This document shows positions 1-64,000 of a DNA stretch of 64,000 bases, piece after piece. This DNA is from Theocolax elegans. Taxonomy: Eukaryota > Arthropoda > Insecta > Hymenoptera > Cerocephalidae. Both the position numbers and the translations under genes were made by a program. Below the pieces are notes generated by a model. The model worked only from the letters and a program-made list of their open reading frames with translations, did not search any database and was not told where the DNA came from. The stretch is taken from the NCBI GenBank assembly GCA_026168455.1, contig JANSJX010000051.1, forward strand, positions 22,501-86,500, read 5' to 3'. Position 1 is the first letter of the stretch. Every line of letters begins with the position of its first letter.

Positions 1-1581
1 CAAATCCACTTTGTTTTGTTTGTTGTATTGTTCCTTGATTTATATTTAAAAACACTGAACAATGCAACATACAACACAAAAAATGGCACATATGACAAGG
101 AACTACAATGGACCTTGCACATAAAAAAATTCGACATCTGTACGAAATTACTCTCTTAATTATATACAGAAATATCACGTTTAATTAAGCTATACCATCA
201 TGTAATATCTCAACAGTTGTTTTCATTAAAAGCCCACCATGTTTTGTTTGTTGTATTGTTCCTTGATTTATACTTAAAAACACAGAACAATGCAACATAC
301 AACACAAAATATGGCACATATGACAAGGCATTACAATGGACCTTGCTCATAAAAAATTCGACATCAGTACGGAATACTCTCTTAATTATATACAGAAATA
401 TCACGTTTATTTAAGCAATACCATTATATAATATCTCAAAAGTTGCTTTTTTTCAAATCCACTTTGTTTTGTTTGTTGTATTGTTCCTTGATTTATATTT
501 AAAAACACAGAACAATGCAACATACAACACAAAATATGGCACAAATGACAAGGAATTACAATGGACCTCGCACATAAAAAATTCGACATCTGTACGGAAT
601 TACGATCTTAATTATATCCAGAAATATCGCGTTTATATAAGCAATACCATCATATAATATCTCAACAGTTGCCTTCATTTAAAACCCACTTTGTTTTGTT
701 TGTTGTATTGTTGCTTGATTTATACTTAAAAACACAGACCAATGCAACATACAACACAAAATATGGCACATAAAACAAGGAATTACAATGGCCCTCGAAC
801 ATAAAAAATTCGACATCTGTACGGAATTACGATCTTAATTATATCCACAAATATCGCGTTTATGTAAGCAATACCATTATATAATATCTCAAAAGTTGCT
901 TTTTTTCAAATCCACTTTGTTTTGTTTGTTGTATTGTTCCTTGATTTATAATTAAAAACACAAACCAATGCAACATGCAACACAAAATATGGCACATATT
1001 ACAAGGCACTATACAATGGACCTTGCACATAAAAAATTCGACATCTGTACGAAATTACTCTCTTAATTATATACAGTAATATTATGTTTATTTAAGCTAT
1101 ACCATCATGTAATATCTCAACAGCTGTTTTCATTAAAATCCCACCATATTTTGTTTGTTGTATTGTTCCTTGATTTATAATTAAAAACACAAAACAATGC
1201 AACATACAACACAAAATATGGCACATATTACAAGGCACTATACAATGGACCTTGCACATAAAAAATTCGACATCTGTACGAAATTACTCTCTTAATTATA
1301 TAGAGTAATATTATGTTTATTTAAGCTATACCATCATGTAATATCTCAACAGCTGTTTTCATTAAAAGCCCACCATGTTTTGTTTGTTGTATTGTTCCTT
1401 GATTTATAATTAAAAACACAAAACAATGCACCATACAACACAAAATATGGCACATATTACAAGGCATTATACAATGGACCTTGCACATAAAAAATTAGAC
1501 ACCAGTACGGAATTACTCTCTTAATTATATACAGAAATATCACGTTTATTTAAGCTATACCATCTTGTAATATCTCAACAG

Positions 1582-4500
1582 TTGCCTTCATTTAAAACCC
1601 ACTTTGTTTTGTTTGTTGTATTGTTCCTTGATTTATACTTAAAAACACAGAACAATGCAACATACAACACAAAATATGGCACAAATGACAAGGAATTACA
1701 ATGGACCTCGCACATAAAAAATTCGACATCTGTAAGGAATTACGATCTTAATTATATCCAGAAATATCGCGTTTATATAAGCAATACCATCATATAATAT
1801 CTCAACAGTTGCCTTCATTTAAAACCCACTTTGTTTTGTTTGTTGTATTGTTCCTTGACTTATAATTAAAAACACAGAACAATGCAACATACAACACAAA
1901 ATATGGCGCAAAGGACAAGGAATTACAATGGACCTCGCACATAAAAAATTCGACATCTTTACGGAATTACGATCTTAATTATATCCAGAAATATCGCGTT
2001 TATATAAGCAATACCATCATATAATATCTCAACAGTTGCCTTCATTTAAAACCCACTTTATTTTGTTTGTTGTATTGTTCCTTGATTTATACTTAAAAAC
2101 ATAGAACTATGCAACATACAACACAAAATATGGCACATAAAACAAGGAATTACAATGGCCCTCGAACATAAAAAATTCGACATCTGTACGGAATTACGAT
2201 CTTAATTATATCCAGAAATATCGCGTTTATGTAAGCAATACCATTATATAATATCTCAAAAGTTGCTTTTTTTCAAATCCACTTTGTTTTGTTTGTTGTA
2301 TTGTTCCTTGATTTATAATTAAAAACACAAAACAATGCAATATGCAACACAAAATATGGCACATATTACAAGGCACTATACAATGGACCTTGCACATAAA
2401 AAATTCGACATCTGTACGAAATTACTCTCTTAATTATATACAGTAATATTATGTTTATTTAAGCTATACCATCATGTAATATCTCAACAGCTGTTTTCAT
2501 TAAAATCCCACCATGTTTTGTTTGTTGTATTGTTCCTTGATTTATAATTAAAAACACAAAACAATGCAACATACATCACAAAATATGGCACATATTACAA
2601 GGCACTATACAATGGACCTTGCACATAAAAAATTCGACATCTGTACGAAATTACTCTCTTAATTATATAGAGTAATATTATGTTTATTTAAGCTATACCA
2701 TCATGTAATATCTCAACAGCTGTTTTCATTAAAAGCCCACCATGTTTTGTTTGTTGTATTGTTCCTTGATTTATAATTAAAAACACAAAACAATGCACCA
2801 TACAACACAAAATATGGCACATATTACAAGGCATTATACAATGGACCTTGCACATAAAAAATTAGACATCAGTACGGAATTACTCTCTTAATTATATACA
2901 GAAATATCACGTTTATTTAAGCTATACCATCTTGTAATATCTCAACAGTTGCCTTCATTTAAAACCCACTTTGTTTTGTTTGTTGTATTGTTCCTTGATT
3001 TATACTTAAAAACACAGAACAATGCAACATACAACACAAAATATGGCACAAATGACAAGGAATTACAATGGACCTCGCACATAAAAAATTCGACATCTGT
3101 AAGGAATTACGATCTTAATTATATCCAGAAATATCGCGTTTATATAAGCAATACCATCATATAATATCTCAACAGTTGCCTTCATTTAAAACCCACTTTG
3201 TTTTGTTTGTTGTATTGTTCCTTGACTTATAATTAAAAACACAGAACAATGCAACATACAACACAAAATATGGCACATAAAACAAGGAATTACAATGGCC
3301 CTCGAACATAAAAAATTCGACATCTGTACGGAATTACGATCTTAATTATATCCACAAATATCGCGTTTATTTAAGCTATACCATCTTGTAATATCTCAAC
3401 AGTTGCCTTCATTTAAAACCCACTTTGTTTTGTTTGTTGTATTGTTCCTTGATTTATACTTAAAAACACAGAACAATGCAACATACAACACAAAATATGG
3501 CACAAATGACAAGGAATTACAATGGACCTCGCACATAAAAAATTCGACATCTGTAAGGAATTACGATCTTAATTATATCCAGAAATATCGCGTTTATATA
3601 AGCAATACCATCATATAATATCTCAACAGTTGCCTTCATTTAAAACCCACTTTGTTTTGTTTGTTGTATTGTTCCTTGACTTATAATTAAAAACACAGAA
3701 CAATGCAACATACAACACAAAATATGGCGCAAAGGACAAGGAATTACAATGGACCTCGCACATAAAAAATTCGACATCTTTACGGAATTACGATCTTAAT
3801 TATATCCAGAAATATCGCGTTTATATAAGCAATACCATCATATAATATCTCAACAGTTGCCTTCATTTAAAACCCACTTTATTTTGTTTGTTGTATTGTT
3901 CCTTGATTTATACTTAAAAACATAGAACTATGCAACATACAACACAAAATATGGCACATAAAACAAGGAATTACAATGGCCCTCGAACATAAAAAATTCG
4001 ACATCTGTACGGAATTACGATCTTAATTATATCCAAAAATATCGCGTTTATGTAAGCAATACCATTATATAATATCTCAAAAGTTGCTTTTTTTCAAATC
4101 CACTTTGTTTTGTTTGTTGTATTGTTCCTTGATTTATAATTAAAAACACAAAACAATGCAATATGCAACACAAAATATGGCACATATTACAAGGCACTAT
4201 ACAATGGACCTTGCACATAAAAAATTCGACATCTGTACGAAATTACTCTCTTAATTATATACAGTAATATTATGTTTATTTAAGCTATACCATCATGTAA
4301 TATCTCAACAGCTGTTTTCATTAAAATCCCACCATGTTTTGTTTGTTGTATTGTTCCTTGATTTATAATTAAAAACACAAAACAATGCAACATACAACAC
4401 AAAATATGGCACATATTACAAGGCACTATACAATGGACCTTGCACATAAAAAATTCGACATCTGTACGAAATTACTCTCTTAATTATATAGAGTAATATT

Positions 4501-5730
4501 ATGTTTATTTAAGCTATACCATCATGTAATATCTCAACAGCTGTTTTCATTAAAAGCCCACCATGTTTTGTTTGTTGTATTGTTCCTTGATTTATAATTA
4601 AAAACACAAAACAATGCACCATACAACACAAAATATGGCACATATTACAAGGCATTATACAATGGACCTTGCACATAAAAAATTAGACATCAGTACGGAA
4701 TTACTCTCTTAATTATATACAGAAATATCACGTTTATTTAAGCTATACCATCTTGTAATATCTCAACAGTTCCCTTCATTTAAAACCCACTTTGTTTTGT
4801 TTGTTGTATTGTTCCTTGATTTATACTTAAAAACACAGAACAATGCAACATACAACACAAAATATGGCACAAATGACAAGGAATTACAATGGACCTCGCA
4901 CATAAAAAATTCGACATCTGTAAGGAATTACGATCTTAATTATATCCAGAAATATCGCGTTTATATAAGCAATACCATCATATAATATCTCAACAGTTGC
5001 CTTCATTTAAAACCCACTTTGTTTTGTTTGTTGTATTGTTCCTTGACTTATAATTAAAAACACAGAACAATGCAACATACAACACAAAATATGGCGCAAA
5101 GGACAAGGAATTACAATGGACCTCGCACATAAAAAATTCGACATCTTTACGGAATTACGATCTTAATTATATCCAGAAATATCGCGTTTATATAAGCAAT
5201 ACCATCATATAATATCTCAACAGTTGCCTTCATTTAAAACCCACTTTATTTTGTTTGTTGTATTGTTCCTTGATTTATACTTAAAAACATAGAACTATGC
5301 AACATACAACACAAAATATGGCACATAAAACAAGGAATTACAATGGCCCTCGAACATAAAAAATTCGACATCTGTACGGAATTACGATCTTAATTATATC
5401 CAGAAATATCGCGTTTATGTAAGCAATACCATTATATAATATCTCAAAAGTTGCTTTTTTTCAAATCCACTTTGTTTTGTTTGTTGTATTGTTCCTTGAT
5501 TTATAATTAAAAACACAAAACAATGCAATATGCAACACAAAATATGGCACATATTACAAGGCACTATACAATGGACCTTGCACATAAAAAATTCGACATC
5601 TGTACGAAATTACTCTCTTAATTATATACAGTAATATTATGTTTATTTAAGCTATACCATCATGTAATATCTCAACAGCTGTTTTCATTAAAATCCCACC
5701 ATGTTTTGTTTGTTGTATTGTTCCTTGATT
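1582..5730 (+). repeat. six-monomer (1367-bp) higher-order repeat block
   Basis: Diagnostic monomer variants recur at a spacing of about 1367 bp, i.e. six monomers. A block beginning at 1582 is repeated from 3403 and again from 4770 (last copy incomplete). An extra two-monomer piece lies at 2949-3402. The variant carrying GGCGCAAAGGACAAGG follows the block start by the same distance in each copy. This shows recent amplification of multi-monomer units rather than single monomers. Confidence 0.8.
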
Positions 5731-7034
5731 TATAATTAAAAACACAAAACAATGCAACATACAACACAAAATATGGCACATAAAACAAGGAATTACAATG
5801 GCCCTCGAACATAAAAAATTCGACATCTGTACGGAATTACGATCTTAATTATATCCAGAAATATCGCGTTTAAATAAGCAATACCATCATATAATATCTC
5901 AACAGTTGCCTTCATTTAAAACCCACTTTGTTTTGTTTGTTGTATTGTTCCTTGATTTATACTTAAAAACACAGAACAATGCAACATACAACACAAAAAA
6001 TGGCACATATGACAAGGAACTACAATGGACCTTGCACATAAAAAAATTCGACATCTGTACGAAATTACTCTCTTAATTATATACAGAAATATCACGTTTA
6101 ATTAAGCTATACCATCATGTAATATCTCAACAGTTGTTTTCATTAAAAGCCCACAATGTTTTGTTTGTTGTATTGTTCCTTGATTTATACTTAAAAACAC
6201 AGAACAATGCAACATACAACACAAAATATGGCACATATGACAAGGCATTACAATGGACCTTGCTCATACAAAATTCGACATCAGTACGGAATACTCTCTT
6301 AATTATATACAGAAATATCACGTTTATTTATGCTATACCATCATGTAATATCTCAACAGTTGTTTTCATTAAAAGCGCACCATGTTTTGTTTGTTGTATT
6401 GTTCCTTGATTTATAATTAAAAACACAAAACAATGCAACATACAACACAAAATATGGCACATATTACAAGGCATTATACAATGGACATTGCACATAAAAA
6501 ATTCGACATCAGTACGGAATTACGATCTTAATTATATCCAGAAATATCGCGTTTATGTAAGCAATACCATTATATAATATCTCAAAAGTTGCTTTTTTTC
6601 AAACCCACTTTGTTTTGTTTGTTGTATTGTTCCTTTATTAATAATTAAAAACACAGAACAATGCAACATACAACACAAAATATGGCACAAATGACAAGGA
6701 ATTACAATGGACCTCGCACATAAAAAATTCGACATCTGTACGGAATTACGATCTTAATTATATCCAGAAATATCGCGTTTATATAAGCAATACCATCATA
6801 TAATATCTCAAAAGTTGCTTTTTTTCAAACCCACTTTGTTTTGTTTGTTGTATTGTTCCTTGATTAATAATTAAAAACACAGAACAATGCAACATACAAC
6901 ACAAAATATGGCACAAATGACAAGGAATTACAATGGACCTCGCACATAAAAAATTCGACATCTGTACGGAATTACGATCTTAATTATATCCAGAAATATC
7001 GCGTTTATATAAGCAATACCATCATATAATATCT

Positions 7035-10000
7035 CAACAGTTGCCTTCATTTAAAACCCACTTTGTTTTGTTTGTTGTATTGTTCCTTGATTTATACTTA
7101 AAAACACAGAACAATGCAATATACAACACAAAATATGGCACATAAAACAAGGAATTACAATGGCCCTCGAACATAAAAAATTCGACATCTGTACGGAATT
7201 ACGATCTTAATTATATCCAGAAATATCGCGTTTAAATAAGCAATAACATCATATAATATCTCAACAGTTGCCTTCATTTAAAACCCACTTTGTTTTGTTT
7301 GTTGTATTGTTCCTTGATTTATACTTAAAAACACAGAACAATGCAACATACAACACAAAATATGGCACATATGACAAGGCATTACAATGACCCTCGAACA
7401 TAAAAAATTCGACATCTGTACGGAATTACGATCTTAATTATATCCAGAAATATCGCGTTTATCTAAGCAATACCATTATATAATATCTCAAATGTTGCTT
7501 TTTTTCAAATCCACTTTGTTTTGTTTGTTGTATTGTTCCTTGATTTATATTTAAAAACACAGAACAATGCAACATACAACACAAAAAATGGCACATATGA
7601 CAAGGAACTACAATGGACCTTGCACATAAAAAAATTCGACATCTGTACGGAATTACGATCGTAATTATATCCAGAAATATCGCGTTTATATAAGCAATAC
7701 CATCATATAATATCTCAACAGTTGCCTTCATTTAAAACCCACTTTGTTTTGTTTGTTGTATTGTTCCTTGATTTATACTTAAAAACACAGAACAATGCAA
7801 CATACAACACAAAATATGGCACATAAAACAAGGAATTACAATGGACCTCGCACATAAAAAAATTCGACATCTGTACGGAATTACGATCTTAATTATATCC
7901 AGAAATATCGCGTTTATATAAGCAATACCATCATATAATATCTCAACAGTTGCCTTCATTTAAAACCCACTTTGTTTTGTTTGTTGTATTGTTCCCTGAT
8001 TTATACTTAAAAACACAGAACAATGCAACATACAACACAAAATATGGCACAAATGACAAGGAATTACAATGGACCTCGCACATAAAAAATTCGACATCTG
8101 TACGGAATTACGATCTTAATTATATCCAGAAATATCGCGTTTATATAAGCAATACCATCATATAATATCTCAACAGTTGCCTTCATTTAAAACCCACTTT
8201 GTTTTGTTTGTTGTATTGTTCCTTGATTTATACTTAAAAACACAGAACAATGCAATATACAACACAAAATATGGCACATAAAACAAGGAATTACAATGGC
8301 CCTCGAACATAAAAAATTCGACATCTGTACGGAATTACGATCTTAATTATATCCAGAAATATCGCGTTTAAATAAGCAATAACATCATATAATATCTCAA
8401 CAGTTGCCTTCATTTAAAACCCACTTTGTTTTGTTTGTTGTATTGTTCCTTGATTTATACTTAAAAACACAGAACAATGCAACATACAACACAAAATATG
8501 GCACATATGACAAGGCATTACAATGACCCTCGAACATAAAAAATTCGACATCTGTACGGAATTACGATCTTAATTATATCCAGAAATATCGCGTTTATAT
8601 AAGCAATACCATCATATAATATCTCAACAGTTGCCTTCATTTAAAACCCACTTTGTTTTGTTTGTTGTATTGTTCCTTGATTAATACTTAAAAACACAGA
8701 ACAATGCAACATACAACACAAAATATGGCACAAATGACAAGGAATTACAATGGACCTCGCACATAAAAAATTCGACATCTGTACGGAATTACGATCTTAA
8801 TTATATCCAGAAATATCGCGTTTATATAAGCAATACCATCATATAATATCTCAACAGTTGCCTTCATTTAAAACCCACTTTGTTTTGTTTGTTGTATTGT
8901 TCCTTGATTTATACTTAAAAACACAGAACAATGCAATATACAACACAAAATATGGCACATAAAACAAGGAATTACAATGGCCCTCGAACATAAAAAATTC
9001 GACATCTGTACGGAATTACGATCTTAATTATATCCAGAAATATCGCGTTTAAATAAGCAATAACATCATATAATATCTCAACAGTTGCCTTCATTTAAAA
9101 CCCACTTTGTTTTGTTTGTTGTATTGTTCCTTGATTTATACTTAAAAACACAGAACAATGCAACATACAACACAAAATATGGCACATATGACAAGGCATT
9201 ACAATGACCCTCGAACATAAAAAATTCGACATCTGTACGGAATTACGATCTTAATTATATCCAGAAATATCGCGTTTATCTAAGCAATACCATTATATAA
9301 TATCTCAAATGTTGCTTTTTTTCAAATCCACTTTGTTTTGTTTGTTGTATTGTTCCTTGATTTATATTTAAAAACACAGAACAATGCAACATACAACACA
9401 AAAAATGGCACATATGACAAGGAACTACAATGGACCTTGCACATAAAAAAATTCGACATCTGTACGGAATTACGATCGTAATTATATCCAGAAATATCGC
9501 GTTTATATAAGCAATACCATCATATAATATCTCAACAGTTGCCTTCATTTAAAACCCACTTTGTTTTGTTTGTTGTATTGTTCCTTGATTTATACTTAAA
9601 AACACAGAACAATGCAACATACAACACAAAATATGGCACATAAAACAAGGAATTACAATGGACCTCGCACATAAAAAAATTCGACATCTGTACGGAATTA
9701 CGATCTTAATTATATCCAGAAATATCGCGTTTAAATAAGCAATAACATCATATAATATCTCAACAGTTGCCTTCATTTAAAACCCACTTTGTTTTGTTTG
9801 TTGTATTGTTCCCTGATTTATACTTAAAAACACAGAACAATGCAACATACAACACAAAATATGGCACAAATGACAAGGAATTACAATGGACCTCGCACAT
9901 AAAAAATTCGACATCTGTACGGAATTACGATCTTAATTATATCCAGAAATATCGCGTTTATATAAGCAATACCATCATATAATATCTCAACAGTTGCCTT

Positions 10001-10668
10001 CATTTAAAACCCACTTTGTTTTGTTTGTTGTATTGTTCCTTGATTTATACTTAAAAACACAGAACAATGCAATATACAACACAAAATATGGCACATAAAA
10101 CAAGGAATTACAATGGCCCTCGAACATAAAAAATTCGACATCTGTACGGAATTACGATCTTAATTATATCCAGAAATATCGCGTTTAAATAAGCAATAAC
10201 ATCATATAATATCTCAACAGTTGCCTTCATTTAAAACCCACTTTGTTTTGTTTGTTGTATTGTTCCTTGATTTATACTTAAAAACACAGAACAATGCAAC
10301 ATACAACACAAAATATGGCACATATGACAAGGCATTACAATGACCCTCGAACATAAAAAATTCGACATCTGTACGGAATTACGATCTTAATTATATCCAG
10401 AAATATCGCGTTTATATAAGCAATACCATCATATAATATCTCAACAGTTGCCTTCATTTAAAACCCACTTTGTTTTGTTTGTTGTATTGTTCCTTGATTA
10501 ATACTTAAAAACACAGAACAATGCAACATACAACACAAAATATGGCACATAAAACAAGGAATTACAATGGCCCTCGAACATAAAAAATTCGACATCTGTA
10601 CGGAATTACGATCTTAATTATATCCAGAAATATCGCGTTTATATAAGCAATACCATCATATAATATCT
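7035..10668 (+). repeat. eight-monomer (1817-bp) higher-order repeat, two copies
   Basis: The segment from about 7035 to 8851 is repeated almost base for base from about 8852 to 10668 (offset 1817 bp, eight monomers). Private variants such as GTTCCCTGATTTATAC at ~7992 and ~9809 and TTGATTAATACTTAAAA at ~8676 and ~10493 keep the same offset. Confidence 0.85.
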
Positions 10669-13600
10669 CAACAGTTGCCTTCATTTAAAACCCACTTTAT
10701 TTTGTTTGTTGTATTGTTCCTTGATTTATACTTAAAAACACAGAACAATGCAACATACAACACAAAATATGGCACAAATGACAAGGAATTACAATGGACC
10801 TCGCACATAAAAAATTCGACATCTGTACGGAATTACGATCTTAATTATATCCAGAAATATCGCGTTTATATAAGCAATACCATCATATAATATCTCAACA
10901 GTTGCCTTCATTTAAAACCCACTTTGTTTTGTTTGTTGTATTGTTCCTTGATTTATACTTAAAAACACAGAACAATGCAATATACAACACAAAATATGGC
11001 ACATAAAACAAGGAATTACAATGGCCCTCGAACATAAAAAATTCGACATCTGTACGGAATTACGATCTTAATTATATCCAGAAATATCGCGTTTAATAAG
11101 CAATAACATCATATAATATCTCAACAGTTGCCTTCATTTAAAACCCACTTTGTTTTGTTTGTTGTATTGTTCCTTGATTTATACTTAAAAACACAGAACA
11201 ATGCAACATACAACACAAAATATGGCACATAATGACAAGGCATTACAATGGACCCTCGAACATAAAAAATTCGACATCTGTACGGAATTACGATCTTAAT
11301 TATATCCAGAAATATCGCGTTTATATAAGCAATACCATCATATAATATCTCAACAGTTGCCTTCATTTAAAATCCACTTTGTTTTGTTTGTTGTATTGTT
11401 CCTTGATTTATACTTAAAAACACAGAACAATGCAACATACAACACAAAATATGGCACATATGACAAGGAATTACAATGACCCTCGCACATAAAAAATTCG
11501 ACATCTGTACGGAATTACGATCTTAATTATATCCAGAAATATCGCGTTTATATAAGCAATACCATCATATAATATCTCAACATGTTGCCTTCTTTAAAAC
11601 CCACTTTGTTTTGTTTGTTGTATTGTTCCTTGATTTATACTTAAAAACACAGAACAATGCAACATACAACACAAAATATGGCACATATGACAAGGAATTA
11701 CAATGGACCTCGCACATAAAAAATTCGACATCTGTACGGAATTACGATCTTAATTATATCCAGAAATATCGCGTTTATATAAGCAATACCATCATATAAT
11801 ATCTCAACAGTTGCCTTCATTTAAAACCCACTTTGTTTTGTTTGTTGTATTGTTCCTTGATTTATACTTAAAAACACAGAACAATGCAACATACAACACA
11901 AAATATGGCACATAATGACAAGGAATTACAATGGACCTCGCACATAAAAAATTCGACATCTGTACGGAATTACGATCTTAATTATATCCAGAAATATCGC
12001 GTTTATATAAGCAATACCATCATATAATATCTCAACAGTTGCCTTCATTTAAAACCCACTTTGTTTTGTTTGTTGTATTGTTCCTTGATTTATACTTAAA
12101 AACACAGAACAATGCAACATACAACACAAAATATGGCACATAATGACAAGGAATTACAATGGACCTCGAACATAAAAAATTCGACATCTGTACGGAATTA
12201 CGATCTTAATTATATCCAGAAATATCGCGTTTATATAAGCAATACCATCATATAATATCTCAACAGTTGCCTTCATTTAAAACCCACTTTGTTTTGTTTG
12301 TTGTATTGTTCCTTGATTTATACTTAAAAACACAGAACAATGCAATATACAACACAAAATATGGCACATAAAACAAGGAATTACAATGGCCCTCGAACAT
12401 AAAAAATTCGACATCTGTACGGAATTACGATCTTAATTATATCCAGAAATATCGCGTTTATATAAGCAATACCATCATATAATATCTCAAAAGTTGCTTT
12501 TTTTCAAACCCACTTTGTTTTGTTTGTTGTATTGTTCCTTGATTAATAATTAAAAACACAGAACAATGCAACATACAACACAAAATATGGCACAAATGAC
12601 AAGGAATTACAATGGACCTCGCACATAAAAAATTCGACATCTGTACGGAATTACGATCTTAATTATATCCAGAAATATCGCGTTTAAATAAGCAATAACA
12701 TCATATAATATCTCAACAGTTGCCTTCATTTAAAACCCACTTTGTTTTGTTTGTTGTATTGTTCCTTGATTTATACTTAAAAACACAGAACAATGCAACA
12801 TACAACACAAAATATGGCACATAAAACAAGGAATTACAATGGCCCTCGAACATAAAAAATTCGACATCTGTACGGAATTACGATCTTAATTATATCCACA
12901 AATATCGCGTTTATGTAAGCAATACCATTATATAATATCTCAAAAGTTGCTTTTTTTCAAATCCACTTTGTTTTGTTTGTTGTATTGTTCCTTGATTAAT
13001 AATTAAAAACACAGAACAATGCAACATACAACACAAAATATGGCACAAATGACAAGGAATTACAATGGACCTCGCACATAAAAAAATTCGACATCTGTAC
13101 GGAATTACGATCTTAATTATATCCAGAAATATCGCGTTTAAATAAGCAATAACATCATATAATATCTCAACAGTTGCCTTCATTTAAAACCCACTTTGTT
13201 TTGTTTGTTGTATTGTTCCTTGATTTATACTTAAAAACACAGAACAATGCAACATACAACACAAAATATGGCACAAATGACAAGGAATTACAATGGACCT
13301 CGCACATAAAAAATTCGACATCTGTACGGAATTACGATCTTAATTATATCCAGAAATATCGCGTTTATATAAGCAATAACATCATATAATATCTCAACAG
13401 TTGCCTTCATTTAAAACCCACTTTGTTTTGTTTGTTGTATTGTTCCTTGATTTATACTTAAAAACACAGAACAATGCAATATACAACACAAAATATGGCA
13501 CATAAAACAAGGAATTACAATGGCCCTCGAACATAAAAAATTCGACATCTGTACGGAATTACGATCTTAATTATATCCAGAAATATCGCGTTTAAATAAG

Positions 13601-15477
13601 CAATAACATCATATAATATCTCAACAGTTGCCTTCATTTAAAACCCACTTTGTTTTGTTTGTTGTATTGTTCCTTGATTTATACTTAAAAACACAGAACA
13701 ATGCAACATACAACACAAAATATGGCACATATGACAAGGCATTACAATGACCCTCGAACATAAAAAATTCGACATCTGTACGGAATTACGATCTTAATTA
13801 TATCCAGAAATATCGCGTTTATCTAAGCAATACCATTATATAATATCTCAAATGTTGCTTTTTTTCAAATCCACTTTGTTTTGTTTGTTGTATTGTTCCT
13901 TGATTTATATTTAAAAACACAGAACAATGCAACATACAACACAAAAAATGGCACATATGACAAGGAACTACAATGGACCTTGCACATAAAAAAATTCGAC
14001 ATCTGTACGGAATTACGATCTTAATTATATCCAGAAATATCGCGTTTATATAAGCAATACCATCATATAATATCTCAACAGTTGCCTTCATTTAAAACCC
14101 ACTTTATTTTGTTTGTTGTATTGTTCCTTGATTTATACTTAAAAACACAGAACAATGCAACATACAACACAAAATATGGCACAAATGACAAGGACTTACA
14201 ATGGACCTCGCACATAAAAAATTCGACATCTGTACGGAATTACGATCTTAATTATATCCAGAAATATCGCGTTTATATAAGCAATACCATAATATAATAT
14301 CTCAACAGTTGCCTTCATTTAAAACCCACTTTGTTTTGTTTGTTGTATTGTTCCTTGATTTATACATAAAAACACAGAACAATGCAATATGCAACACAAA
14401 ATATGGCACATAAAACAAGGAATTACAATGGCCCTCGAACATAAAAAATTCGACATCTGTACGGAATTACGATCTTAATTATATCCAGAAATATCGCGTT
14501 TATATAAGCAATACCATCATATAATATCTCAAAAGTTGCTTTTTTTCAAACCCACTTTGTTTTGTTTGTTGTATTGTTCCTTGATTAATAATTAAAAACA
14601 CAGAACAATGCAACATACAACACAAAATATGGCACAAATGACAAGGAATTACAATGGACCTCGCACATAAAAAATTCGACATCTGTACGGAATTACGATC
14701 TTAATTATATCCAGAAATATCGCGTTTAAATAAGCAATAACATCATATAATATCTCAACAGTTGCCTTCATTTAAAACCCACTTTGTTTTGTTTGTTGTA
14801 TTGTTCCTTGATTTATACTTAAAAACACAGAACAATGCAACATACAACACAAAATATGGCACATAAAACAAGGAATTACAATGGCCCTCGAACATAAAAA
14901 ATTCGACATCTGTACGGAATTACGATCTTAATTATATCCACAAATATCGCGTTTATGTAAGCAATACCATTATATAATATCTCAAAAGTTGCTTTTTTTC
15001 AAATCCACTTTGTTTTGTTTGTTGTATTGTTCCTTGATTTATATTTAAAAACACAGAACAATGCAACATACAACATAAAATATGGCACAAATGACAAGGA
15101 ATTACAATGGACCTCGCACATAAAAAATTCGACATCTGTACGGAATTACGATCTTAATTATATCCAGAAATATCGCGTTTATATAAGCAATACCATCATA
15201 TAATATCTCAACAGTTGCCTTCATTTAAAACACACTTTGTTTTGTTTGTTGTATTGTTCCTTGATTTATACTTAAAAACACAGAACAATGCAACATACAA
15301 CACAAAATATGGCACATAAAACAAGGAATTACAATGGCCCTCGAACATAAAAAATTCGACATCTGTACGGAATTACGATCTTAATTATATCCAGAAATAT
15401 CGCGTTTATGTAAGCAATACCATTATATAATATCTCAAAAGTTGCTTTTTTTCAAATTCACTTTGTTTTGTTTGTTG

Positions 15478-17200
15478 TGTCACGTCCAGACTTGCACCAA
15501 TCACTATAAAAAATATTACAAGAAGGCAAATGGTTAATAAACCATTCGCGTTCCTTTCGCTCTTGTTTGACTAGGACTAGCCTTACGTCTCCGGGAGTAG
15601 CGAGCGAAGTTATTTTGAGAGTAGAGATGCAGGATATAATGCGGGATAAATAAAATAATATATGTTTTATTTCGTATTAATTATGCATTATTTATTTAAA
15701 TATAATATGCTGCTTTCCTTTAAATGAACAAGTGTGACTAAATTATTACAGCTTTTTATGGGCAAAAACACATAAAATTACACTATTTTATTAACAATTG
15801 TATAAAATTATTTAAGTCGAATAACTATTAATTTTGATTGAATAAACAAGTGTACGGCGAACACATTAACACATTATAGAATAAAAGATATACAAGGTTT
15901 TTTAATTATAAACATTAATAATCGAAATAAGAATTATTATAAATAAATGCAGATTTAATTAAAAATTGTTGTCGTTTTAAACATGAATTATTGTTAATAA
16001 AGTGTATTTCAAACCGCGAATATTGCAAATTAAATGCAATACAACGTATAATTATTATAAATAAATTGTAATATATAATAATAATTGTTATAAAAGAAAA
16101 CGGTTGGTTCAGCAATCGAAATAACATAAAATATCAGGTTGCCTTTACGAATAATACAAGCGTATAGATAGCCGAAAAGAATATACCTTAAGTACCCAAA
16201 TATATAGATATATATGTATATATATATATATATGTGTGTATATTCGGTGAGGAACGAAGGTCCGCCTTGAACGTGGGTAGCGGTGTCAGATTGCCGTATA
16301 ATGTCCTGCTAGACCTGCGGGCGTCGACGTTAGATGTGTATGCTGTTGGAGCTCGACGATTTCCAGATGTCGAAGTCGTAGTTCCTCGACTATGGCTTGT
16401 AGATGTCAATGATACGTCTCGATTCCTCTTGTGATTTTCAATACGTATTACTTAAAAGTTCAAGTAGCAGAGCCACGCCCTCGAATAAAAATCAAAGAGT
16501 TGTCCAGCAGAGCTTCGCCTTGCGAAAGCTTTAGATGAAAATTTAGGAGTGCCTGTGTCTGTTCTGGGTCCTCTTTATATACCCTAAAATCTATGCATCT
16601 CTCCTTGTCTTACACTTCTTCCTTGTCTTACACTTTGCCTTATATGGAGATGTGTAAGTAGTTCTCGATTTTTCTGTGCTTGCACCCGATTGGACCGTTA
16701 GATGTGCGTAATTAAAAATTATCGAATCCCGTGCATTTTCTGTATCGCTTCGTAGTTAATTCGGAGAATTTGCTGTCCGTTCTTTTATTACTGCGACATT
16801 ATCCAGAGAACGGCTTAATTTATTACTTCCTTCTAATGCTTGAATTTTCTAGTCCATGTTTCCCATCGCCGGTTCTTCTCCGAGCATTGATTTTATAGTG
16901 CAGTACAAAAAAAAACTCTTGCGCAACCCTTCATTTCGATCTCACTATCGGTGATCCCGCTTATATGCGTACAGGCTTCGAATAATATCTTCAACTCTAC
17001 TTATCCGTCTCTTTTTCGTTTGAAACACTCGTGAATTAATCGGTCCCTTAGCTCTATAAATTATATTTTATATTACTGCATTTACTTAGAACTATTCTTT
17101 ATCAACCTTATTTCGTTTTTCTCCCACGCCGTAATTTTATTCTAAACTACACAGTACTTTTTACGAAAAATAATAATATAATTTTCGTCGGGACGCGACA
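15478..17200 (-). repeat. 3' LTR of the envelope/IAP retroelement (1723 bp)
   Basis: Read on the minus strand it begins TGTCGCGTCC and ends GGACGTGACA, so the ends form a 10-bp inverted repeat with one mismatch and have the TG...CA boundaries of an LTR. The left edge abuts satellite exactly. The right (U3) edge is preceded on the minus strand by a polypurine tract. A TATA box lies at 16574-16581, and AATAAA signals on the minus strand lie at about 15665, 15690 and 15786, giving a U3-R-U5 order. Only this LTR is present, so the assignment rests on end structure, tract and gene context. No second copy is available for comparison in this window. Confidence 0.78.
16545..16581 (-). promoter_or_regulatory. 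LTR core promoter (TATA)
   Basis: On the minus strand the LTR contains GGGTATATAAAGAGG with the TATA at 16574-16581. Transcription would start about 30 bases downstream, near 16545-16550, defining U3 as roughly 17200-16550. A second weaker TATA-like site (CTATAAAATC) lies on the same strand near 16890. Start-site position is inferred. Confidence 0.55.
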
Positions 17201-17215
17201 ACTCCCCCCCTTTTT
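17201..17215 (-). other. polypurine tract next to the LTR
   Basis: Minus-strand sequence AAAAAGGGGGGGAGT runs directly into the LTR start TGTCGCG. An uninterrupted purine run abutting the 5' end of an LTR is the plus-strand primer site of LTR retroelements and fixes the element's orientation as minus. Confidence 0.8.
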
Positions 17216-18195
17216 AAAAACGACGCCCTCGTCGTTAAACAATATAATTATTATATTATTATTTCTCTTGACATAAGATATCATACTTAATTTTAAATTA
17301 TAAACATTATTTCGATTAATTTTTCTTTATTTCTTATGGTGAACTTTATAAACCATATTACAATTATTTATTTCGTAGTTCAATTTCGTTTGTTATTATG
17401 TTACATACTTCGAGTACATTATTTCAAACAGTTTAACAGTATTGATATAATTCACCTATACAAATAGATGCGTAATAAAAAGAGTTTTATTATTACAATT
17501 TATTATAGATATTCCGAAAAATTGTATAATTATTATTAAATGTGTTTTCTATAGTTAACAAAAAAAAATTTATTTATCTTTAGTTTGTACCCTTAATTTT
17601 TAGTATACATCAAGTCATGTTAAAAATATGTGTTACTAATATATTTTTTTTTCTCGTAGCCATATTTTTTTTACAAAATTTTCAATTTTCTTCTATAATA
17701 TTTGTATGCTTACATATATATTTTCTAAAAAGTCAAAGAAAAGAGTTAGATATTAGTTTCCGTTTTTTTTTTACATTTATTCAATTAATAAATCTTACTA
17801 TTACGAATTGTTGAAGAGAGAAAAATAAATTTTCTTGTTCTTATACAATATAGGTTCTCCCTTCAATGTGAACAATGTTAGTATGTCTTATCTTAATAAT
17901 ATATGTATATATTTTATTTTATTTTATGAAAGGATTAGGAGTGAAGAAAAATTAATTTTCTTCGCTCCCCCTCCTTCCCTCTGAAATGTAACGAAAACGT
18001 TGAATATATCTATTCAAGGCTTTCGTTATGAGTTTTCCTCTCGGCTATTATAAACAAGGAATCACTTTGACTTATTTATTACTCTCGAGTACCCCTCCTA
18101 GTTCTGTCAATACTAAACGTTTTCGTTGGTCGCTTGAATTTTTTTTTCAAGTAATCTTTTATACCCTAGTAAATTATTTTCCCTTAGTGCGATAA
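17216..18195. other. AT-rich non-coding stretch of the retroelement
   Basis: No credible gene seen. Very AT-rich with long T runs on the plus strand. It lies between the polypurine tract and the promoter of the antisense gene, and would form part of the long 3' untranslated region of minus-strand transcripts. Confidence 0.6.
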
Positions 18196-18201
18196 GGTTT
18201 T

Positions 18202-18239
18202 ATTTAAATACGGGTGGTTCCTTGCGTTTTTTCGTCAGT
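18202..18239 (+). promoter_or_regulatory. promoter of the antisense acidic gene
   Basis: TATTTAAATA at 18201-18210 is followed about 30 bp later by an arthropod-type initiator TCAGT at 18235-18239. A first exon would run 18237-18298 and end at the donor GTAAGT (18299). Spacing and orientation match a TATA/Inr core promoter; use of the site is inferred. Confidence 0.5.
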
Positions 18240-18551
18240 ATTCGTCAAGCAGTGACTATCTTCGTTTCTCCAAGGTCTCTCCTCTCTATTTTTACTAAGT
18301 AAGTGTTTTTATTATTATTATTTTTATTATCATCTCGTTTTGTTGCCTATTATTATTATCTCTTTTTTTTTTTTACTAGTTCTAACAAGGAAAAATAGCG
18401 TACCCCTTATATAAGAGAATATTTATTTTTTTCCACGCATATTATTTTTTCTTTCAAATAAAAATTTGCTTTTGTCGTTAAGGTTCTGTTATATATTTCT
18501 TTGTGTGTGTTTTATTTTTATTTCTCTAATATATTATTTTTTTTTTCCAGG

Positions 18552-19025
18552 ATGAATTTTGAAAAGGCACGTCTATTGATGCAGTGGGCTATACGCCAAC
18601 GAAACGATCGGGAATTTAGTCCCGATTTATTTGAAGCTCGGAGCTGGTTTTTAGCCGCTGCTCAGGAGCTAAATGTTTTATGTATAAACGAAGGGGTCCC
18701 ACTGGATGTGGACACCCTGCTGCTGTTACTCAATTTATCTCTACGAGAACTTGCGGCCCTATCAGAATTACCTGCGAGCTCCGAGGTTTCAAATTCATCA
18801 TTCTCGTCCGAGGAGGAAATGGATGAGGGGGAGTTGGAGGCGATGGAGGTGGAGGAGGAGGAGGAGGAGGAGGAGGAGGAGGAGGAGGAGGTGGAGGTGG
18901 TGGCACTGGAGGAAGATCCGTCGCCGAGGTCGCCCTCGCCAGAGCAGGTGTCTGACGTTCCGGCCTCATTTTACTGGCCATCCGACGGGGAGGATCTCCC
19001 TGCTATTCTCCAGTGCCGCGAATGA
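18552..19025 (+). CDS. acidic protein, spliced, antisense to the envelope/IAP genes
   Basis: A 157-residue protein of unknown function. The start is the ATG at 18552, two bases after a strong splice acceptor: a long T tract ending CCAG at 18550. It pairs with a donor GTAAGT at 18299, giving a 252-bp intron in the 5' leader. The N-terminal ~75 residues look globular and mostly helical, with leucine runs. Residues from about 85 on are Ser/Glu-rich, with an almost pure glutamate tract encoded by a GGA/GAG microsatellite, followed by a Ser-Pro-rich segment. No membrane segment or signal peptide. An N-terminal folded part with an acidic tail is compatible with a transcription regulator or chromatin-binding accessory factor, but no family was recognised. 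It lies between the IAP gene and the 3' LTR and reads in the opposite direction. It may be an accessory gene of the retroelement or captured host sequence. Confidence 0.6.
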   Translation: MNFEKARLLMQWAIRQRNDREFSPDLFEARSWFLAAAQELNVLCINEGVPLDVDTLLLLLNLSLRELAALSELPASSEVSNSSFSSEEEMDEGELEAMEVEEEEEEEEEEEEEVEVVALEEDPSPRSPSPEQVSDVPASFYWPSDGEDLPAILQCRE

Positions 19026-19186
19026 TAGAAATTATAGATATATCATCCGAGGCTGAATTGTAATCGGATTTGTGCTGTTTGTATTGTCACAAAAAAAATT
19101 TTTAATAGGGAATTAAACTCGTTTGTATAGTTCTTAATAGAGTGTTTTATTTTTCCCCTTTTTCATTCCCTTCCTCATTCACCTGG
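19026..19186. other. 3' flank of the acidic gene
   Basis: Short non-coding stretch. The weak AATTAAA at about 19110 is the only polyadenylation-like signal seen downstream of the acidic ORF. Confidence 0.3.
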
Positions 19187-19541
19187 AGAGAGAGAGAGAG
19201 TGTGTGTGTGAGGAGAGAGAGATGAGAGAGAGGAGAGATGAGAGAGAGAGACGAGTGGGAGAGAGGAGAGAGAAGGGAGAGAGAGAGAGAGTGAGAGAGA
19301 GAGAGAGAGTGAGAAGATGGAGAGAGAGGAGGAGGAGGAGTGGAGAGAGAGAGAGGAGAGAGGAGAGAGTGAGAGAGAGAGGATGAGAGGAGAGAGACGA
19401 TGCGAGAGAGAGAGAGAGTGAAGAGGAGAGAGAGGAGAGAGAGAGAGAGAGTTGAGAGAGGAGAGAGAGTGAGAGAGAGAGAGAGAGAGAGTGAGAGAGA
19501 GAGAGAGAGGGAGAGAGAGAGAGATGAGGAGAGAGAGAGAT

Positions 19542-19590
<49 letters not shown>
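19187..19590. repeat. (GA)n microsatellite, ~400 bp
   Basis: Imperfect GA/GAGG/GAGT simple repeat over about 400 bases, ending in an almost pure (GA) run at 19545-19590. Long open frames through it on both strands (Arg/Glu-rich or Ser/Leu-rich) are artefacts of composition. Confidence 0.95.
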
Positions 19591-19593
<3 letters not shown>

Positions 19594-19795
19594 CGAAATG
19601 TCGACACTGCAACGCATGGTCGGCCCCGCCAACCTTGTCAGGCTTGAGTCGGAGAGTGGCCCGAACACTTACGAGGCCAGCCGATGCTCCTACAGCTTAG
19701 CGCAGCAACTAGGCTCGAATTGCGGTGTGCAATCGAATCTTTACGGGGGATCCAAATTTCGTTCTCCACCGCGCTGCTCCATCGTCCTTTCTTTT
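19591..19795. other. GC-rich island of unknown origin
   Basis: About 200 bp with clearly higher GC content than the surrounding element. It is directly adjacent to the GA microsatellite and followed by T-rich sequence. It has no convincing reading frame of its own. The character resembles structural RNA or spacer DNA, but I could not match it to an rRNA or tRNA by eye. Confidence 0.35.
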
Positions 19796-20254
19796 TGTTT
19801 ACATTTTTTTTTCTTTATTATATTTTTCTCTATTTCTTACCTATTTTATTTTACTTTTTTTTTTATTTATTTTAGCTCTACCCCTTTTTTTATGGATACT
19901 TATTTACTTTGTTAGTATTTCTATATATTACTCTGTATTATTTTTTTTACGTTATTTACATTTATTAATATTTTTACCACAATAATTGTTTGTTTTTTTT
20001 TTTTTATATCTACATATGGTTAGGGGAAAGAAATAAATATTCCTTATTGTTCTATAACAATGTTAATCTTTATTATTTTTCATTTTGTATACATATTTTT
20101 TTTTTTGTTTGTATTTACTATAACTAGTTAGTATATATACTTGTATATAATGGGTGCTTGTTAATATTTTATACTCTTGTTTATACTTATTATAATATTT
20201 ACTGCAATTGTATATTTTGCCCTTTTCATAAATTTATTGTTGTATAGATTTAAT
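19796..20254. other. T-rich non-coding stretch downstream of the IAP gene
   Basis: Nothing recognisable; very T-rich on the plus strand. Open frames here are low-complexity Phe/Leu/Ile-rich shadows. In the minus orientation this is the 3' flank of the IAP-like gene. Confidence 0.5.
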
Positions 20255-21604
20255 TTAGGCGAATTCTATCTCGGTGAAGCGACCTCTTCTTTTTGTTACT
20301 AAATATATGTTTAACCATTCCGTTATTTCTCTTTTACAAATCATGCATTCCTTTGTTCCCATATAACAAGTTAAACAGCTTAAAGCATGTTTACATGGGA
20401 GATATATTCCCTCTATTGGATTACGTTTGCAAATCTTGCATTTAAGATCTTTTGATAAATTGGCATGTTCCGAACCTTTTATTATTTTGCTCAATTTTTC
20501 CATGTCATAGATTCCACAACAGTCTTCTGCTCGTTCTTTTTTTGTAATGTATTCACATTTTGGCGACCATTTACGATGTTCTTGCATAGGCTCGTCCGTT
20601 TTTTCCCATTTTCGTATTCCTACACCGCATATATAGCATTTTACTTTGTCGTTCTCTCCTGTATAATAAAATCCGGCTTCTGCTAGGTCTTCGGTTGAAA
20701 TAAAAGCATGCGGCCAATATTTAAAGGTATCTAATCGATTTTTCTTTATTGACAGATTTACTCCGCAATCAGTTTCATCGAAGTCCTGTTGTAGGTCCAT
20801 AATTATTTCTTTTACTTTCTCTTCTGTATCATTATAAACTACCTCGTCTAGTTGAGTTTCTAAGGACGCTAATATCTCTAATATTTCTGGTAACTCTTCT
20901 TGTGTTATCATTGACACGGGGGTATTATTTTCTTCGTCCAGCATTGAGGGAAAAATATCACTGGTCGCGCTTTGTAATAATTCCATAACTTCTTGTTCAT
21001 TCAGAAAGGATTCCAATTCCGGCCAGCTTACTTCCTTAGCGTTTTGTGATTCTGCGATATCTTCTGATTTTTTGTCTTTATGTATTTCCATAGGTTCCGT
21101 TTGCGTCATTTTTGAACTTGAAGTTCCCATTTCCTCTGGTTTTTCAATATCTGTTTCGTTTTTAACAACAAAAATGGGCGCTTCGTGTTGTATTGGTTCC
21201 AACGGAATAATTTGCTGGTTATCTCTCTGTAATTCGAATTCATTTTTTATAGTAACAATCTCGATTTCTCTTTCTTTGTTTCGTTCTATTATTGCCCTAA
21301 TTCGAGTGGATATTTTATTATCATTTTTTTTTATTTTTTGCTCCTCGATATTTTTTTTACAGTTATAACATTTTTGCCTCTCGGAATTTATATTTATGTC
21401 TCTAAATTTAATGTGTTGTATAATCGGCTTTCCTGCCTTTGTTTCTATGCAATTTCCACATAAAGGAGTGTTCAAGTCTATGCTGTAAAACATCCTTTTA
21501 AGGTAATACATTTCGTGTATTTTTCTATTGGTTTGTTTTTTTCTAATCGTACCGTCGTAAGAGGGTAAATTTTTCCTTTCTTTAACTTCTTGTATAATCC
21601 TCAT
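20255..21604 (-). CDS. IAP-like protein: one BIR domain plus C-terminal RING finger
   Basis: A 449-residue protein starting at a true ATG. Residues ~291-353 form a BIR domain with the exact CX2CX16HX6C zinc signature (Cys323, Cys326, His343, Cys350) and the usual aromatic/Gly-rich stretch before it. Residues ~389-423 form a RING finger (Cys389, Cys392, Cys404, His406, Cys410, Cys413, Cys420, Cys423), close to the C-terminus as in inhibitor-of-apoptosis proteins. RING IAPs act as E3 ubiquitin ligases and block caspases or their activators in the cytoplasm; that role is inferred here. The N-terminal ~290 residues are unusual: two CX2C pairs (49/52 and 79/82), then a charged, acidic, coiled or disordered linker. 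The start lies 55 bp after the glycoprotein stop. A pyrimidine-rich splice acceptor ends at 21617, 12 bases before the ATG, suggesting its own spliced mRNA. Gene capture by the retroelement is inferred from position. Confidence 0.9.
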   Translation of the reverse strand: MRIIQEVKERKNLPSYDGTIRKKQTNRKIHEMYYLKRMFYSIDLNTPLCGNCIETKAGKPIIQHIKFRDININSERQKCYNCKKNIEEQKIKKNDNKISTRIRAIIERNKEREIEIVTIKNEFELQRDNQQIIPLEPIQHEAPIFVVKNETDIEKPEEMGTSSSKMTQTEPMEIHKDKKSEDIAESQNAKEVSWPELESFLNEQEVMELLQSATSDIFPSMLDEENNTPVSMITQEELPEILEILASLETQLDEVVYNDTEEKVKEIIMDLQQDFDETDCGVNLSIKKNRLDTFKYWPHAFISTEDLAEAGFYYTGENDKVKCYICGVGIRKWEKTDEPMQEHRKWSPKCEYITKKERAEDCCGIYDMEKLSKIIKGSEHANLSKDLKCKICKRNPIEGIYLPCKHALSCLTCYMGTKECMICKREITEWLNIYLVTKRRGRFTEIEFA

Positions 21605-21615
21605 TTACTGGCTCT

Positions 21616-21650
21616 CCTATTTTGAGTGTAAGCAAAAAAAAAGAAAATAA
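21616..21650 (-). promoter_or_regulatory. probable splice acceptor for the IAP mRNA
   Basis: On the minus strand a long pyrimidine tract (TTTTCTTTTTTTTTGCTTACACTC begins near 21650; mostly T) is followed by AAAATAG, with the AG at 21618-21617, just before the IAP ATG at 21604 and inside the 55-bp gap after the glycoprotein stop. The donor would lie in the missing 5' part of the element. Confidence 0.5.
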
Positions 21651-21659
21651 GAGTTATTA

Positions 21660-23645
21660 TTACATTGAATTTGCTCTGTTCTCATTGTTTATTTTTAAAA
21701 TTGGATATAAACACGATTCTCTCTCTAAAATTTTTGTATCTATAGTTTTAAACTCGGAAGTGATAAATTGGCTCTTTTCATTTTTCTCTATCTCAACCTC
21801 CATTTTTTTGTTCTCCTTATTGTCTTTATTTAACTTTTGCGTTCCCAAATAAAGTAATAGTTGTGTGATTGAATTCCATATTGCCCCAATTAAATGTAAA
21901 GAGAACCCGTAAATTCCGTGCAGCATGAAACCATGCATAATCGTATCGATAATTAGCTTGATGAGACGACATATCATAAAAAATCCTATGACACCGGCAG
22001 AGATGTTACTGAACGTTAAAAATTCCGACCATAGTTTGTTGAATGTCGATTCAGCCAGGTTATTTAAGGCTTCTTGGTCGAACAAATTTCCTATAGTAAT
22101 TCCTTTGGGGTTTATCTTCCTTCCCGAAGCTCCTAATGCCATCTTATTTAATACCGTAGATTTTTCTAATGGGAATAATATCATATCGCGAAGTTTACTG
22201 GTATCCTTTTGTCCGTATATTCCACTAGTAGCGAGTGTCTCGGGTGAAACATATCTCCATGTTAGTTTTGTTTGAGGCGTCAATATCTCGGGATCTTTTA
22301 CTTCGACTGGATTCGGTAGCATTTTAAACCAAATTTGATGCATTTTGAACATAACCGGTAGACGATTATCACACATTAGGGGTTTCCCAGTTCTTACTAA
22401 TATACGCGTTCTAGGTGTGAGAAAATATGGTTCGTTGTCCCGAAACACGGGTAGCTGTTCGTAACACCCCGTCGTTTCCCTCCCGACTACTTCTACTTTT
22501 AAGCATTTTAGTAGATGAATAACTTCTCCCGCTGTTACGGCTAGATACCCTGGTTGATTCATGATACGATAACCCACTTCCGCCGGGGAAACTGAGGCGA
22601 GCGCGAGGGCTTGAGTGAGAATATGTCTTTCGATTTCGCACCTTTGTTTTAATATATCGTAATACATTCTATTTAGCTGTCGGCGTACATATTTTTCAAC
22701 GTATAAGAATTTTGAGTTTATGTATGCAAATATATCAAGGTTGTTTCCCTCAATTGCTTTTTTGCTTATAAAACTGTTAACCTTGGCGTCCTCAATTATG
22801 AAAAGCTTGGGATGTTCGGTGCGCGCAAACCTAAAGCCGCATACATTCTGTTCTCCTTTTTTCCATAGTGCGAATGTAATATCATTAGTTTCAAGCGAAT
22901 ACATTATACGGTTTTCTTGCTCTTCATATATTTTATCCAAATTTCCTTCATACAACACCGAATATTTGTTAACTCCGCATGAATCCTCCGGAAGCGCTTC
23001 CCAAAAAACTTGTGAGGCATCAATATCTGTACATTCTAAATCCGCGAGTGTGCATGTAACTCCAGAGTCTAGTCTTACTTTATTATATTCCAGATGTACA
23101 GCCGCATAGTAATCGTATATTGTTATTTCAACATGACCTGCGACATAGGCGTCTTTATAGGTACCGTATGAATCCGAAAATGAACCTCCAATACAATTTC
23201 CGTTATTATCGTTCCCTCCCGCGAACACGATTGGCTTATTAGTGGTACTGTTTCTGGGTAGATTTATAATTTGAGTGCCGCTTATAGAAATGTAACCCGA
23301 ACGATGGATTCCATAACATTCCTCTCTACTTATTTCTTTGTAATAACTAATTTCTCCGTTTAGGACGCGAGATGCATGTCCGTGCATACCGCAATGTGTA
23401 ACTGTACGTGTGATTTTTATTATGCATTTATATACATGCGTGGTACTGTAATCGTTCAATTGTAGTAACTGCGCGTAAACTTTTGTTACATTAATATATG
23501 GTTCATGTATATCACATTCTTTAACATCCACTAATGATATTGTTGTTAGATTTGAAAGTTGTTCCCCGCAGTCATATCCGTAAAGTCCCGATGAATAATT
23601 AATTACACTCACGAGTGAAAGCAGAAGGAATGATCTCTTTGCCAT
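21660..23645 (-). CDS. chuvirus-like (Mivirus-type) envelope glycoprotein
   Basis: A 661-residue, apparently intact class I membrane glycoprotein. Residues 1-20 form a signal peptide. The mature N-terminus (YDCGE, then an N-linked site and ISL-DV-EC pattern) and overall size match glycoproteins of chuviruses and their relatives captured by insect LTR elements. The ectodomain has many cysteines and several NXS/T sites (for example 32, 52, 131). Hydrophobic segments at ~549-567 and ~575-600 precede a Lys/Glu-rich cytoplasmic tail of ~60 residues. Chuvirus glycoproteins are membrane-fusion proteins; a role in particle entry or cell-to-cell spread is inferred. The ATG at 23645 follows directly after a splice acceptor, as for retroviral env genes. 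Upstream (minus) lies a second envelope-type gene with a 70-bp gap, downstream the IAP gene. Alternative: a domesticated host fusion gene; the LTR and neighbours favour an element gene. Confidence 0.85.
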   Translation of the reverse strand: MAKRSFLLLSLVSVINYSSGLYGYDCGEQLSNLTTISLVDVKECDIHEPYINVTKVYAQLLQLNDYSTTHVYKCIIKITRTVTHCGMHGHASRVLNGEISYYKEISREECYGIHRSGYISISGTQIINLPRNSTTNKPIVFAGGNDNNGNCIGGSFSDSYGTYKDAYVAGHVEITIYDYYAAVHLEYNKVRLDSGVTCTLADLECTDIDASQVFWEALPEDSCGVNKYSVLYEGNLDKIYEEQENRIMYSLETNDITFALWKKGEQNVCGFRFARTEHPKLFIIEDAKVNSFISKKAIEGNNLDIFAYINSKFLYVEKYVRRQLNRMYYDILKQRCEIERHILTQALALASVSPAEVGYRIMNQPGYLAVTAGEVIHLLKCLKVEVVGRETTGCYEQLPVFRDNEPYFLTPRTRILVRTGKPLMCDNRLPVMFKMHQIWFKMLPNPVEVKDPEILTPQTKLTWRYVSPETLATSGIYGQKDTSKLRDMILFPLEKSTVLNKMALGASGRKINPKGITIGNLFDQEALNNLAESTFNKLWSEFLTFSNISAGVIGFFMICRLIKLIIDTIMHGFMLHGIYGFSLHLIGAIWNSITQLLLYLGTQKLNKDNKENKKMEVEIEKNEKSQFITSEFKTIDTKILERESCLYPILKINNENRANSM

Positions 23646-23662
23646 CTGTAAATAAGATAATT
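23646..23662 (-). promoter_or_regulatory. splice acceptor immediately before the glycoprotein ATG
   Basis: Minus-strand TTATCTTATTTACAG ends exactly at the base before the ATG (AG at 23647-23646). It would place the glycoprotein start as the first codon of a spliced exon, the normal arrangement for env mRNAs of LTR elements. Confidence 0.6.
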
Positions 23663-23715
23663 TTCTATGGTTTTCATTGTCCTTGTATGAAGTTATGAAG
23701 TTAATTCCTATTTGT

Positions 23716-24318
23716 TTATTCGAAACGGATTTCTATTTCTTCCGGAATGGTATCTAATATTTCTTTAAAGTAACACAAAAGTATGAAGATCCCCGCGATG
23801 AATAAAAATATAACTACTCCTGTGATTGAACAGATGAGAAACAATGTAGTGAATACAGCGGTTTTTTCCGTATTGATCAATTTATCCCTACAGTAATTCT
23901 CCATATCCCAAAAATTCCCCGAATGTTTTTGCTTAACTAGTTTATGGAATAAATTTTTAGTATTTGTATTGTTAAAGATATTTGATAGTTCGCTAATGTT
24001 TAACGACGTCTGAGGGAATAACAAGTGATTTGAGTATTCCGTTGGTACCTCATGTATTTTTATAACTTCTCCATTTATTTTAAACGTACAATTTATTTTT
24101 GTGTGTATTATTCCGACTCCACGTAACGGTATGATCGTTCCTGTTAAACCGTCACAGCCAATCGACACTCTCGTAGTCATGGGCGCTGAGTATAATATTT
24201 TATTTAATTTTTCAAGTTTTATTATCGTTGGTTTGGCATTGGTTTTATATTTGATATTGCAGTTACGGTAATTACATATAGCCGGTTGAGACATCAATTC
24301 CGTTTCGCATATATATAA
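23716..24318 (-). pseudogene. C-terminal part of an F/errantivirus-type envelope protein, 5' truncated
   Basis: The frame opens only at the satellite junction (a stop codon within the satellite at 24321-24319) and runs to a stop at 23716, about 200 codons. The first ATG is at 24294, but coding character, including a cysteine codon, continues upstream of it, so the true N-terminus is lost. The segment has spaced cysteines, then a pattern (Cys, hydrophobic, Arg-Gly-Val-Gly-Ile-Ile, Cys ~20 residues later) like the membrane-proximal part of baculovirus-F/errantivirus envelope proteins. A ~30-residue transmembrane helix (about residues 147-176 of the 193-codon portion) and a short acidic tail follow. 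Proteins of that family are fusion proteins on virions. Family call is by pattern only. The gene is not complete here and its missing part would lie 5' in the intact element. Confidence 0.55.
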
Positions 24319-24321
24319 TTA
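24298..24321. other. junction: truncated retroelement to inverted satellite
   Basis: Element coding sequence ends within ATATATAT and changes to satellite (TATATAATTAAGAGAGTAA). The short shared TATATA could be microhomology. No LTR, primer-binding site or target duplication is present on this side, so the element is broken rather than bounded. Confidence 0.8.
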
Positions 24322-27300
24322 AGAGAGTAATTTCGTACAGATGTCGAATTTTTTATGTGCAAGGTCCATTGTATAATGCCTTGTCATATGTGCCATATTT
24401 TGTGTTGTATGTTGCATTGTTCTGTGTTTTTAATTATAGATCAAGGAACAATACAACAAACAAAACATGGTGGGCTTTTAATGAAAACAACTGTTGAGAT
24501 ATTACATGATGGTTTAACTTACATAAACGCGAGATTTCTGGATATAATTAGATCCTAATTCCGTACAGATAACGATTTTTTTATATGCAATGTCCATTGT
24601 AATTCCTTGTCATATGTGCCATATTTGGTGTTGTAGGTTGCATTGTTTTGTGTTTTTAATTATTAATCAAGGAACAATACAACAAACAAAACATGGTGGG
24701 CTTTTAATGAAAACAACTGTTGAGATATTACATTATGGTATAGCTTAAATAAACGCACTGTTTTTGGATATAATTAAGAGTGTAATTCTGTACAGATGTC
24801 GAATTTTTTATGTGCAAGGTCCATTGTAATGCCTTGTCATATGTGCCATATTTTGTGTTGTATGTTGCATTGTTCTGTGTTTTTAAGTATAAATCAAGGA
24901 ACAATACAACAAACAAAACAAAGTGGGTTTTAAATGAAGGCAACTGTTGAGATATTACAAGATGGTATAGCTTAAATAAACGTGATATTTCTGTATATAA
25001 TTAAGAGAGTAATTCCGTACTGATGTCTAATTTTTTATGTGCAAGGTCCATTGTATAATGCCTTGTAATATGTGCCATATTTTGTGTTGTATGGTGCATT
25101 GTTTTGTGTTTTTAATTATAAATCAAGGAACAATACAGCAAACAAAACATGGTGGGCTTTTAATGAAAACAGCTGTTGAGATATTACATGATGGTATAGC
25201 TTAAATAAACATAATATTACTCTATATAATTAAGAGAGTAATTTCGTACAGATGTCGAATTTTTTATGTGCAAGGTCCATTGTATAGTGCCTTGTAATAT
25301 GTGCCATATTTTGTGTTGTATGTTGTATTGTTTTGTGTTTTTAATTATAAATCAAGGAACAATACAACAAACAAAACATGGTGGGATTTTAATGAAAACA
25401 GCTGTTGAGATATTACATGATGGTATAGCTTAAATAAACATAATATTACTGTATATAATCAAGAGAGTATTCCGTACAGATGTCGAATTTTTTATGTGCA
25501 AGGTCCATTGTATAGTGCCTTGTAATATGTGCCATATTTTGTGTTGCATGTTGCATTGTTTTGTGTTTTTAATTATAAATCAAGGAACAATACAACAAAC
25601 AAAACAAAGTGGATTTGAAAAAAAGCAACTTTTGAGATATTATATAATGGTATTGCTTACATAAACGCGATATTTGTGGATATAATTAAGATCGTAATTC
25701 CGTACAGATGTCGAATTTTTTATGTTCAAGGGCCATTGTGATTCCTTGTTTTATGTGCCATATTTTGTGTTGTATGTTGCATTGTTCTGTGTTTTTAAGT
25801 ATAAATCAAGGAACAATACAACAAACAAAACAAAGTGGGTTTTAAATGAAGGCAACTGTTGAGATATTATATGATGGTATTGCTTATATAAACGCGATAT
25901 TTCTGGATATAATTAAGATCGTAATTCCGTACAGATGTCGAATTTTTTATGTGCGAGGTCCATTGTAATTCCTTGTCATTTGTGCCATATTTTGTGTTGT
26001 ATGTTGCATTGTTCTGTGTTTTTAAATATAAATCAAGGAACAATACAACAAACAAAACAAAGTGGGTTTTAAATGAAGGCAACTGTTGAGATATTATATG
26101 ATGGTATTGCTTATTTAAACGCGATATTTCTGGATATAATTAAGATCGTAATTCCGTACAGATGCCGAATTTTTTATGTGCGAGGTCCATTGTAGTTCCT
26201 TGTCATATGTGCCATTTTTTGTGTTGTATGTTGCATTGTTCTGTGTTTTTAAATATAAATCAAGGAACAATACAACAAACAAAACAAAGTGGATTTGAAA
26301 AAAAGCAACTTTTGAGATATTATATAATGGTATTGCTTACATAAACGCGATATTTGTGGATATAATTAAGATCGTAATTCCGTACAGATGTCGAATTTTT
26401 TATGTTCGAGGGCCATTGTAATTCCTTGTTTTATGTGCCATATTTTGTGTTGTATGTTGCATTGTTCTGTGTTTTTAAGTATAAATCAAGGAACAATACA
26501 ACAAACAAAACAAAGTGGGTTTTAAATGAAGGCAACTGTTGAGATATTATATGATGGTATTGCTTATATAAACGCGATATTTCTGGATATAATTAAGATC
26601 GTAATTCCGTACAGATGTCGAATTTTTTATGTGCAAGGTCCATTGTATAATGCCTTGTAATATGTGCCATATTTTGTGTTGTATGGTGCATTGTTTTGTG
26701 TTTTTAATTATAAATCAAGGAACAATACAACAAACAAAACATGGTGGGCTTTTAATGAAAACAGCTGTTGAGATATTACATGATGGTATAGCTTAAATAA
26801 ACATAATATTACTCTATATAATTAAGAGAGTAATTTCGTACAGATGTCGAATTTTTTATGTGCAAGGTCCATTGTATAGTGCCTTGTAATATGTGCCATA
26901 TTTTGTGTTGTATGTTGCATTGTTTTGTGTTTTTAATTATAAATCAAGGAACAATACAACAAACAAAACATGGTGGGATTTTAATGAAAACAGCTGTTGA
27001 GATATTACATGATGGTATAGCTTAAATAAACATAATATTACTGTATATAATTAAGAGAGTAATTTCGTACAGATGTCGAATTTTTTATGTGCAAGGTCCA
27101 TTGTATAGTGCCTTGTAATATGTGCCATATTTTGTGTTGCATGTTGCATTGTTTTGTGTTTTTAATTATAAATCAAGGAACAATACGACAAACAAAACAA
27201 AGTGGGTTTTAAATGAAGGCAACTGTTGAGATATTACAAAATGGTATAGCTTAAATAAACGTGATATTTCCGTATATAATTAAGAGAGTAATTCCGTACT

Positions 27301-30300
27301 GATGTCTAATTTTTTATGTGCAAGGTCCATTGTATAATGCCTTGTATTATGTGCCATATTTTGTGTTGTATGGTGCATTGTTTTGTGTTTTTAATTATAA
27401 ATCAAGGAACAATACAACAAACAAAACATGGTGGGCTTTTAATGAAAACAGCTGTTGAGATATTACATGATGGTATAGCTTAAATAAACATAATATTACT
27501 CTATATAATTAAGATCGTAATTCCGTACAGATGTCGAATTTTTTATGTGCGAGGTCCATTGTAATTCCTTGTCATTTGTGCCATATTTTGTGTTGTATGT
27601 TGCATTGTTCTGTGTTTTTAAATATAAATCAAGGAACAATACAACAAACAAAACAAAGTGGATTTGAAAAAAAGCAACTTTTGAGATATTATATAATGGT
27701 ATTGCTTACATAAACGCGATATTTATGGATATAATTAAGATCGTAATTCCGTACAGATGTCGAATTTTTTATGTGCGAGGTCCATTGTAATTCCTTGTCA
27801 TTTGTGCCATATTTTGTGTTGTATGTTGCATTGTTCTGTGTTTTTAATTATTAATCAAGGAACAATACAACAAACAAAACAAAGTGGATTTGAAAAAAAG
27901 CAACTTTTGAGATATTATATAATGGTATTGCTTACATAAACGCGATATTTTTGGATATAATTAAGATCGTAATTCCGTACAGATGTCGAATTTTTTATGT
28001 TCGAGGGCCATTGTAATTCCTTGTTTTATGTGCCATATTTTGTGTTGTATGTTGCATTGTTCTGTGTTTTTAAGTATAAATCAAGGAACAATACAACAAA
28101 CAAAACAAAGTGGGTTTTAAATGAAGGCAACTGTTGAGATATTATATGATGGTATTGCTTATATAAACGCGATATTTCTGGATATAATTAAGATCGTAAT
28201 TCCGTACAGATGTCGAATTTTTTATGTGCGAGGTCCATTGTAATTCCTTGTCATTTGTGCCATATTTGTGTTGTATGTTGCATTGTTCTGTGTTTTTAAA
28301 TATAAATCAAGGAACAATACAACAAACAAAACAAAGTGGGTTTAAATGAAGGCAACTGTTGAGATATTATATGATGGTATTGCTTATTTAAACGCGATAT
28401 TTCTGGATATAATTAAGATCGTAATTCCGTACAGATGTCGAATTTTTATGTGCGAGGGTCCATTGTAATTCCTTGTCATTTGTGCCATATTTTGTGTTGT
28501 ATGTTGCATTGATATTTCTGGATATAATTAAGATCGTAATTCCGTACAGATGTCGAATTTTTTATGTGCGAGGTCCATTGTAATTCCTTGTCATTTGTGC
28601 CATATTTTGTGTTGTATGTTGCATTGTTCTGTGTTTTTAATTATTAATCAAGGAACAATACAACAAACAAAACAAAGTGGGTTTGAAAAAAAGCAACTTT
28701 TGAGATATTATATGATGGTATTGCTTATATAAACGCGATATTTCTGGATATAATTAAGATCGTAATTCCGTACAGATGTCGAATTTTTTATGTTCGAGGG
28801 CCATTGTAATTCCTTGTTTTATGTGCCATATTTTGTGTTGTATATTGCATTGTTCTGTGTTTTTAAGTATAAATCAAGGAACAATACAACAAACAAAACA
28901 AAGTGGGTTTTAAATGAAGGCAACTGTTGAGATATTATATGATGGTATTGCTTATATAAACGCGATATTTCTGGATATAATTAAGATCGTAATTCCGTAC
29001 AGATGTCGAATTTTTTATTTGCGAGGTCCATTGTAATTCCTTGTCATTTGTGCCATATTTTGTGTTGTATGTTGCATTGTTCTGTGTTTTTAAATATAAA
29101 TCAAGGAACAATACAACAAACAAAACAAAGTGGATTTGAAAAAAAGCAACTTTTGAGATATTATATAATGGTATTGCTTACATAAACGCGATATTTCTGG
29201 ATATAATTAAGATCGTAATTCCGTACAGATGTCGAATTTTTTATGTTCGAGGGCCATTGTAATTCCTTGTTTTATGTGCCATATTTTGTGTTGTATGTTG
29301 CATTGTTCTGTGTTTTTAAGTATAAATCAAGGAACAATACAACAAACAAAACAAAGTGGGTTTTAAATGAAGGCAACTGTTGAGATATTATATGATGGTA
29401 TTGCTTATTTAAACGCGATATTTCTGGATATAATTAAGATCGTAATTCCGTACAGATGTCGAATTTTTTATGTGCGAGGTCCATTGTAATTCCTTGTCAT
29501 TTGTGCCATATTTTGTGTTGTATGTTGCATTGTTCTGTGTTTTTAATTATTAATCAAGGAACAATACAACAAACAAAACAAAGTGGGTTTGAAAAAAAGC
29601 AACTTTTGAGATATTATATGATGGTATTGCTTATATAAACGTGATATTTCTGTATATAATTAAGAGAGTATTCCGTACTGATGTCGAATTTTTTATGTTC
29701 GAGGGCCATTGTAATTCCTTGTTTTATGTGCCATATTTTGTGTTGTATGTTGCATTGTTCTGTGTTTTTAAGTATAAATCAAGGAACAATACAACCAATA
29801 CAACAAACAAAACAAAGTGGGTTTGAAAAAAAGCAACTTTTGAGATATTATATAATGGTATTGCTTACATAAACGCGATATTTCTGGATATAATTAAGAT
29901 CGTAATTCCGTACTGATGTCGAATTTTTTATGTGCAATGTCCATTGTATAATGCCTTGTAATATGTGCCATATTTTGTGTTGTATGTTGCATTGTTCTGT
30001 GTTTTTAATTATAAATCAAGGAACAATACAACAAACAAAACATGGTGCGCTTTTAATGAAAACAACTGTTGAGATATTACATGATGGTATAGCATAAATA
30101 AACGTGATATTTCTGTATATAATTAAGAGAGTATTCCGTACTGATGTCGAATTTTTTATGAGCAAGGTCCATTGTAATGCCTTGTCATATGTGCCATATT
30201 TTGTGTTGTATGTTGCATTGTTCTGTGTTTTTAAGTATAAATCAAGGAACAATACAACAAACAAAACATGGTGGGCTTTTAATGAAAACAACTGTTGAGA

Positions 30301-33300
30301 TATTACATGATGGTATAGCTTAATTAAACGTGATATTTCTGTATATAATTAAGAGAGTAATTTCGTACAGATGTCGAATTTTTTTATGTGCAAGGTCCAT
30401 TGTAGTTCCTTGTCATATGTGCCATTTTTTGTGTTGTATGTTGCATTGTTCTGTGTTTTTAAATATAAATCAAGGAACAATACAACAAACAAAACAAAGT
30501 GGATTTGAAAAAAAGCAACATTTGAGATATTATATAATGGTATTGCTTAGATAAACGCGATATTTCTGGATATAATTAAGATCGTAATTCCGTACAGATG
30601 TCGAATTTTTTATGTTCGAGGGCCATTGTAATTCCTTGTTTTATGTGCCATATTTTGTGTTGTATGTTGCATTGTTTTGTGTTTTTAATTATAAATCAAG
30701 GAACAATACAACAAACAAAACATGGTGGGATTTTAATGAAAACAGCTGTTGAGATATTACATGATGGTATAGCTTAAATAAACATAATATTACTGTATAT
30801 AATTAAGAGAGTAATTTCGTACAGATGTCGAATTTTTTATGTGCAAGGTCCATTGTATAGTGCCTTGTAATATGTGCCATATTTTGTGTTGCATGTTGCA
30901 TGTTTTGTGTTTTTAATTATAAATCAAGGAACAATACAACAACAAAACAAAGTGGATTTGAAAAAAAGCAACTTTTGAGATATTATATAATGGTATTGCT
31001 TACATAAACGCGATATTTCTGGATATAATTAAGATCGTAATTCCGTACAGATGTCGAATTTTTTATGTTCGAGGCCATTGTAATTCCTTGTTTTATGTGC
31101 CATATTTGTGTTGTATGTTGCATTGTTCTGTGTTTTTAAGTATAAATCAAGGAACAATACAACAAACAAAATAAAGTGGGTTTTAATGAAGGCAACTGTT
31201 GAGATATTATATGCATGTTGCTACGCGATATTTCTGGATATAATTAAGATCGTAATTCCGTACAGATGTCGAATTTTTTATGTTCGAGGGCCATTGTAAT
31301 TCCTTGTTTTATGTGCCATATTTGTGTTGTATGTTGCATTGTTCTGTGTTTTTAAGTATAAATCAAGGAACAATACAACAAACAAAATAAAGTGGGTTTT
31401 AAATGAAGGCAACTGTTGAGATATTATATGATGGTATTGCTTATATAAACGCGATATTTCTGATATAATTAAGATCGTAATTCCGTAAAGATGTCGAATT
31501 TTTTATGTGCGAGGTCATTGTAATTCCTTGTCCTTTGCGCCATATTTGTGTTGTATGTTGCATTGTTCTGTGTTTTTAATTATAAATCAAGGAACAATAC
31601 AACAAACAAAACAAAGTGGGTTTTAAATGAAGGCAACTGTTGAGATATTATATGATGGTATTGCTTATATAAACGCGATATTTCTGGATATAATTAAGAT
31701 CGTAATTCCGTACAGATGTCGAATTTTTTATGTGCGAGGTCCATTGTAATGCCTTGTCATTTGTGCCATATTTTGTGTTGTATGTTGCATTGTTCTGTGT
31801 TTTTAAGTATAAATCAAGGAACAATACAACAAACAAAACAAAGTGGGTTTTAAATGAAGGCAACTGTTGAGATATTACAAGATGGTATAGCTTAAATAAA
31901 CGTGATATTTCTGTATATAATTAAGAGAGTAATTCCGTACTGATGTCTAATTTTTTATGTGCAAGGTCCATTGTATAATGCCTTGTAATATGTGCCATAT
32001 TTTGTGTTGTATGGTGCATTGTTTTGTGTTTTTAATTATAAATCAAGGAACAATACAACAAACAAAACATGGTGGGCTTTTAATGAAAACAGCTGTTTGA
32101 GATCTTACATGATGGTATAGCTTAAATAAACATATATTACTCTATATAATAAGAGAGTAATTTTCGTACAGATGTCGAATTTTTATGTGCAAGGTCCATT
32201 GTATTAGTGCCTTGTAATATGTGCCATATTTTGTGTTGTATGTTGCATTGTTTTGTGTTTTTAATTATAAATCAAGGAACAATACAACAAACAAAACATG
32301 TGGGATTTAATGAAAACAGCTGTTGAGATATTACATGATGGTATAGCTTAAATAAACATAATATTACTGTATATAATTAAGAGAGTAATTTCGTACAGAT
32401 GTCGAATTTTTTATGTGCAAGGTCCATTGTATAGTGCCTTAATAATATACTGTATATAATTACGAGAGTAATTTCGTACAGATGTCGAATTTTTTATGTG
32501 CAAGGTCCATTGTATAGTGCCTTGTAATATGTGCCATATTTTGTGTTGCATGTTGCATTGTTTTGTGTTTTTAATTATAAATCAAGGAACAATACAACAA
32601 ACAAAACAAAGTGGATTTGAAAAAAAGCAACTTTTGAGATATTATATAATGGTATTGCTTACATAAACGCGATATTTGTGGATATAATTAAGATCGTAAT
32701 TCCGTACAGATGTCGAATTTTTTATGTTCGAGGGCCATTGTAATTCCTTGTTTTATGTGCCATATTTTGTGTTGTATGTTGCATTGTTCTGTGTTTTTAA
32801 GTATAAATCAAGGAACAATACAACAAACAAAACAAAGTGGGTTTTAAATGAAGGCAACTGTTGAGATATTATATGATGGTATTGCTTATATAAACGCGAT
32901 ATTTCTGGATATAATTAAGATCGTAATTCCGTACAGATGTCGAATTTTTTATGTGCGAGGTCCATTGTAATTCCTTGTCATTTGTGCCATATTTTGTGTT
33001 GTATGTTGCATTGTTCTGTGTTTTTAAATATAAATCAAGGAACAATACAACAAACAAAACAAAGTGGATTTGAAAAAAAGCAACTTTTGAGATATTATAT
33101 AATGGTATTGCTTACATAAACGCGATATTTGTGGATATAATTAAGATCGTAATTCCGTAAAGATGTCGAATTTTTTATGTGCGAGGGCCATTGTAATTCC
33201 TTGTTTTATGTGCCATATTTTGTGTTGTATGTTGCATTGTTCTGTGTTTTTAATTATTAATATAAAAGCAACTTTTGAGATATTATATAATGGTATTGCT

Positions 33301-36300
33301 TACATAAACGCGATATTTGTGGATATAATTAAGATCGTAATTCCGTACAGATGTCGAATTTTTTATGTGCGAGGGCCATTGTAATTCGTACAGATGTCGA
33401 ATTTTTTATGTGCGAGGGCCATTGTAATTCCTTGTTTTATGTGCCATATTTTGTGTTGTATGTTGCATTGTTCTGTGTTTTTAATTATTAATCAAGGAAC
33501 AATACAACAAACAAAACAAAGTAGGTTTGGAAAAAAGCAACTTTTAAGATATTATATAATGGTATTGCTTACATAAACGCGATATTTCTGGATATAATTA
33601 AGATCGTAATTCCGTACTGATGTCGAATTTTTTATGTGCAATGTCCATTGTATAATGCCTTGTAATATGTGCCATATTTTGTGTTGTATGTTGCATTGTT
33701 TTGTGTTTTTAATTATAAATCAAGGAACAATACAACAAACAAAACATGGTGGGCTTTTAATGAAAACAACTGTTGAGATATTACATGATGGTATAGCTTA
33801 AATAAACGTGATATTTCTGTATATAATTAAGAGAGTATTCCGTACAGATGTCGAATTTTTTATGTGCGAGGGCCATTGTAATTCCTTGTTTTATGTGCCA
33901 TATTTTGTGTTGTATGTTGCATTGTTCTGTGTTTTTAATTATTAATCAAGGAACAATACAACAAACAAAACAAAGTAGGTTTGGAAAAAAGCAACTTTTA
34001 AGATATTATATAATGGTATTGCTTACATAAACGCGATATTTCTGGATATAATTAAGATCGTAATTCCGTACTGATGTCGAATTTTTTATGTGCAATGTCC
34101 ATTGTATAATGCCTTGTAATATGTGCCATATTTTGTGTTGTATGTTGCATTGTTTTGTGTTTTTAATTATAAATCAAGGAACAATACAACAAACAAAACA
34201 TGGTGGGCTTTTAATGAAAACAACTGTTGAGATATTACATGATGGTATAGCTTAATTAAACGTGATATTTCTGTATATAATTAAGAGAGTAATTTCGTAC
34301 AGATGTCGAATTTTTTTATGTGCAAGGTCCATTGTAGTTCCTTGTCATATGTGCCATTTTTTGTGTTGCATGTTGCATTGTTCTGTGTTTTTAAATATAA
34401 ATCAAGGAACAATACAACAAACAAAACAAAGTGGATTTGAAAAAAAGCAACTTTTGAGATATTATATAATGGTATTGCTTACATAAACGCGATATTTGTG
34501 GATATAATTAAGATCGTAATTCCGTACAGATGTCGAATTTTTTATGTTCGAGGGCCATTGTAATTCCTTGTTTTATGTGCCATATTTTGTGTTGTATGTT
34601 GCATTGTTCTGTGTTTTTAAGTATAAATCAAGGAACAATACAACAAACAAAACAAAGTGGGTTTTAAATGAAGGCAACTGTTGAGATATTATATGATGGT
34701 ATTGCTTATATAAACGCGATATTTCTGGATATAATTAAGATCGTAATTCCGTACAGATGTCGAATTTTTTATGTGCGAGGTCCATTGTAATTCCTTGTTT
34801 TATGTGCCATATTTTGTGTTGTATGTTGCATTGTTCTGTGTTTTTAAATATAAATCAAGGAACAATACAACAAACAAAACAAAGTGGATTTGAAAAAAAG
34901 CAACTTTTGAGATATTATATAATGGTATTGCTTACATAAACGCGATATTTGTGGATATAATTAAGATCGTAATTCCGTACAGATGTCGAATTTTTTATGT
35001 TCGAGGGCCATTGTAATTCCTTGTTTTATGTGCCATATTTTGTGTTGTATGTTGCATTGTTCTGTGTTTTTAAGTATAAATCAAGGAACAATACAACAAA
35101 CAAAACAAAGTGGGTTTTAAATGAAGGCAACTGTTGAGATATTATATGATGGTATTGCTTATTTAAACGCGATATTTCTGGATATAATTAAGATCGTAAT
35201 TCCGTACAGATGTCGAATTTTTTATGTGCGAGGTCCATTGTAATTCCTTGTCATTTGTGCCATATTTTGTGTTGTATGTTGCATTGTTCTGTGTTTTTAA
35301 ATATAAATCAAGGAACAATACAACAAACAAAACAAAGTGGATTTGAAAAAAAGCAACTTTTGAGATATTATATAATGGTATTGCTTACATAAACGCGATA
35401 TTTGTGGATATAATTAAGATCGTAATTCCGTACAGATGTCGAATTTTTTATGTTCGAGGGCCATTGTAATTCCTTGTTTTATGTGCCATATTTTGTGTTG
35501 TATGTTGCATTGTTCTGTGTTTTTAAGTATAAATCAAGGAACAATACAACAAACAAAACAAAGTGGGTTTTAAATGAAGGCAACTGTTGAGATATTATAT
35601 GATGGTATTGCTTATTTAAACGCGATATTTCTGGATATAATTAAGATCGTAATTCCGTACAGATGTCGAATTTTTTATGTGCGAGGTCCATTGTAATGCC
35701 TTGTCATATGTGCCATTTTTTGTGTTGTATGTTGCATTGTTCTGTGTTTTTAAATATAAATCAAGGAACAATACAACAAACAAAACAAAGTGGATTTGAA
35801 AAAAAGCAACTTTTGAGATATTATATAATGGTATTGCTTACATAAACGCGATATTTCAGGATATAATTAAGATCGTAATTCCGTACAGATGTCGAATTTT
35901 TTATGTTCGAGGGCCATTGTAATTCCTTGTTTTATGTGCCATATTTTGTGTTGTATATTGCATTGTTCTGTGTTTTTAAGTATAAATCAAGGAACAATAC
36001 AACAAACAAAACAAAGTGGATTTGAAAAAAAGCAACTTTTGAGATATTATATAATGGTATTGCTTACATAAACGCGATATTTCTGGATATAATTAAGATC
36101 GTAATTCCGTACAGATGTCGAATTTTTTATGTTCGAGGGCCATTGTAATTCCTTGTTTTATGTGCCATATTTTGTGTTGTATATTGCATTGTTCTGTGTT
36201 TTTAAGTATAAATCAAGGAACAATAAGACAAACAAAACAAAGTGGGTTTTAAATGAAGGCAACTGTTGAGATATTATATGATGGTATTGCTTATATAAAC

Positions 36301-39300
36301 GCGATATTTCTGGATATAATTAAGATCGTAATACCGTACAGATGTCGAATTTTTTATGTGTGAGGTCCATTGTAATTCCTTGTCATTTGCGCCATATTTT
36401 GTGTTGTATGTTGCATTGTTCTGTGTTTTTAATTATAGATCAAGGAACAATACAACAAACAAAACATGGTGGGCTTTTAATGAAAACAACTGTTGAGATA
36501 TTACATGATGGTATAGCTTAAATAAACGCGAGATTTCTGGATATAATTAAGATCCTAATTCCGTACAGATAACGATTTTTTTATATGCAATGTCCATTGT
36601 AATTCCTTGTCATATGTGCCATATTTTGTGTTGTATGTTGCATTGTTCTGTGTTTTTAAATATAAATCAAGGAACAATACAACAAACAAAACATGGTGGG
36701 CTTTTAATGAAAACAACTGTTGAGATATTACATGATGGTATAGCTTAATTAAACGTGATATTTCTGTATATAATTAAGAGAGTAATTTCGTACAGATGTC
36801 GAATTTTTTTATGTGCAAGGTCCATTGTAGTTCCTTGTCATATGTGCCATTTTTTGTGTTGTATGTTGCATTGTTCTGTGTTTTTAAATATAAATCAAGG
36901 AACAATACAACAAACAAAACAAAGTGGATTTGAAAAAAAGCAACTTTTGAGATATTATATAATGGTATTGCTTACATAAACGCGATATTTCTGGATATAA
37001 TTAAGATCGTAATTCCGTACAGATGTCGAATTTTTTATGTTCGAGGGCCATTGTAATTCCTTGTTTTATGTGCCATATTTTGTGTTGTATATTGCATTGT
37101 TCTGTGTTTTTAAGTATAAATCAAGGAACAATACAACAAACAAAACAAAGTGGGCTTTTAATGAAAACAACTGTTGAGATATTGCATGATGGTATAGCTT
37201 AAATAAACGTGATATTTCTGTATATAATTAAGAGAGTAATTCCGTACTGATGTCGAATTTCTTATGTGCAAGGTCCATTGTAATGCCTTGTCATATGTGC
37301 CATATTTTGTGTTGTATGTTTCATTGTTCTGTGTTTTTAATTATAGATCAAGGAACAATACAACAAACAAAACATGGTGGGCTTTTAATGAAAACAACTG
37401 TTGAGATATTACATGATGGTATAGCTTAAATAAACGCGAGATTTCTGGATATAATTAAGATCCTAATTCCGTACAGATAACGATTTTTTTATATGCAATG
37501 TCCATTGTAATTCCTTGTCATATGTGCCATATTTTGTGTTGTATGTTGCATTGTTCTGTGTTTTTAAATATAAATCAAGGAACAATACAACAAACAAAAC
37601 ATGGTGGGCTTTTAATGAAAACAACTGTTGAGATATTGCATGATGGTATAGCTTAAATAAACGTGATATTTCTGTATATAATTAAGAGAGTAATTCCGTA
37701 CTGATGTCGAATTTTTTATGTGCAAGGTCCATTGTAATGCCTTTTCATATGTGCCATATTTTGTGTTGTATGTTGCATTGTTCTGTGTTTTTAATTATTA
37801 ATCAAGGAACAATACAACAAACAAAACAAAGTGGGTTTGAAAAAAAGCAACTTTTGAGATATTATATAATGGTATTGCTTACATAAACGCGATATTTCTG
37901 GATATAATTAAGATCGTAATTCCGTACAGATGTCGAATTTTTTATGTTCGAGGGCCATTGTAATTCCTTGTTTTATGTGCCATATTTTGTGTTGTATGTT
38001 GCATTGTTTTGTGTTTTTAATTATAAATCAAGGCACAATGCAACAAACAAAACATGGTGGGCTTTTAATGAAAACAACTGTTGAGATATTACATTTTGGT
38101 GTAGCTTAAATAAACATAATATTACTGTATATAATTAAGAGAGTAAATTCGTACAGATGTCGAATTTTTTATGTGCAAGGTCCATTGTAATGCCTTGTCA
38201 TATGTGCCATATTTTGTGTTGTATGTTGCATTGTTCTGTGTTTTTAAATATAAATCGAGGAACAATACAACAAACAAAACAAAGTGGGTTTGAAAAAAAG
38301 CAACTTTTGAGATATTATATGATGGTATTGCTTACATAAACGCGATATTTGTGGATATAATTAAGATCGTAATTCCGTACAGATGTCCAATTTTTTATGT
38401 TCGAGGGCCATTGTAATTCCTTGTTTTATGTGCCATATTTTGTGTTGTATGTTGCATTGTTCTGTGTTTTTAAGTATAAATCAAGGAACAATACAACAAA
38501 CAAAACAAAGCGGGTTTTAAATGAAGGCAACTGTTGAGATATTATATGATGGTATTGCTTATTTAAACGCGATATTTCTGGATATAATTAAGATCGTAAT
38601 TCCGTACAGATGTCGAATTTTTTATGTGCGAGGTCCATTGTAATTCCTTGTCATTTGTGCCATATTTTGTGTTGTATGTTGCATTGTTCTGTGTTTTTAA
38701 TTATTAATCAAGGAACAATACAACAAACAAAACAAAGTGGGTTTGAAAAAAAGCAACTTTTGAGATATTATATGATGGTATTGCTTATATAAACGCGATA
38801 TTTCTGGATATAATTAAGATCGTAATTCCGTACAGATGTCGAATTTTTTATTTGCGAGGTCCATTGTAATTCCTTGTTATTTGTGCCATATTTTGTGTTG
38901 TATGTTGCATTGTTCTGTGTTTTTAATTATTAATAAAGGAACAATACAACAAACAAAACAAAGTGGGTTTGGAAAAAAGCAACTTTTAAGATATTATGTA
39001 ATGGTATTGCTTACATAAACGCGATATTTCTGGATATAATTAAGATCGTAATTCCGTACAGATGTCGAATTTTTTATGTTCGAGGGCCATTGTAATTCCT
39101 TGTTTTATGTGCCATATTTTGTGTTGTATGTTGCATTGTTTTGTGTTTTTAATTATAAATCAAGGCACAATGCAACAAACAAAACATGGTGGGCTTTTAA
39201 TGAAAACAACTGTTGAGATATTACATTTTGGTGTAGCTTAAATAAACATAATATTACTGTATATAATTAAGAGAGTAAATTCGTACAGATGTCGAATTTT

Positions 39301-39575
39301 TTATGTGCAAGGTCCATTGTAATGCCTTGTCATATGTGCCATATTTTGTGTTGTATGTTGCATTGTTCTGTGTTTTTAATTATTAATCAAGGAACAATAC
39401 AACAAACAAAACAAAGTGGATTTGAAAAAAAAGCAACTTTTGAGATATTATATAATGGTATTGCTTACATAAACGCGATATTTCTGGATATAATTAAGAT
39501 CGTAATTCCGTTCAGATGTCGAATTTTTTATGTTCGAGGGCCATTGTAATTCCTTGTTTTATGTGCCATATTTTA
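24311..39575 (-). repeat. ~226-bp satellite array, inverted orientation
   Basis: The same monomer family as at 1-15477, but every unit is reverse-complemented; about 67 monomers. Two-monomer (453-bp) periodicity is clear at 34757, 35210 and 35663. A recurring variant with GATCCTAATTCC then AGATAACGATTTTTTTATATGC is at 24551, 36542 and 37453. Several monomers are internally deleted or rearranged (around 28505, 31210, 32430, 33250 and 33390), more than in the left array. The array ends abruptly at 39575, where LINE reverse-transcriptase sequence begins. Confidence 0.97.
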
Positions 39576-40056
39576 ATAAATTTTTTTTTCCTAACGAGTC
39601 ATGAAGTTTAGCGATTTGATTTTCCATTATTTTTAATGCTTCTGTAATATTTGAACTTGAAATCGTTACTGTCAAATCATCAGCAAATTGTGAATACTCT
39701 AATGGACCTTCATTTAGTTGAGAAATAAAACTAGCATAAATAGAGAAAAGTGTTGGGATGGAACAACATTCCTGAGGTAGACCAACATTTACATTAAATA
39801 TTTCATTTTCTTCAGTCGTTATATTAACTGGAATTAATCTTCTTTGATGAATTAAATTTTTATAAGAAGTAATTAATTGTTTAGGTAAACCAAACTCTAT
39901 TAAATAATAATATCTCTCTTGAATAATAATATCAGGTATTGCATTATCAAATGCTCCTTTAATATCCAAAAATAAAGCAATTAAACTTTCGTTTTTAAAC
40001 AAACTTTGTTGTATTTTATTTGTACAAATACTTAGGCTATCTAAACTAAGAACCAT
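39576..40056 (-). pseudogene. LINE reverse transcriptase fragment
   Basis: About 160 codons of a non-LTR retrotransposon RT domain in one frame. It has the palm motif FLDIKGAFDN (first catalytic Asp), a GLPQ motif and the FADDLTV box with the catalytic Asp pair. The domain is cut at its C-terminal side by the satellite at 39575 and at its N-terminal side by a SINE-like insertion. It belongs to the same decayed element as the RT N-terminus, endonuclease and ORF1 pieces to the right. Confidence 0.85.
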
Positions 40057-40063
40057 ACTAATC

Positions 40064-40335
40064 TATAATTTAATATTTTTTCTATGCACTGTAACAAACA
40101 TGAAGCCAATGAAATTGGCTCGTACTCTGGTGGTCCCAGGTTCGATTCCCGGCCCCGGCCGATTGATACAAGCACCACTGGCGAATGTATTTTCAACAAG
40201 TGCTTTCTTCACCAAGACATCGTATGATCTCCATCGCTGATTAACACCGGTTTGGGAGCATAAAAAGAGCGACGTTAAAATAATAATAATAAAAAAAAAA
40301 AAAAGTATGTGTTCCATTGTTCTGGAAATAAACCT
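40064..40335 (+). mobile_element. probable tRNA-derived SINE inside the LINE
   Basis: Contains a perfect RNA polymerase III B box, GGTTCGATTCCC (around 40138), in a GC-rich head, and ends in an AAT-repeat/poly-A tail (40276-40304). A plausible but poor A box lies about 25 bp upstream of the B box. It interrupts the LINE RT between its N-terminal motif and palm motifs, with some RT sequence missing. Exact ends and a target duplication could not be fixed. Confidence 0.45.
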
Positions 40336-40379
40336 GAACTGACTCTATCATTATATATATATAATTAAATTCTTAATTA

Positions 40380-41010
40380 GAATTCCGGTAACATTTTTGA
40401 AATTTTATATGAAATTTTATCGTAACCAGGTGTTGAATCATCGTTAAAAGTATTTAGAGCAGTTATTAATTCTTCGAAAGTAATAACTTTTAATAATTGA
40501 TTTTTATAGATTGAATCTACATTTTTAATTTCTAAATATATATCTATATCTTATAAACGAGCATTATTTTGAAAAATTTAATTTCCATATGAAGAAATTG
40601 GTTTATTAAATCCATTTTTGAGAAGTTTAATGAAATGCCAAACATTAGAAACTGGTGTTCGTGGACTTATCGATTCAGCAAATTTGCTAAAAGAATCTTT
40701 CTTTTTGCTTGTTTTAAAGTTCATCTTATTGTTTCTGCACATATTTTTTTGTATTCAATATATTTTTCTAAATTACTTAAATATTTCATTGATTTAAAAC
40801 TAGCTTTTCTTTTCCTAATCATTCTACGACAATCTTCAGACCACCATATTTTACCCTTTCTTTTACCATTTTTATTATTATTATTTATGCAATTATTATT
40901 TACATTTGTTTTATTTTTATTAATTTTGTATGAATCAATAATACAGTTATTTATAATTTCAACAAATTTTTCATATCTAAAAATTTACATTCTCATTAAT
41001 AAATTCTAAA
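40380..41010 (-). pseudogene. LINE RT N-terminus and linker, decayed
   Basis: Minus-strand frames include a segment reading TFEELITALN...STPGYDKISY, the conserved start of non-LTR RT domains (ending near 40390). Upstream comes a basic linker with WW-ED and RKRKASFK-like residues (around 40690-40860). Several stops and frameshifts separate the pieces. Not functional. Confidence 0.7.
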
Positions 41011-41046
41011 GTATTAAAATAATTTTTTTATTTTTCCAAATGTTCA

Positions 41047-41818
41047 TTAAAATTGATTCCAAATAACTTTATTTAATTTATATCTATAAACAATTTTTTC
41101 TACAATTTTAAATTTTTCATTAATTTCTATTTTAATAGAAAAGTGGTCACTACCCCAAGAGTCGTCGAGAACCCTCCAACTAGCCTTCAAAGCAAAATGA
41201 ATAGATGTAAAGGAAAGATCTATATTCGAAAATTTTAACACATTATCCTCACCCTGGTAATAAAAATGTGCTAGATCAAAATTATTTAATAAAAAAAATT
41301 CATCAGCTTCAAAACATTTAGCAACGTTCTCACCACTAGTGCAACATCTATTACTTCCCCATAAAAAATTGTGGGCGTTGAAATCACCCAATATAAAAAA
41401 TCTTTCATAATATTTTACCTTATCGATTAATGCATTTAATTCTTCTATAGTAACATCATTACCTGCTATAGATGACGTTTAACATCCGAGTATAAGAATC
41501 TCACTCGTGCTGGCACGAATAGTCATACAACTGCTGCAATCTCCAAGCTATCCAAATTTATATCCAACTCCAAACTTTCCGACATAAGATTGTTTCTTAT
41601 CAAAATTAAAAAACTACCTGTTTCACCTCTGTCAGGATCTCTATCAAAACGATAAGACAAGTATCCATTAATATGAAATGTTCTATCTTTATTCAACCAT
41701 GATTCAATAATAACTATAAAGTCGTATTCCTTATATTTATCACAAAAGTTAATAAAATCTAATTTATTATTATTGCTTCTTGCATTTTATTGCAATATTT
41801 TTAATTCATTTTTTTCCT
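41047..41818 (-). pseudogene. LINE apurinic-type endonuclease, decayed
   Basis: Pieces in more than one frame give the AP-endonuclease fold of I/Jockey/R1-type LINEs: LKILQ-NARS at the start (near 41818, with a stop in place of the usual Trp), an ESWL motif, DRDPDRGETGSFLILIRN, the catalytic GDFNAH motif (41391) and the terminal GSDHFSI motif (about 41140). A stop and frameshift at about 41480-41560 break the gene. Confidence 0.8.
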
Positions 41819-42019
41819 TCATAATTATGATTAAAAAATAAAAAAGAAAAATGAAGAGGAAAAGGAATAAGAAAATTATAATTCAGAATTAAAATCTTAT
41901 GTAAATCATTTATTTTTTTCTCTCTTTCTTTTCATTAAAGTTATTTAAACGTTTAGCATTGTCAATTCTATCAAATAATGTATCAGAAATTTTATCTTAC
42001 TTATTTTGTATATTAATAT

Positions 42020-43560
42020 TTTTTTTTTATCACTTGTTCCTGTGTTTGCTGCTGTTGTTGTTGTGATCGTCGCTGCTGTTGTTGGCTTCTTTGTTGATCT
42101 TTACGTTGATCTGGTTGAGTCCTTGAATTTTGTTGAGCATCTTGTCGATTTCTAGTTCTTTGGTTTACATATTGTCTAGGCAGGTTGTATGATAATTGTA
42201 TGATACATCTTTTCCATTCTCGACTACAAAACTATATTTCTTTAAAAGTTGAGCTTTTTATTCTCTAATACAGGAAAATTTTCTTTTTTTTTCTTAATGT
42301 TTGATATCTTTTAATAATAGATGGAGGACAACCACTTTCTCTTATAATAATATTCTTCGTTTCCAAAAAAGGTAAATTGTCATGAGCCATTAGAATATTG
42401 ATTCTATAGTAGAATTTGAAAAAGTCATATTCTGAGCTAATACTTTTTGTGATTACCGTGGCAATTGCTGCAAACAGGTTTAGTTATTTCCAAATTCGTA
42501 TTTGGATCTATACTTCTGCATGTATGATTTTCTTGTTTTTCTTCTCCGCACACAATACATATAGGTGTCTCTTTACATCTTTTGCTAGTATTTCCGAATT
42601 TGAAGCAATTAAAACATTGTATTGGACGAACAACATACGGTTCAACAAAACATCTTATTGAAAAAACATATATTTTTAGGCAAAACTTGACCTGATAATG
42701 TGATCAAAATAGATTTACTTGGAATCCACCTGTTTTCACTAGACGTCGAATCCTTATTTCTTCTGTTTAGTCTTTTAATATCTACCACATCAACATCAGA
42801 GATTATACTCTCCATAATATCAATTTTGTTTATATTTGTAGGAACGTTCCTAATTATACTTCTTCTAACTTTTCTATATGTGAGAATATACTTTTCTAGG
42901 TCATGTTTACTTAGGCTTGTGTCCATTATCAGTCTCTTTTCCTCTTCTTTAGTATCACAGATAATCTCAAACATAAATTTACTTTTTCTTTTTATGTCAG
43001 TTATCTTTGTATATTCTTTATATATAATGTTGCCCACGTTAAAAGGATTCAATTCTTCTGCTTTTGGTTTAATAAATTTGCAACAAACACCAAACGGACC
43101 TTTATTTTTATCGTTATATATTTCTTTTTTTAAGTTCGATTTATGAATATCATCTGTATTACTTACATTATTTGCCTTCCTTTCTTAGTACATATTTATC
43201 CAATTCGACAAGCCTGTAAAATTGGACGGGTTCATTTTCGTTGCTTCACTAATCGATGAATTATCTATCAAATTGGACGAGTCCATTTCAAGTTTTTCTT
43301 TATTTTGATCGTTAGCTAGTTTTTTAGTAGCACTTACATTGCCTTTATAATTATCTTCTTCTGATTCTTCGCATCTTCTTTTGTTACTTTGATTTTCATT
43401 AATTGAGAGTTTTCAATTCCAATAACTGTTAGTACATTTTTCAAATCGCTCGAATTATAACTGTATTTATCCTTCACTTCTAATTCCATCCTGAACTCAT
43501 AACTATTATACGGACACTGCGAGTCATCGGTGCCCTTTCTGGTTATATTGGTTAACTCAA
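42020..43560 (-). pseudogene. LINE ORF1 (Gag-like), decayed
   Basis: The best stretch (42642-43145) has the KGPFGV motif and RNA-binding-like core of ORF1 proteins from I-type LINEs. Downstream, 42420-42640 encodes CCHC zinc knuckles (CFNCFKFGNTSKRC, then CIVCGEE and CSNCHGNH). The first knuckle has Asn in place of the His ligand. The C-terminal region (~42040-42110) is Gln/Arg-rich. Frameshifts and stops interrupt the frame. Confidence 0.75.
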
Positions 43561-44844
43561 TCTTTTCTTTTTATTAATTATAATTCGTCCGATTCAAATT
43601 CGTGATGCTTTTTCTTATTTTAATTTTAATATTTATCTCTTATATTCCAATACAACCTTTCACCTCGGTTAGTTGCGAATCGAATCCTCAAAAGTAATGC
43701 TACATACACTTCAAAATAGTGCCATCTACCGGTATCTGTACCAATCGCCAAGTAAATTATGTATTAGTACAAATAATGTTGTACACACACATTTAATAAT
43801 CCAACAATGTGTACGCATATATATATATATATATATATATAATATACAGGCGTCGATATATTGGCATTAACTTGTTTACGTACTGCTAGTTTGCACAATT
43901 TTGCTTAGCAAACTATAGCGCCACCATTTAGATAAATCTAATATCAAACCTAATAACTTACTGACCGGACTAAAACTATTCTTACCCTCCCACATCGCCT
44001 TAATGAAATCTAAGTAGTGAAATTTATGATGAAAATTTTAAGAAAACTCGGAAAATACGACCTCTATTTTATTTTTATTACTATATTATATAAACTTATT
44101 TATTTAATTTTTATTGTAACTTAAATCAATTACCTATTCGATGAAATTTCAGAAACAAATGTGGTTACAAAAAAATGTCTTCACGTGTACAGCAAAAAAT
44201 TTCGAGACGAATAAGAAAATTCGTATATCAAATTATTAATGCAGCAGTATAAAAAAACAAAAAATGATATACCTTCAATATTTCACTAGTTTTGCATTAC
44301 TTTTATATTATTGAATTTATAATTTTAAATGTATCCTAGTGTTATAAAAGAAAAGTTCCACTTTGATCATTCTGAATAATTGAATAAAACACACAAAACT
44401 ATGTGTGTGTGTGTGCGCGCGTGTAAGTGAGTGTTTACATAATGTAATGCAAGAAAGTTTTTGCTTGTAAAAATTTGACAAAATTTCAACGATACACTAA
44501 CTTGTAACTAAATCTGTATAAACATTAGAATTATTAAAAAAATTTTATTTTATCAATAAATTATGTAATTATAATACAATACCTTTAAAACCTTAATAAT
44601 ATTAACAAACATCATTGATGCGTAACTTCAAATCATTTGAGCATTCATAATTAAGTCATAATTAGAAAATAAGTACAAATTATAATGTAACGTAGTGAAT
44701 GAATTAACAAACAAACACGCCTAATTAATTACAAAATTATACCAGGTGCGATGCACTTATTCCAAAAATAATACAACTCCTAATTGCTCCATACGTGTGC
44801 TGCTTCAAGTCTAACTGACAAATTTCCGTAAATTTACCCCCACT
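43561..44844. other. no gene seen; LINE 5' flank and microsatellites
   Basis: AT-rich sequence with an (AT)n run at 43817-43843 and a (GT)n/(GC)n run at about 44403-44425. The first ~100 bases may be the LINE 5' UTR. No reading frame with coding character. Confidence 0.5.
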
Positions 44845-45543
44845 ATGAACGTACCTTTAGGCTCAGAAGCACACTTAATTGATTATTTAAAGTAAGTAAT
44901 CTTTTTTATTCTATAATGCATTTATTTTATTAACTATTAATTACATAAATGTTTTATTTACTTATTTTTTCCTTTCAGTAACGTAAAGTGTGCAGTGGCT
45001 GCGAACCATCTACTTGCTGCTGATTTCACATTATATAGTGAGTATTTCATTTGATTAGACCAAGAATAAAACTAGATTTATTAATAATTGTGAAATTATA
45101 ATTTTTTTAGTCAGAACAACCGAGAAATCGGAGACGGGAGAAGTAGCAGCCACAAAAAAAAGTAAGTAATTTCTTTCTTATTTGTAAATAAAATTTATTT
45201 TTAAATAAAAATTCATACGAATAAATTTTTTTATTATTTTGGTCAAAAACACTCAAAAATCAAAATATAGGATCTTTCATAGATTTAAGGGATTTCTTGA
45301 TGGTTTTTAATTGAGATTGCTTAACCTATATATATATTTGTAGATCCATCGCGGCGAGAAATGGGGAAGCTGTTGCAGGGGATGCCAGTCATATTAAATA
45401 AGATATCCTGGATGATGCAACGTAGAATAAGCGGCAATAACCCCAATACAACACTGCCCTTCACCATTACAGCCGAAACACCACAGGTTGGAGATAAAGA
45501 ATTTAATTTATATTGTAACGGGTTTTTAGATCCGTTGCGTTAG
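44845..45543 (+). CDS. small four-exon gene, copy 1, with a 3' end altered by a Gypsy insertion
   Basis: Four exons (44845-44891, 44979-45037, 45111-45161, 45344-45543) with good GT..AG sites: donors GTAAGT, GTGAGT, GTAAGT; acceptors TTTCAG, TTTTAG, TTTGTAG. They join in one frame to a 118-residue protein. The product is partly hydrophobic at the N-terminal third and contains a TEKSETGE segment and a MGKLLQGMP...MMQRR segment; no family was recognised. The Gypsy LTR at 45514 replaces the last codons: this copy reads ten LTR-encoded residues before its stop, where copy 2 has three. The ATG at 44845 lies just before the point where similarity to copy 2 starts, so it may be fortuitous and this copy 5'-truncated. 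Function unknown. It could be host or part of a duplicated element. Confidence 0.6.
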
Positions 45544-46265
45544 ATTTAATAAATCGATTGTGCGCGGTGACAATGCACTCGCGAGCATGAGAGTGACCGG
45601 TAAAAAAATCTACAATAAATAGTGTTCGCGCACGAAATCTACGTGTCCGGGCGAATACTCGGTGCCGTGTCCCGCGTCTGGACAGGGTTCGTAGATTTCG
45701 GGAGAAAGGGATAACAGTCACAATCAGTTCTCGAACATAAATAGAAATAAGCTTTATTACTAACAAATAAAAATAAAATAAAAGATCAAACGCCCGTAGC
45801 GGGCAATCGCAGTAGCCGGGAATCGGCGCGTGTAGGGAAGAGAGAGAGAGAGAGAGATGTCAGAACGAACACTTACAACTGCCGGTGCGACCGCCAACCT
45901 CCTCCCTTCAATGCGTATTCGCCGTGCACGCTTGTGCGGTTTTTAGTGGTGAAATAAGATAGTGCACTTGCACTCACGCACGCTATAACAACCCCAAGTG
46001 TCACACCGAACGATCGTTTTTTGTCCCTCGGAAAGCGCACCACGGTATCTCTTCGCTCTAGCCGTCTTCTCTCGCTCGTAGACGGTAGGTCTCTCCTCGC
46101 CAAAATTACGCAGGCTATCGATAGGGGTCTCTCTCTTTCTCTCTTACCTCTACACCTTCCCGTGCGCTCTCGCTCCTCGACGGCTGAACTGTAACAATAC
46201 TTAGAATGTTAGTACATATCAGCTGTTGTGAGAGAGAGACGAGTAACGATTTAATAATCGTTACA
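45514..46265 (-). repeat. 3' LTR of the Gypsy element (752 bp)
   Basis: Ends form TGTAACG...CGTTACA, a 7-bp inverted repeat. Identical by eye to the other LTR. Contains a short (GA)n run and several small unconvincing frames. Confidence 0.97.
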
Positions 46266-46277
46266 CACCTCCCTCCC
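46266..46277 (-). other. polypurine tract of the Gypsy element
   Basis: Minus-strand GGGAGGGAGGTG ends exactly at the 3' LTR start; plus-strand primer site. Confidence 0.8.
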
Positions 46278-46473
46278 AGACGCTGGTAACCGGTCCAGGT
46301 GCCAGCTCTGAACTAGTCTCTCTCTCTAGTAAATGCAATAATAAGAGAAAATAAAGAAGCAATAAATTTTAATAATATGCAAAAGATAAGAAACTAGAAT
46401 TAACAAGGGAAGTTATGTATAGGGGTAAGTAAATAATTTACACGCCAATTCCCATTACCTTAGGATTTATTCC
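46278..46473. other. Gypsy 3' untranslated stretch
   Basis: About 200 bp between the pol stop and the polypurine tract; no gene, no env remnant. Confidence 0.7.
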
Positions 46474-49400
46474 TTAGTATGATGGTTTGTTTCGTATTCT
46501 TAATCTGCGCGGCGACAATTCGCCTGGGTCTTGGATCACTCTACGTGGTCCCCTCGGTCGTCCGCGCGGTCGACTTATCACCGGTTGTACGCTTTCGTTA
46601 ACTCTTTCCTCAACTTCATCAGTTAAGATACAATCGACTCGTTGTCGTGTCGGTACGGTACTACGGTTTACAATTACGCGGGTTTGTCTAGGTCGTCCGC
46701 GTTTACGTACATTATGCGACGGTACTTGGCGAACTGTGTCGGTTGCATTGTTTGTAAGCACCAACTCCTGGTTCTGGTCAGCGGAATCAGATCTAGCTAC
46801 GTAAGGTTTAATTTGGCTTACGTGCGATTCGCCCGCATCTTGACCATCCTCCGTTATTAAATGGACTACATTTTGGCCTAAAATTGCCGTTATTGTATAT
46901 GGTCCAATGTTCTTTGGGGCTAACTTGGCGGCAATTCCTTGGGCGGCAGAAGATAAAATGCGATTTCGCTTCATTACTTTATCGCCGACATTGTAAATTA
47001 CTTCGCGATGTCTTTCGTCATAGTATTTCGCTTGATGTGCCTGCGCTCGCGCAGAGTTTTTAGCAGCTTCCGCGTGGGCGTTACACAATTTTGCTAGTCT
47101 AGCGATCAAATTTTCATGCGCTTCCGCTTCTCCGCAAACTTCTGCGTTTCTTTCGATTTCGCGACGTAAAGTTTTAGGGGGAATCGGGTTTCGTCCCAAA
47201 TTGAGGAAAGCCGGACTGTAGCCCGTCGAATCGTGTATTGCCGTATTATACGCGAACTGAAATTCTGGTACATGTTCGTCCCATGTATTGTGATTTCCTT
47301 CAATAAACGAGGTCATCATTGTCTTTAATGTACGATTCACCCGCTCGACAGGGTTCGCCTGCGCGTGGTACGGGGGAATGGTGGTTTGTTGTACTCCATA
47401 CGATTCTAAAAATTTTGACATCGCTTTGTTTCGAAACTCTGTTCCGTTGTCCGAATGGAACGTGTCTGGAACTCCAAAACGTAGAAAAATCCTTTCTTCT
47501 AAGTGTTTTTGAACGCTAGCTGCGTTGGCTTTCCGAATCGGAATGCATTCCACCCACCTCGTAAATAGGTCTAAAAACACGAGCAGATATTCGTAACCGT
47601 GTTTGGAGCGTGGGAGAGGTCCCATAATATCTCCAGCGACGATTTCCCATGGGCGTGACGCAAGACGGCGACCCATGAGTCCTGCTGGCGCAAGTTGTTG
47701 TACTTTGCACTGTTGACAAATAAAGCACTCTTGTACAAATTTTGCGGTGTCCTTCTTTAAGCTTGGCCAATAATAATATTGGGCCACTCTTTCTTGGGTC
47801 TTAGCTCGACCAAGATGTCCAGCGACTGGTTCTGAGTGACATTCTTCGAGAACTTGTGTACGGCGTTCGCTAGGGAGCACTAGTTTCCACGCGTCTTGAT
47901 CTCCTACATTTTCTTCGTACCGGGAATGCGGACGGTAATAATAAAGTTGTCCGTTCGTTATTTTCCACCAAGGGTATTCGTACGGTGTCTCACGAACGGC
48001 GTCAAACATTCGCAGGTACCAGGGATCAGGAGTTTCCGGCCGAATATTCACGGTAGCTATTTCAATATTGTCATCTTCGTGCATACGAGATAGCGCATCC
48101 GGCACGTGGTTAAGTGAACCTTTCCTGTGTTCAACTTCATAATCGTACGCTTGTAATTCCAGGGCCCATCGAGCGAGACGACCAGTTGGGTTACGCAAAT
48201 TGCATAACCATTTAAGACAACTGTGATCTGTTACTACTTTAAAGTGGTAACCTTCTACATATGGTCGAAATTTTCTTATGGCCCATAGGATAGCTAAGCA
48301 CTCTCGCTCGGTAACGGAATAGTTCCGTTCGGCTGGAGTCATGGTGCGACTCGCAAAACACAAAACGCGTTCGTCTCCGTCGATCTCTTGGGTGAGGACG
48401 GCCCCCAAGCCCGTATCGCTCGCATCGGTCTGAATTGAAAATTGATGGGCGAAAGACGGTCTATGTAGAACTGGTGCAGAGGCGACCAGAGCTTTAATTT
48501 GGTCAAAGACATGTTGTTGCTCTGATCCCCACTCATAAGCGACTCCGCTCTTTGTAAGTCTAGTCAAAGGCTCGGCCAAGGTCGCAAAGTCTTGGAGAAA
48601 CTTGCGGTACCACGACGCCATTCCTAAGAATCTACGTAATTGTTTGAGATTCTTTGGCGCCGGGTACTCCAGAATCGGGGCAATTTTGTCCGGATCTGGG
48701 CGAAACCCTTCTCGGTTTACCATAACGCCGAGGAATTTAACTTCTTGACGGCAGAATTCGCTTTTCTCACGGTTGATAGTCAGGCCTGCGCTTTTAATGC
48801 GCTTTAAGATATGCTCCAACCATTTTAAGTGATCGTCAAACGTCTCAGTCACGATGATAATATCATCTAGATACGAAAAAGCGAATGGCTCCAAATCATG
48901 TCCAATGAGGCGATCTGAGAGTTCTTGAAAGGTTGCTGGTCCGCCAGCAACTCCGTACGGCATCCGTATGAATTCGAAGAGTCCTAAGCCCGGTACAGTA
49001 AATGCTGTCAATGGTTGGGCGTTAGCAGATAGCGGGATTTGATGGTATGCCTGGCTAAGGTCCAGAGTCGTTATATAGCGGGCTTTCTGTAGCTTGCGAA
49101 GCACCGCATCCATATAGGGAAGTGGGTATGCACTTGTCTTCGATACCGAGTTTAATTTTCGGTAATCGACACAAAAGCGATACGAACCATTCGACTTCCG
49201 AACCATGACGACAGGGCTAGACCAAGGACTAATAGATTTGCGGATTATGCCCGCGTTAAGCATTTGCTGCACTTGAGCATGCATCTCGTCTTCAATTTTT
49301 TTCGACACCGGATAATACCGTTGTTTAATAGGCCGTGTAGTAGTTAATTCAATGTCATGCTCTGCCCATGTTGTGCAACCCAATGGTGCGTCGCTCGCAG

Positions 49401-50031
49401 GTAAGACACGATCAAGCAATGCTTGCAATCGTCTTCGTTGGGTTTCATCAAGATCTGCGAGGCCAATTGACGACAGGCACGTACTAAATTTTCCTTCTAC
49501 CGAAACAGTGGCAAGTTCCAATGGAATCTCTTCTGTAGCACCTTCGATAGTTAATTTGCATTCGCGGGGCCATAAAACTGTATTGAACGCTCGTTGGAAG
49601 TCAGCTCCTACTAGGCAGTCCGCATCGAGATCACGAACAATGATGACCTCTACTGGTCGTTTGATGCCAGCTACAATGAACGGCAATTCAACTTGTCCCA
49701 AAATTGGAACGGTTCGACCATCTGCTAGGCGAGCATCCGGTCCTGGGTATGGTTTGACTCTTCTACCAATGGCAGAAGCGATTTGTAATCCGACTGGACC
49801 CAGAACCGTGCGAGCTGCTCCGGAATCATGTAGTGCGCGAATACGCGAACCACCAACTTCGACTGGAAACCACCATCGAGGGAATTCCTTGGGATTTTCC
49901 AAATCCGTTGAATAAATGTCGATTCCGTCATTTTCTGTCTGTGCTAAATTAGCACTAGGCTCGGTCCCTAAAAGGTGACTTGGGGCGATCGGGACCCGTT
50001 TTACTCGCCCCTCCTGCCTTTTCCCGAACAA
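46474..50031 (-). CDS. Gypsy Pol polyprotein (protease, RT, RNase H, integrase)
   Basis: About 1185 codons, open throughout. Domain order: aspartic protease with HDSGA (Asp ~69); reverse transcriptase with TLDLSQAYHQI (Asp ~324) and YLDD (~387-390); RNase H starting with QTDASD (~535) and including TDHSCLKWL (~601); integrase zinc finger HHCC (His 732/739, Cys 769/772), catalytic core Asp801, Asp861 (HSDNGTEF) and Glu896; and a basic RGRPR-rich C-terminus that may bind chromatin. The integrase-last order is that of Ty3/Gypsy. There is no ATG of its own near the start. The frame overlaps gag by 31 bp in the -1 register and is entered by ribosomal frameshifting at 50019-50025. The polyprotein makes cDNA and integrates it. 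Confidence 0.97.
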   Translation of the reverse strand: MFGKRQEGRVKRVPIAPSHLLGTEPSANLAQTENDGIDIYSTDLENPKEFPRWWFPVEVGGSRIRALHDSGAARTVLGPVGLQIASAIGRRVKPYPGPDARLADGRTVPILGQVELPFIVAGIKRPVEVIIVRDLDADCLVGADFQRAFNTVLWPRECKLTIEGATEEIPLELATVSVEGKFSTCLSSIGLADLDETQRRRLQALLDRVLPASDAPLGCTTWAEHDIELTTTRPIKQRYYPVSKKIEDEMHAQVQQMLNAGIIRKSISPWSSPVVMVRKSNGSYRFCVDYRKLNSVSKTSAYPLPYMDAVLRKLQKARYITTLDLSQAYHQIPLSANAQPLTAFTVPGLGLFEFIRMPYGVAGGPATFQELSDRLIGHDLEPFAFSYLDDIIIVTETFDDHLKWLEHILKRIKSAGLTINREKSEFCRQEVKFLGVMVNREGFRPDPDKIAPILEYPAPKNLKQLRRFLGMASWYRKFLQDFATLAEPLTRLTKSGVAYEWGSEQQHVFDQIKALVASAPVLHRPSFAHQFSIQTDASDTGLGAVLTQEIDGDERVLCFASRTMTPAERNYSVTERECLAILWAIRKFRPYVEGYHFKVVTDHSCLKWLCNLRNPTGRLARWALELQAYDYEVEHRKGSLNHVPDALSRMHEDDNIEIATVNIRPETPDPWYLRMFDAVRETPYEYPWWKITNGQLYYYRPHSRYEENVGDQDAWKLVLPSERRTQVLEECHSEPVAGHLGRAKTQERVAQYYYWPSLKKDTAKFVQECFICQQCKVQQLAPAGLMGRRLASRPWEIVAGDIMGPLPRSKHGYEYLLVFLDLFTRWVECIPIRKANAASVQKHLEERIFLRFGVPDTFHSDNGTEFRNKAMSKFLESYGVQQTTIPPYHAQANPVERVNRTLKTMMTSFIEGNHNTWDEHVPEFQFAYNTAIHDSTGYSPAFLNLGRNPIPPKTLRREIERNAEVCGEAEAHENLIARLAKLCNAHAEAAKNSARAQAHQAKYYDERHREVIYNVGDKVMKRNRILSSAAQGIAAKLAPKNIGPYTITAILGQNVVHLITEDGQDAGESHVSQIKPYVARSDSADQNQELVLTNNATDTVRQVPSHNVRKRGRPRQTRVIVNRSTVPTRQRVDCILTDEVEERVNESVQPVISRPRGRPRGPRRVIQDPGELSPRRLRIRNKPSY
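49982..50025 (-). promoter_or_regulatory. -1 ribosomal frameshift signal (gag-pol)
   Basis: On the minus strand the slippery heptamer GGGAAAA (50025-50019) sits in the right gag register (G GGA AAA). A 7-base spacer follows, then a stem GGGGCGA (50011-50005) pairing perfectly with TCGCCCC (49988-49982), with the gag stop (50003-50001) in the loop. Pol is in the -1 frame, as required. Confidence 0.85.
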
Positions 50032-52097
50032 TCAGGGCAGGTTGTTTTTAGGTAACCTGGCCAGCCACAGTTCCAACAGTAAACATGGAGTTTTGGTCCA
50101 GGCTCTCGGTTTTTATTTCTCGTGCTAGCCGGTGTTGGTGGCGAAAAGGACTTAGACTGGTTAGTCAGTGCAACCGTTTCGGCATGCGTCGCTTTCGCAG
50201 CTATCGACGTTTGTCCTCGCTTTGGTGACGTCTTTCTGTTGGACGCCTTCTTGTCGTTGAAGCGAGGCAGCGGCGCTGACGTTTGATGCAGTTCAGACTT
50301 TAAGGCTGCTGACACCTGCTCCCGTACGATCTTCCCTATCAAACTGGAGAGCTCATAAGGTACCTGGCCTCCTAACGCCGCTACGCTTGGCTGTTTTTCC
50401 GCCTTCAGATGATCCGTGACAGTCTTGTGTACCAACTCCTTTACGTCGACCTCTGGAGTGGTGATGGCAGCTACTGCCGGTTTGCGCATACCGCTCAAGG
50501 CTTTCGGGGCTTTGTACGCTGCTTCGGGGCACAAGCTTTTTTCTGGCGGTGGAGGAGCTTTAAAAGTTTGCTCTTCCTCCAGCAGCCTCTCTGCTTCGCG
50601 AGCTAACTCGATGAGTTCATCCAACGTCGTGAACTGCGTTCGTCTAACCTGCTTACGAATGCTAGGTAGCATGTTTCGATACAGGAGACCGAGTTGTTCT
50701 TGTTCACTCCAGCGACTAGTGAGCCGATTGAGAATCGTCATGAGACCGAAGATGTAGTCTCTGACCGGTTCCTCGCGTCCTTGAGTGCGAGTCTGGGCTT
50801 CTAGTAGTAAGCGCTGTTGATACTGCAAATCGTCGCCATAACAGCGACGCGCTGACTCGCAAAAATCTGACCAATTACCCCATCTTGATCTGGTTTGACG
50901 ACACCAATTTAAGGCAGGTCCTGCTAGCATTTCTGTCATTCCGTTCAGTAAATCTTCATCGGATAAATGCGCTAAATTGCGACATTCGCTGACTCGTTGC
51001 AGGAACTCTTCTATGTTGCTGCCTTTTTCACCCGTGAACTTAATATTCCAAGATCGTACTATCCTACCAACATCTTGTGTTTTTGAGCCAATGGCGCCAG
51101 AACTCAGCCTTGTGTCTAATGCTTCCAGCTGTTGTTCGATTCGTGACGTCATCGACTGCCCCCTCCCTCCAGACGGTGGCACATCTGCTAAATGTCGCCT
51201 GTCGATTGACGATTGATAAGTGCTGGTCGATGGCGGCATAAAAGAGGGCGCATTCGCATTAAGATGTGGTTGGTGTTCATCGTAATGAAGATTATATGTG
51301 TCTTGGAAGTTTACGTTTCTGCTATTTTTTGGTATTGCACCGGAGGGTTGTGACACGTTTAAGTTGGTGATGCGAGTACTGCTTACTAAGTTAGCTACTT
51401 GTTGCTGCAACGCTTGTATTTGACTTTGTAGCTGTACATTCATCGATTGCGATCTCGCTAGTTCCAATGCAACTTGTTCTGGTAAATTCAATGTAGTGCC
51501 GTCCGTAAATGTGCATAACCTTGTTCTGTTCTGAGGTGCTCCGGTAGAGAACACAGTTCGCGGTTCTGCATACGTTCCTGATGATGTACAGTTCGTTGTG
51601 ACCGTAGTTGTCGTTGTTGATGTTGTCGTTGTAATTGGTATATTCGTTGGAACCAATTGAGCAGATGGTTGCGGTACTACGCCTATATCTTGACACGTTA
51701 GTGACATATTCGATGTCAACCCTTGACCAGTGCTATTAGCTAACGGTTCGATACCACTGGGCAGTGCTGTATCTTCATAAACTTCCGAACTATGAATACT
51801 TAATTTTGCAAAAATTTCTGCGTGCGTTTTTTCGGTAAAATCTGTTTTGTGAAGTAAATCCTGCAGCTTCTTCTCGCGTCTAATTTTTGTTGCATTTTCG
51901 TTTTCGCTAAGTGACGGTATAAAATCCGCGGCTGTATAATCGCCTCGCAATCGCCTATATAACCTATCGGCTTTCGCATATAATGTGCCTAAATTTTTCA
52001 TTTCTAAATCGAATAAAATTTCGTCTATTTGTTCTTCTGGTAAATTGAGAATCCAATCGTTTATTTCAAGGTCTACTGATTCTTCAAAAATCGACAT
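50001..52097 (-). CDS. Gypsy Gag protein
   Basis: 698 residues from a true ATG. The N-terminal third is Ser/Thr-rich and variable, including a long Thr run (~155-170). The middle (~345-510) contains the capsid-like region with a Trp-rich, helical pattern typical of insect Gypsy Gag. The C-terminus is basic and ends in one zinc knuckle at residues 674-687 (CWNCGWPGYLKTTC). The knuckle has Tyr where the CCHC family has His. Gag forms the virus-like particle and packages RNA. The frame ends within the frameshift hairpin, so most product would be Gag alone. Confidence 0.95.
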   Translation of the reverse strand: MSIFEESVDLEINDWILNLPEEQIDEILFDLEMKNLGTLYAKADRLYRRLRGDYTAADFIPSLSENENATKIRREKKLQDLLHKTDFTEKTHAEIFAKLSIHSSEVYEDTALPSGIEPLANSTGQGLTSNMSLTCQDIGVVPQPSAQLVPTNIPITTTTSTTTTTVTTNCTSSGTYAEPRTVFSTGAPQNRTRLCTFTDGTTLNLPEQVALELARSQSMNVQLQSQIQALQQQVANLVSSTRITNLNVSQPSGAIPKNSRNVNFQDTYNLHYDEHQPHLNANAPSFMPPSTSTYQSSIDRRHLADVPPSGGRGQSMTSRIEQQLEALDTRLSSGAIGSKTQDVGRIVRSWNIKFTGEKGSNIEEFLQRVSECRNLAHLSDEDLLNGMTEMLAGPALNWCRQTRSRWGNWSDFCESARRCYGDDLQYQQRLLLEAQTRTQGREEPVRDYIFGLMTILNRLTSRWSEQEQLGLLYRNMLPSIRKQVRRTQFTTLDELIELAREAERLLEEEQTFKAPPPPEKSLCPEAAYKAPKALSGMRKPAVAAITTPEVDVKELVHKTVTDHLKAEKQPSVAALGGQVPYELSSLIGKIVREQVSAALKSELHQTSAPLPRFNDKKASNRKTSPKRGQTSIAAKATHAETVALTNQSKSFSPPTPASTRNKNREPGPKLHVYCWNCGWPGYLKTTCPDCSGKGRRGE

Positions 52098-53384
52098 TTT
52101 ACTCTAATTTGTATTTTACTAAATATATAAATTATGTAGCTATAGACGCAAAGTGGGAAGATACGCAAAAAAAAAAAATTTTAGAATTATTCCACTATGC
52201 TCTACACGTATTCTTATTGGCCAACAATTGGGTCCAATTATCAAATTATAATTTTATGAATTATTATATAATATTAAATAAACAAATTATGTAAATTGCG
52301 AATAAACGCTATATATATATATAAAAAAATCTTAATATACATGTAGGCACAGAGTAACTTCGCTATTAAATTGGTGAAATATTTAAAAAACAATTTTTAT
52401 AAATATTTATTTATTTGCGTCTACGCTATAAAACTTTTATTTAATCAATTGCGTACTTTCAATAGCATAAAAAAAAAAAATTTTTAAAGAAAATAATAAA
52501 AAAAAAATTTTCCCGCAATTAATAAATAAATTATTAGATAATAACTAATTATAATAACTTATTGTTCAAATTAAATATTTATAATATAAAATTTAATCCC
52601 TGGCGATTATACAGTTAGCGAAATAGACTAACTATCGAAATTAGACAAAACAAAAATTAAATAATTACAAATTTGATTTTTGCCGTCGGAACGCAAAATC
52701 CGAAAATCATGCAAAACGATAAAAAAAATCGATGAAAATATTATTAAATTAATTCAATTTTCGGTGAAATATAACAAGAAAGTGTGTGCATCAATTATAA
52801 ATCACGAAAAAGTCGTGAAAAATTATTTAATTGTTAATAACAATTGATTAAAAAAAAAAATTAATAAATTTTGTGCGAATCTTACTTTTAAGTTTTAAAT
52901 AAACCAAATATATAAAATATTTGATATTCACACTTTCTTGGAGAGACTATAAATTTTCCCTTTATTTTGTTAGTAATAAAAAAATAAAAAAAATATTCTT
53001 AGTTAATAACTAATTTTTAAATTTTGCGCAAACGATTTAATCTAGTTAAATAATCATTTGATTTATTGATAATTAAAATTATAAATCCATTAAAGTATTT
53101 GATTTTAATTAATTAATTATTAATAATAATTAATATTTTATAATTTAACTTAATGTCCGGTATATATGATTTAAATAAAATCACTTATTAGGCATTTATC
53201 CTTGTCTAGCGCATTATAAAATTTTAATGTGCTGGAAAGGATACTGTTTACGTATATTCGTGTACAATGATCACGACGTAAACATGTCAAATTATTATTA
53301 GAGACTATTGACTTCTATTTAATTAATTTATATTCTCGATTTCGATTCCTATTTATTTACCGGTATTTTGTGGATTATTTAAAT
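52098..53384 (-). other. Gypsy 5' untranslated leader
   Basis: About 1.3 kb of very AT-rich sequence between the primer-binding site and the gag ATG. No coding frame; would contain packaging signals. Confidence 0.75.
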
Positions 53385-53395
53385 GTTGGGCGCCA
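53385..53395 (-). other. primer-binding site (tRNA-Lys type)
   Basis: Minus-strand TGGCGCCCAAC begins immediately after the 5' LTR. It is complementary to the CCA end of an insect tRNA-Lys over 11 bases; the match stops there. Confidence 0.75.
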
Positions 53396-54147
53396 TGTAA
53401 CGGGTTTTTAGATCCGTTGCGTTAGATTTAATAAATCGATTGTGCGCGGTGACAATGCACTCGCGAGCATGAGAGTGACCGGTAAAAAAATCTACAATAA
53501 ATAGTGTTCGCGCACGAAATCTACGTGTCCGGGCGAATACTCGGTGCCGTGTCCCGCGTCTGGACAGGGTTCGTAGATTTCGGGAGAAAGGGATAACAGT
53601 CACAATCAGTTCTCGAACATAAATAGAAATAAGCTTTATTACTAACAAATAAAAATAAAATAAAAGATCAAACGCCCGTAGCGGGCAATCGCAGTAGCCG
53701 GGAATCGGCGCGTGTAGGGAAGAGAGAGAGAGAGAGAGATGTCAGAACGAACACTTACAACTGCCGGTGCGACCGCCAACCTCCTCCCTTCAATGCGTAT
53801 TCGCCGTGCACGCTTGTGCGGTTTTTAGTGGTGAAATAAGATAGTGCACTTGCACTCACGCACGCTATAACAACCCCAAGTGTCACACCGAACGATCGTT
53901 TTTTGTCCCTCGGAAAGCGCACCACGGTATCTCTTCGCTCTAGCCGTCTTCTCTCGCTCGTAGACGGTAGGTCTCTCCTCGCCAAAATTACGCAGGCTAT
54001 CGATAGGGGTCTCTCTCTTTCTCTCTTACCTCTACACCTTCCCGTGCGCTCTCGCTCCTCGACGGCTGAACTGTAACAATACTTAGAATGTTAGTACATA
54101 TCAGCTGTTGTGAGAGAGAGACGAGTAACGATTTAATAATCGTTACA
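53396..54147 (-). repeat. 5' LTR of the Gypsy element (752 bp)
   Basis: Same length and sequence by eye as the LTR at 45514-46265; TGTAACG...CGTTACA ends. Confidence 0.97.
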
Positions 54148-54160
54148 ATATTTAAAAAAA

Positions 54161-54415
54161 TTGAATACATTAAAAACAAGCATATATATTCATTTTGTCG
54201 CTGCCAGTAATAAACACCGCAACTGGTGTTTAACCGCGGCGGCAAAGTTTAAGACAAAGTCGAATATGCTAATGGTTTTATGCAGCTGCCGACCACCCGG
54301 CAAAATAATTTTTACCATGGTCCGCGCCTTAGAAAAGGAGCTGGGCGTAGAACATGAGGAAAGGATTTTTGACAATGCGAACGAGCTACACAGGATTTCG
54401 GAGGCGCTACTATAA
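54161..54415 (+). pseudogene. unrecognised open frame downstream of the four-exon gene, copy 1
   Basis: Open frame of ~84 codons without an ATG near its start, preceded by a possible acceptor (TTTGTCGCTGCCAG). Contains a Cys-Arg-Pro-Pro-Gly-Lys segment and an acidic helical end (ELGVEHEE). Copy 2 (62200-62495) extends it by 16 codons; here an indel ends it earlier. It might be a further exon of the four-exon gene, since it follows at the same spacing in copy 2. No family recognised. Confidence 0.35.
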
Positions 54416-54590
54416 AAAAACTGAAATTGGTAGATTTAAAGTGGTTAAAAAAAAACGCAATAGAATACATAATGACGCTACTAAAAACACCAACGAATAA
54501 CCCAAATCTGTCAGTCGACGACTTAATGTAAAAATAAATTTAATTGTAAATAATAATTATATTTTAAAACTCCATCTAGAGTCGAAAATT

Positions 54591-54893
54591 TTTGGATTTT
54601 TAACTTTAATATTTTGAGATCTGTCTACTAATGTCCAGACTTCGTTAATCTTCACAGGCTCCAATTCACTATGAATTACTTTTTCCTATTCAAGCTTACC
54701 TGGGGACATCATATCCTCTCTGTACGAGTTTGGTACCTTGTGGACTGTAGCAACAAAGGCATATTGCTGATTTTCTTACAGTAAGTTAAAATCTGATTCA
54801 AGCTGTCGTGATTCTTCAAATTTTATATTATCTTTTCTTGGACGTCCTCTCTTTCCTTTTTCTCCCTTCGTTTTTGATATTTCTAAGTCATCT
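54591..54893 (-). pseudogene. Ty1/Copia polyprotein remnant (integrase-RT linker), copy 1
   Basis: One minus-strand frame with two stops contains a KRGRPRK basic motif, then the signature start of Copia reverse transcriptase: VPNSYRE, MMSP, a stop where Trp is usual, HSELE and INEVWTLVDR. The remainder of the element is absent. A near-identical copy lies at 62632-62934. Confidence 0.75.
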
Positions 54894-54923
54894 ACAAAAA
54901 CTAAATATACTGTATATTTTAGG

Positions 54924-55415
54924 ATAAGTGATGGAAACAATGCAACAAACAATACGAAATATGGCACATATAACCAGAAATAACAACGAACCTTGCACAT
55001 AAAAAATTCGTCATCTGTAAGAAATTACGAACTTAACTATATCCAGAAATATTAAGTTGACTTAAGGTGTTCCATCATGTAATATATCTACTTGTTGTTA
55101 TATGTGCCATATTTTGTGTCGATTGTTTCATTGTTCTGTGATTTTAATTATAAATCAAGGAGCAATACAACAAACAAAACAAGGTGGGTTTTCAATAAAA
55201 ACCAATGTAGGGTAATCGAATGATCAGGTACGTAATGTTAATTAACAATTAATTCGATGTGAGGTTTCGTATGATATAGCACGTGATATTTGTGTAAATA
55301 AGTAAGTTCGTAATTTCGTTCAGATGTCAAATTTTGCATGTACAAGGTTCATGGTTCTTCCCTGTTATATGTACCATATTTTTTGTTGTATATTGCACTG
55401 CTCTATGTTTTTAAT
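54924..55415. repeat. inverted pair of diverged satellite monomers, copy 1
   Basis: 54924-55095 resembles the forward 226-bp monomer (AACAATGCAACAAACAATAC, ATATGGCACATA, CTTGCACATAAAAAATTCG). Directly after it, 55097-55300 resembles the reverse monomer (TATGTGCCATATTTTGTGT, ATAAATCAAGGAGCAATAC). A third reverse-type piece lies at 55315-55415. They are clearly more diverged than units in the big arrays. Confidence 0.85.
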
Positions 55416-55691
55416 GTAATTAATGTCTTATTAATGTAATTATTATATTTTAAAAAATTAATATTGAATTTTGTTGGTCTTGCTGAGCTAACGTCTAAAG
55501 ACTCTAAGAACTCCAAGTTGCTCGCTCGCAAAGGCACGACAATTCGCCGCGTATCAATCCCGAGGACAACATTATGAAGGCCACAAGCCGCCAGACATAA
55601 ACCAAAAGAAGAAGCAAATAAATACTAAGTAATAAAATTGAAAATATTTTAATAAGAAAGAAAGAAATTTTACGTCAATGTGTTTCGTCTT

Positions 55692-55734
55692 GGGACCGTC
55701 TGCCAGAACTCATCAGTGGGGCGCAGACGGTCCC
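55692..55734 (+). other. perfect 12-bp stem-loop in the 512-bp repeat, copy 1
   Basis: GGGACCGTCTGC pairs with GCAGACGGTCCC across a 19-base loop. The GC-rich stem stands out in AT-rich surroundings. Confidence 0.8.
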
Positions 55735-56568
55735 TGCCCCAGACACACAAGACAGTATTATTGAATCAAAATAATGATAAACTTAAAATTTGGGTATCGT
55801 AAGAACGAATGAACGGAGCCTATATAAGTACACATAAGATGGAAAATCTGATTGTGGATGGAAAAGTGCCCCCTAACATCAGAGTATGTACTATGGACAT
55901 AATCTTAAACCAAAGTCTTGTTATTATTAAAAATATTATTTTTTCTCGCTCAGGCAAAAGTTTTTAAATTAATATTGAATTTTGTTGGTCTTGCTGAGCT
56001 AACGTCTAACGACTCTAAGAACTCCAAGTTGCTCGCTCGAAAAGGCACGACAATTCGCCGCGTATCAATCCCGAGGACAACATTATGAAGGCCACAAGCC
56101 GCCAGACATAAACCAAAAGAAGAAGCAAATAAATACTAAGTAATAAAATTGAAAATATTTTAATAAGAAGAAAGAAATTACGGAGCCTATATAAGTACAC
56201 ATAAGATGGAAAATCTGATTGTGGATGGAAAAGTGCCCCCTAACATCAGAGTATGTACTATGGACATAATCTTAAACCAAAGTCTTGTTATTATTAAAAA
56301 TATTATTTTTTCTCGCTCAGGCAAAAGTTTTTAAATTAATATTGAATTTTGTTGGTCTTGCTGAGCTAACGTCTAACGACTCTAAGAACTCCAAGTTGCT
56401 CGCTCGAAAAGGCACGACAATTCGCCGCGTATCAATCCCGAGGACAACATTATGAAGGCCACAAGCCGCCAGACATAAACCAAAAGAAGAAGCAAATAAA
56501 TACTAAGTAATAAAATTGAAAATATTTTAATAAGAAAGAAAGAAATTTAAGTCTATGTGTTTCGTCTT

Positions 56569-56611
56569 GGGACCGTCTGCCAGAACTCATCAGTGGGGCG
56601 CAGACGGTCCC
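56569..56611 (+). other. perfect 12-bp stem-loop in the 512-bp repeat, copy 3
   Basis: Same stem and loop as at 55692; absent from the shortened second unit. Confidence 0.8.
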
Positions 56612-57080
56612 TGCCCCAAACACACAAGACAGTAGTATTGAATCAAAATAATGATAAACTTAAAATTTTGGTATCGTAAGAACGAATGAACGGAGCCTAT
56701 ATAAGTACACATAAGATGGAAAATCTGATTGTAGATGGAAAAGTGCCACCTAACATCAGAGTATGTACTATGGACATAATCTTAAACCAAAGTCCTGTTA
56801 TTATTAGAAATATAATTTTTTTTCTCGCCCAGGCAAAAGTTTTTAAATTAATATTGAATTTTGTTGGTCTTGCTGAGCTAACGTCTAACGACTCTAAGAA
56901 CTCCAAGTTGCTCGCTCGAAAAGGCACGACAATTCGCCGCGTATCAATCCCGAGGACAACATTATGAAGGCCACAAGCCGCCAGACATAAACCAAAAGAA
57001 GAAGCAAATAAATACTAAGTAATAAAATTGAAAATATTTTAATAAGAAAGAAAGAAATTTAAGTCTACGTGTTTCGTCTT

Positions 57081-57123
57081 GGGACCGTCTGCCAGAACTC
57101 ATCAGTGGGGCGCAGACGGTCCC
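57081..57123 (+). other. perfect 12-bp stem-loop in the 512-bp repeat, copy 4
   Basis: Same stem and loop; conserved in this unit. Confidence 0.8.
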
Positions 57124-57486
57124 TGCCCCAGACACACAAGACAGTATTATTGAATCAAAATAATGATAAACTTAAAATTTTGGTATCGTAAGAACGAATG
57201 AACGGAGCCTATATAAGTACACATAAGATGGAAAATCTGATTGTAGATGGAAAAGTGCCACCTAACATCAGAGTATGTACTATGGACATAATCTTAAACC
57301 AAAGTCCTGTTATTATTAGAAATATAATTTTTTTTCTCGCCCAGGCAAAAGTTTTTAAATTAATATTGAATTTTGTTGGTCTTGCTGAGCTAACGTCTAA
57401 CGACTCTAAGAACTCCAAGTTGCTCGCTCGAAAAGGCACGACAATTCGCCGCGTATCAATCCCGAGGACAACATTATGAAGGCCTT

Positions 57487-58660
57487 CATATAATAATTAT
57501 AACCCTACCAATATGAAAAATTGAAATTTTGAGGTTAAACAAAACTATAATGATTCTACGAAGCAGCGATTTTCCGATATTTTATCGCTATTTCCAACAA
57601 CTTGCTATTTTATTGCTTAAAAAACGTTACACTTATAGCGTATTTATACTTTAATTTCTAGTAGGGATATTTGATACGCAATAAAATCGTGTGCATATTT
57701 TTAAATGTATTGAGTACAGAAATGGTGATAAAATACCGGCAAAATAGCTACATTACAACTTTATTATAGTTTTCCTTAGCCACAAAATTTCAAATTTCTA
57801 TATTGTGTGCAATAAAAGGTAGGGGTATAATAATAAAATTACATAATAAATAGTTTTCGAAAAATTGTACACGACATATGTTTATTTTATTATTATTGCG
57901 ACAAATAATTTGTGTATAATTTTAATTTGTTTTATATGTTGTGCACAATATTTAGGTGCAAAATTCTCATGTGCATGAACCATCCCATGCCGATCTGCTG
58001 GCGTCAAAATCCTCGGATCTGGATTCAGCGACCCAAAAAATGTATAAGTAGCATGATCTCGTTTTTGGGACTGTCAACTTTTTTTGTGGGGCTGCGTAAT
58101 TTTTGTGGTTGTATTTGAATCGTTTTATACCTTATTCCAATTCTCTCCCTCACTTTACTCGAACGAAAAAATCTTGCTCAGTTAAACAGAACCTTCGACA
58201 GTAGTGTCCAAATGTATTATAAAAATTGAGTTATTTAAAACCAACAACAGTCTAAAATATATAAAATTAAAATTATTATGTGCATTATTCTAAACAATAT
58301 TAAGTTCACGATATATTGTTAATTCCCGAATTAAAAATAATAGAATATCGTTAAATAATAGATAAAAAAATAATCTTTTATAAAATTACCAAAAACACTT
58401 GTCAATTTTATTGCTGAGCTAACACCGGCAGTAGTACAAACTTAAAATCGAAGACAAAAATTTCGCTTCTTAGTTAGCACCTTTTATAACTGGACTCCGA
58501 AGTAGCACCTTTTATAACCGGATTCTGAGGTAGCACCTTCACATCGGGGAACGACGATTTGTGCACAAAATGAAAACATAGATCACGTGGAGTGCCTGAC
58601 AATATTGGTGGTTGATATATCGACCAGTCCCGTTTAGAACCTAAAGTCCAATGTTAATAG
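57487..58660. other. no gene seen; short tandem repeat at 58475-58550
   Basis: AT-rich unique sequence. Around 58475-58550 a ~28-bp unit with TAGCACCTTTTATAAC is repeated about three times. No convincing exon. Confidence 0.5.
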
Positions 58661-58666
58661 TACATT

Positions 58667-58779
58667 ACGATACAAGTGTGCGAAACAGGCGATTCACGCA
58701 CAAGTCGCATTTGCCGCCCGAGTGAAGCGAGGGTGGCAAAAAGACGAGTTCTTGAATCGTCTGAGCACACTCGTATCGT
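58667..58779. mobile_element. foldback (palindromic) element, 113 bp
   Basis: Arms ACGATACAAGTGTGC (58667) and GCACACTCGTATCGT (ends 58779) continue inward as an imperfect palindrome to a TTTGCCGCCC...GGGTGGCAAA core at 58710-58740. The whole unit could form one hairpin. Non-coding, MITE-like. Confidence 0.6.
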
Positions 58780-58785
58780 ATACTA

Positions 58786-58814
58786 TTTTTTTGAAACGCT
58801 GTGTGCGAAATGAG

Positions 58815-58847
<33 letters not shown>

Positions 58848-59043
58848 CAATAATAATAATAATTTATTTAATAGCACACAAACATAAAAAGTGGGGGATT
58901 GCCTTTCTTAAGTTTACTAGACGAATTATGAAAATTACCTACTGCGCATGCGCGAATTTCGCACACTAGTGCGTGAAAGTGGTATTTCGCACACGCTGCA
59001 CAGACATTCAAAATGGCATTTCGCACACAGTGTTTCAAAAAAA
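58786..59043. mobile_element. MITE-like element with 27-bp terminal inverted repeats
   Basis: TTTTTTTGAAACGCTGTGTG at 58786 is inverted at 59017-59043 with one mismatch. The interior has an (AAT)n run (58817-58863) and further TTTCGCACAC motifs. Non-coding. Flanks do not show a clear target duplication. Confidence 0.6.
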
Positions 59044-59178
59044 TTTAATTTGGCGAGTTAAGAGTGCCTTTTGACGTATTTAAATGCGGTGAACACGAAA
59101 AAAATATCAAAAAATGTTCAGGAGACATCCTTGACCTTGAAAATTGTATTTGAATTATTTTTTGTTATAAAATTTCAG

Positions 59179-59331
59179 GATTTTGCATTGGAGAAGACAA
59201 AAAAGAAATTAACTGTGCAGGACATTCAGTCATTCCACACTAACTTGCCAAAATTTCTGATACTAAAAAGCCATGATCGGCAACCAATAATAATTGCCAA
59301 TGAAAAATATACACCACACGGAAAGAGATAA
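59179..59331 (+). CDS. possible terminal exon, unknown protein
   Basis: Open frame after a plausible acceptor (TTTTTGTTATAAAATTTCAG, ending 59178) encodes ~50 residues, lysine-rich with an ILKSHDRQPIIIANEKY segment, and ends with TAA at 59331. No matching upstream exon was found and no family was recognised. It may be a remnant of a gene or transposon. Confidence 0.25.
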   Translation, partial: DFALEKTKKKLTVQDIQSFHTNLPKFLILKSHDRQPIIIANEKYTPHGKR

Positions 59332-59378
59332 TCATCCATAAAACAGGTTCCAATTTTTTGTGGAACATTAAAAATAAG

Positions 59379-59757
59379 TATATATAATTATCGGTCTTTC
59401 CGAACTAAATGCTTTATTTTTGGAATAAAGCAGGCCCATTATACCCTTTGTCCACTATGGTTGGTGGAATTTCCCAGAGCAACGGCCTTTTACAAAATTA
59501 AAACAAAAATTAAAGGCGTTTCGTCCTCGATCCCCAGTTTGGACTCCTCAGTAAGGAACTGGAGGTATGATCTCCAGTTCCTTACTGAGGAGTCCAAACT
59601 GGGGATCGAGGACGAAACGCCTTTAATTTTTGTTTTAATTTTGTAAAAGGCCGTTGCTCTGGGAAATTCCACCAACCATAGTGGACAAAGGGTATAATGG
59701 GCCTGCTTTATTCCAAAAATAAAGCATTTAGTTCGGAAAGACCGATAATTATATATA
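59379..59757. repeat. perfect palindrome, 186-bp arms, 7-bp spacer
   Basis: 59379-59564 and 59572-59757 are exact reverse complements by eye around GTATGAT (centre 59568). The identical open frames on opposite strands here are a consequence of the palindrome. Confidence 0.95.
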
Positions 59758-60184
59758 TATTATCACCGAACGTTTAAATTCATTTTGTTTTAATAAACCT
59801 GCGACTCGGTCTAATACGTCGCACTCTGGCTGGTGGTCTTTCCCACCGCTAGATGGAGACGACTTTACTCGTTGGAGAGATTGTCGTCCTCCTCTATATA
59901 TATAGCCGCATAACATCTTGCTGGCGTCGCAGTTCATCTTGCGACAGGCGTCTAAGGTATGATCTCCAGTTCCTTACTGAGGAGTCCAAACTGGGGATCG
60001 AGGACGAAACGCCTTTAATTTTTGTTTTAATTTTGTAAAAGGCCGTTGCTCTGGGAAATTCCACCAACCATAGTGGACAAAGGGTATAATGGGCCTGCTT
60101 TATTCCAAAAATAAAGCATTTAGTTCGGAAAGACCGATAATTATATATATATTATCACCGAACGTTTAAATTCATTTTGTTTTA
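59381..60184. mobile_element. 804-bp compound insertion with 14-bp target duplication
   Basis: Flanked on both sides by ATTAAAAATAAGTA (59367-59380 and 60185-60198). Its order is: inverted copy of a ~190-bp unit, the same unit direct (59564-59794), a 161-bp spacer, the unit direct again (59956-60186). The spacer has a TATA-like CTATATATATAGCC at ~59895; the unit contains CCAAAAATAAAGC, a polyadenylation-like site. No protein coded. The long target duplication points to retroposition. Confidence 0.75.
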
Positions 60185-60186
60185 AT

Positions 60187-60851
60187 TAAAAATAAGTACT
60201 AGCGTTTTGTTTCGCCATGCCTAGAACTTATTTTTTTAGTGTACGTATTACCATCTATTTTATTGACGATGGGTACACATTTTTCAAGTGGCGCCACCAA
60301 TATATTACGTGCTTTTAGTACGAGCAATTTGGGTATCATCCGTGGTACTTGTTTTTCCAATCTACGGTATCTAGATGTCGAATGCTATAATGGACTAATA
60401 ATGGATGCATTTGTTGTCAACATTTTAACGGAGTGGAATTGTAAGGATCTTATTTCTTTATTCAAAATATGTATTATATATATTAAACTTAATTATTTAG
60501 TGCATTAATAGTAGCTCAATAATTAAATTTACATAATATGAATGTAACTAGTAGTCGGTTAACCTCAAAATCTTAATCTCAGTATCTCAATAACTCTCAC
60601 TAAAAAACAGGACTGAGTCCAATTATTTGAATCTATATTCATGTTTTATTTATATAAACTTGTTCAAGTTAATGTAAGACAAGACTTTAATAACTATGTT
60701 TGAAGTAAAGCAAATAATGACATGTTAAATAAGTAAGTTAATAAAAAAGGTTTAAAATCAAAACAAATTATAAATTAGATTTAGCGAGTCTTAATCATTG
60801 ATCGATGGCTATTTATTTGATAAAGTTAACATTTTACTAGTGCAACAAATC
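60187..60851. other. no recognised gene; one short open frame
   Basis: A frame at 60239-60508 (89 codons, no clear start context) includes a possible donor GTAAGG after its Trp at ~60440. It could be an exon remnant. Otherwise AT-rich sequence without features. Confidence 0.3.
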
Positions 60852-61199
60852 ATGCGTACTGGGTGTACGTAATCATATTTATAAGTATAAGCATCCAAAA
60901 ATCAATATTCAAAGACATTTTAGTTTCAAGCAATGCAAATAGTAAATTCATGCAATTGTCTGTAAGAAATGCAATTTATATATTTTAATTTAGATATGAT
61001 ATTCAGCGAGTCAATGTACATTCATGTCACTATAGTGACCCGCTAAATATAATTTCTGAATTAAAATATATAAATTGCATTTCTTATTAATAGACAATCA
61101 TGAATGTATTATATCCATCGCTTGAAACTAAAATGTCTTTGATTATTGATTTTAACATGCTTATATTTATAAATATGATTACGTACACCTAGTACGCAT
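60852..61199. mobile_element. imperfect foldback element, 348 bp
   Basis: ATGCGTACTGGGTGTACGTA at 60852 is mirrored by TACGTACACCTAGTACGCAT ending 61199. Similarity continues inward for about 170 bp per arm with mismatches and small gaps, to a centre near CACTATAGTG (~61030). Non-coding and old. Confidence 0.75.
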
Positions 61200-61200
61200 T

Positions 61201-61508
61201 TTTGATATATTATTTATTGTATTAAATACATGTACCAGGTATATCAAAATTCAATATCAGGTAGTTAAATATTTGCTTCTATTAGCAGCGTTTAAATTTC
61301 CAATCTCAGATTGGAAAAATAGGTACCACGCACCGAAAAGTTGGGCCGTCGGTAGCAACAATGTTTATGTCGATGCGAGTACATAAAATTTGAATACTAA
61401 CGTAAAATTTTTCGATTCCAATCCCTTCTTTTTTGATTCTCAAGTATTCACATTATTTATGCTATAGTGCAGTACCTTTTTTATGCATACTTTCCTCTCT
61501 CCGTGCAG
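61201..61508. other. no gene seen
   Basis: AT-rich unique sequence. It ends in a pyrimidine tract (TTTCCTCTCTCCGTGCAG) that could be the acceptor for the first visible exon of copy 2. Confidence 0.4.
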
Positions 61509-62196
61509 CAAAAAGATACAGATGCTTAGGCTCAAAAGCACACTTAATTGATTATTTAAAGTAAGTAATCTTTTTTATTCTATAATGCATTTATTTTATT
61601 AACCATTAATTACATAAATGTTTTATTTACTTATTTTTTCCTTTCAGTAACGTAAAGTGTGCAGTGGCTGCGAACCATCTACTTGCTGCTGATTTCACAT
61701 TATATAGTGAGTATTTCATTTGATTAGACCAAGAATAAAACTAGATTTATTAATAATTGTGAAATTATAATTTTTTTAGTCAGAACAACCGAGAAATCGG
61801 AGACGGGTGAAGTATCAGCCACAAAAAAAAGTAAGTAATCTCTTTCTTATTTGTAAATAAAATTTATTTTTAAATAAAAATTCATACGAATAAATTTTTT
61901 TATTATTTTGGTCAAAAACTCTCAAAAATCAAAATATAGGATCTTTCATAGATTTAAGGGATTTCTTGATGGTTTTTAATTGAGATTGCTTAACCTATAT
62001 ATATATATTTGTAGATCCATCGCGGCCAGAAATGGGGAAGCTGTTGCAGGGGATGCCAGTCATATTAAATAAGATATCCTGGATGATGCAACGTAGAATA
62101 AGCGGCAATAACCCCAATACAACACTGCCCTTCACCATTACAGCCGAAACACCACAGGCTGGAGATAAAGAATTTAATCTATATTTAAAAAATTGA
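61509..62196 (+). CDS. small four-exon gene, copy 2, uninterrupted, 5' partial
   Basis: Exons 61509-61560, 61648-61706, 61780-61830 and 62015-62196 join in one frame with the same splice sites as copy 1 and end at TGA (62194-62196). The first visible exon begins after an acceptor-like CTCTCTCCGTGCAG and has no in-frame ATG, so earlier exons probably lie upstream. Compared with copy 1 it has a few substitutions (for example VSA for VAA, RPE for RRE). It preserves the pre-insertion target of the Gypsy element. Retained introns rule out a retrocopy. Product unrecognised. Confidence 0.6.
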
Positions 62197-62199
62197 ATA

Positions 62200-62495
62200 C
62201 ATTAAAAACAAGCATATATATTCATTTTGTCGCTGCCAGTAATAAACACCGCAACTGGTGTTTAATCGCGGCGGCAAAGTTTAAGACAAAGTCGAATATG
62301 CTAATGGTTTTATGCAGCTGCCGACCACCCGGCAAAAGAATTTTTACCATGATCCGCGCCTTAGAAAAGGAGCTGGGCGTAGAACATGAGGAAAGGATTT
62401 TTGACAATGCGAACGAGCTACAAAGGATTTCGGAGGCGCTAATATATATAAAAACTGAAATTGGTAGATTTAAAGTGGTTAAAAAAACGCAATAG
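62200..62495 (+). pseudogene. unrecognised open frame, copy 2
   Basis: Counterpart of 54161-54415, open for ~98 codons to a stop at 62493-62495, again without an ATG near its start and following a possible acceptor. Basic and partly helical; no family recognised. Confidence 0.3.
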
Positions 62496-62631
62496 AATAC
62501 ATAATGACGCTACTAAAAACACCAACGAATAACCCAAATCTGTCAGTCGACGACTTAATGTAAAAATTAATTTAATTGTAAATAATAATTATATTTTAAA
62601 ACTCCATCCAAAGTCGAAAATTTTTGGATTT

Positions 62632-62934
62632 TTAACTTTAATATTTTGAGATCTGTCTACTAATGTCCAGACTTCGTTAATCTTCACAGGCTCCAATTCA
62701 CTATGAATTACTTTTTCCTATTCAAGCTTACCTGGGGACATCATATCCTCTCTGTACGAGCTTGTACCTTGTGGACTGTAGCAACAAAGGCATATTGCTG
62801 ATTTTCTTACAGTAAGTTAAAATCTGATTCAAGCTGTCGTGATTCTTCAAATTTTATATTATCTTTTCTTGGACGTCCTCTCTTTCCTTTTTCTCCCTTC
62901 GTTTTTGATATTTCTAAGTCATCTACAAAAACTA
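62632..62934 (-). pseudogene. Ty1/Copia remnant, copy 2
   Basis: Same integrase-RT linker and RT-start motifs as 54591-54893, with an additional 1-base deletion near 62763 that breaks the frame inside the PNSY motif. Confidence 0.7.
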
Positions 62935-62959
62935 AATATACTGTATATTTTAGGATAAG

Positions 62960-63345
62960 TGATGGAAACAATGCAACAAACAATACAAAATATGGCACAT
63001 ATAACCAGAAATAACAACGAACCTTGCACATAAAAAATTCGTCATCTGTAAGAAATTACGAACTTAACTATATCCAGAAATATTAAGTTGACTTAAGGTG
63101 TTCCATCGTGTAATATATCTACTTGTTGTTATATGTGCCATATTTTGTGTCGATTGTTTCATTGTTCTGTGATTTTAATTATAAATCAAGGAGCAATACA
63201 ACAAACAAAACAAGGTGGGTTTTCAATAAAAACCAATGTAGGGTTATCGAATGATCAGGTACGTAATTTTAATTATCAATGAATTCGATGTGAGGTTTCG
63301 TATGATATAGCACGTGATATTTGTGTAAATAATTAAGTTCGTAAT
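62960..63345. repeat. inverted pair of diverged satellite monomers, copy 2
   Basis: Forward-type (62960-63125) followed by reverse-type (63130-63345) monomer sequence, matching 54924-55320. Similarity between the two module copies ends at about 63345. Confidence 0.85.
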
Positions 63346-63530
63346 TCACCACATTTATAATAAAAAGTCATCTTTCGTAAAGTAAAACAGGTATCACGCA
63401 TTTATGAACGATTCTTGCAGTACAGTACTGGTCCTACGCGTGACATCTGTTTTTTATGAAAAAGACGCTACTTTCACCACGTGCGTCGGAAATTTTCAAC
63501 TATTTTTCCAACCCCATCCTTGCAAGAAAA

Positions 63531-63756
63531 TTTATATACACCTTTCTTTGACGAAAACTAAAAGTAATTTCCTTTAGTCATAGTTCCTTCACGGTCGAGT
63601 TAAGATCGTCGTATTTACCTTTATTCAAAACTATTTTATATAGTGTATATCGTGTATAGATATTATTTGTCTATAATACGAAAATTTGCGCGTGTGTGTG
63701 TTAGTTCAATTAGTAGTATACTGTGTATTTCAGAATAAATATATATATAAATTACA
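63531..63756 (+). promoter_or_regulatory. possible promoter and leader of the 63757 gene
   Basis: TTTATATACA at 63531-63540 is a TATA candidate, and CTGTGTATTTCAG ending at 63733 is a possible splice acceptor before the ATG. Start site uncertain. Confidence 0.3.
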
Positions 63757-63969
63757 ATGGAAAGTGCAAATTATATAGACAACTTGCTTGAGGATCTATT
63801 CAATCAATGCGACACGCCTACGGTTCAATGCCCCGGTGCGCTACCATTGTTACCTGAGGATGAGGAGCAAAACATAAGTGGATGTGATTTTAATTTTGAA
63901 ACTTTAAATACAGACATTTTATACGATTATACCTCCGACGAGGTAGAAGAGTATATGACAATATTTTAA
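63757..63969 (+). CDS. short acidic protein, unknown function
   Basis: 70 residues from an ATG in good context (TTACAATGG) to TAA. Strongly acidic, with LLEDLF near the N-terminus, a Pro-rich middle and SDEVEEY near the end. No signal peptide, membrane segment or zinc motif. The layout (TATA, possible 5' intron, small acidic product) recalls the acidic gene at 18552, but there is no clear sequence similarity. It could be the first gene of something that continues past the window. Confidence 0.4.
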   Translation: MESANYIDNLLEDLFNQCDTPTVQCPGALPLLPEDEEQNISGCDFNFETLNTDILYDYTSDEVEEYMTIF

Positions 63970-64000
63970 AAAAATTATGTGAATGTGACAATGGCTTCGC

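What the first reader, a model, noticed from the sequence alone, without database searches (positions are those of the whole stretch)
15478..24318. LTR retroelement carrying two envelope-type genes, an IAP-like gene and an antisense gene
Seen: on one strand an F-type envelope C-terminus, a complete chuvirus-like glycoprotein and a BIR+RING protein, followed by a polypurine tract and a 1723-bp LTR with inverted-repeat ends; on the other strand a spliced acidic gene. Known: LTR elements (notably BEL/Pao) of insects have captured chuvirus glycoproteins. I know of no described element that adds an anti-apoptotic IAP and a second glycoprotein. Inference: this is the 3' half of a complex retrovirus-like element that may be infectious in form and may suppress host cell death.
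Basis: partly seen in the sequence, partly recalled or inferred. Interest (0 to 1): 0.93.

Follow-up and report, generated by a model that had tools for sequence, protein, structure and literature searches.

The report
Giant insect retroelement with antideath gene
This is the broken end of a very large virus-like jumping gene family in what is probably an insect genome; its fuller copies carry two different virus-type entry proteins, a likely cell-death blocker and a gene on the opposite strand, and natural selection has kept at least three of these genes.

Summary
Window 15478-24312 is the 3' part of an LTR element: a 1,723-bp LTR, a polypurine tract, a BIR+RING gene, a complete chuvirus-type glycoprotein and a truncated baculovirus-F-type envelope on one strand, and a spliced acidic gene on the other. 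Satellite DNA replaces the 5' part. Other copies in this genome are Ty3/Gypsy elements; two measure 23.2 and 24.0 kb, with paired LTRs and 4-bp target duplications. Pieces of other copies show gag, pol, a 236-aa ORF and a full-length F gene. The genes travel together: 59 of 68 glycoprotein loci have the IAP within 6 kb downstream, and 71 of 88 IAP loci have the acidic gene on the opposite strand within 17 kb downstream. Glycoprotein, IAP and acidic genes show purifying selection (pN/pS 0.21, 0.28, 0.25). LTR pairs of six copies differ by 0.1-2.8%: recent movement. A ~14-kb sibling form shares LTR, gag and pol; the one 3' half I read lacks the ~9-kb cassette. Closest precedent: planarian Burro elements (Gypsy with BIR and env in one polyprotein). 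New here: separate envelope genes of two types, a RING-bearing IAP and a selected antisense gene. Entry and anti-death functions are inferred.

The parts
15478..17200 (-). 3' LTR, 1,723 bp, TG...CA ends with a 10-nt imperfect terminal inverted repeat
   Evidence: both LTRs of copy A about 98% identical to it
17201..17215 (-). polypurine tract AAAAAGGGGGGGAGT directly before the LTR
   Evidence: same in copies A and B
17201..18068 (-). 3' untranslated region shared (88% identity) with the ~14-kb sibling form
18203..18239 (+). candidate core promoter of the antisense gene: TTTAAATA (18203) and TCAGT initiator-like (18235)
   Evidence: 56 of 59 positions of the surrounding 18180-18238 block kept in L044, the only copy held that covers it
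18299..18550 (+). candidate 5'UTR intron of the antisense gene, GTAAGTG...CAG
   Evidence: both splice sites kept in L044, the acceptor also in L048; intron itself diverged, with indels
18552..19025 (+). acidic antisense protein, 157 aa, pI 4.05, with a glutamate run
   Evidence: pN/pS 0.25; 113 matches in the genome
19112..19117 (+). possible polyadenylation signal ATTAAA of the antisense gene
19186..19590 (.). GA microsatellite between the two converging genes
   Evidence: alignment breaks at it in other copies
20255..21604 (-). IAP-like protein, 449 aa, one BIR (res. 290-353) and a C-terminal RING (res. 386-429)
   Evidence: pN/pS 0.28
21605..21660 (-). pyrimidine tract and splice-acceptor-like AG just upstream of the IAP start codon
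21660..23645 (-). chuvirus-type (gB-like, class III) fusion glycoprotein, 661 aa, complete
   Evidence: pN/pS 0.21
23646..23665 (-). splice-acceptor-like TTATCTTATTTACAG abutting the glycoprotein ATG
   Evidence: kept in 13 of 13 other copies whose row reaches this ATG
23716..24312 (-). C-terminal third of a baculovirus-F-type envelope gene, cut by satellite at 24313; full length (563 aa) in copy L010
1..15477 (.). 227-bp satellite array that abuts the LTR end
24313..39574 (.). the same satellite in the opposite orientation, replacing the element's 5' part

Best explanation
The feature is a truncated 3' end of a 23-24-kb Ty3/Gypsy endogenous-retrovirus-like element. Shown: element family, gene content across copies, linkage, target duplications, recent movement, and selection on glycoprotein, IAP and acidic protein. 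Order, put together from pieces of different copies: LTR - gag - pol (PR-RT-RH-IN) - ORF236 - F envelope - chuvirus-type glycoprotein - IAP - antisense acidic gene - PPT - LTR. Inferred working: the LTR drives a full-length RNA for Gag-Pol and packaging; splicing to acceptors next to the F, glycoprotein and IAP start codons makes sub-genomic messages; one or both envelope proteins let particles enter other cells (perhaps germline cells from soma, as errantiviruses do); the IAP binds caspases or their antagonists through its BIR and marks them with ubiquitin through its RING, keeping infected cells alive; the acidic protein, made from its own promoter, regulates transcription or silencing of the element. 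Sibling elements without the cassette share the LTR and gag-pol and move without it or in its particles.
For: Paired same-orientation LTRs, PPT and 4-bp target duplications AACA, GTGT and CCTT in 3 of 3 copies whose two outer ends I held. Total lengths 23,191 and 24,020 bp (coordinates). Pol closest to Ty3 among solved structures, 4.3e-100. Two separate F pieces hit Baculo_F, 2.7e-10 and 3.3e-7. Linkage: 59 of 68 merged glycoprotein loci with IAP within 6 kb downstream; 71 of 88 merged IAP loci with an opposite-strand acidic gene within 17 kb downstream, and 1 of 88 with one in any other arrangement. Constraint: pN/pS 0.21/0.28/0.25 in frame, 0.69-1.56 in the two other forward frames (one reverse frame, which shares the silent sites, gives 0.34-0.51). 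Promoter block 56/59 kept where the intron keeps 198/242 with 41 gap columns. LTR-LTR K2P 0.0012-0.0276 in six copies, four of them over partial LTRs. At the 12 zinc-ligand positions of BIR and RING, 3 of 28 loci have a change. A bee gene model fuses a related glycoprotein to Gypsy RNase H domains (P0119).
Against: No RNA, protein or particle data. No tRNA-type primer site (TGG) directly follows the 5' LTR in copies A and B. Integrase core (31.9 of 32.6 bits) and Retrotrans_gag (19.1 of 24.1) fall short of Pfam's cut-offs; RT, RNase H, zinc-binding integrase and CCHC domains pass. F in L010 has no R-x-K/R-R furin motif, so its fusion activity is doubtful. The full-length F gives no Baculo_F hit; only two of its pieces do. 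ORF236 has no confident fold or family. The element BIR is only 39-48% identical to four host BIRs, so its source is open. Gene order was read in pieces of different copies, never in one. In copy A a zinc ligand of the IAP RING is changed.
Confidence: 0.88

Rival explanations
1. Same element, but the F protein has lost fusion and serves only attachment or interference, while the chuvirus-type glycoprotein does the entry: an envelope replacement caught in progress, not a two-envelope machine.
For: F in L010 lacks an R-x-K/R-R cleavage motif. The glycoprotein keeps a full profile match and a gB-like fold.
Against: F is open over 563 aa in L010 and lies in stop-free frames of 587 and 595 codons in L009 and L011. 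An acceptor-like site CTTTTTCAG precedes it in L010. Selection on F was not measured.
Confidence: 0.4
2. The cassette genes are passengers copied along by an active gag-pol element and have no function for it.
For: A ~14-kb sibling form shares LTR, gag and pol; the one 3' half I read lacks the cassette.
Against: Frame-specific purifying selection on three cassette genes. The 35 best of 113 acidic matches are all free of stops. Promoter and splice sites kept in L044.
Confidence: 0.04
3. An integrated large DNA virus (such viruses carry IAP and F genes), with the LTR next to it by coincidence.
For: IAP and F-type proteins are typical of baculoviruses and other insect DNA viruses (recalled).
Against: Paired LTRs with target duplications enclose the block, and gag-pol lies in the same family of copies.
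Confidence: 0.01
4. Single-copy host IAP and acidic genes next to a solo LTR.
For: None found.
Against: 88 merged IAP loci and 102 merged acidic loci over seven large contigs and a number of small ones.
Confidence: 0.005
5. The window copy's broken end and inverted satellite flanks are an assembly misjoin and not a biological rearrangement; the element itself is real either way.
For: Both flanks are satellite in opposite orientation, on a small contig of 131,875 bases. Another small contig, C663, holds a near-identical LTR and an acidic gene.
Against: No read data to test it.
Confidence: 0.4

Closest known systems
Burro / GYPSM1 giant Gypsy-like elements of planarians (PMC6431247; passages and section 7 read)
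   Same: Giant Gypsy-type LTR element with gag-pol, a BIR domain, env homology (to gypsy Env, and hits to mononegavirus fusion proteins), and extra apoptosis- and ubiquitin-related domains; thousands of copies.
   Different: Burro holds these in one polyprotein of 4,873 aa, with env between gag and pol, plus BCL2, TRAF and others. Here they are separate genes after pol, with two distinct envelope genes, a BIR+RING IAP and an antisense spliced gene, probably in an insect. Relatedness by tree was not tested.
Errantivirus (Metaviridae), e.g. Drosophila gypsy (features recalled)
   Same: Ty3/Gypsy pol; F-type envelope after pol; acceptor-like site before env; 4-bp target duplication.
   Different: About three times longer (recalled length); adds ORF236, a chuvirus-type glycoprotein, an IAP and an antisense gene; no tRNA-type primer site seen.
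Gypsy elements with type III fusion glycoproteins in mosquito piRNA clusters (PMC13172572; passages)
   Different: No second envelope or IAP is mentioned in the passages shown ('apoptosis' occurs 0 times in the text).
Anakin BEL/Pao elements of mosquitoes (PMC7642597; abstract start and passages)
   Same: LTR retroelement that captured a chuvirus glycoprotein.
   Different: Pol is BEL/Pao there, Ty3/Gypsy here; no IAP, F gene or antisense gene in the passages shown.
Hymenopteran chuvirus-glycoprotein EVEs (PMC10084718, parts 1-2 of 5 and passages; PMC6540820, passages)
   Same: Same glycoprotein group in Hymenoptera, often with Gypsy fragments alongside.
   Different: PMC10084718 reports no clear evidence of capture by Gypsy. 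Here it is shown by elements with paired LTRs.
Plant Retand Gypsy elements with antisense ORFs (PMC11963269; abstract and passages) and retroviral antisense genes such as HTLV-1 HBZ (PMC10186651; listing only)
   Same: Antisense gene between pol and the 3' LTR, proposed to regulate the element.
   Different: No TRP28 or bZIP hit, only Myc_N over the acidic run. The candidate promoter lies ~1 kb inside the LTR edge, not in the LTR; it has a 5'UTR intron.

Membership tests
Ty3/Gypsy (Metaviridae) | PR-RT-RNaseH-IN order in pol and RT closest to Ty3 | tested here: met
   integrase core domain just under Pfam's cut-off
Ty3/Gypsy (Metaviridae) | Paired TG...CA LTRs, PPT and 4-6-bp target duplication | tested here: met
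   3 of 3 copies with both outer ends held
Ty3/Gypsy (Metaviridae) | tRNA-complementary primer-binding site (TGG) after the 5' LTR | tested here: not met
   GATTGTATTAATTATTATAATAAATTTGGT in copies A and B; 12-nt self-complement in the LTR, not tested against chance. Self-priming or internal-tRNA priming remain possible; I keep the assignment on pol, LTR and target duplication, and say that this feature failed.
Errantivirus | F-type (Baculo_F) envelope gene downstream of pol | tested here: met
Errantivirus | Furin site in F | tested here: not met
   no R-x-K/R-R in the 563-aa F of L010 (one copy; fusion peptide not examined)
Errantivirus | RT falls in the errantivirus clade | not tested
   No named Gypsy reference set was at hand; no RT tree was built
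Monjiviricetes/chuvirus class III glycoprotein | Full-length profile match and gB-like fold | tested here: met
   6.4e-220; herpesvirus gB 5.1e-13, TM-scores low; chu-related glycoprotein 3.4e-46
IAP (BIRC) proteins | BIR plus C-terminal RING with all zinc ligands | tested here: met
IAP (BIRC) proteins | Inhibits caspases or their antagonists | not testable with these tools
   Best single-domain score is to BIRC2 (cIAP1) constructs; that they are its third BIR, and that the peptide-groove residues agree, is recalled
Burro | Single gag-env-pol polyprotein with BIR/BCL2 inside | tested here: not met
   Separate ORFs
BEL/Pao (Anakin) | BEL/Pao-type pol | tested here: not met
HBZ-type antisense gene | Promoter in the 3' LTR and bZIP domain | tested here: not met
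   Candidate promoter at 18203-18239, outside the LTR; only Pfam hit is Myc_N over the acidic run

The most novel reading that the evidence does not exclude
An arthropod 'complex retrovirus': a Ty3/Gypsy element that uses two glycoproteins of different fusion classes (F-type class I and chuvirus/gB-type class III), an IAP that keeps infected cells alive, a second unknown accessory protein (ORF236) and an antisense regulatory protein with its own promoter, and that mobilises an env-less helper-dependent sibling.
Probability: 0.4. Interest if true: 0.92.

Novelty: new variant of a known kind. Interest (0 to 1): 0.82.

Why it matters
Insect LTR elements are usually described with one envelope gene and few or no accessory genes (recalled). 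This family combines two entry-type proteins, a likely cell-death inhibitor and a selected antisense gene, with young copies in one genome. It suggests that insect retroelements can evolve the layered gene sets of complex retroviruses, and makes testable whether a mobile element must block apoptosis of the cells it invades. With planarian Burro it points to repeated recruitment of BIR proteins by giant Gypsy elements. It also gives cases with paired LTRs of chuvirus glycoprotein capture by Gypsy in what is probably a hymenopteran, which a survey of such glycoproteins sought without clear evidence (PMC10084718); gypsy elements with type III glycoproteins are, however, already mentioned for mosquitoes (PMC13172572).

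Tried and rejected
Rejected: BEL/Pao assignment; DNA virus; host single-copy genes; passenger genes.

Led nowhere: viral-contig scans with the glycoprotein, its alignment and the IAP (no relatives); protein search with residues 1-84 of the acidic protein (16 candidates, none at E up to 10); IAP protein search (4 hits, aligned over 16-18% of the query only); Rfam on 15-25 kb at curated thresholds (nothing); ORF236 fold (mean pLDDT 43, not searched further); self-priming check (12-nt complement, not tested against chance). Literature searches for an IAP or BIR gene in a retroelement showed no such element among the 20 of 24 and 15 of 933 papers listed; Burro came from reading PMC6431247, listed. 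Further paper searches added no closer precedent among the papers listed.

Not done: RT tree; selection on F, ORF236, gag, pol; copy counts of F and ORF236 (the F search did not complete); search of relatives' genomes (none held); naming the host.
Full report
WHAT IS IN THE WINDOW. The block 15478-24312 sits between two arrays of one 227-bp satellite that run in opposite directions. On the minus strand, in order: the last third of an F-type envelope gene, cut by satellite at 24313; a complete 661-aa glycoprotein; a 449-aa BIR+RING protein; a polypurine tract; and a 1,723-bp LTR. On the plus strand lies a 157-aa acidic ORF (pI 4.05, 43 acidic and 9 basic residues) behind a candidate 5'UTR intron. 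The glycoprotein matches PF24664 over nearly its whole length (6.4e-220). Its AlphaFold model (mean pLDDT 72.6) finds herpesvirus gB in the PDB (best 5.1e-13, though the TM-scores of the 50 rows shown are only 0.15-0.33) and a chu-related virus glycoprotein in BFVD (3.4e-46).

OTHER COPIES SHOW THE REST. The host genome is held (658 Mb, 1,277 contigs). The IAP protein has 106 matches there (94 of 309 first-look candidates scored), on seven large contigs (C1-C7) and a number of small ones; by my count of the rows, 20 are near full length without a stop, the window's included. In pieces of other copies I found gag (733-codon frame with a CCHC knuckle; the Retrotrans_gag hit, 19.1 bits, is under its cut-off of 24.1), pol (1,697 codons stop to stop, 1,623 from the first listed start; protease, RT, RNase H, zinc-binding integrase domain, and an integrase core just under its cut-off, 31.9 against 32.6 bits), a 236-aa ORF, and the full F gene of 563 aa directly before the glycoprotein. 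The stretch from pol to F was read in L009, L010 and L011; in L009 the pol and ORF236 frames are broken into shorter ones and there is a run of 100 N. Two pieces of F hit Baculo_F on adjoining parts of the profile (2.7e-10 and 3.3e-7), while the full-length protein, its first 200 residues and one other piece do not. Among solved structures pol is closest to Ty3 (4.3e-100), then to an 'enzymatic polyprotein' (9.2e-53; a caulimovirus name, recalled), then to retroviral RTs.

ELEMENT ENDS, AGE. Copy A (C5) runs from 7,090,350 to 7,113,540 (23,191 bp) with target duplication AACA. Copy B (C4) runs from 25,085,860 to 25,109,879 (24,020 bp) with GTGT. A third copy (C1, 40.0 Mb) has CCTT. These are the only 3 copies for which I held both outer ends, and 3 of 3 have a 4-bp duplication. 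Of the 13 copies whose ends I fetched (3, 10), the other 10 were truncated, interrupted or cut by my fetch limits. LTR-LTR K2P is 0.0012 (A), 0.0017 (B), 0.0044, 0.0089, 0.011-0.016 and 0.0276 (the last four copies over partial LTRs). The family has therefore moved recently; I give no years, since the host's mutation rate is unknown.

THE GENES TRAVEL TOGETHER. After merging fragments, 59 of 68 glycoprotein loci have the IAP within 6 kb downstream on the same strand (29 within 100 nt), and none of the other 9 has it within 6 kb in another arrangement. Of 88 merged IAP loci, 71 have an acidic gene on the opposite strand within 17 kb downstream (47 within 3 kb); one of 88 has an acidic match within 17 kb in any other side or orientation. 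Against a perfect bond: 17 of 88 IAP loci have no acidic gene in place, and 32 of 102 merged acidic loci have no IAP in place, among them a tandem array on C1. The lists are lower bounds (glycoprotein: 67 of 1,560 candidates scored; acidic: all 139 scored).

SELECTION. Window versus copies, pN/pS in frame is 0.21 (glycoprotein; 26 loci), 0.28 (IAP; 28 loci) and 0.25 (acidic; 16 loci). In each case one of the loci, L002, is the window itself. The two other forward frames give 0.87-1.56, 0.69-1.22 and 0.96-1.36; one reverse frame, whose third positions coincide, gives 0.34, 0.36 and 0.51. Leaving out codons 96-136 of the acidic protein (around the glutamate run) gives 0.22. In L044, where the acidic gene differs at 31% of silent sites, the promoter block keeps 56 of 59 bases, exon 1 51 of 61, and the intron 198 of 242 with 41 gap columns; TATA-like, initiator-like, donor and acceptor are all kept. 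Only L044 covered the promoter; L048 covered the acceptor. In many copies the acidic gene is more diverged from the window than the IAP and glycoprotein beside it, which suggests recombination between lineages.

EXPRESSION SIGNALS. Acceptor-like sequences stand just before three sense genes: TTATCTTATTTACAG abuts the glycoprotein ATG in the window and in 13 of 13 other copies whose row reaches the ATG (the row of L056 is a script slip and is not counted); a pyrimidine tract and AG precede the IAP ATG; CTTTTACTTTTTCAG precedes the F ATG in L010. This is the layout of spliced retroviral env messages, but no RNA was examined and no control for chance acceptors was run.

IAP. The zinc ligands of BIR and RING are intact in the window; 3 of 28 loci have one change each, copy A (L008) among them. 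Its best single-domain match in the PDB is to BIRC2/cIAP1 constructs (80.8 bits, 4.3e-22; their being the third BIR is recalled); NAIP chains get lower E-values (2.6e-43) because several BIRs add up; the fly protein 'Apoptosis 1 inhibitor' scores 8.7e-20. Four host BIRs are 45, 48, 39 and 48% identical to it (the last over 48 columns), no more than BIRs of unrelated database proteins (up to 51%). So this is not a recent copy of those host genes, and its source is unresolved.

A SIBLING WITHOUT THE CASSETTE. Six LTR pairs (40 of 2,438 first-look places scored) stand 12.2-13.1 kb apart. The 3' half of one (L038) holds the last half of pol at 99.4% amino-acid identity, a 73-bp minisatellite, about 850 nt that I could not match, and the 3'UTR, but none of ORF236, F, glycoprotein, IAP or acidic gene at E up to 1e-4. 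The 5' half of another (L039) holds gag (98.8%) and pol (95.5%). So one 3' half of six pairs was read. The cassette, about 9 kb by adding stretches of two copies, thus lies between the minisatellite and window position 18068, and the antisense promoter lies inside it.

HOST. No name is given. The glycoprotein groups with unnamed sequences and Trichogramma (95/96), and then with Trichomalopsis (100/100), apart from the ants, bees and sawfly of the 24 rows. A parasitoid wasp is likely, by inference.

WHAT IS KNOWN. Planarian Burro elements are giant Gypsy elements with BIR, BCL2-like and env regions inside one polyprotein (PMC6431247, section 7). Anakin is a BEL/Pao element with a chuvirus glycoprotein (PMC7642597, passages). 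Gypsy elements with type III fusion glycoproteins are mentioned for mosquitoes (PMC13172572, passages). A survey found Gypsy fragments next to such glycoproteins in Hymenoptera but no clear evidence of capture by Gypsy (PMC10084718). Antisense ORFs between pol and LTR are a rule in plant Retand elements (PMC11963269, passages). My searches for a retroelement with an IAP gene listed none; the library holds open-licence papers only.

VERDICT. It is a new variant of a known kind (an env-bearing Gypsy element), with a gene set that I met in this form in none of the papers seen. Function in entry, cell survival and regulation is inference.

Noticed in passing
45514-53695: A different Ty3/Gypsy-type element (gag ORF 50001-52097, pol ORF 46474-50031), with 100% identical 300-nt repeats at 45514 and 53396, inside a larger duplication (44857 and 61526).
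   Followed up: partly
1-15477 and 24313-39574: 227-bp satellite in two inverted arrays; satellite-like pieces also near 54936-55135 and 62967-63166.
   Followed up: no
59379-60189: A perfect 186-nt inverted repeat with 7 nt between the arms, one arm repeated again 392 nt on.
   Followed up: no
39559-40056: Reverse transcriptase fragment, RVT_1 3.2e-10.
   Followed up: no
G000:C1:25085095-25089002: Tandem array of about six acidic-gene copies, mostly about 600 nt apart, matched stretches 50-83% identical to the window's protein, with no IAP in the expected place within 17 kb.
   Followed up: no
G000:C663:4195-7724: A small contig with a near-identical LTR and an acidic gene; possibly the missing part or a duplicate of the window copy.
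   Followed up: no
L010:2125-2453; L011 and L009 after pol: 90-nt (30-aa) repeats within the pol ORF upstream of RT, and a 73-bp minisatellite after pol.
   Followed up: no
window 18552-19025: Most full-length matches of the acidic protein end at residue 150, so the window's last 7 residues may be a private end.
   Followed up: no
just after the 5' LTR (L012, L014): No TGG primer site directly follows the LTR; the AT-rich stretch is identical in both copies.
   Followed up: partly
whole genome: The glycoprotein search had 1,560 first-look candidates, of which 67 were scored; further related glycoproteins may lie in this genome.
   Followed up: no
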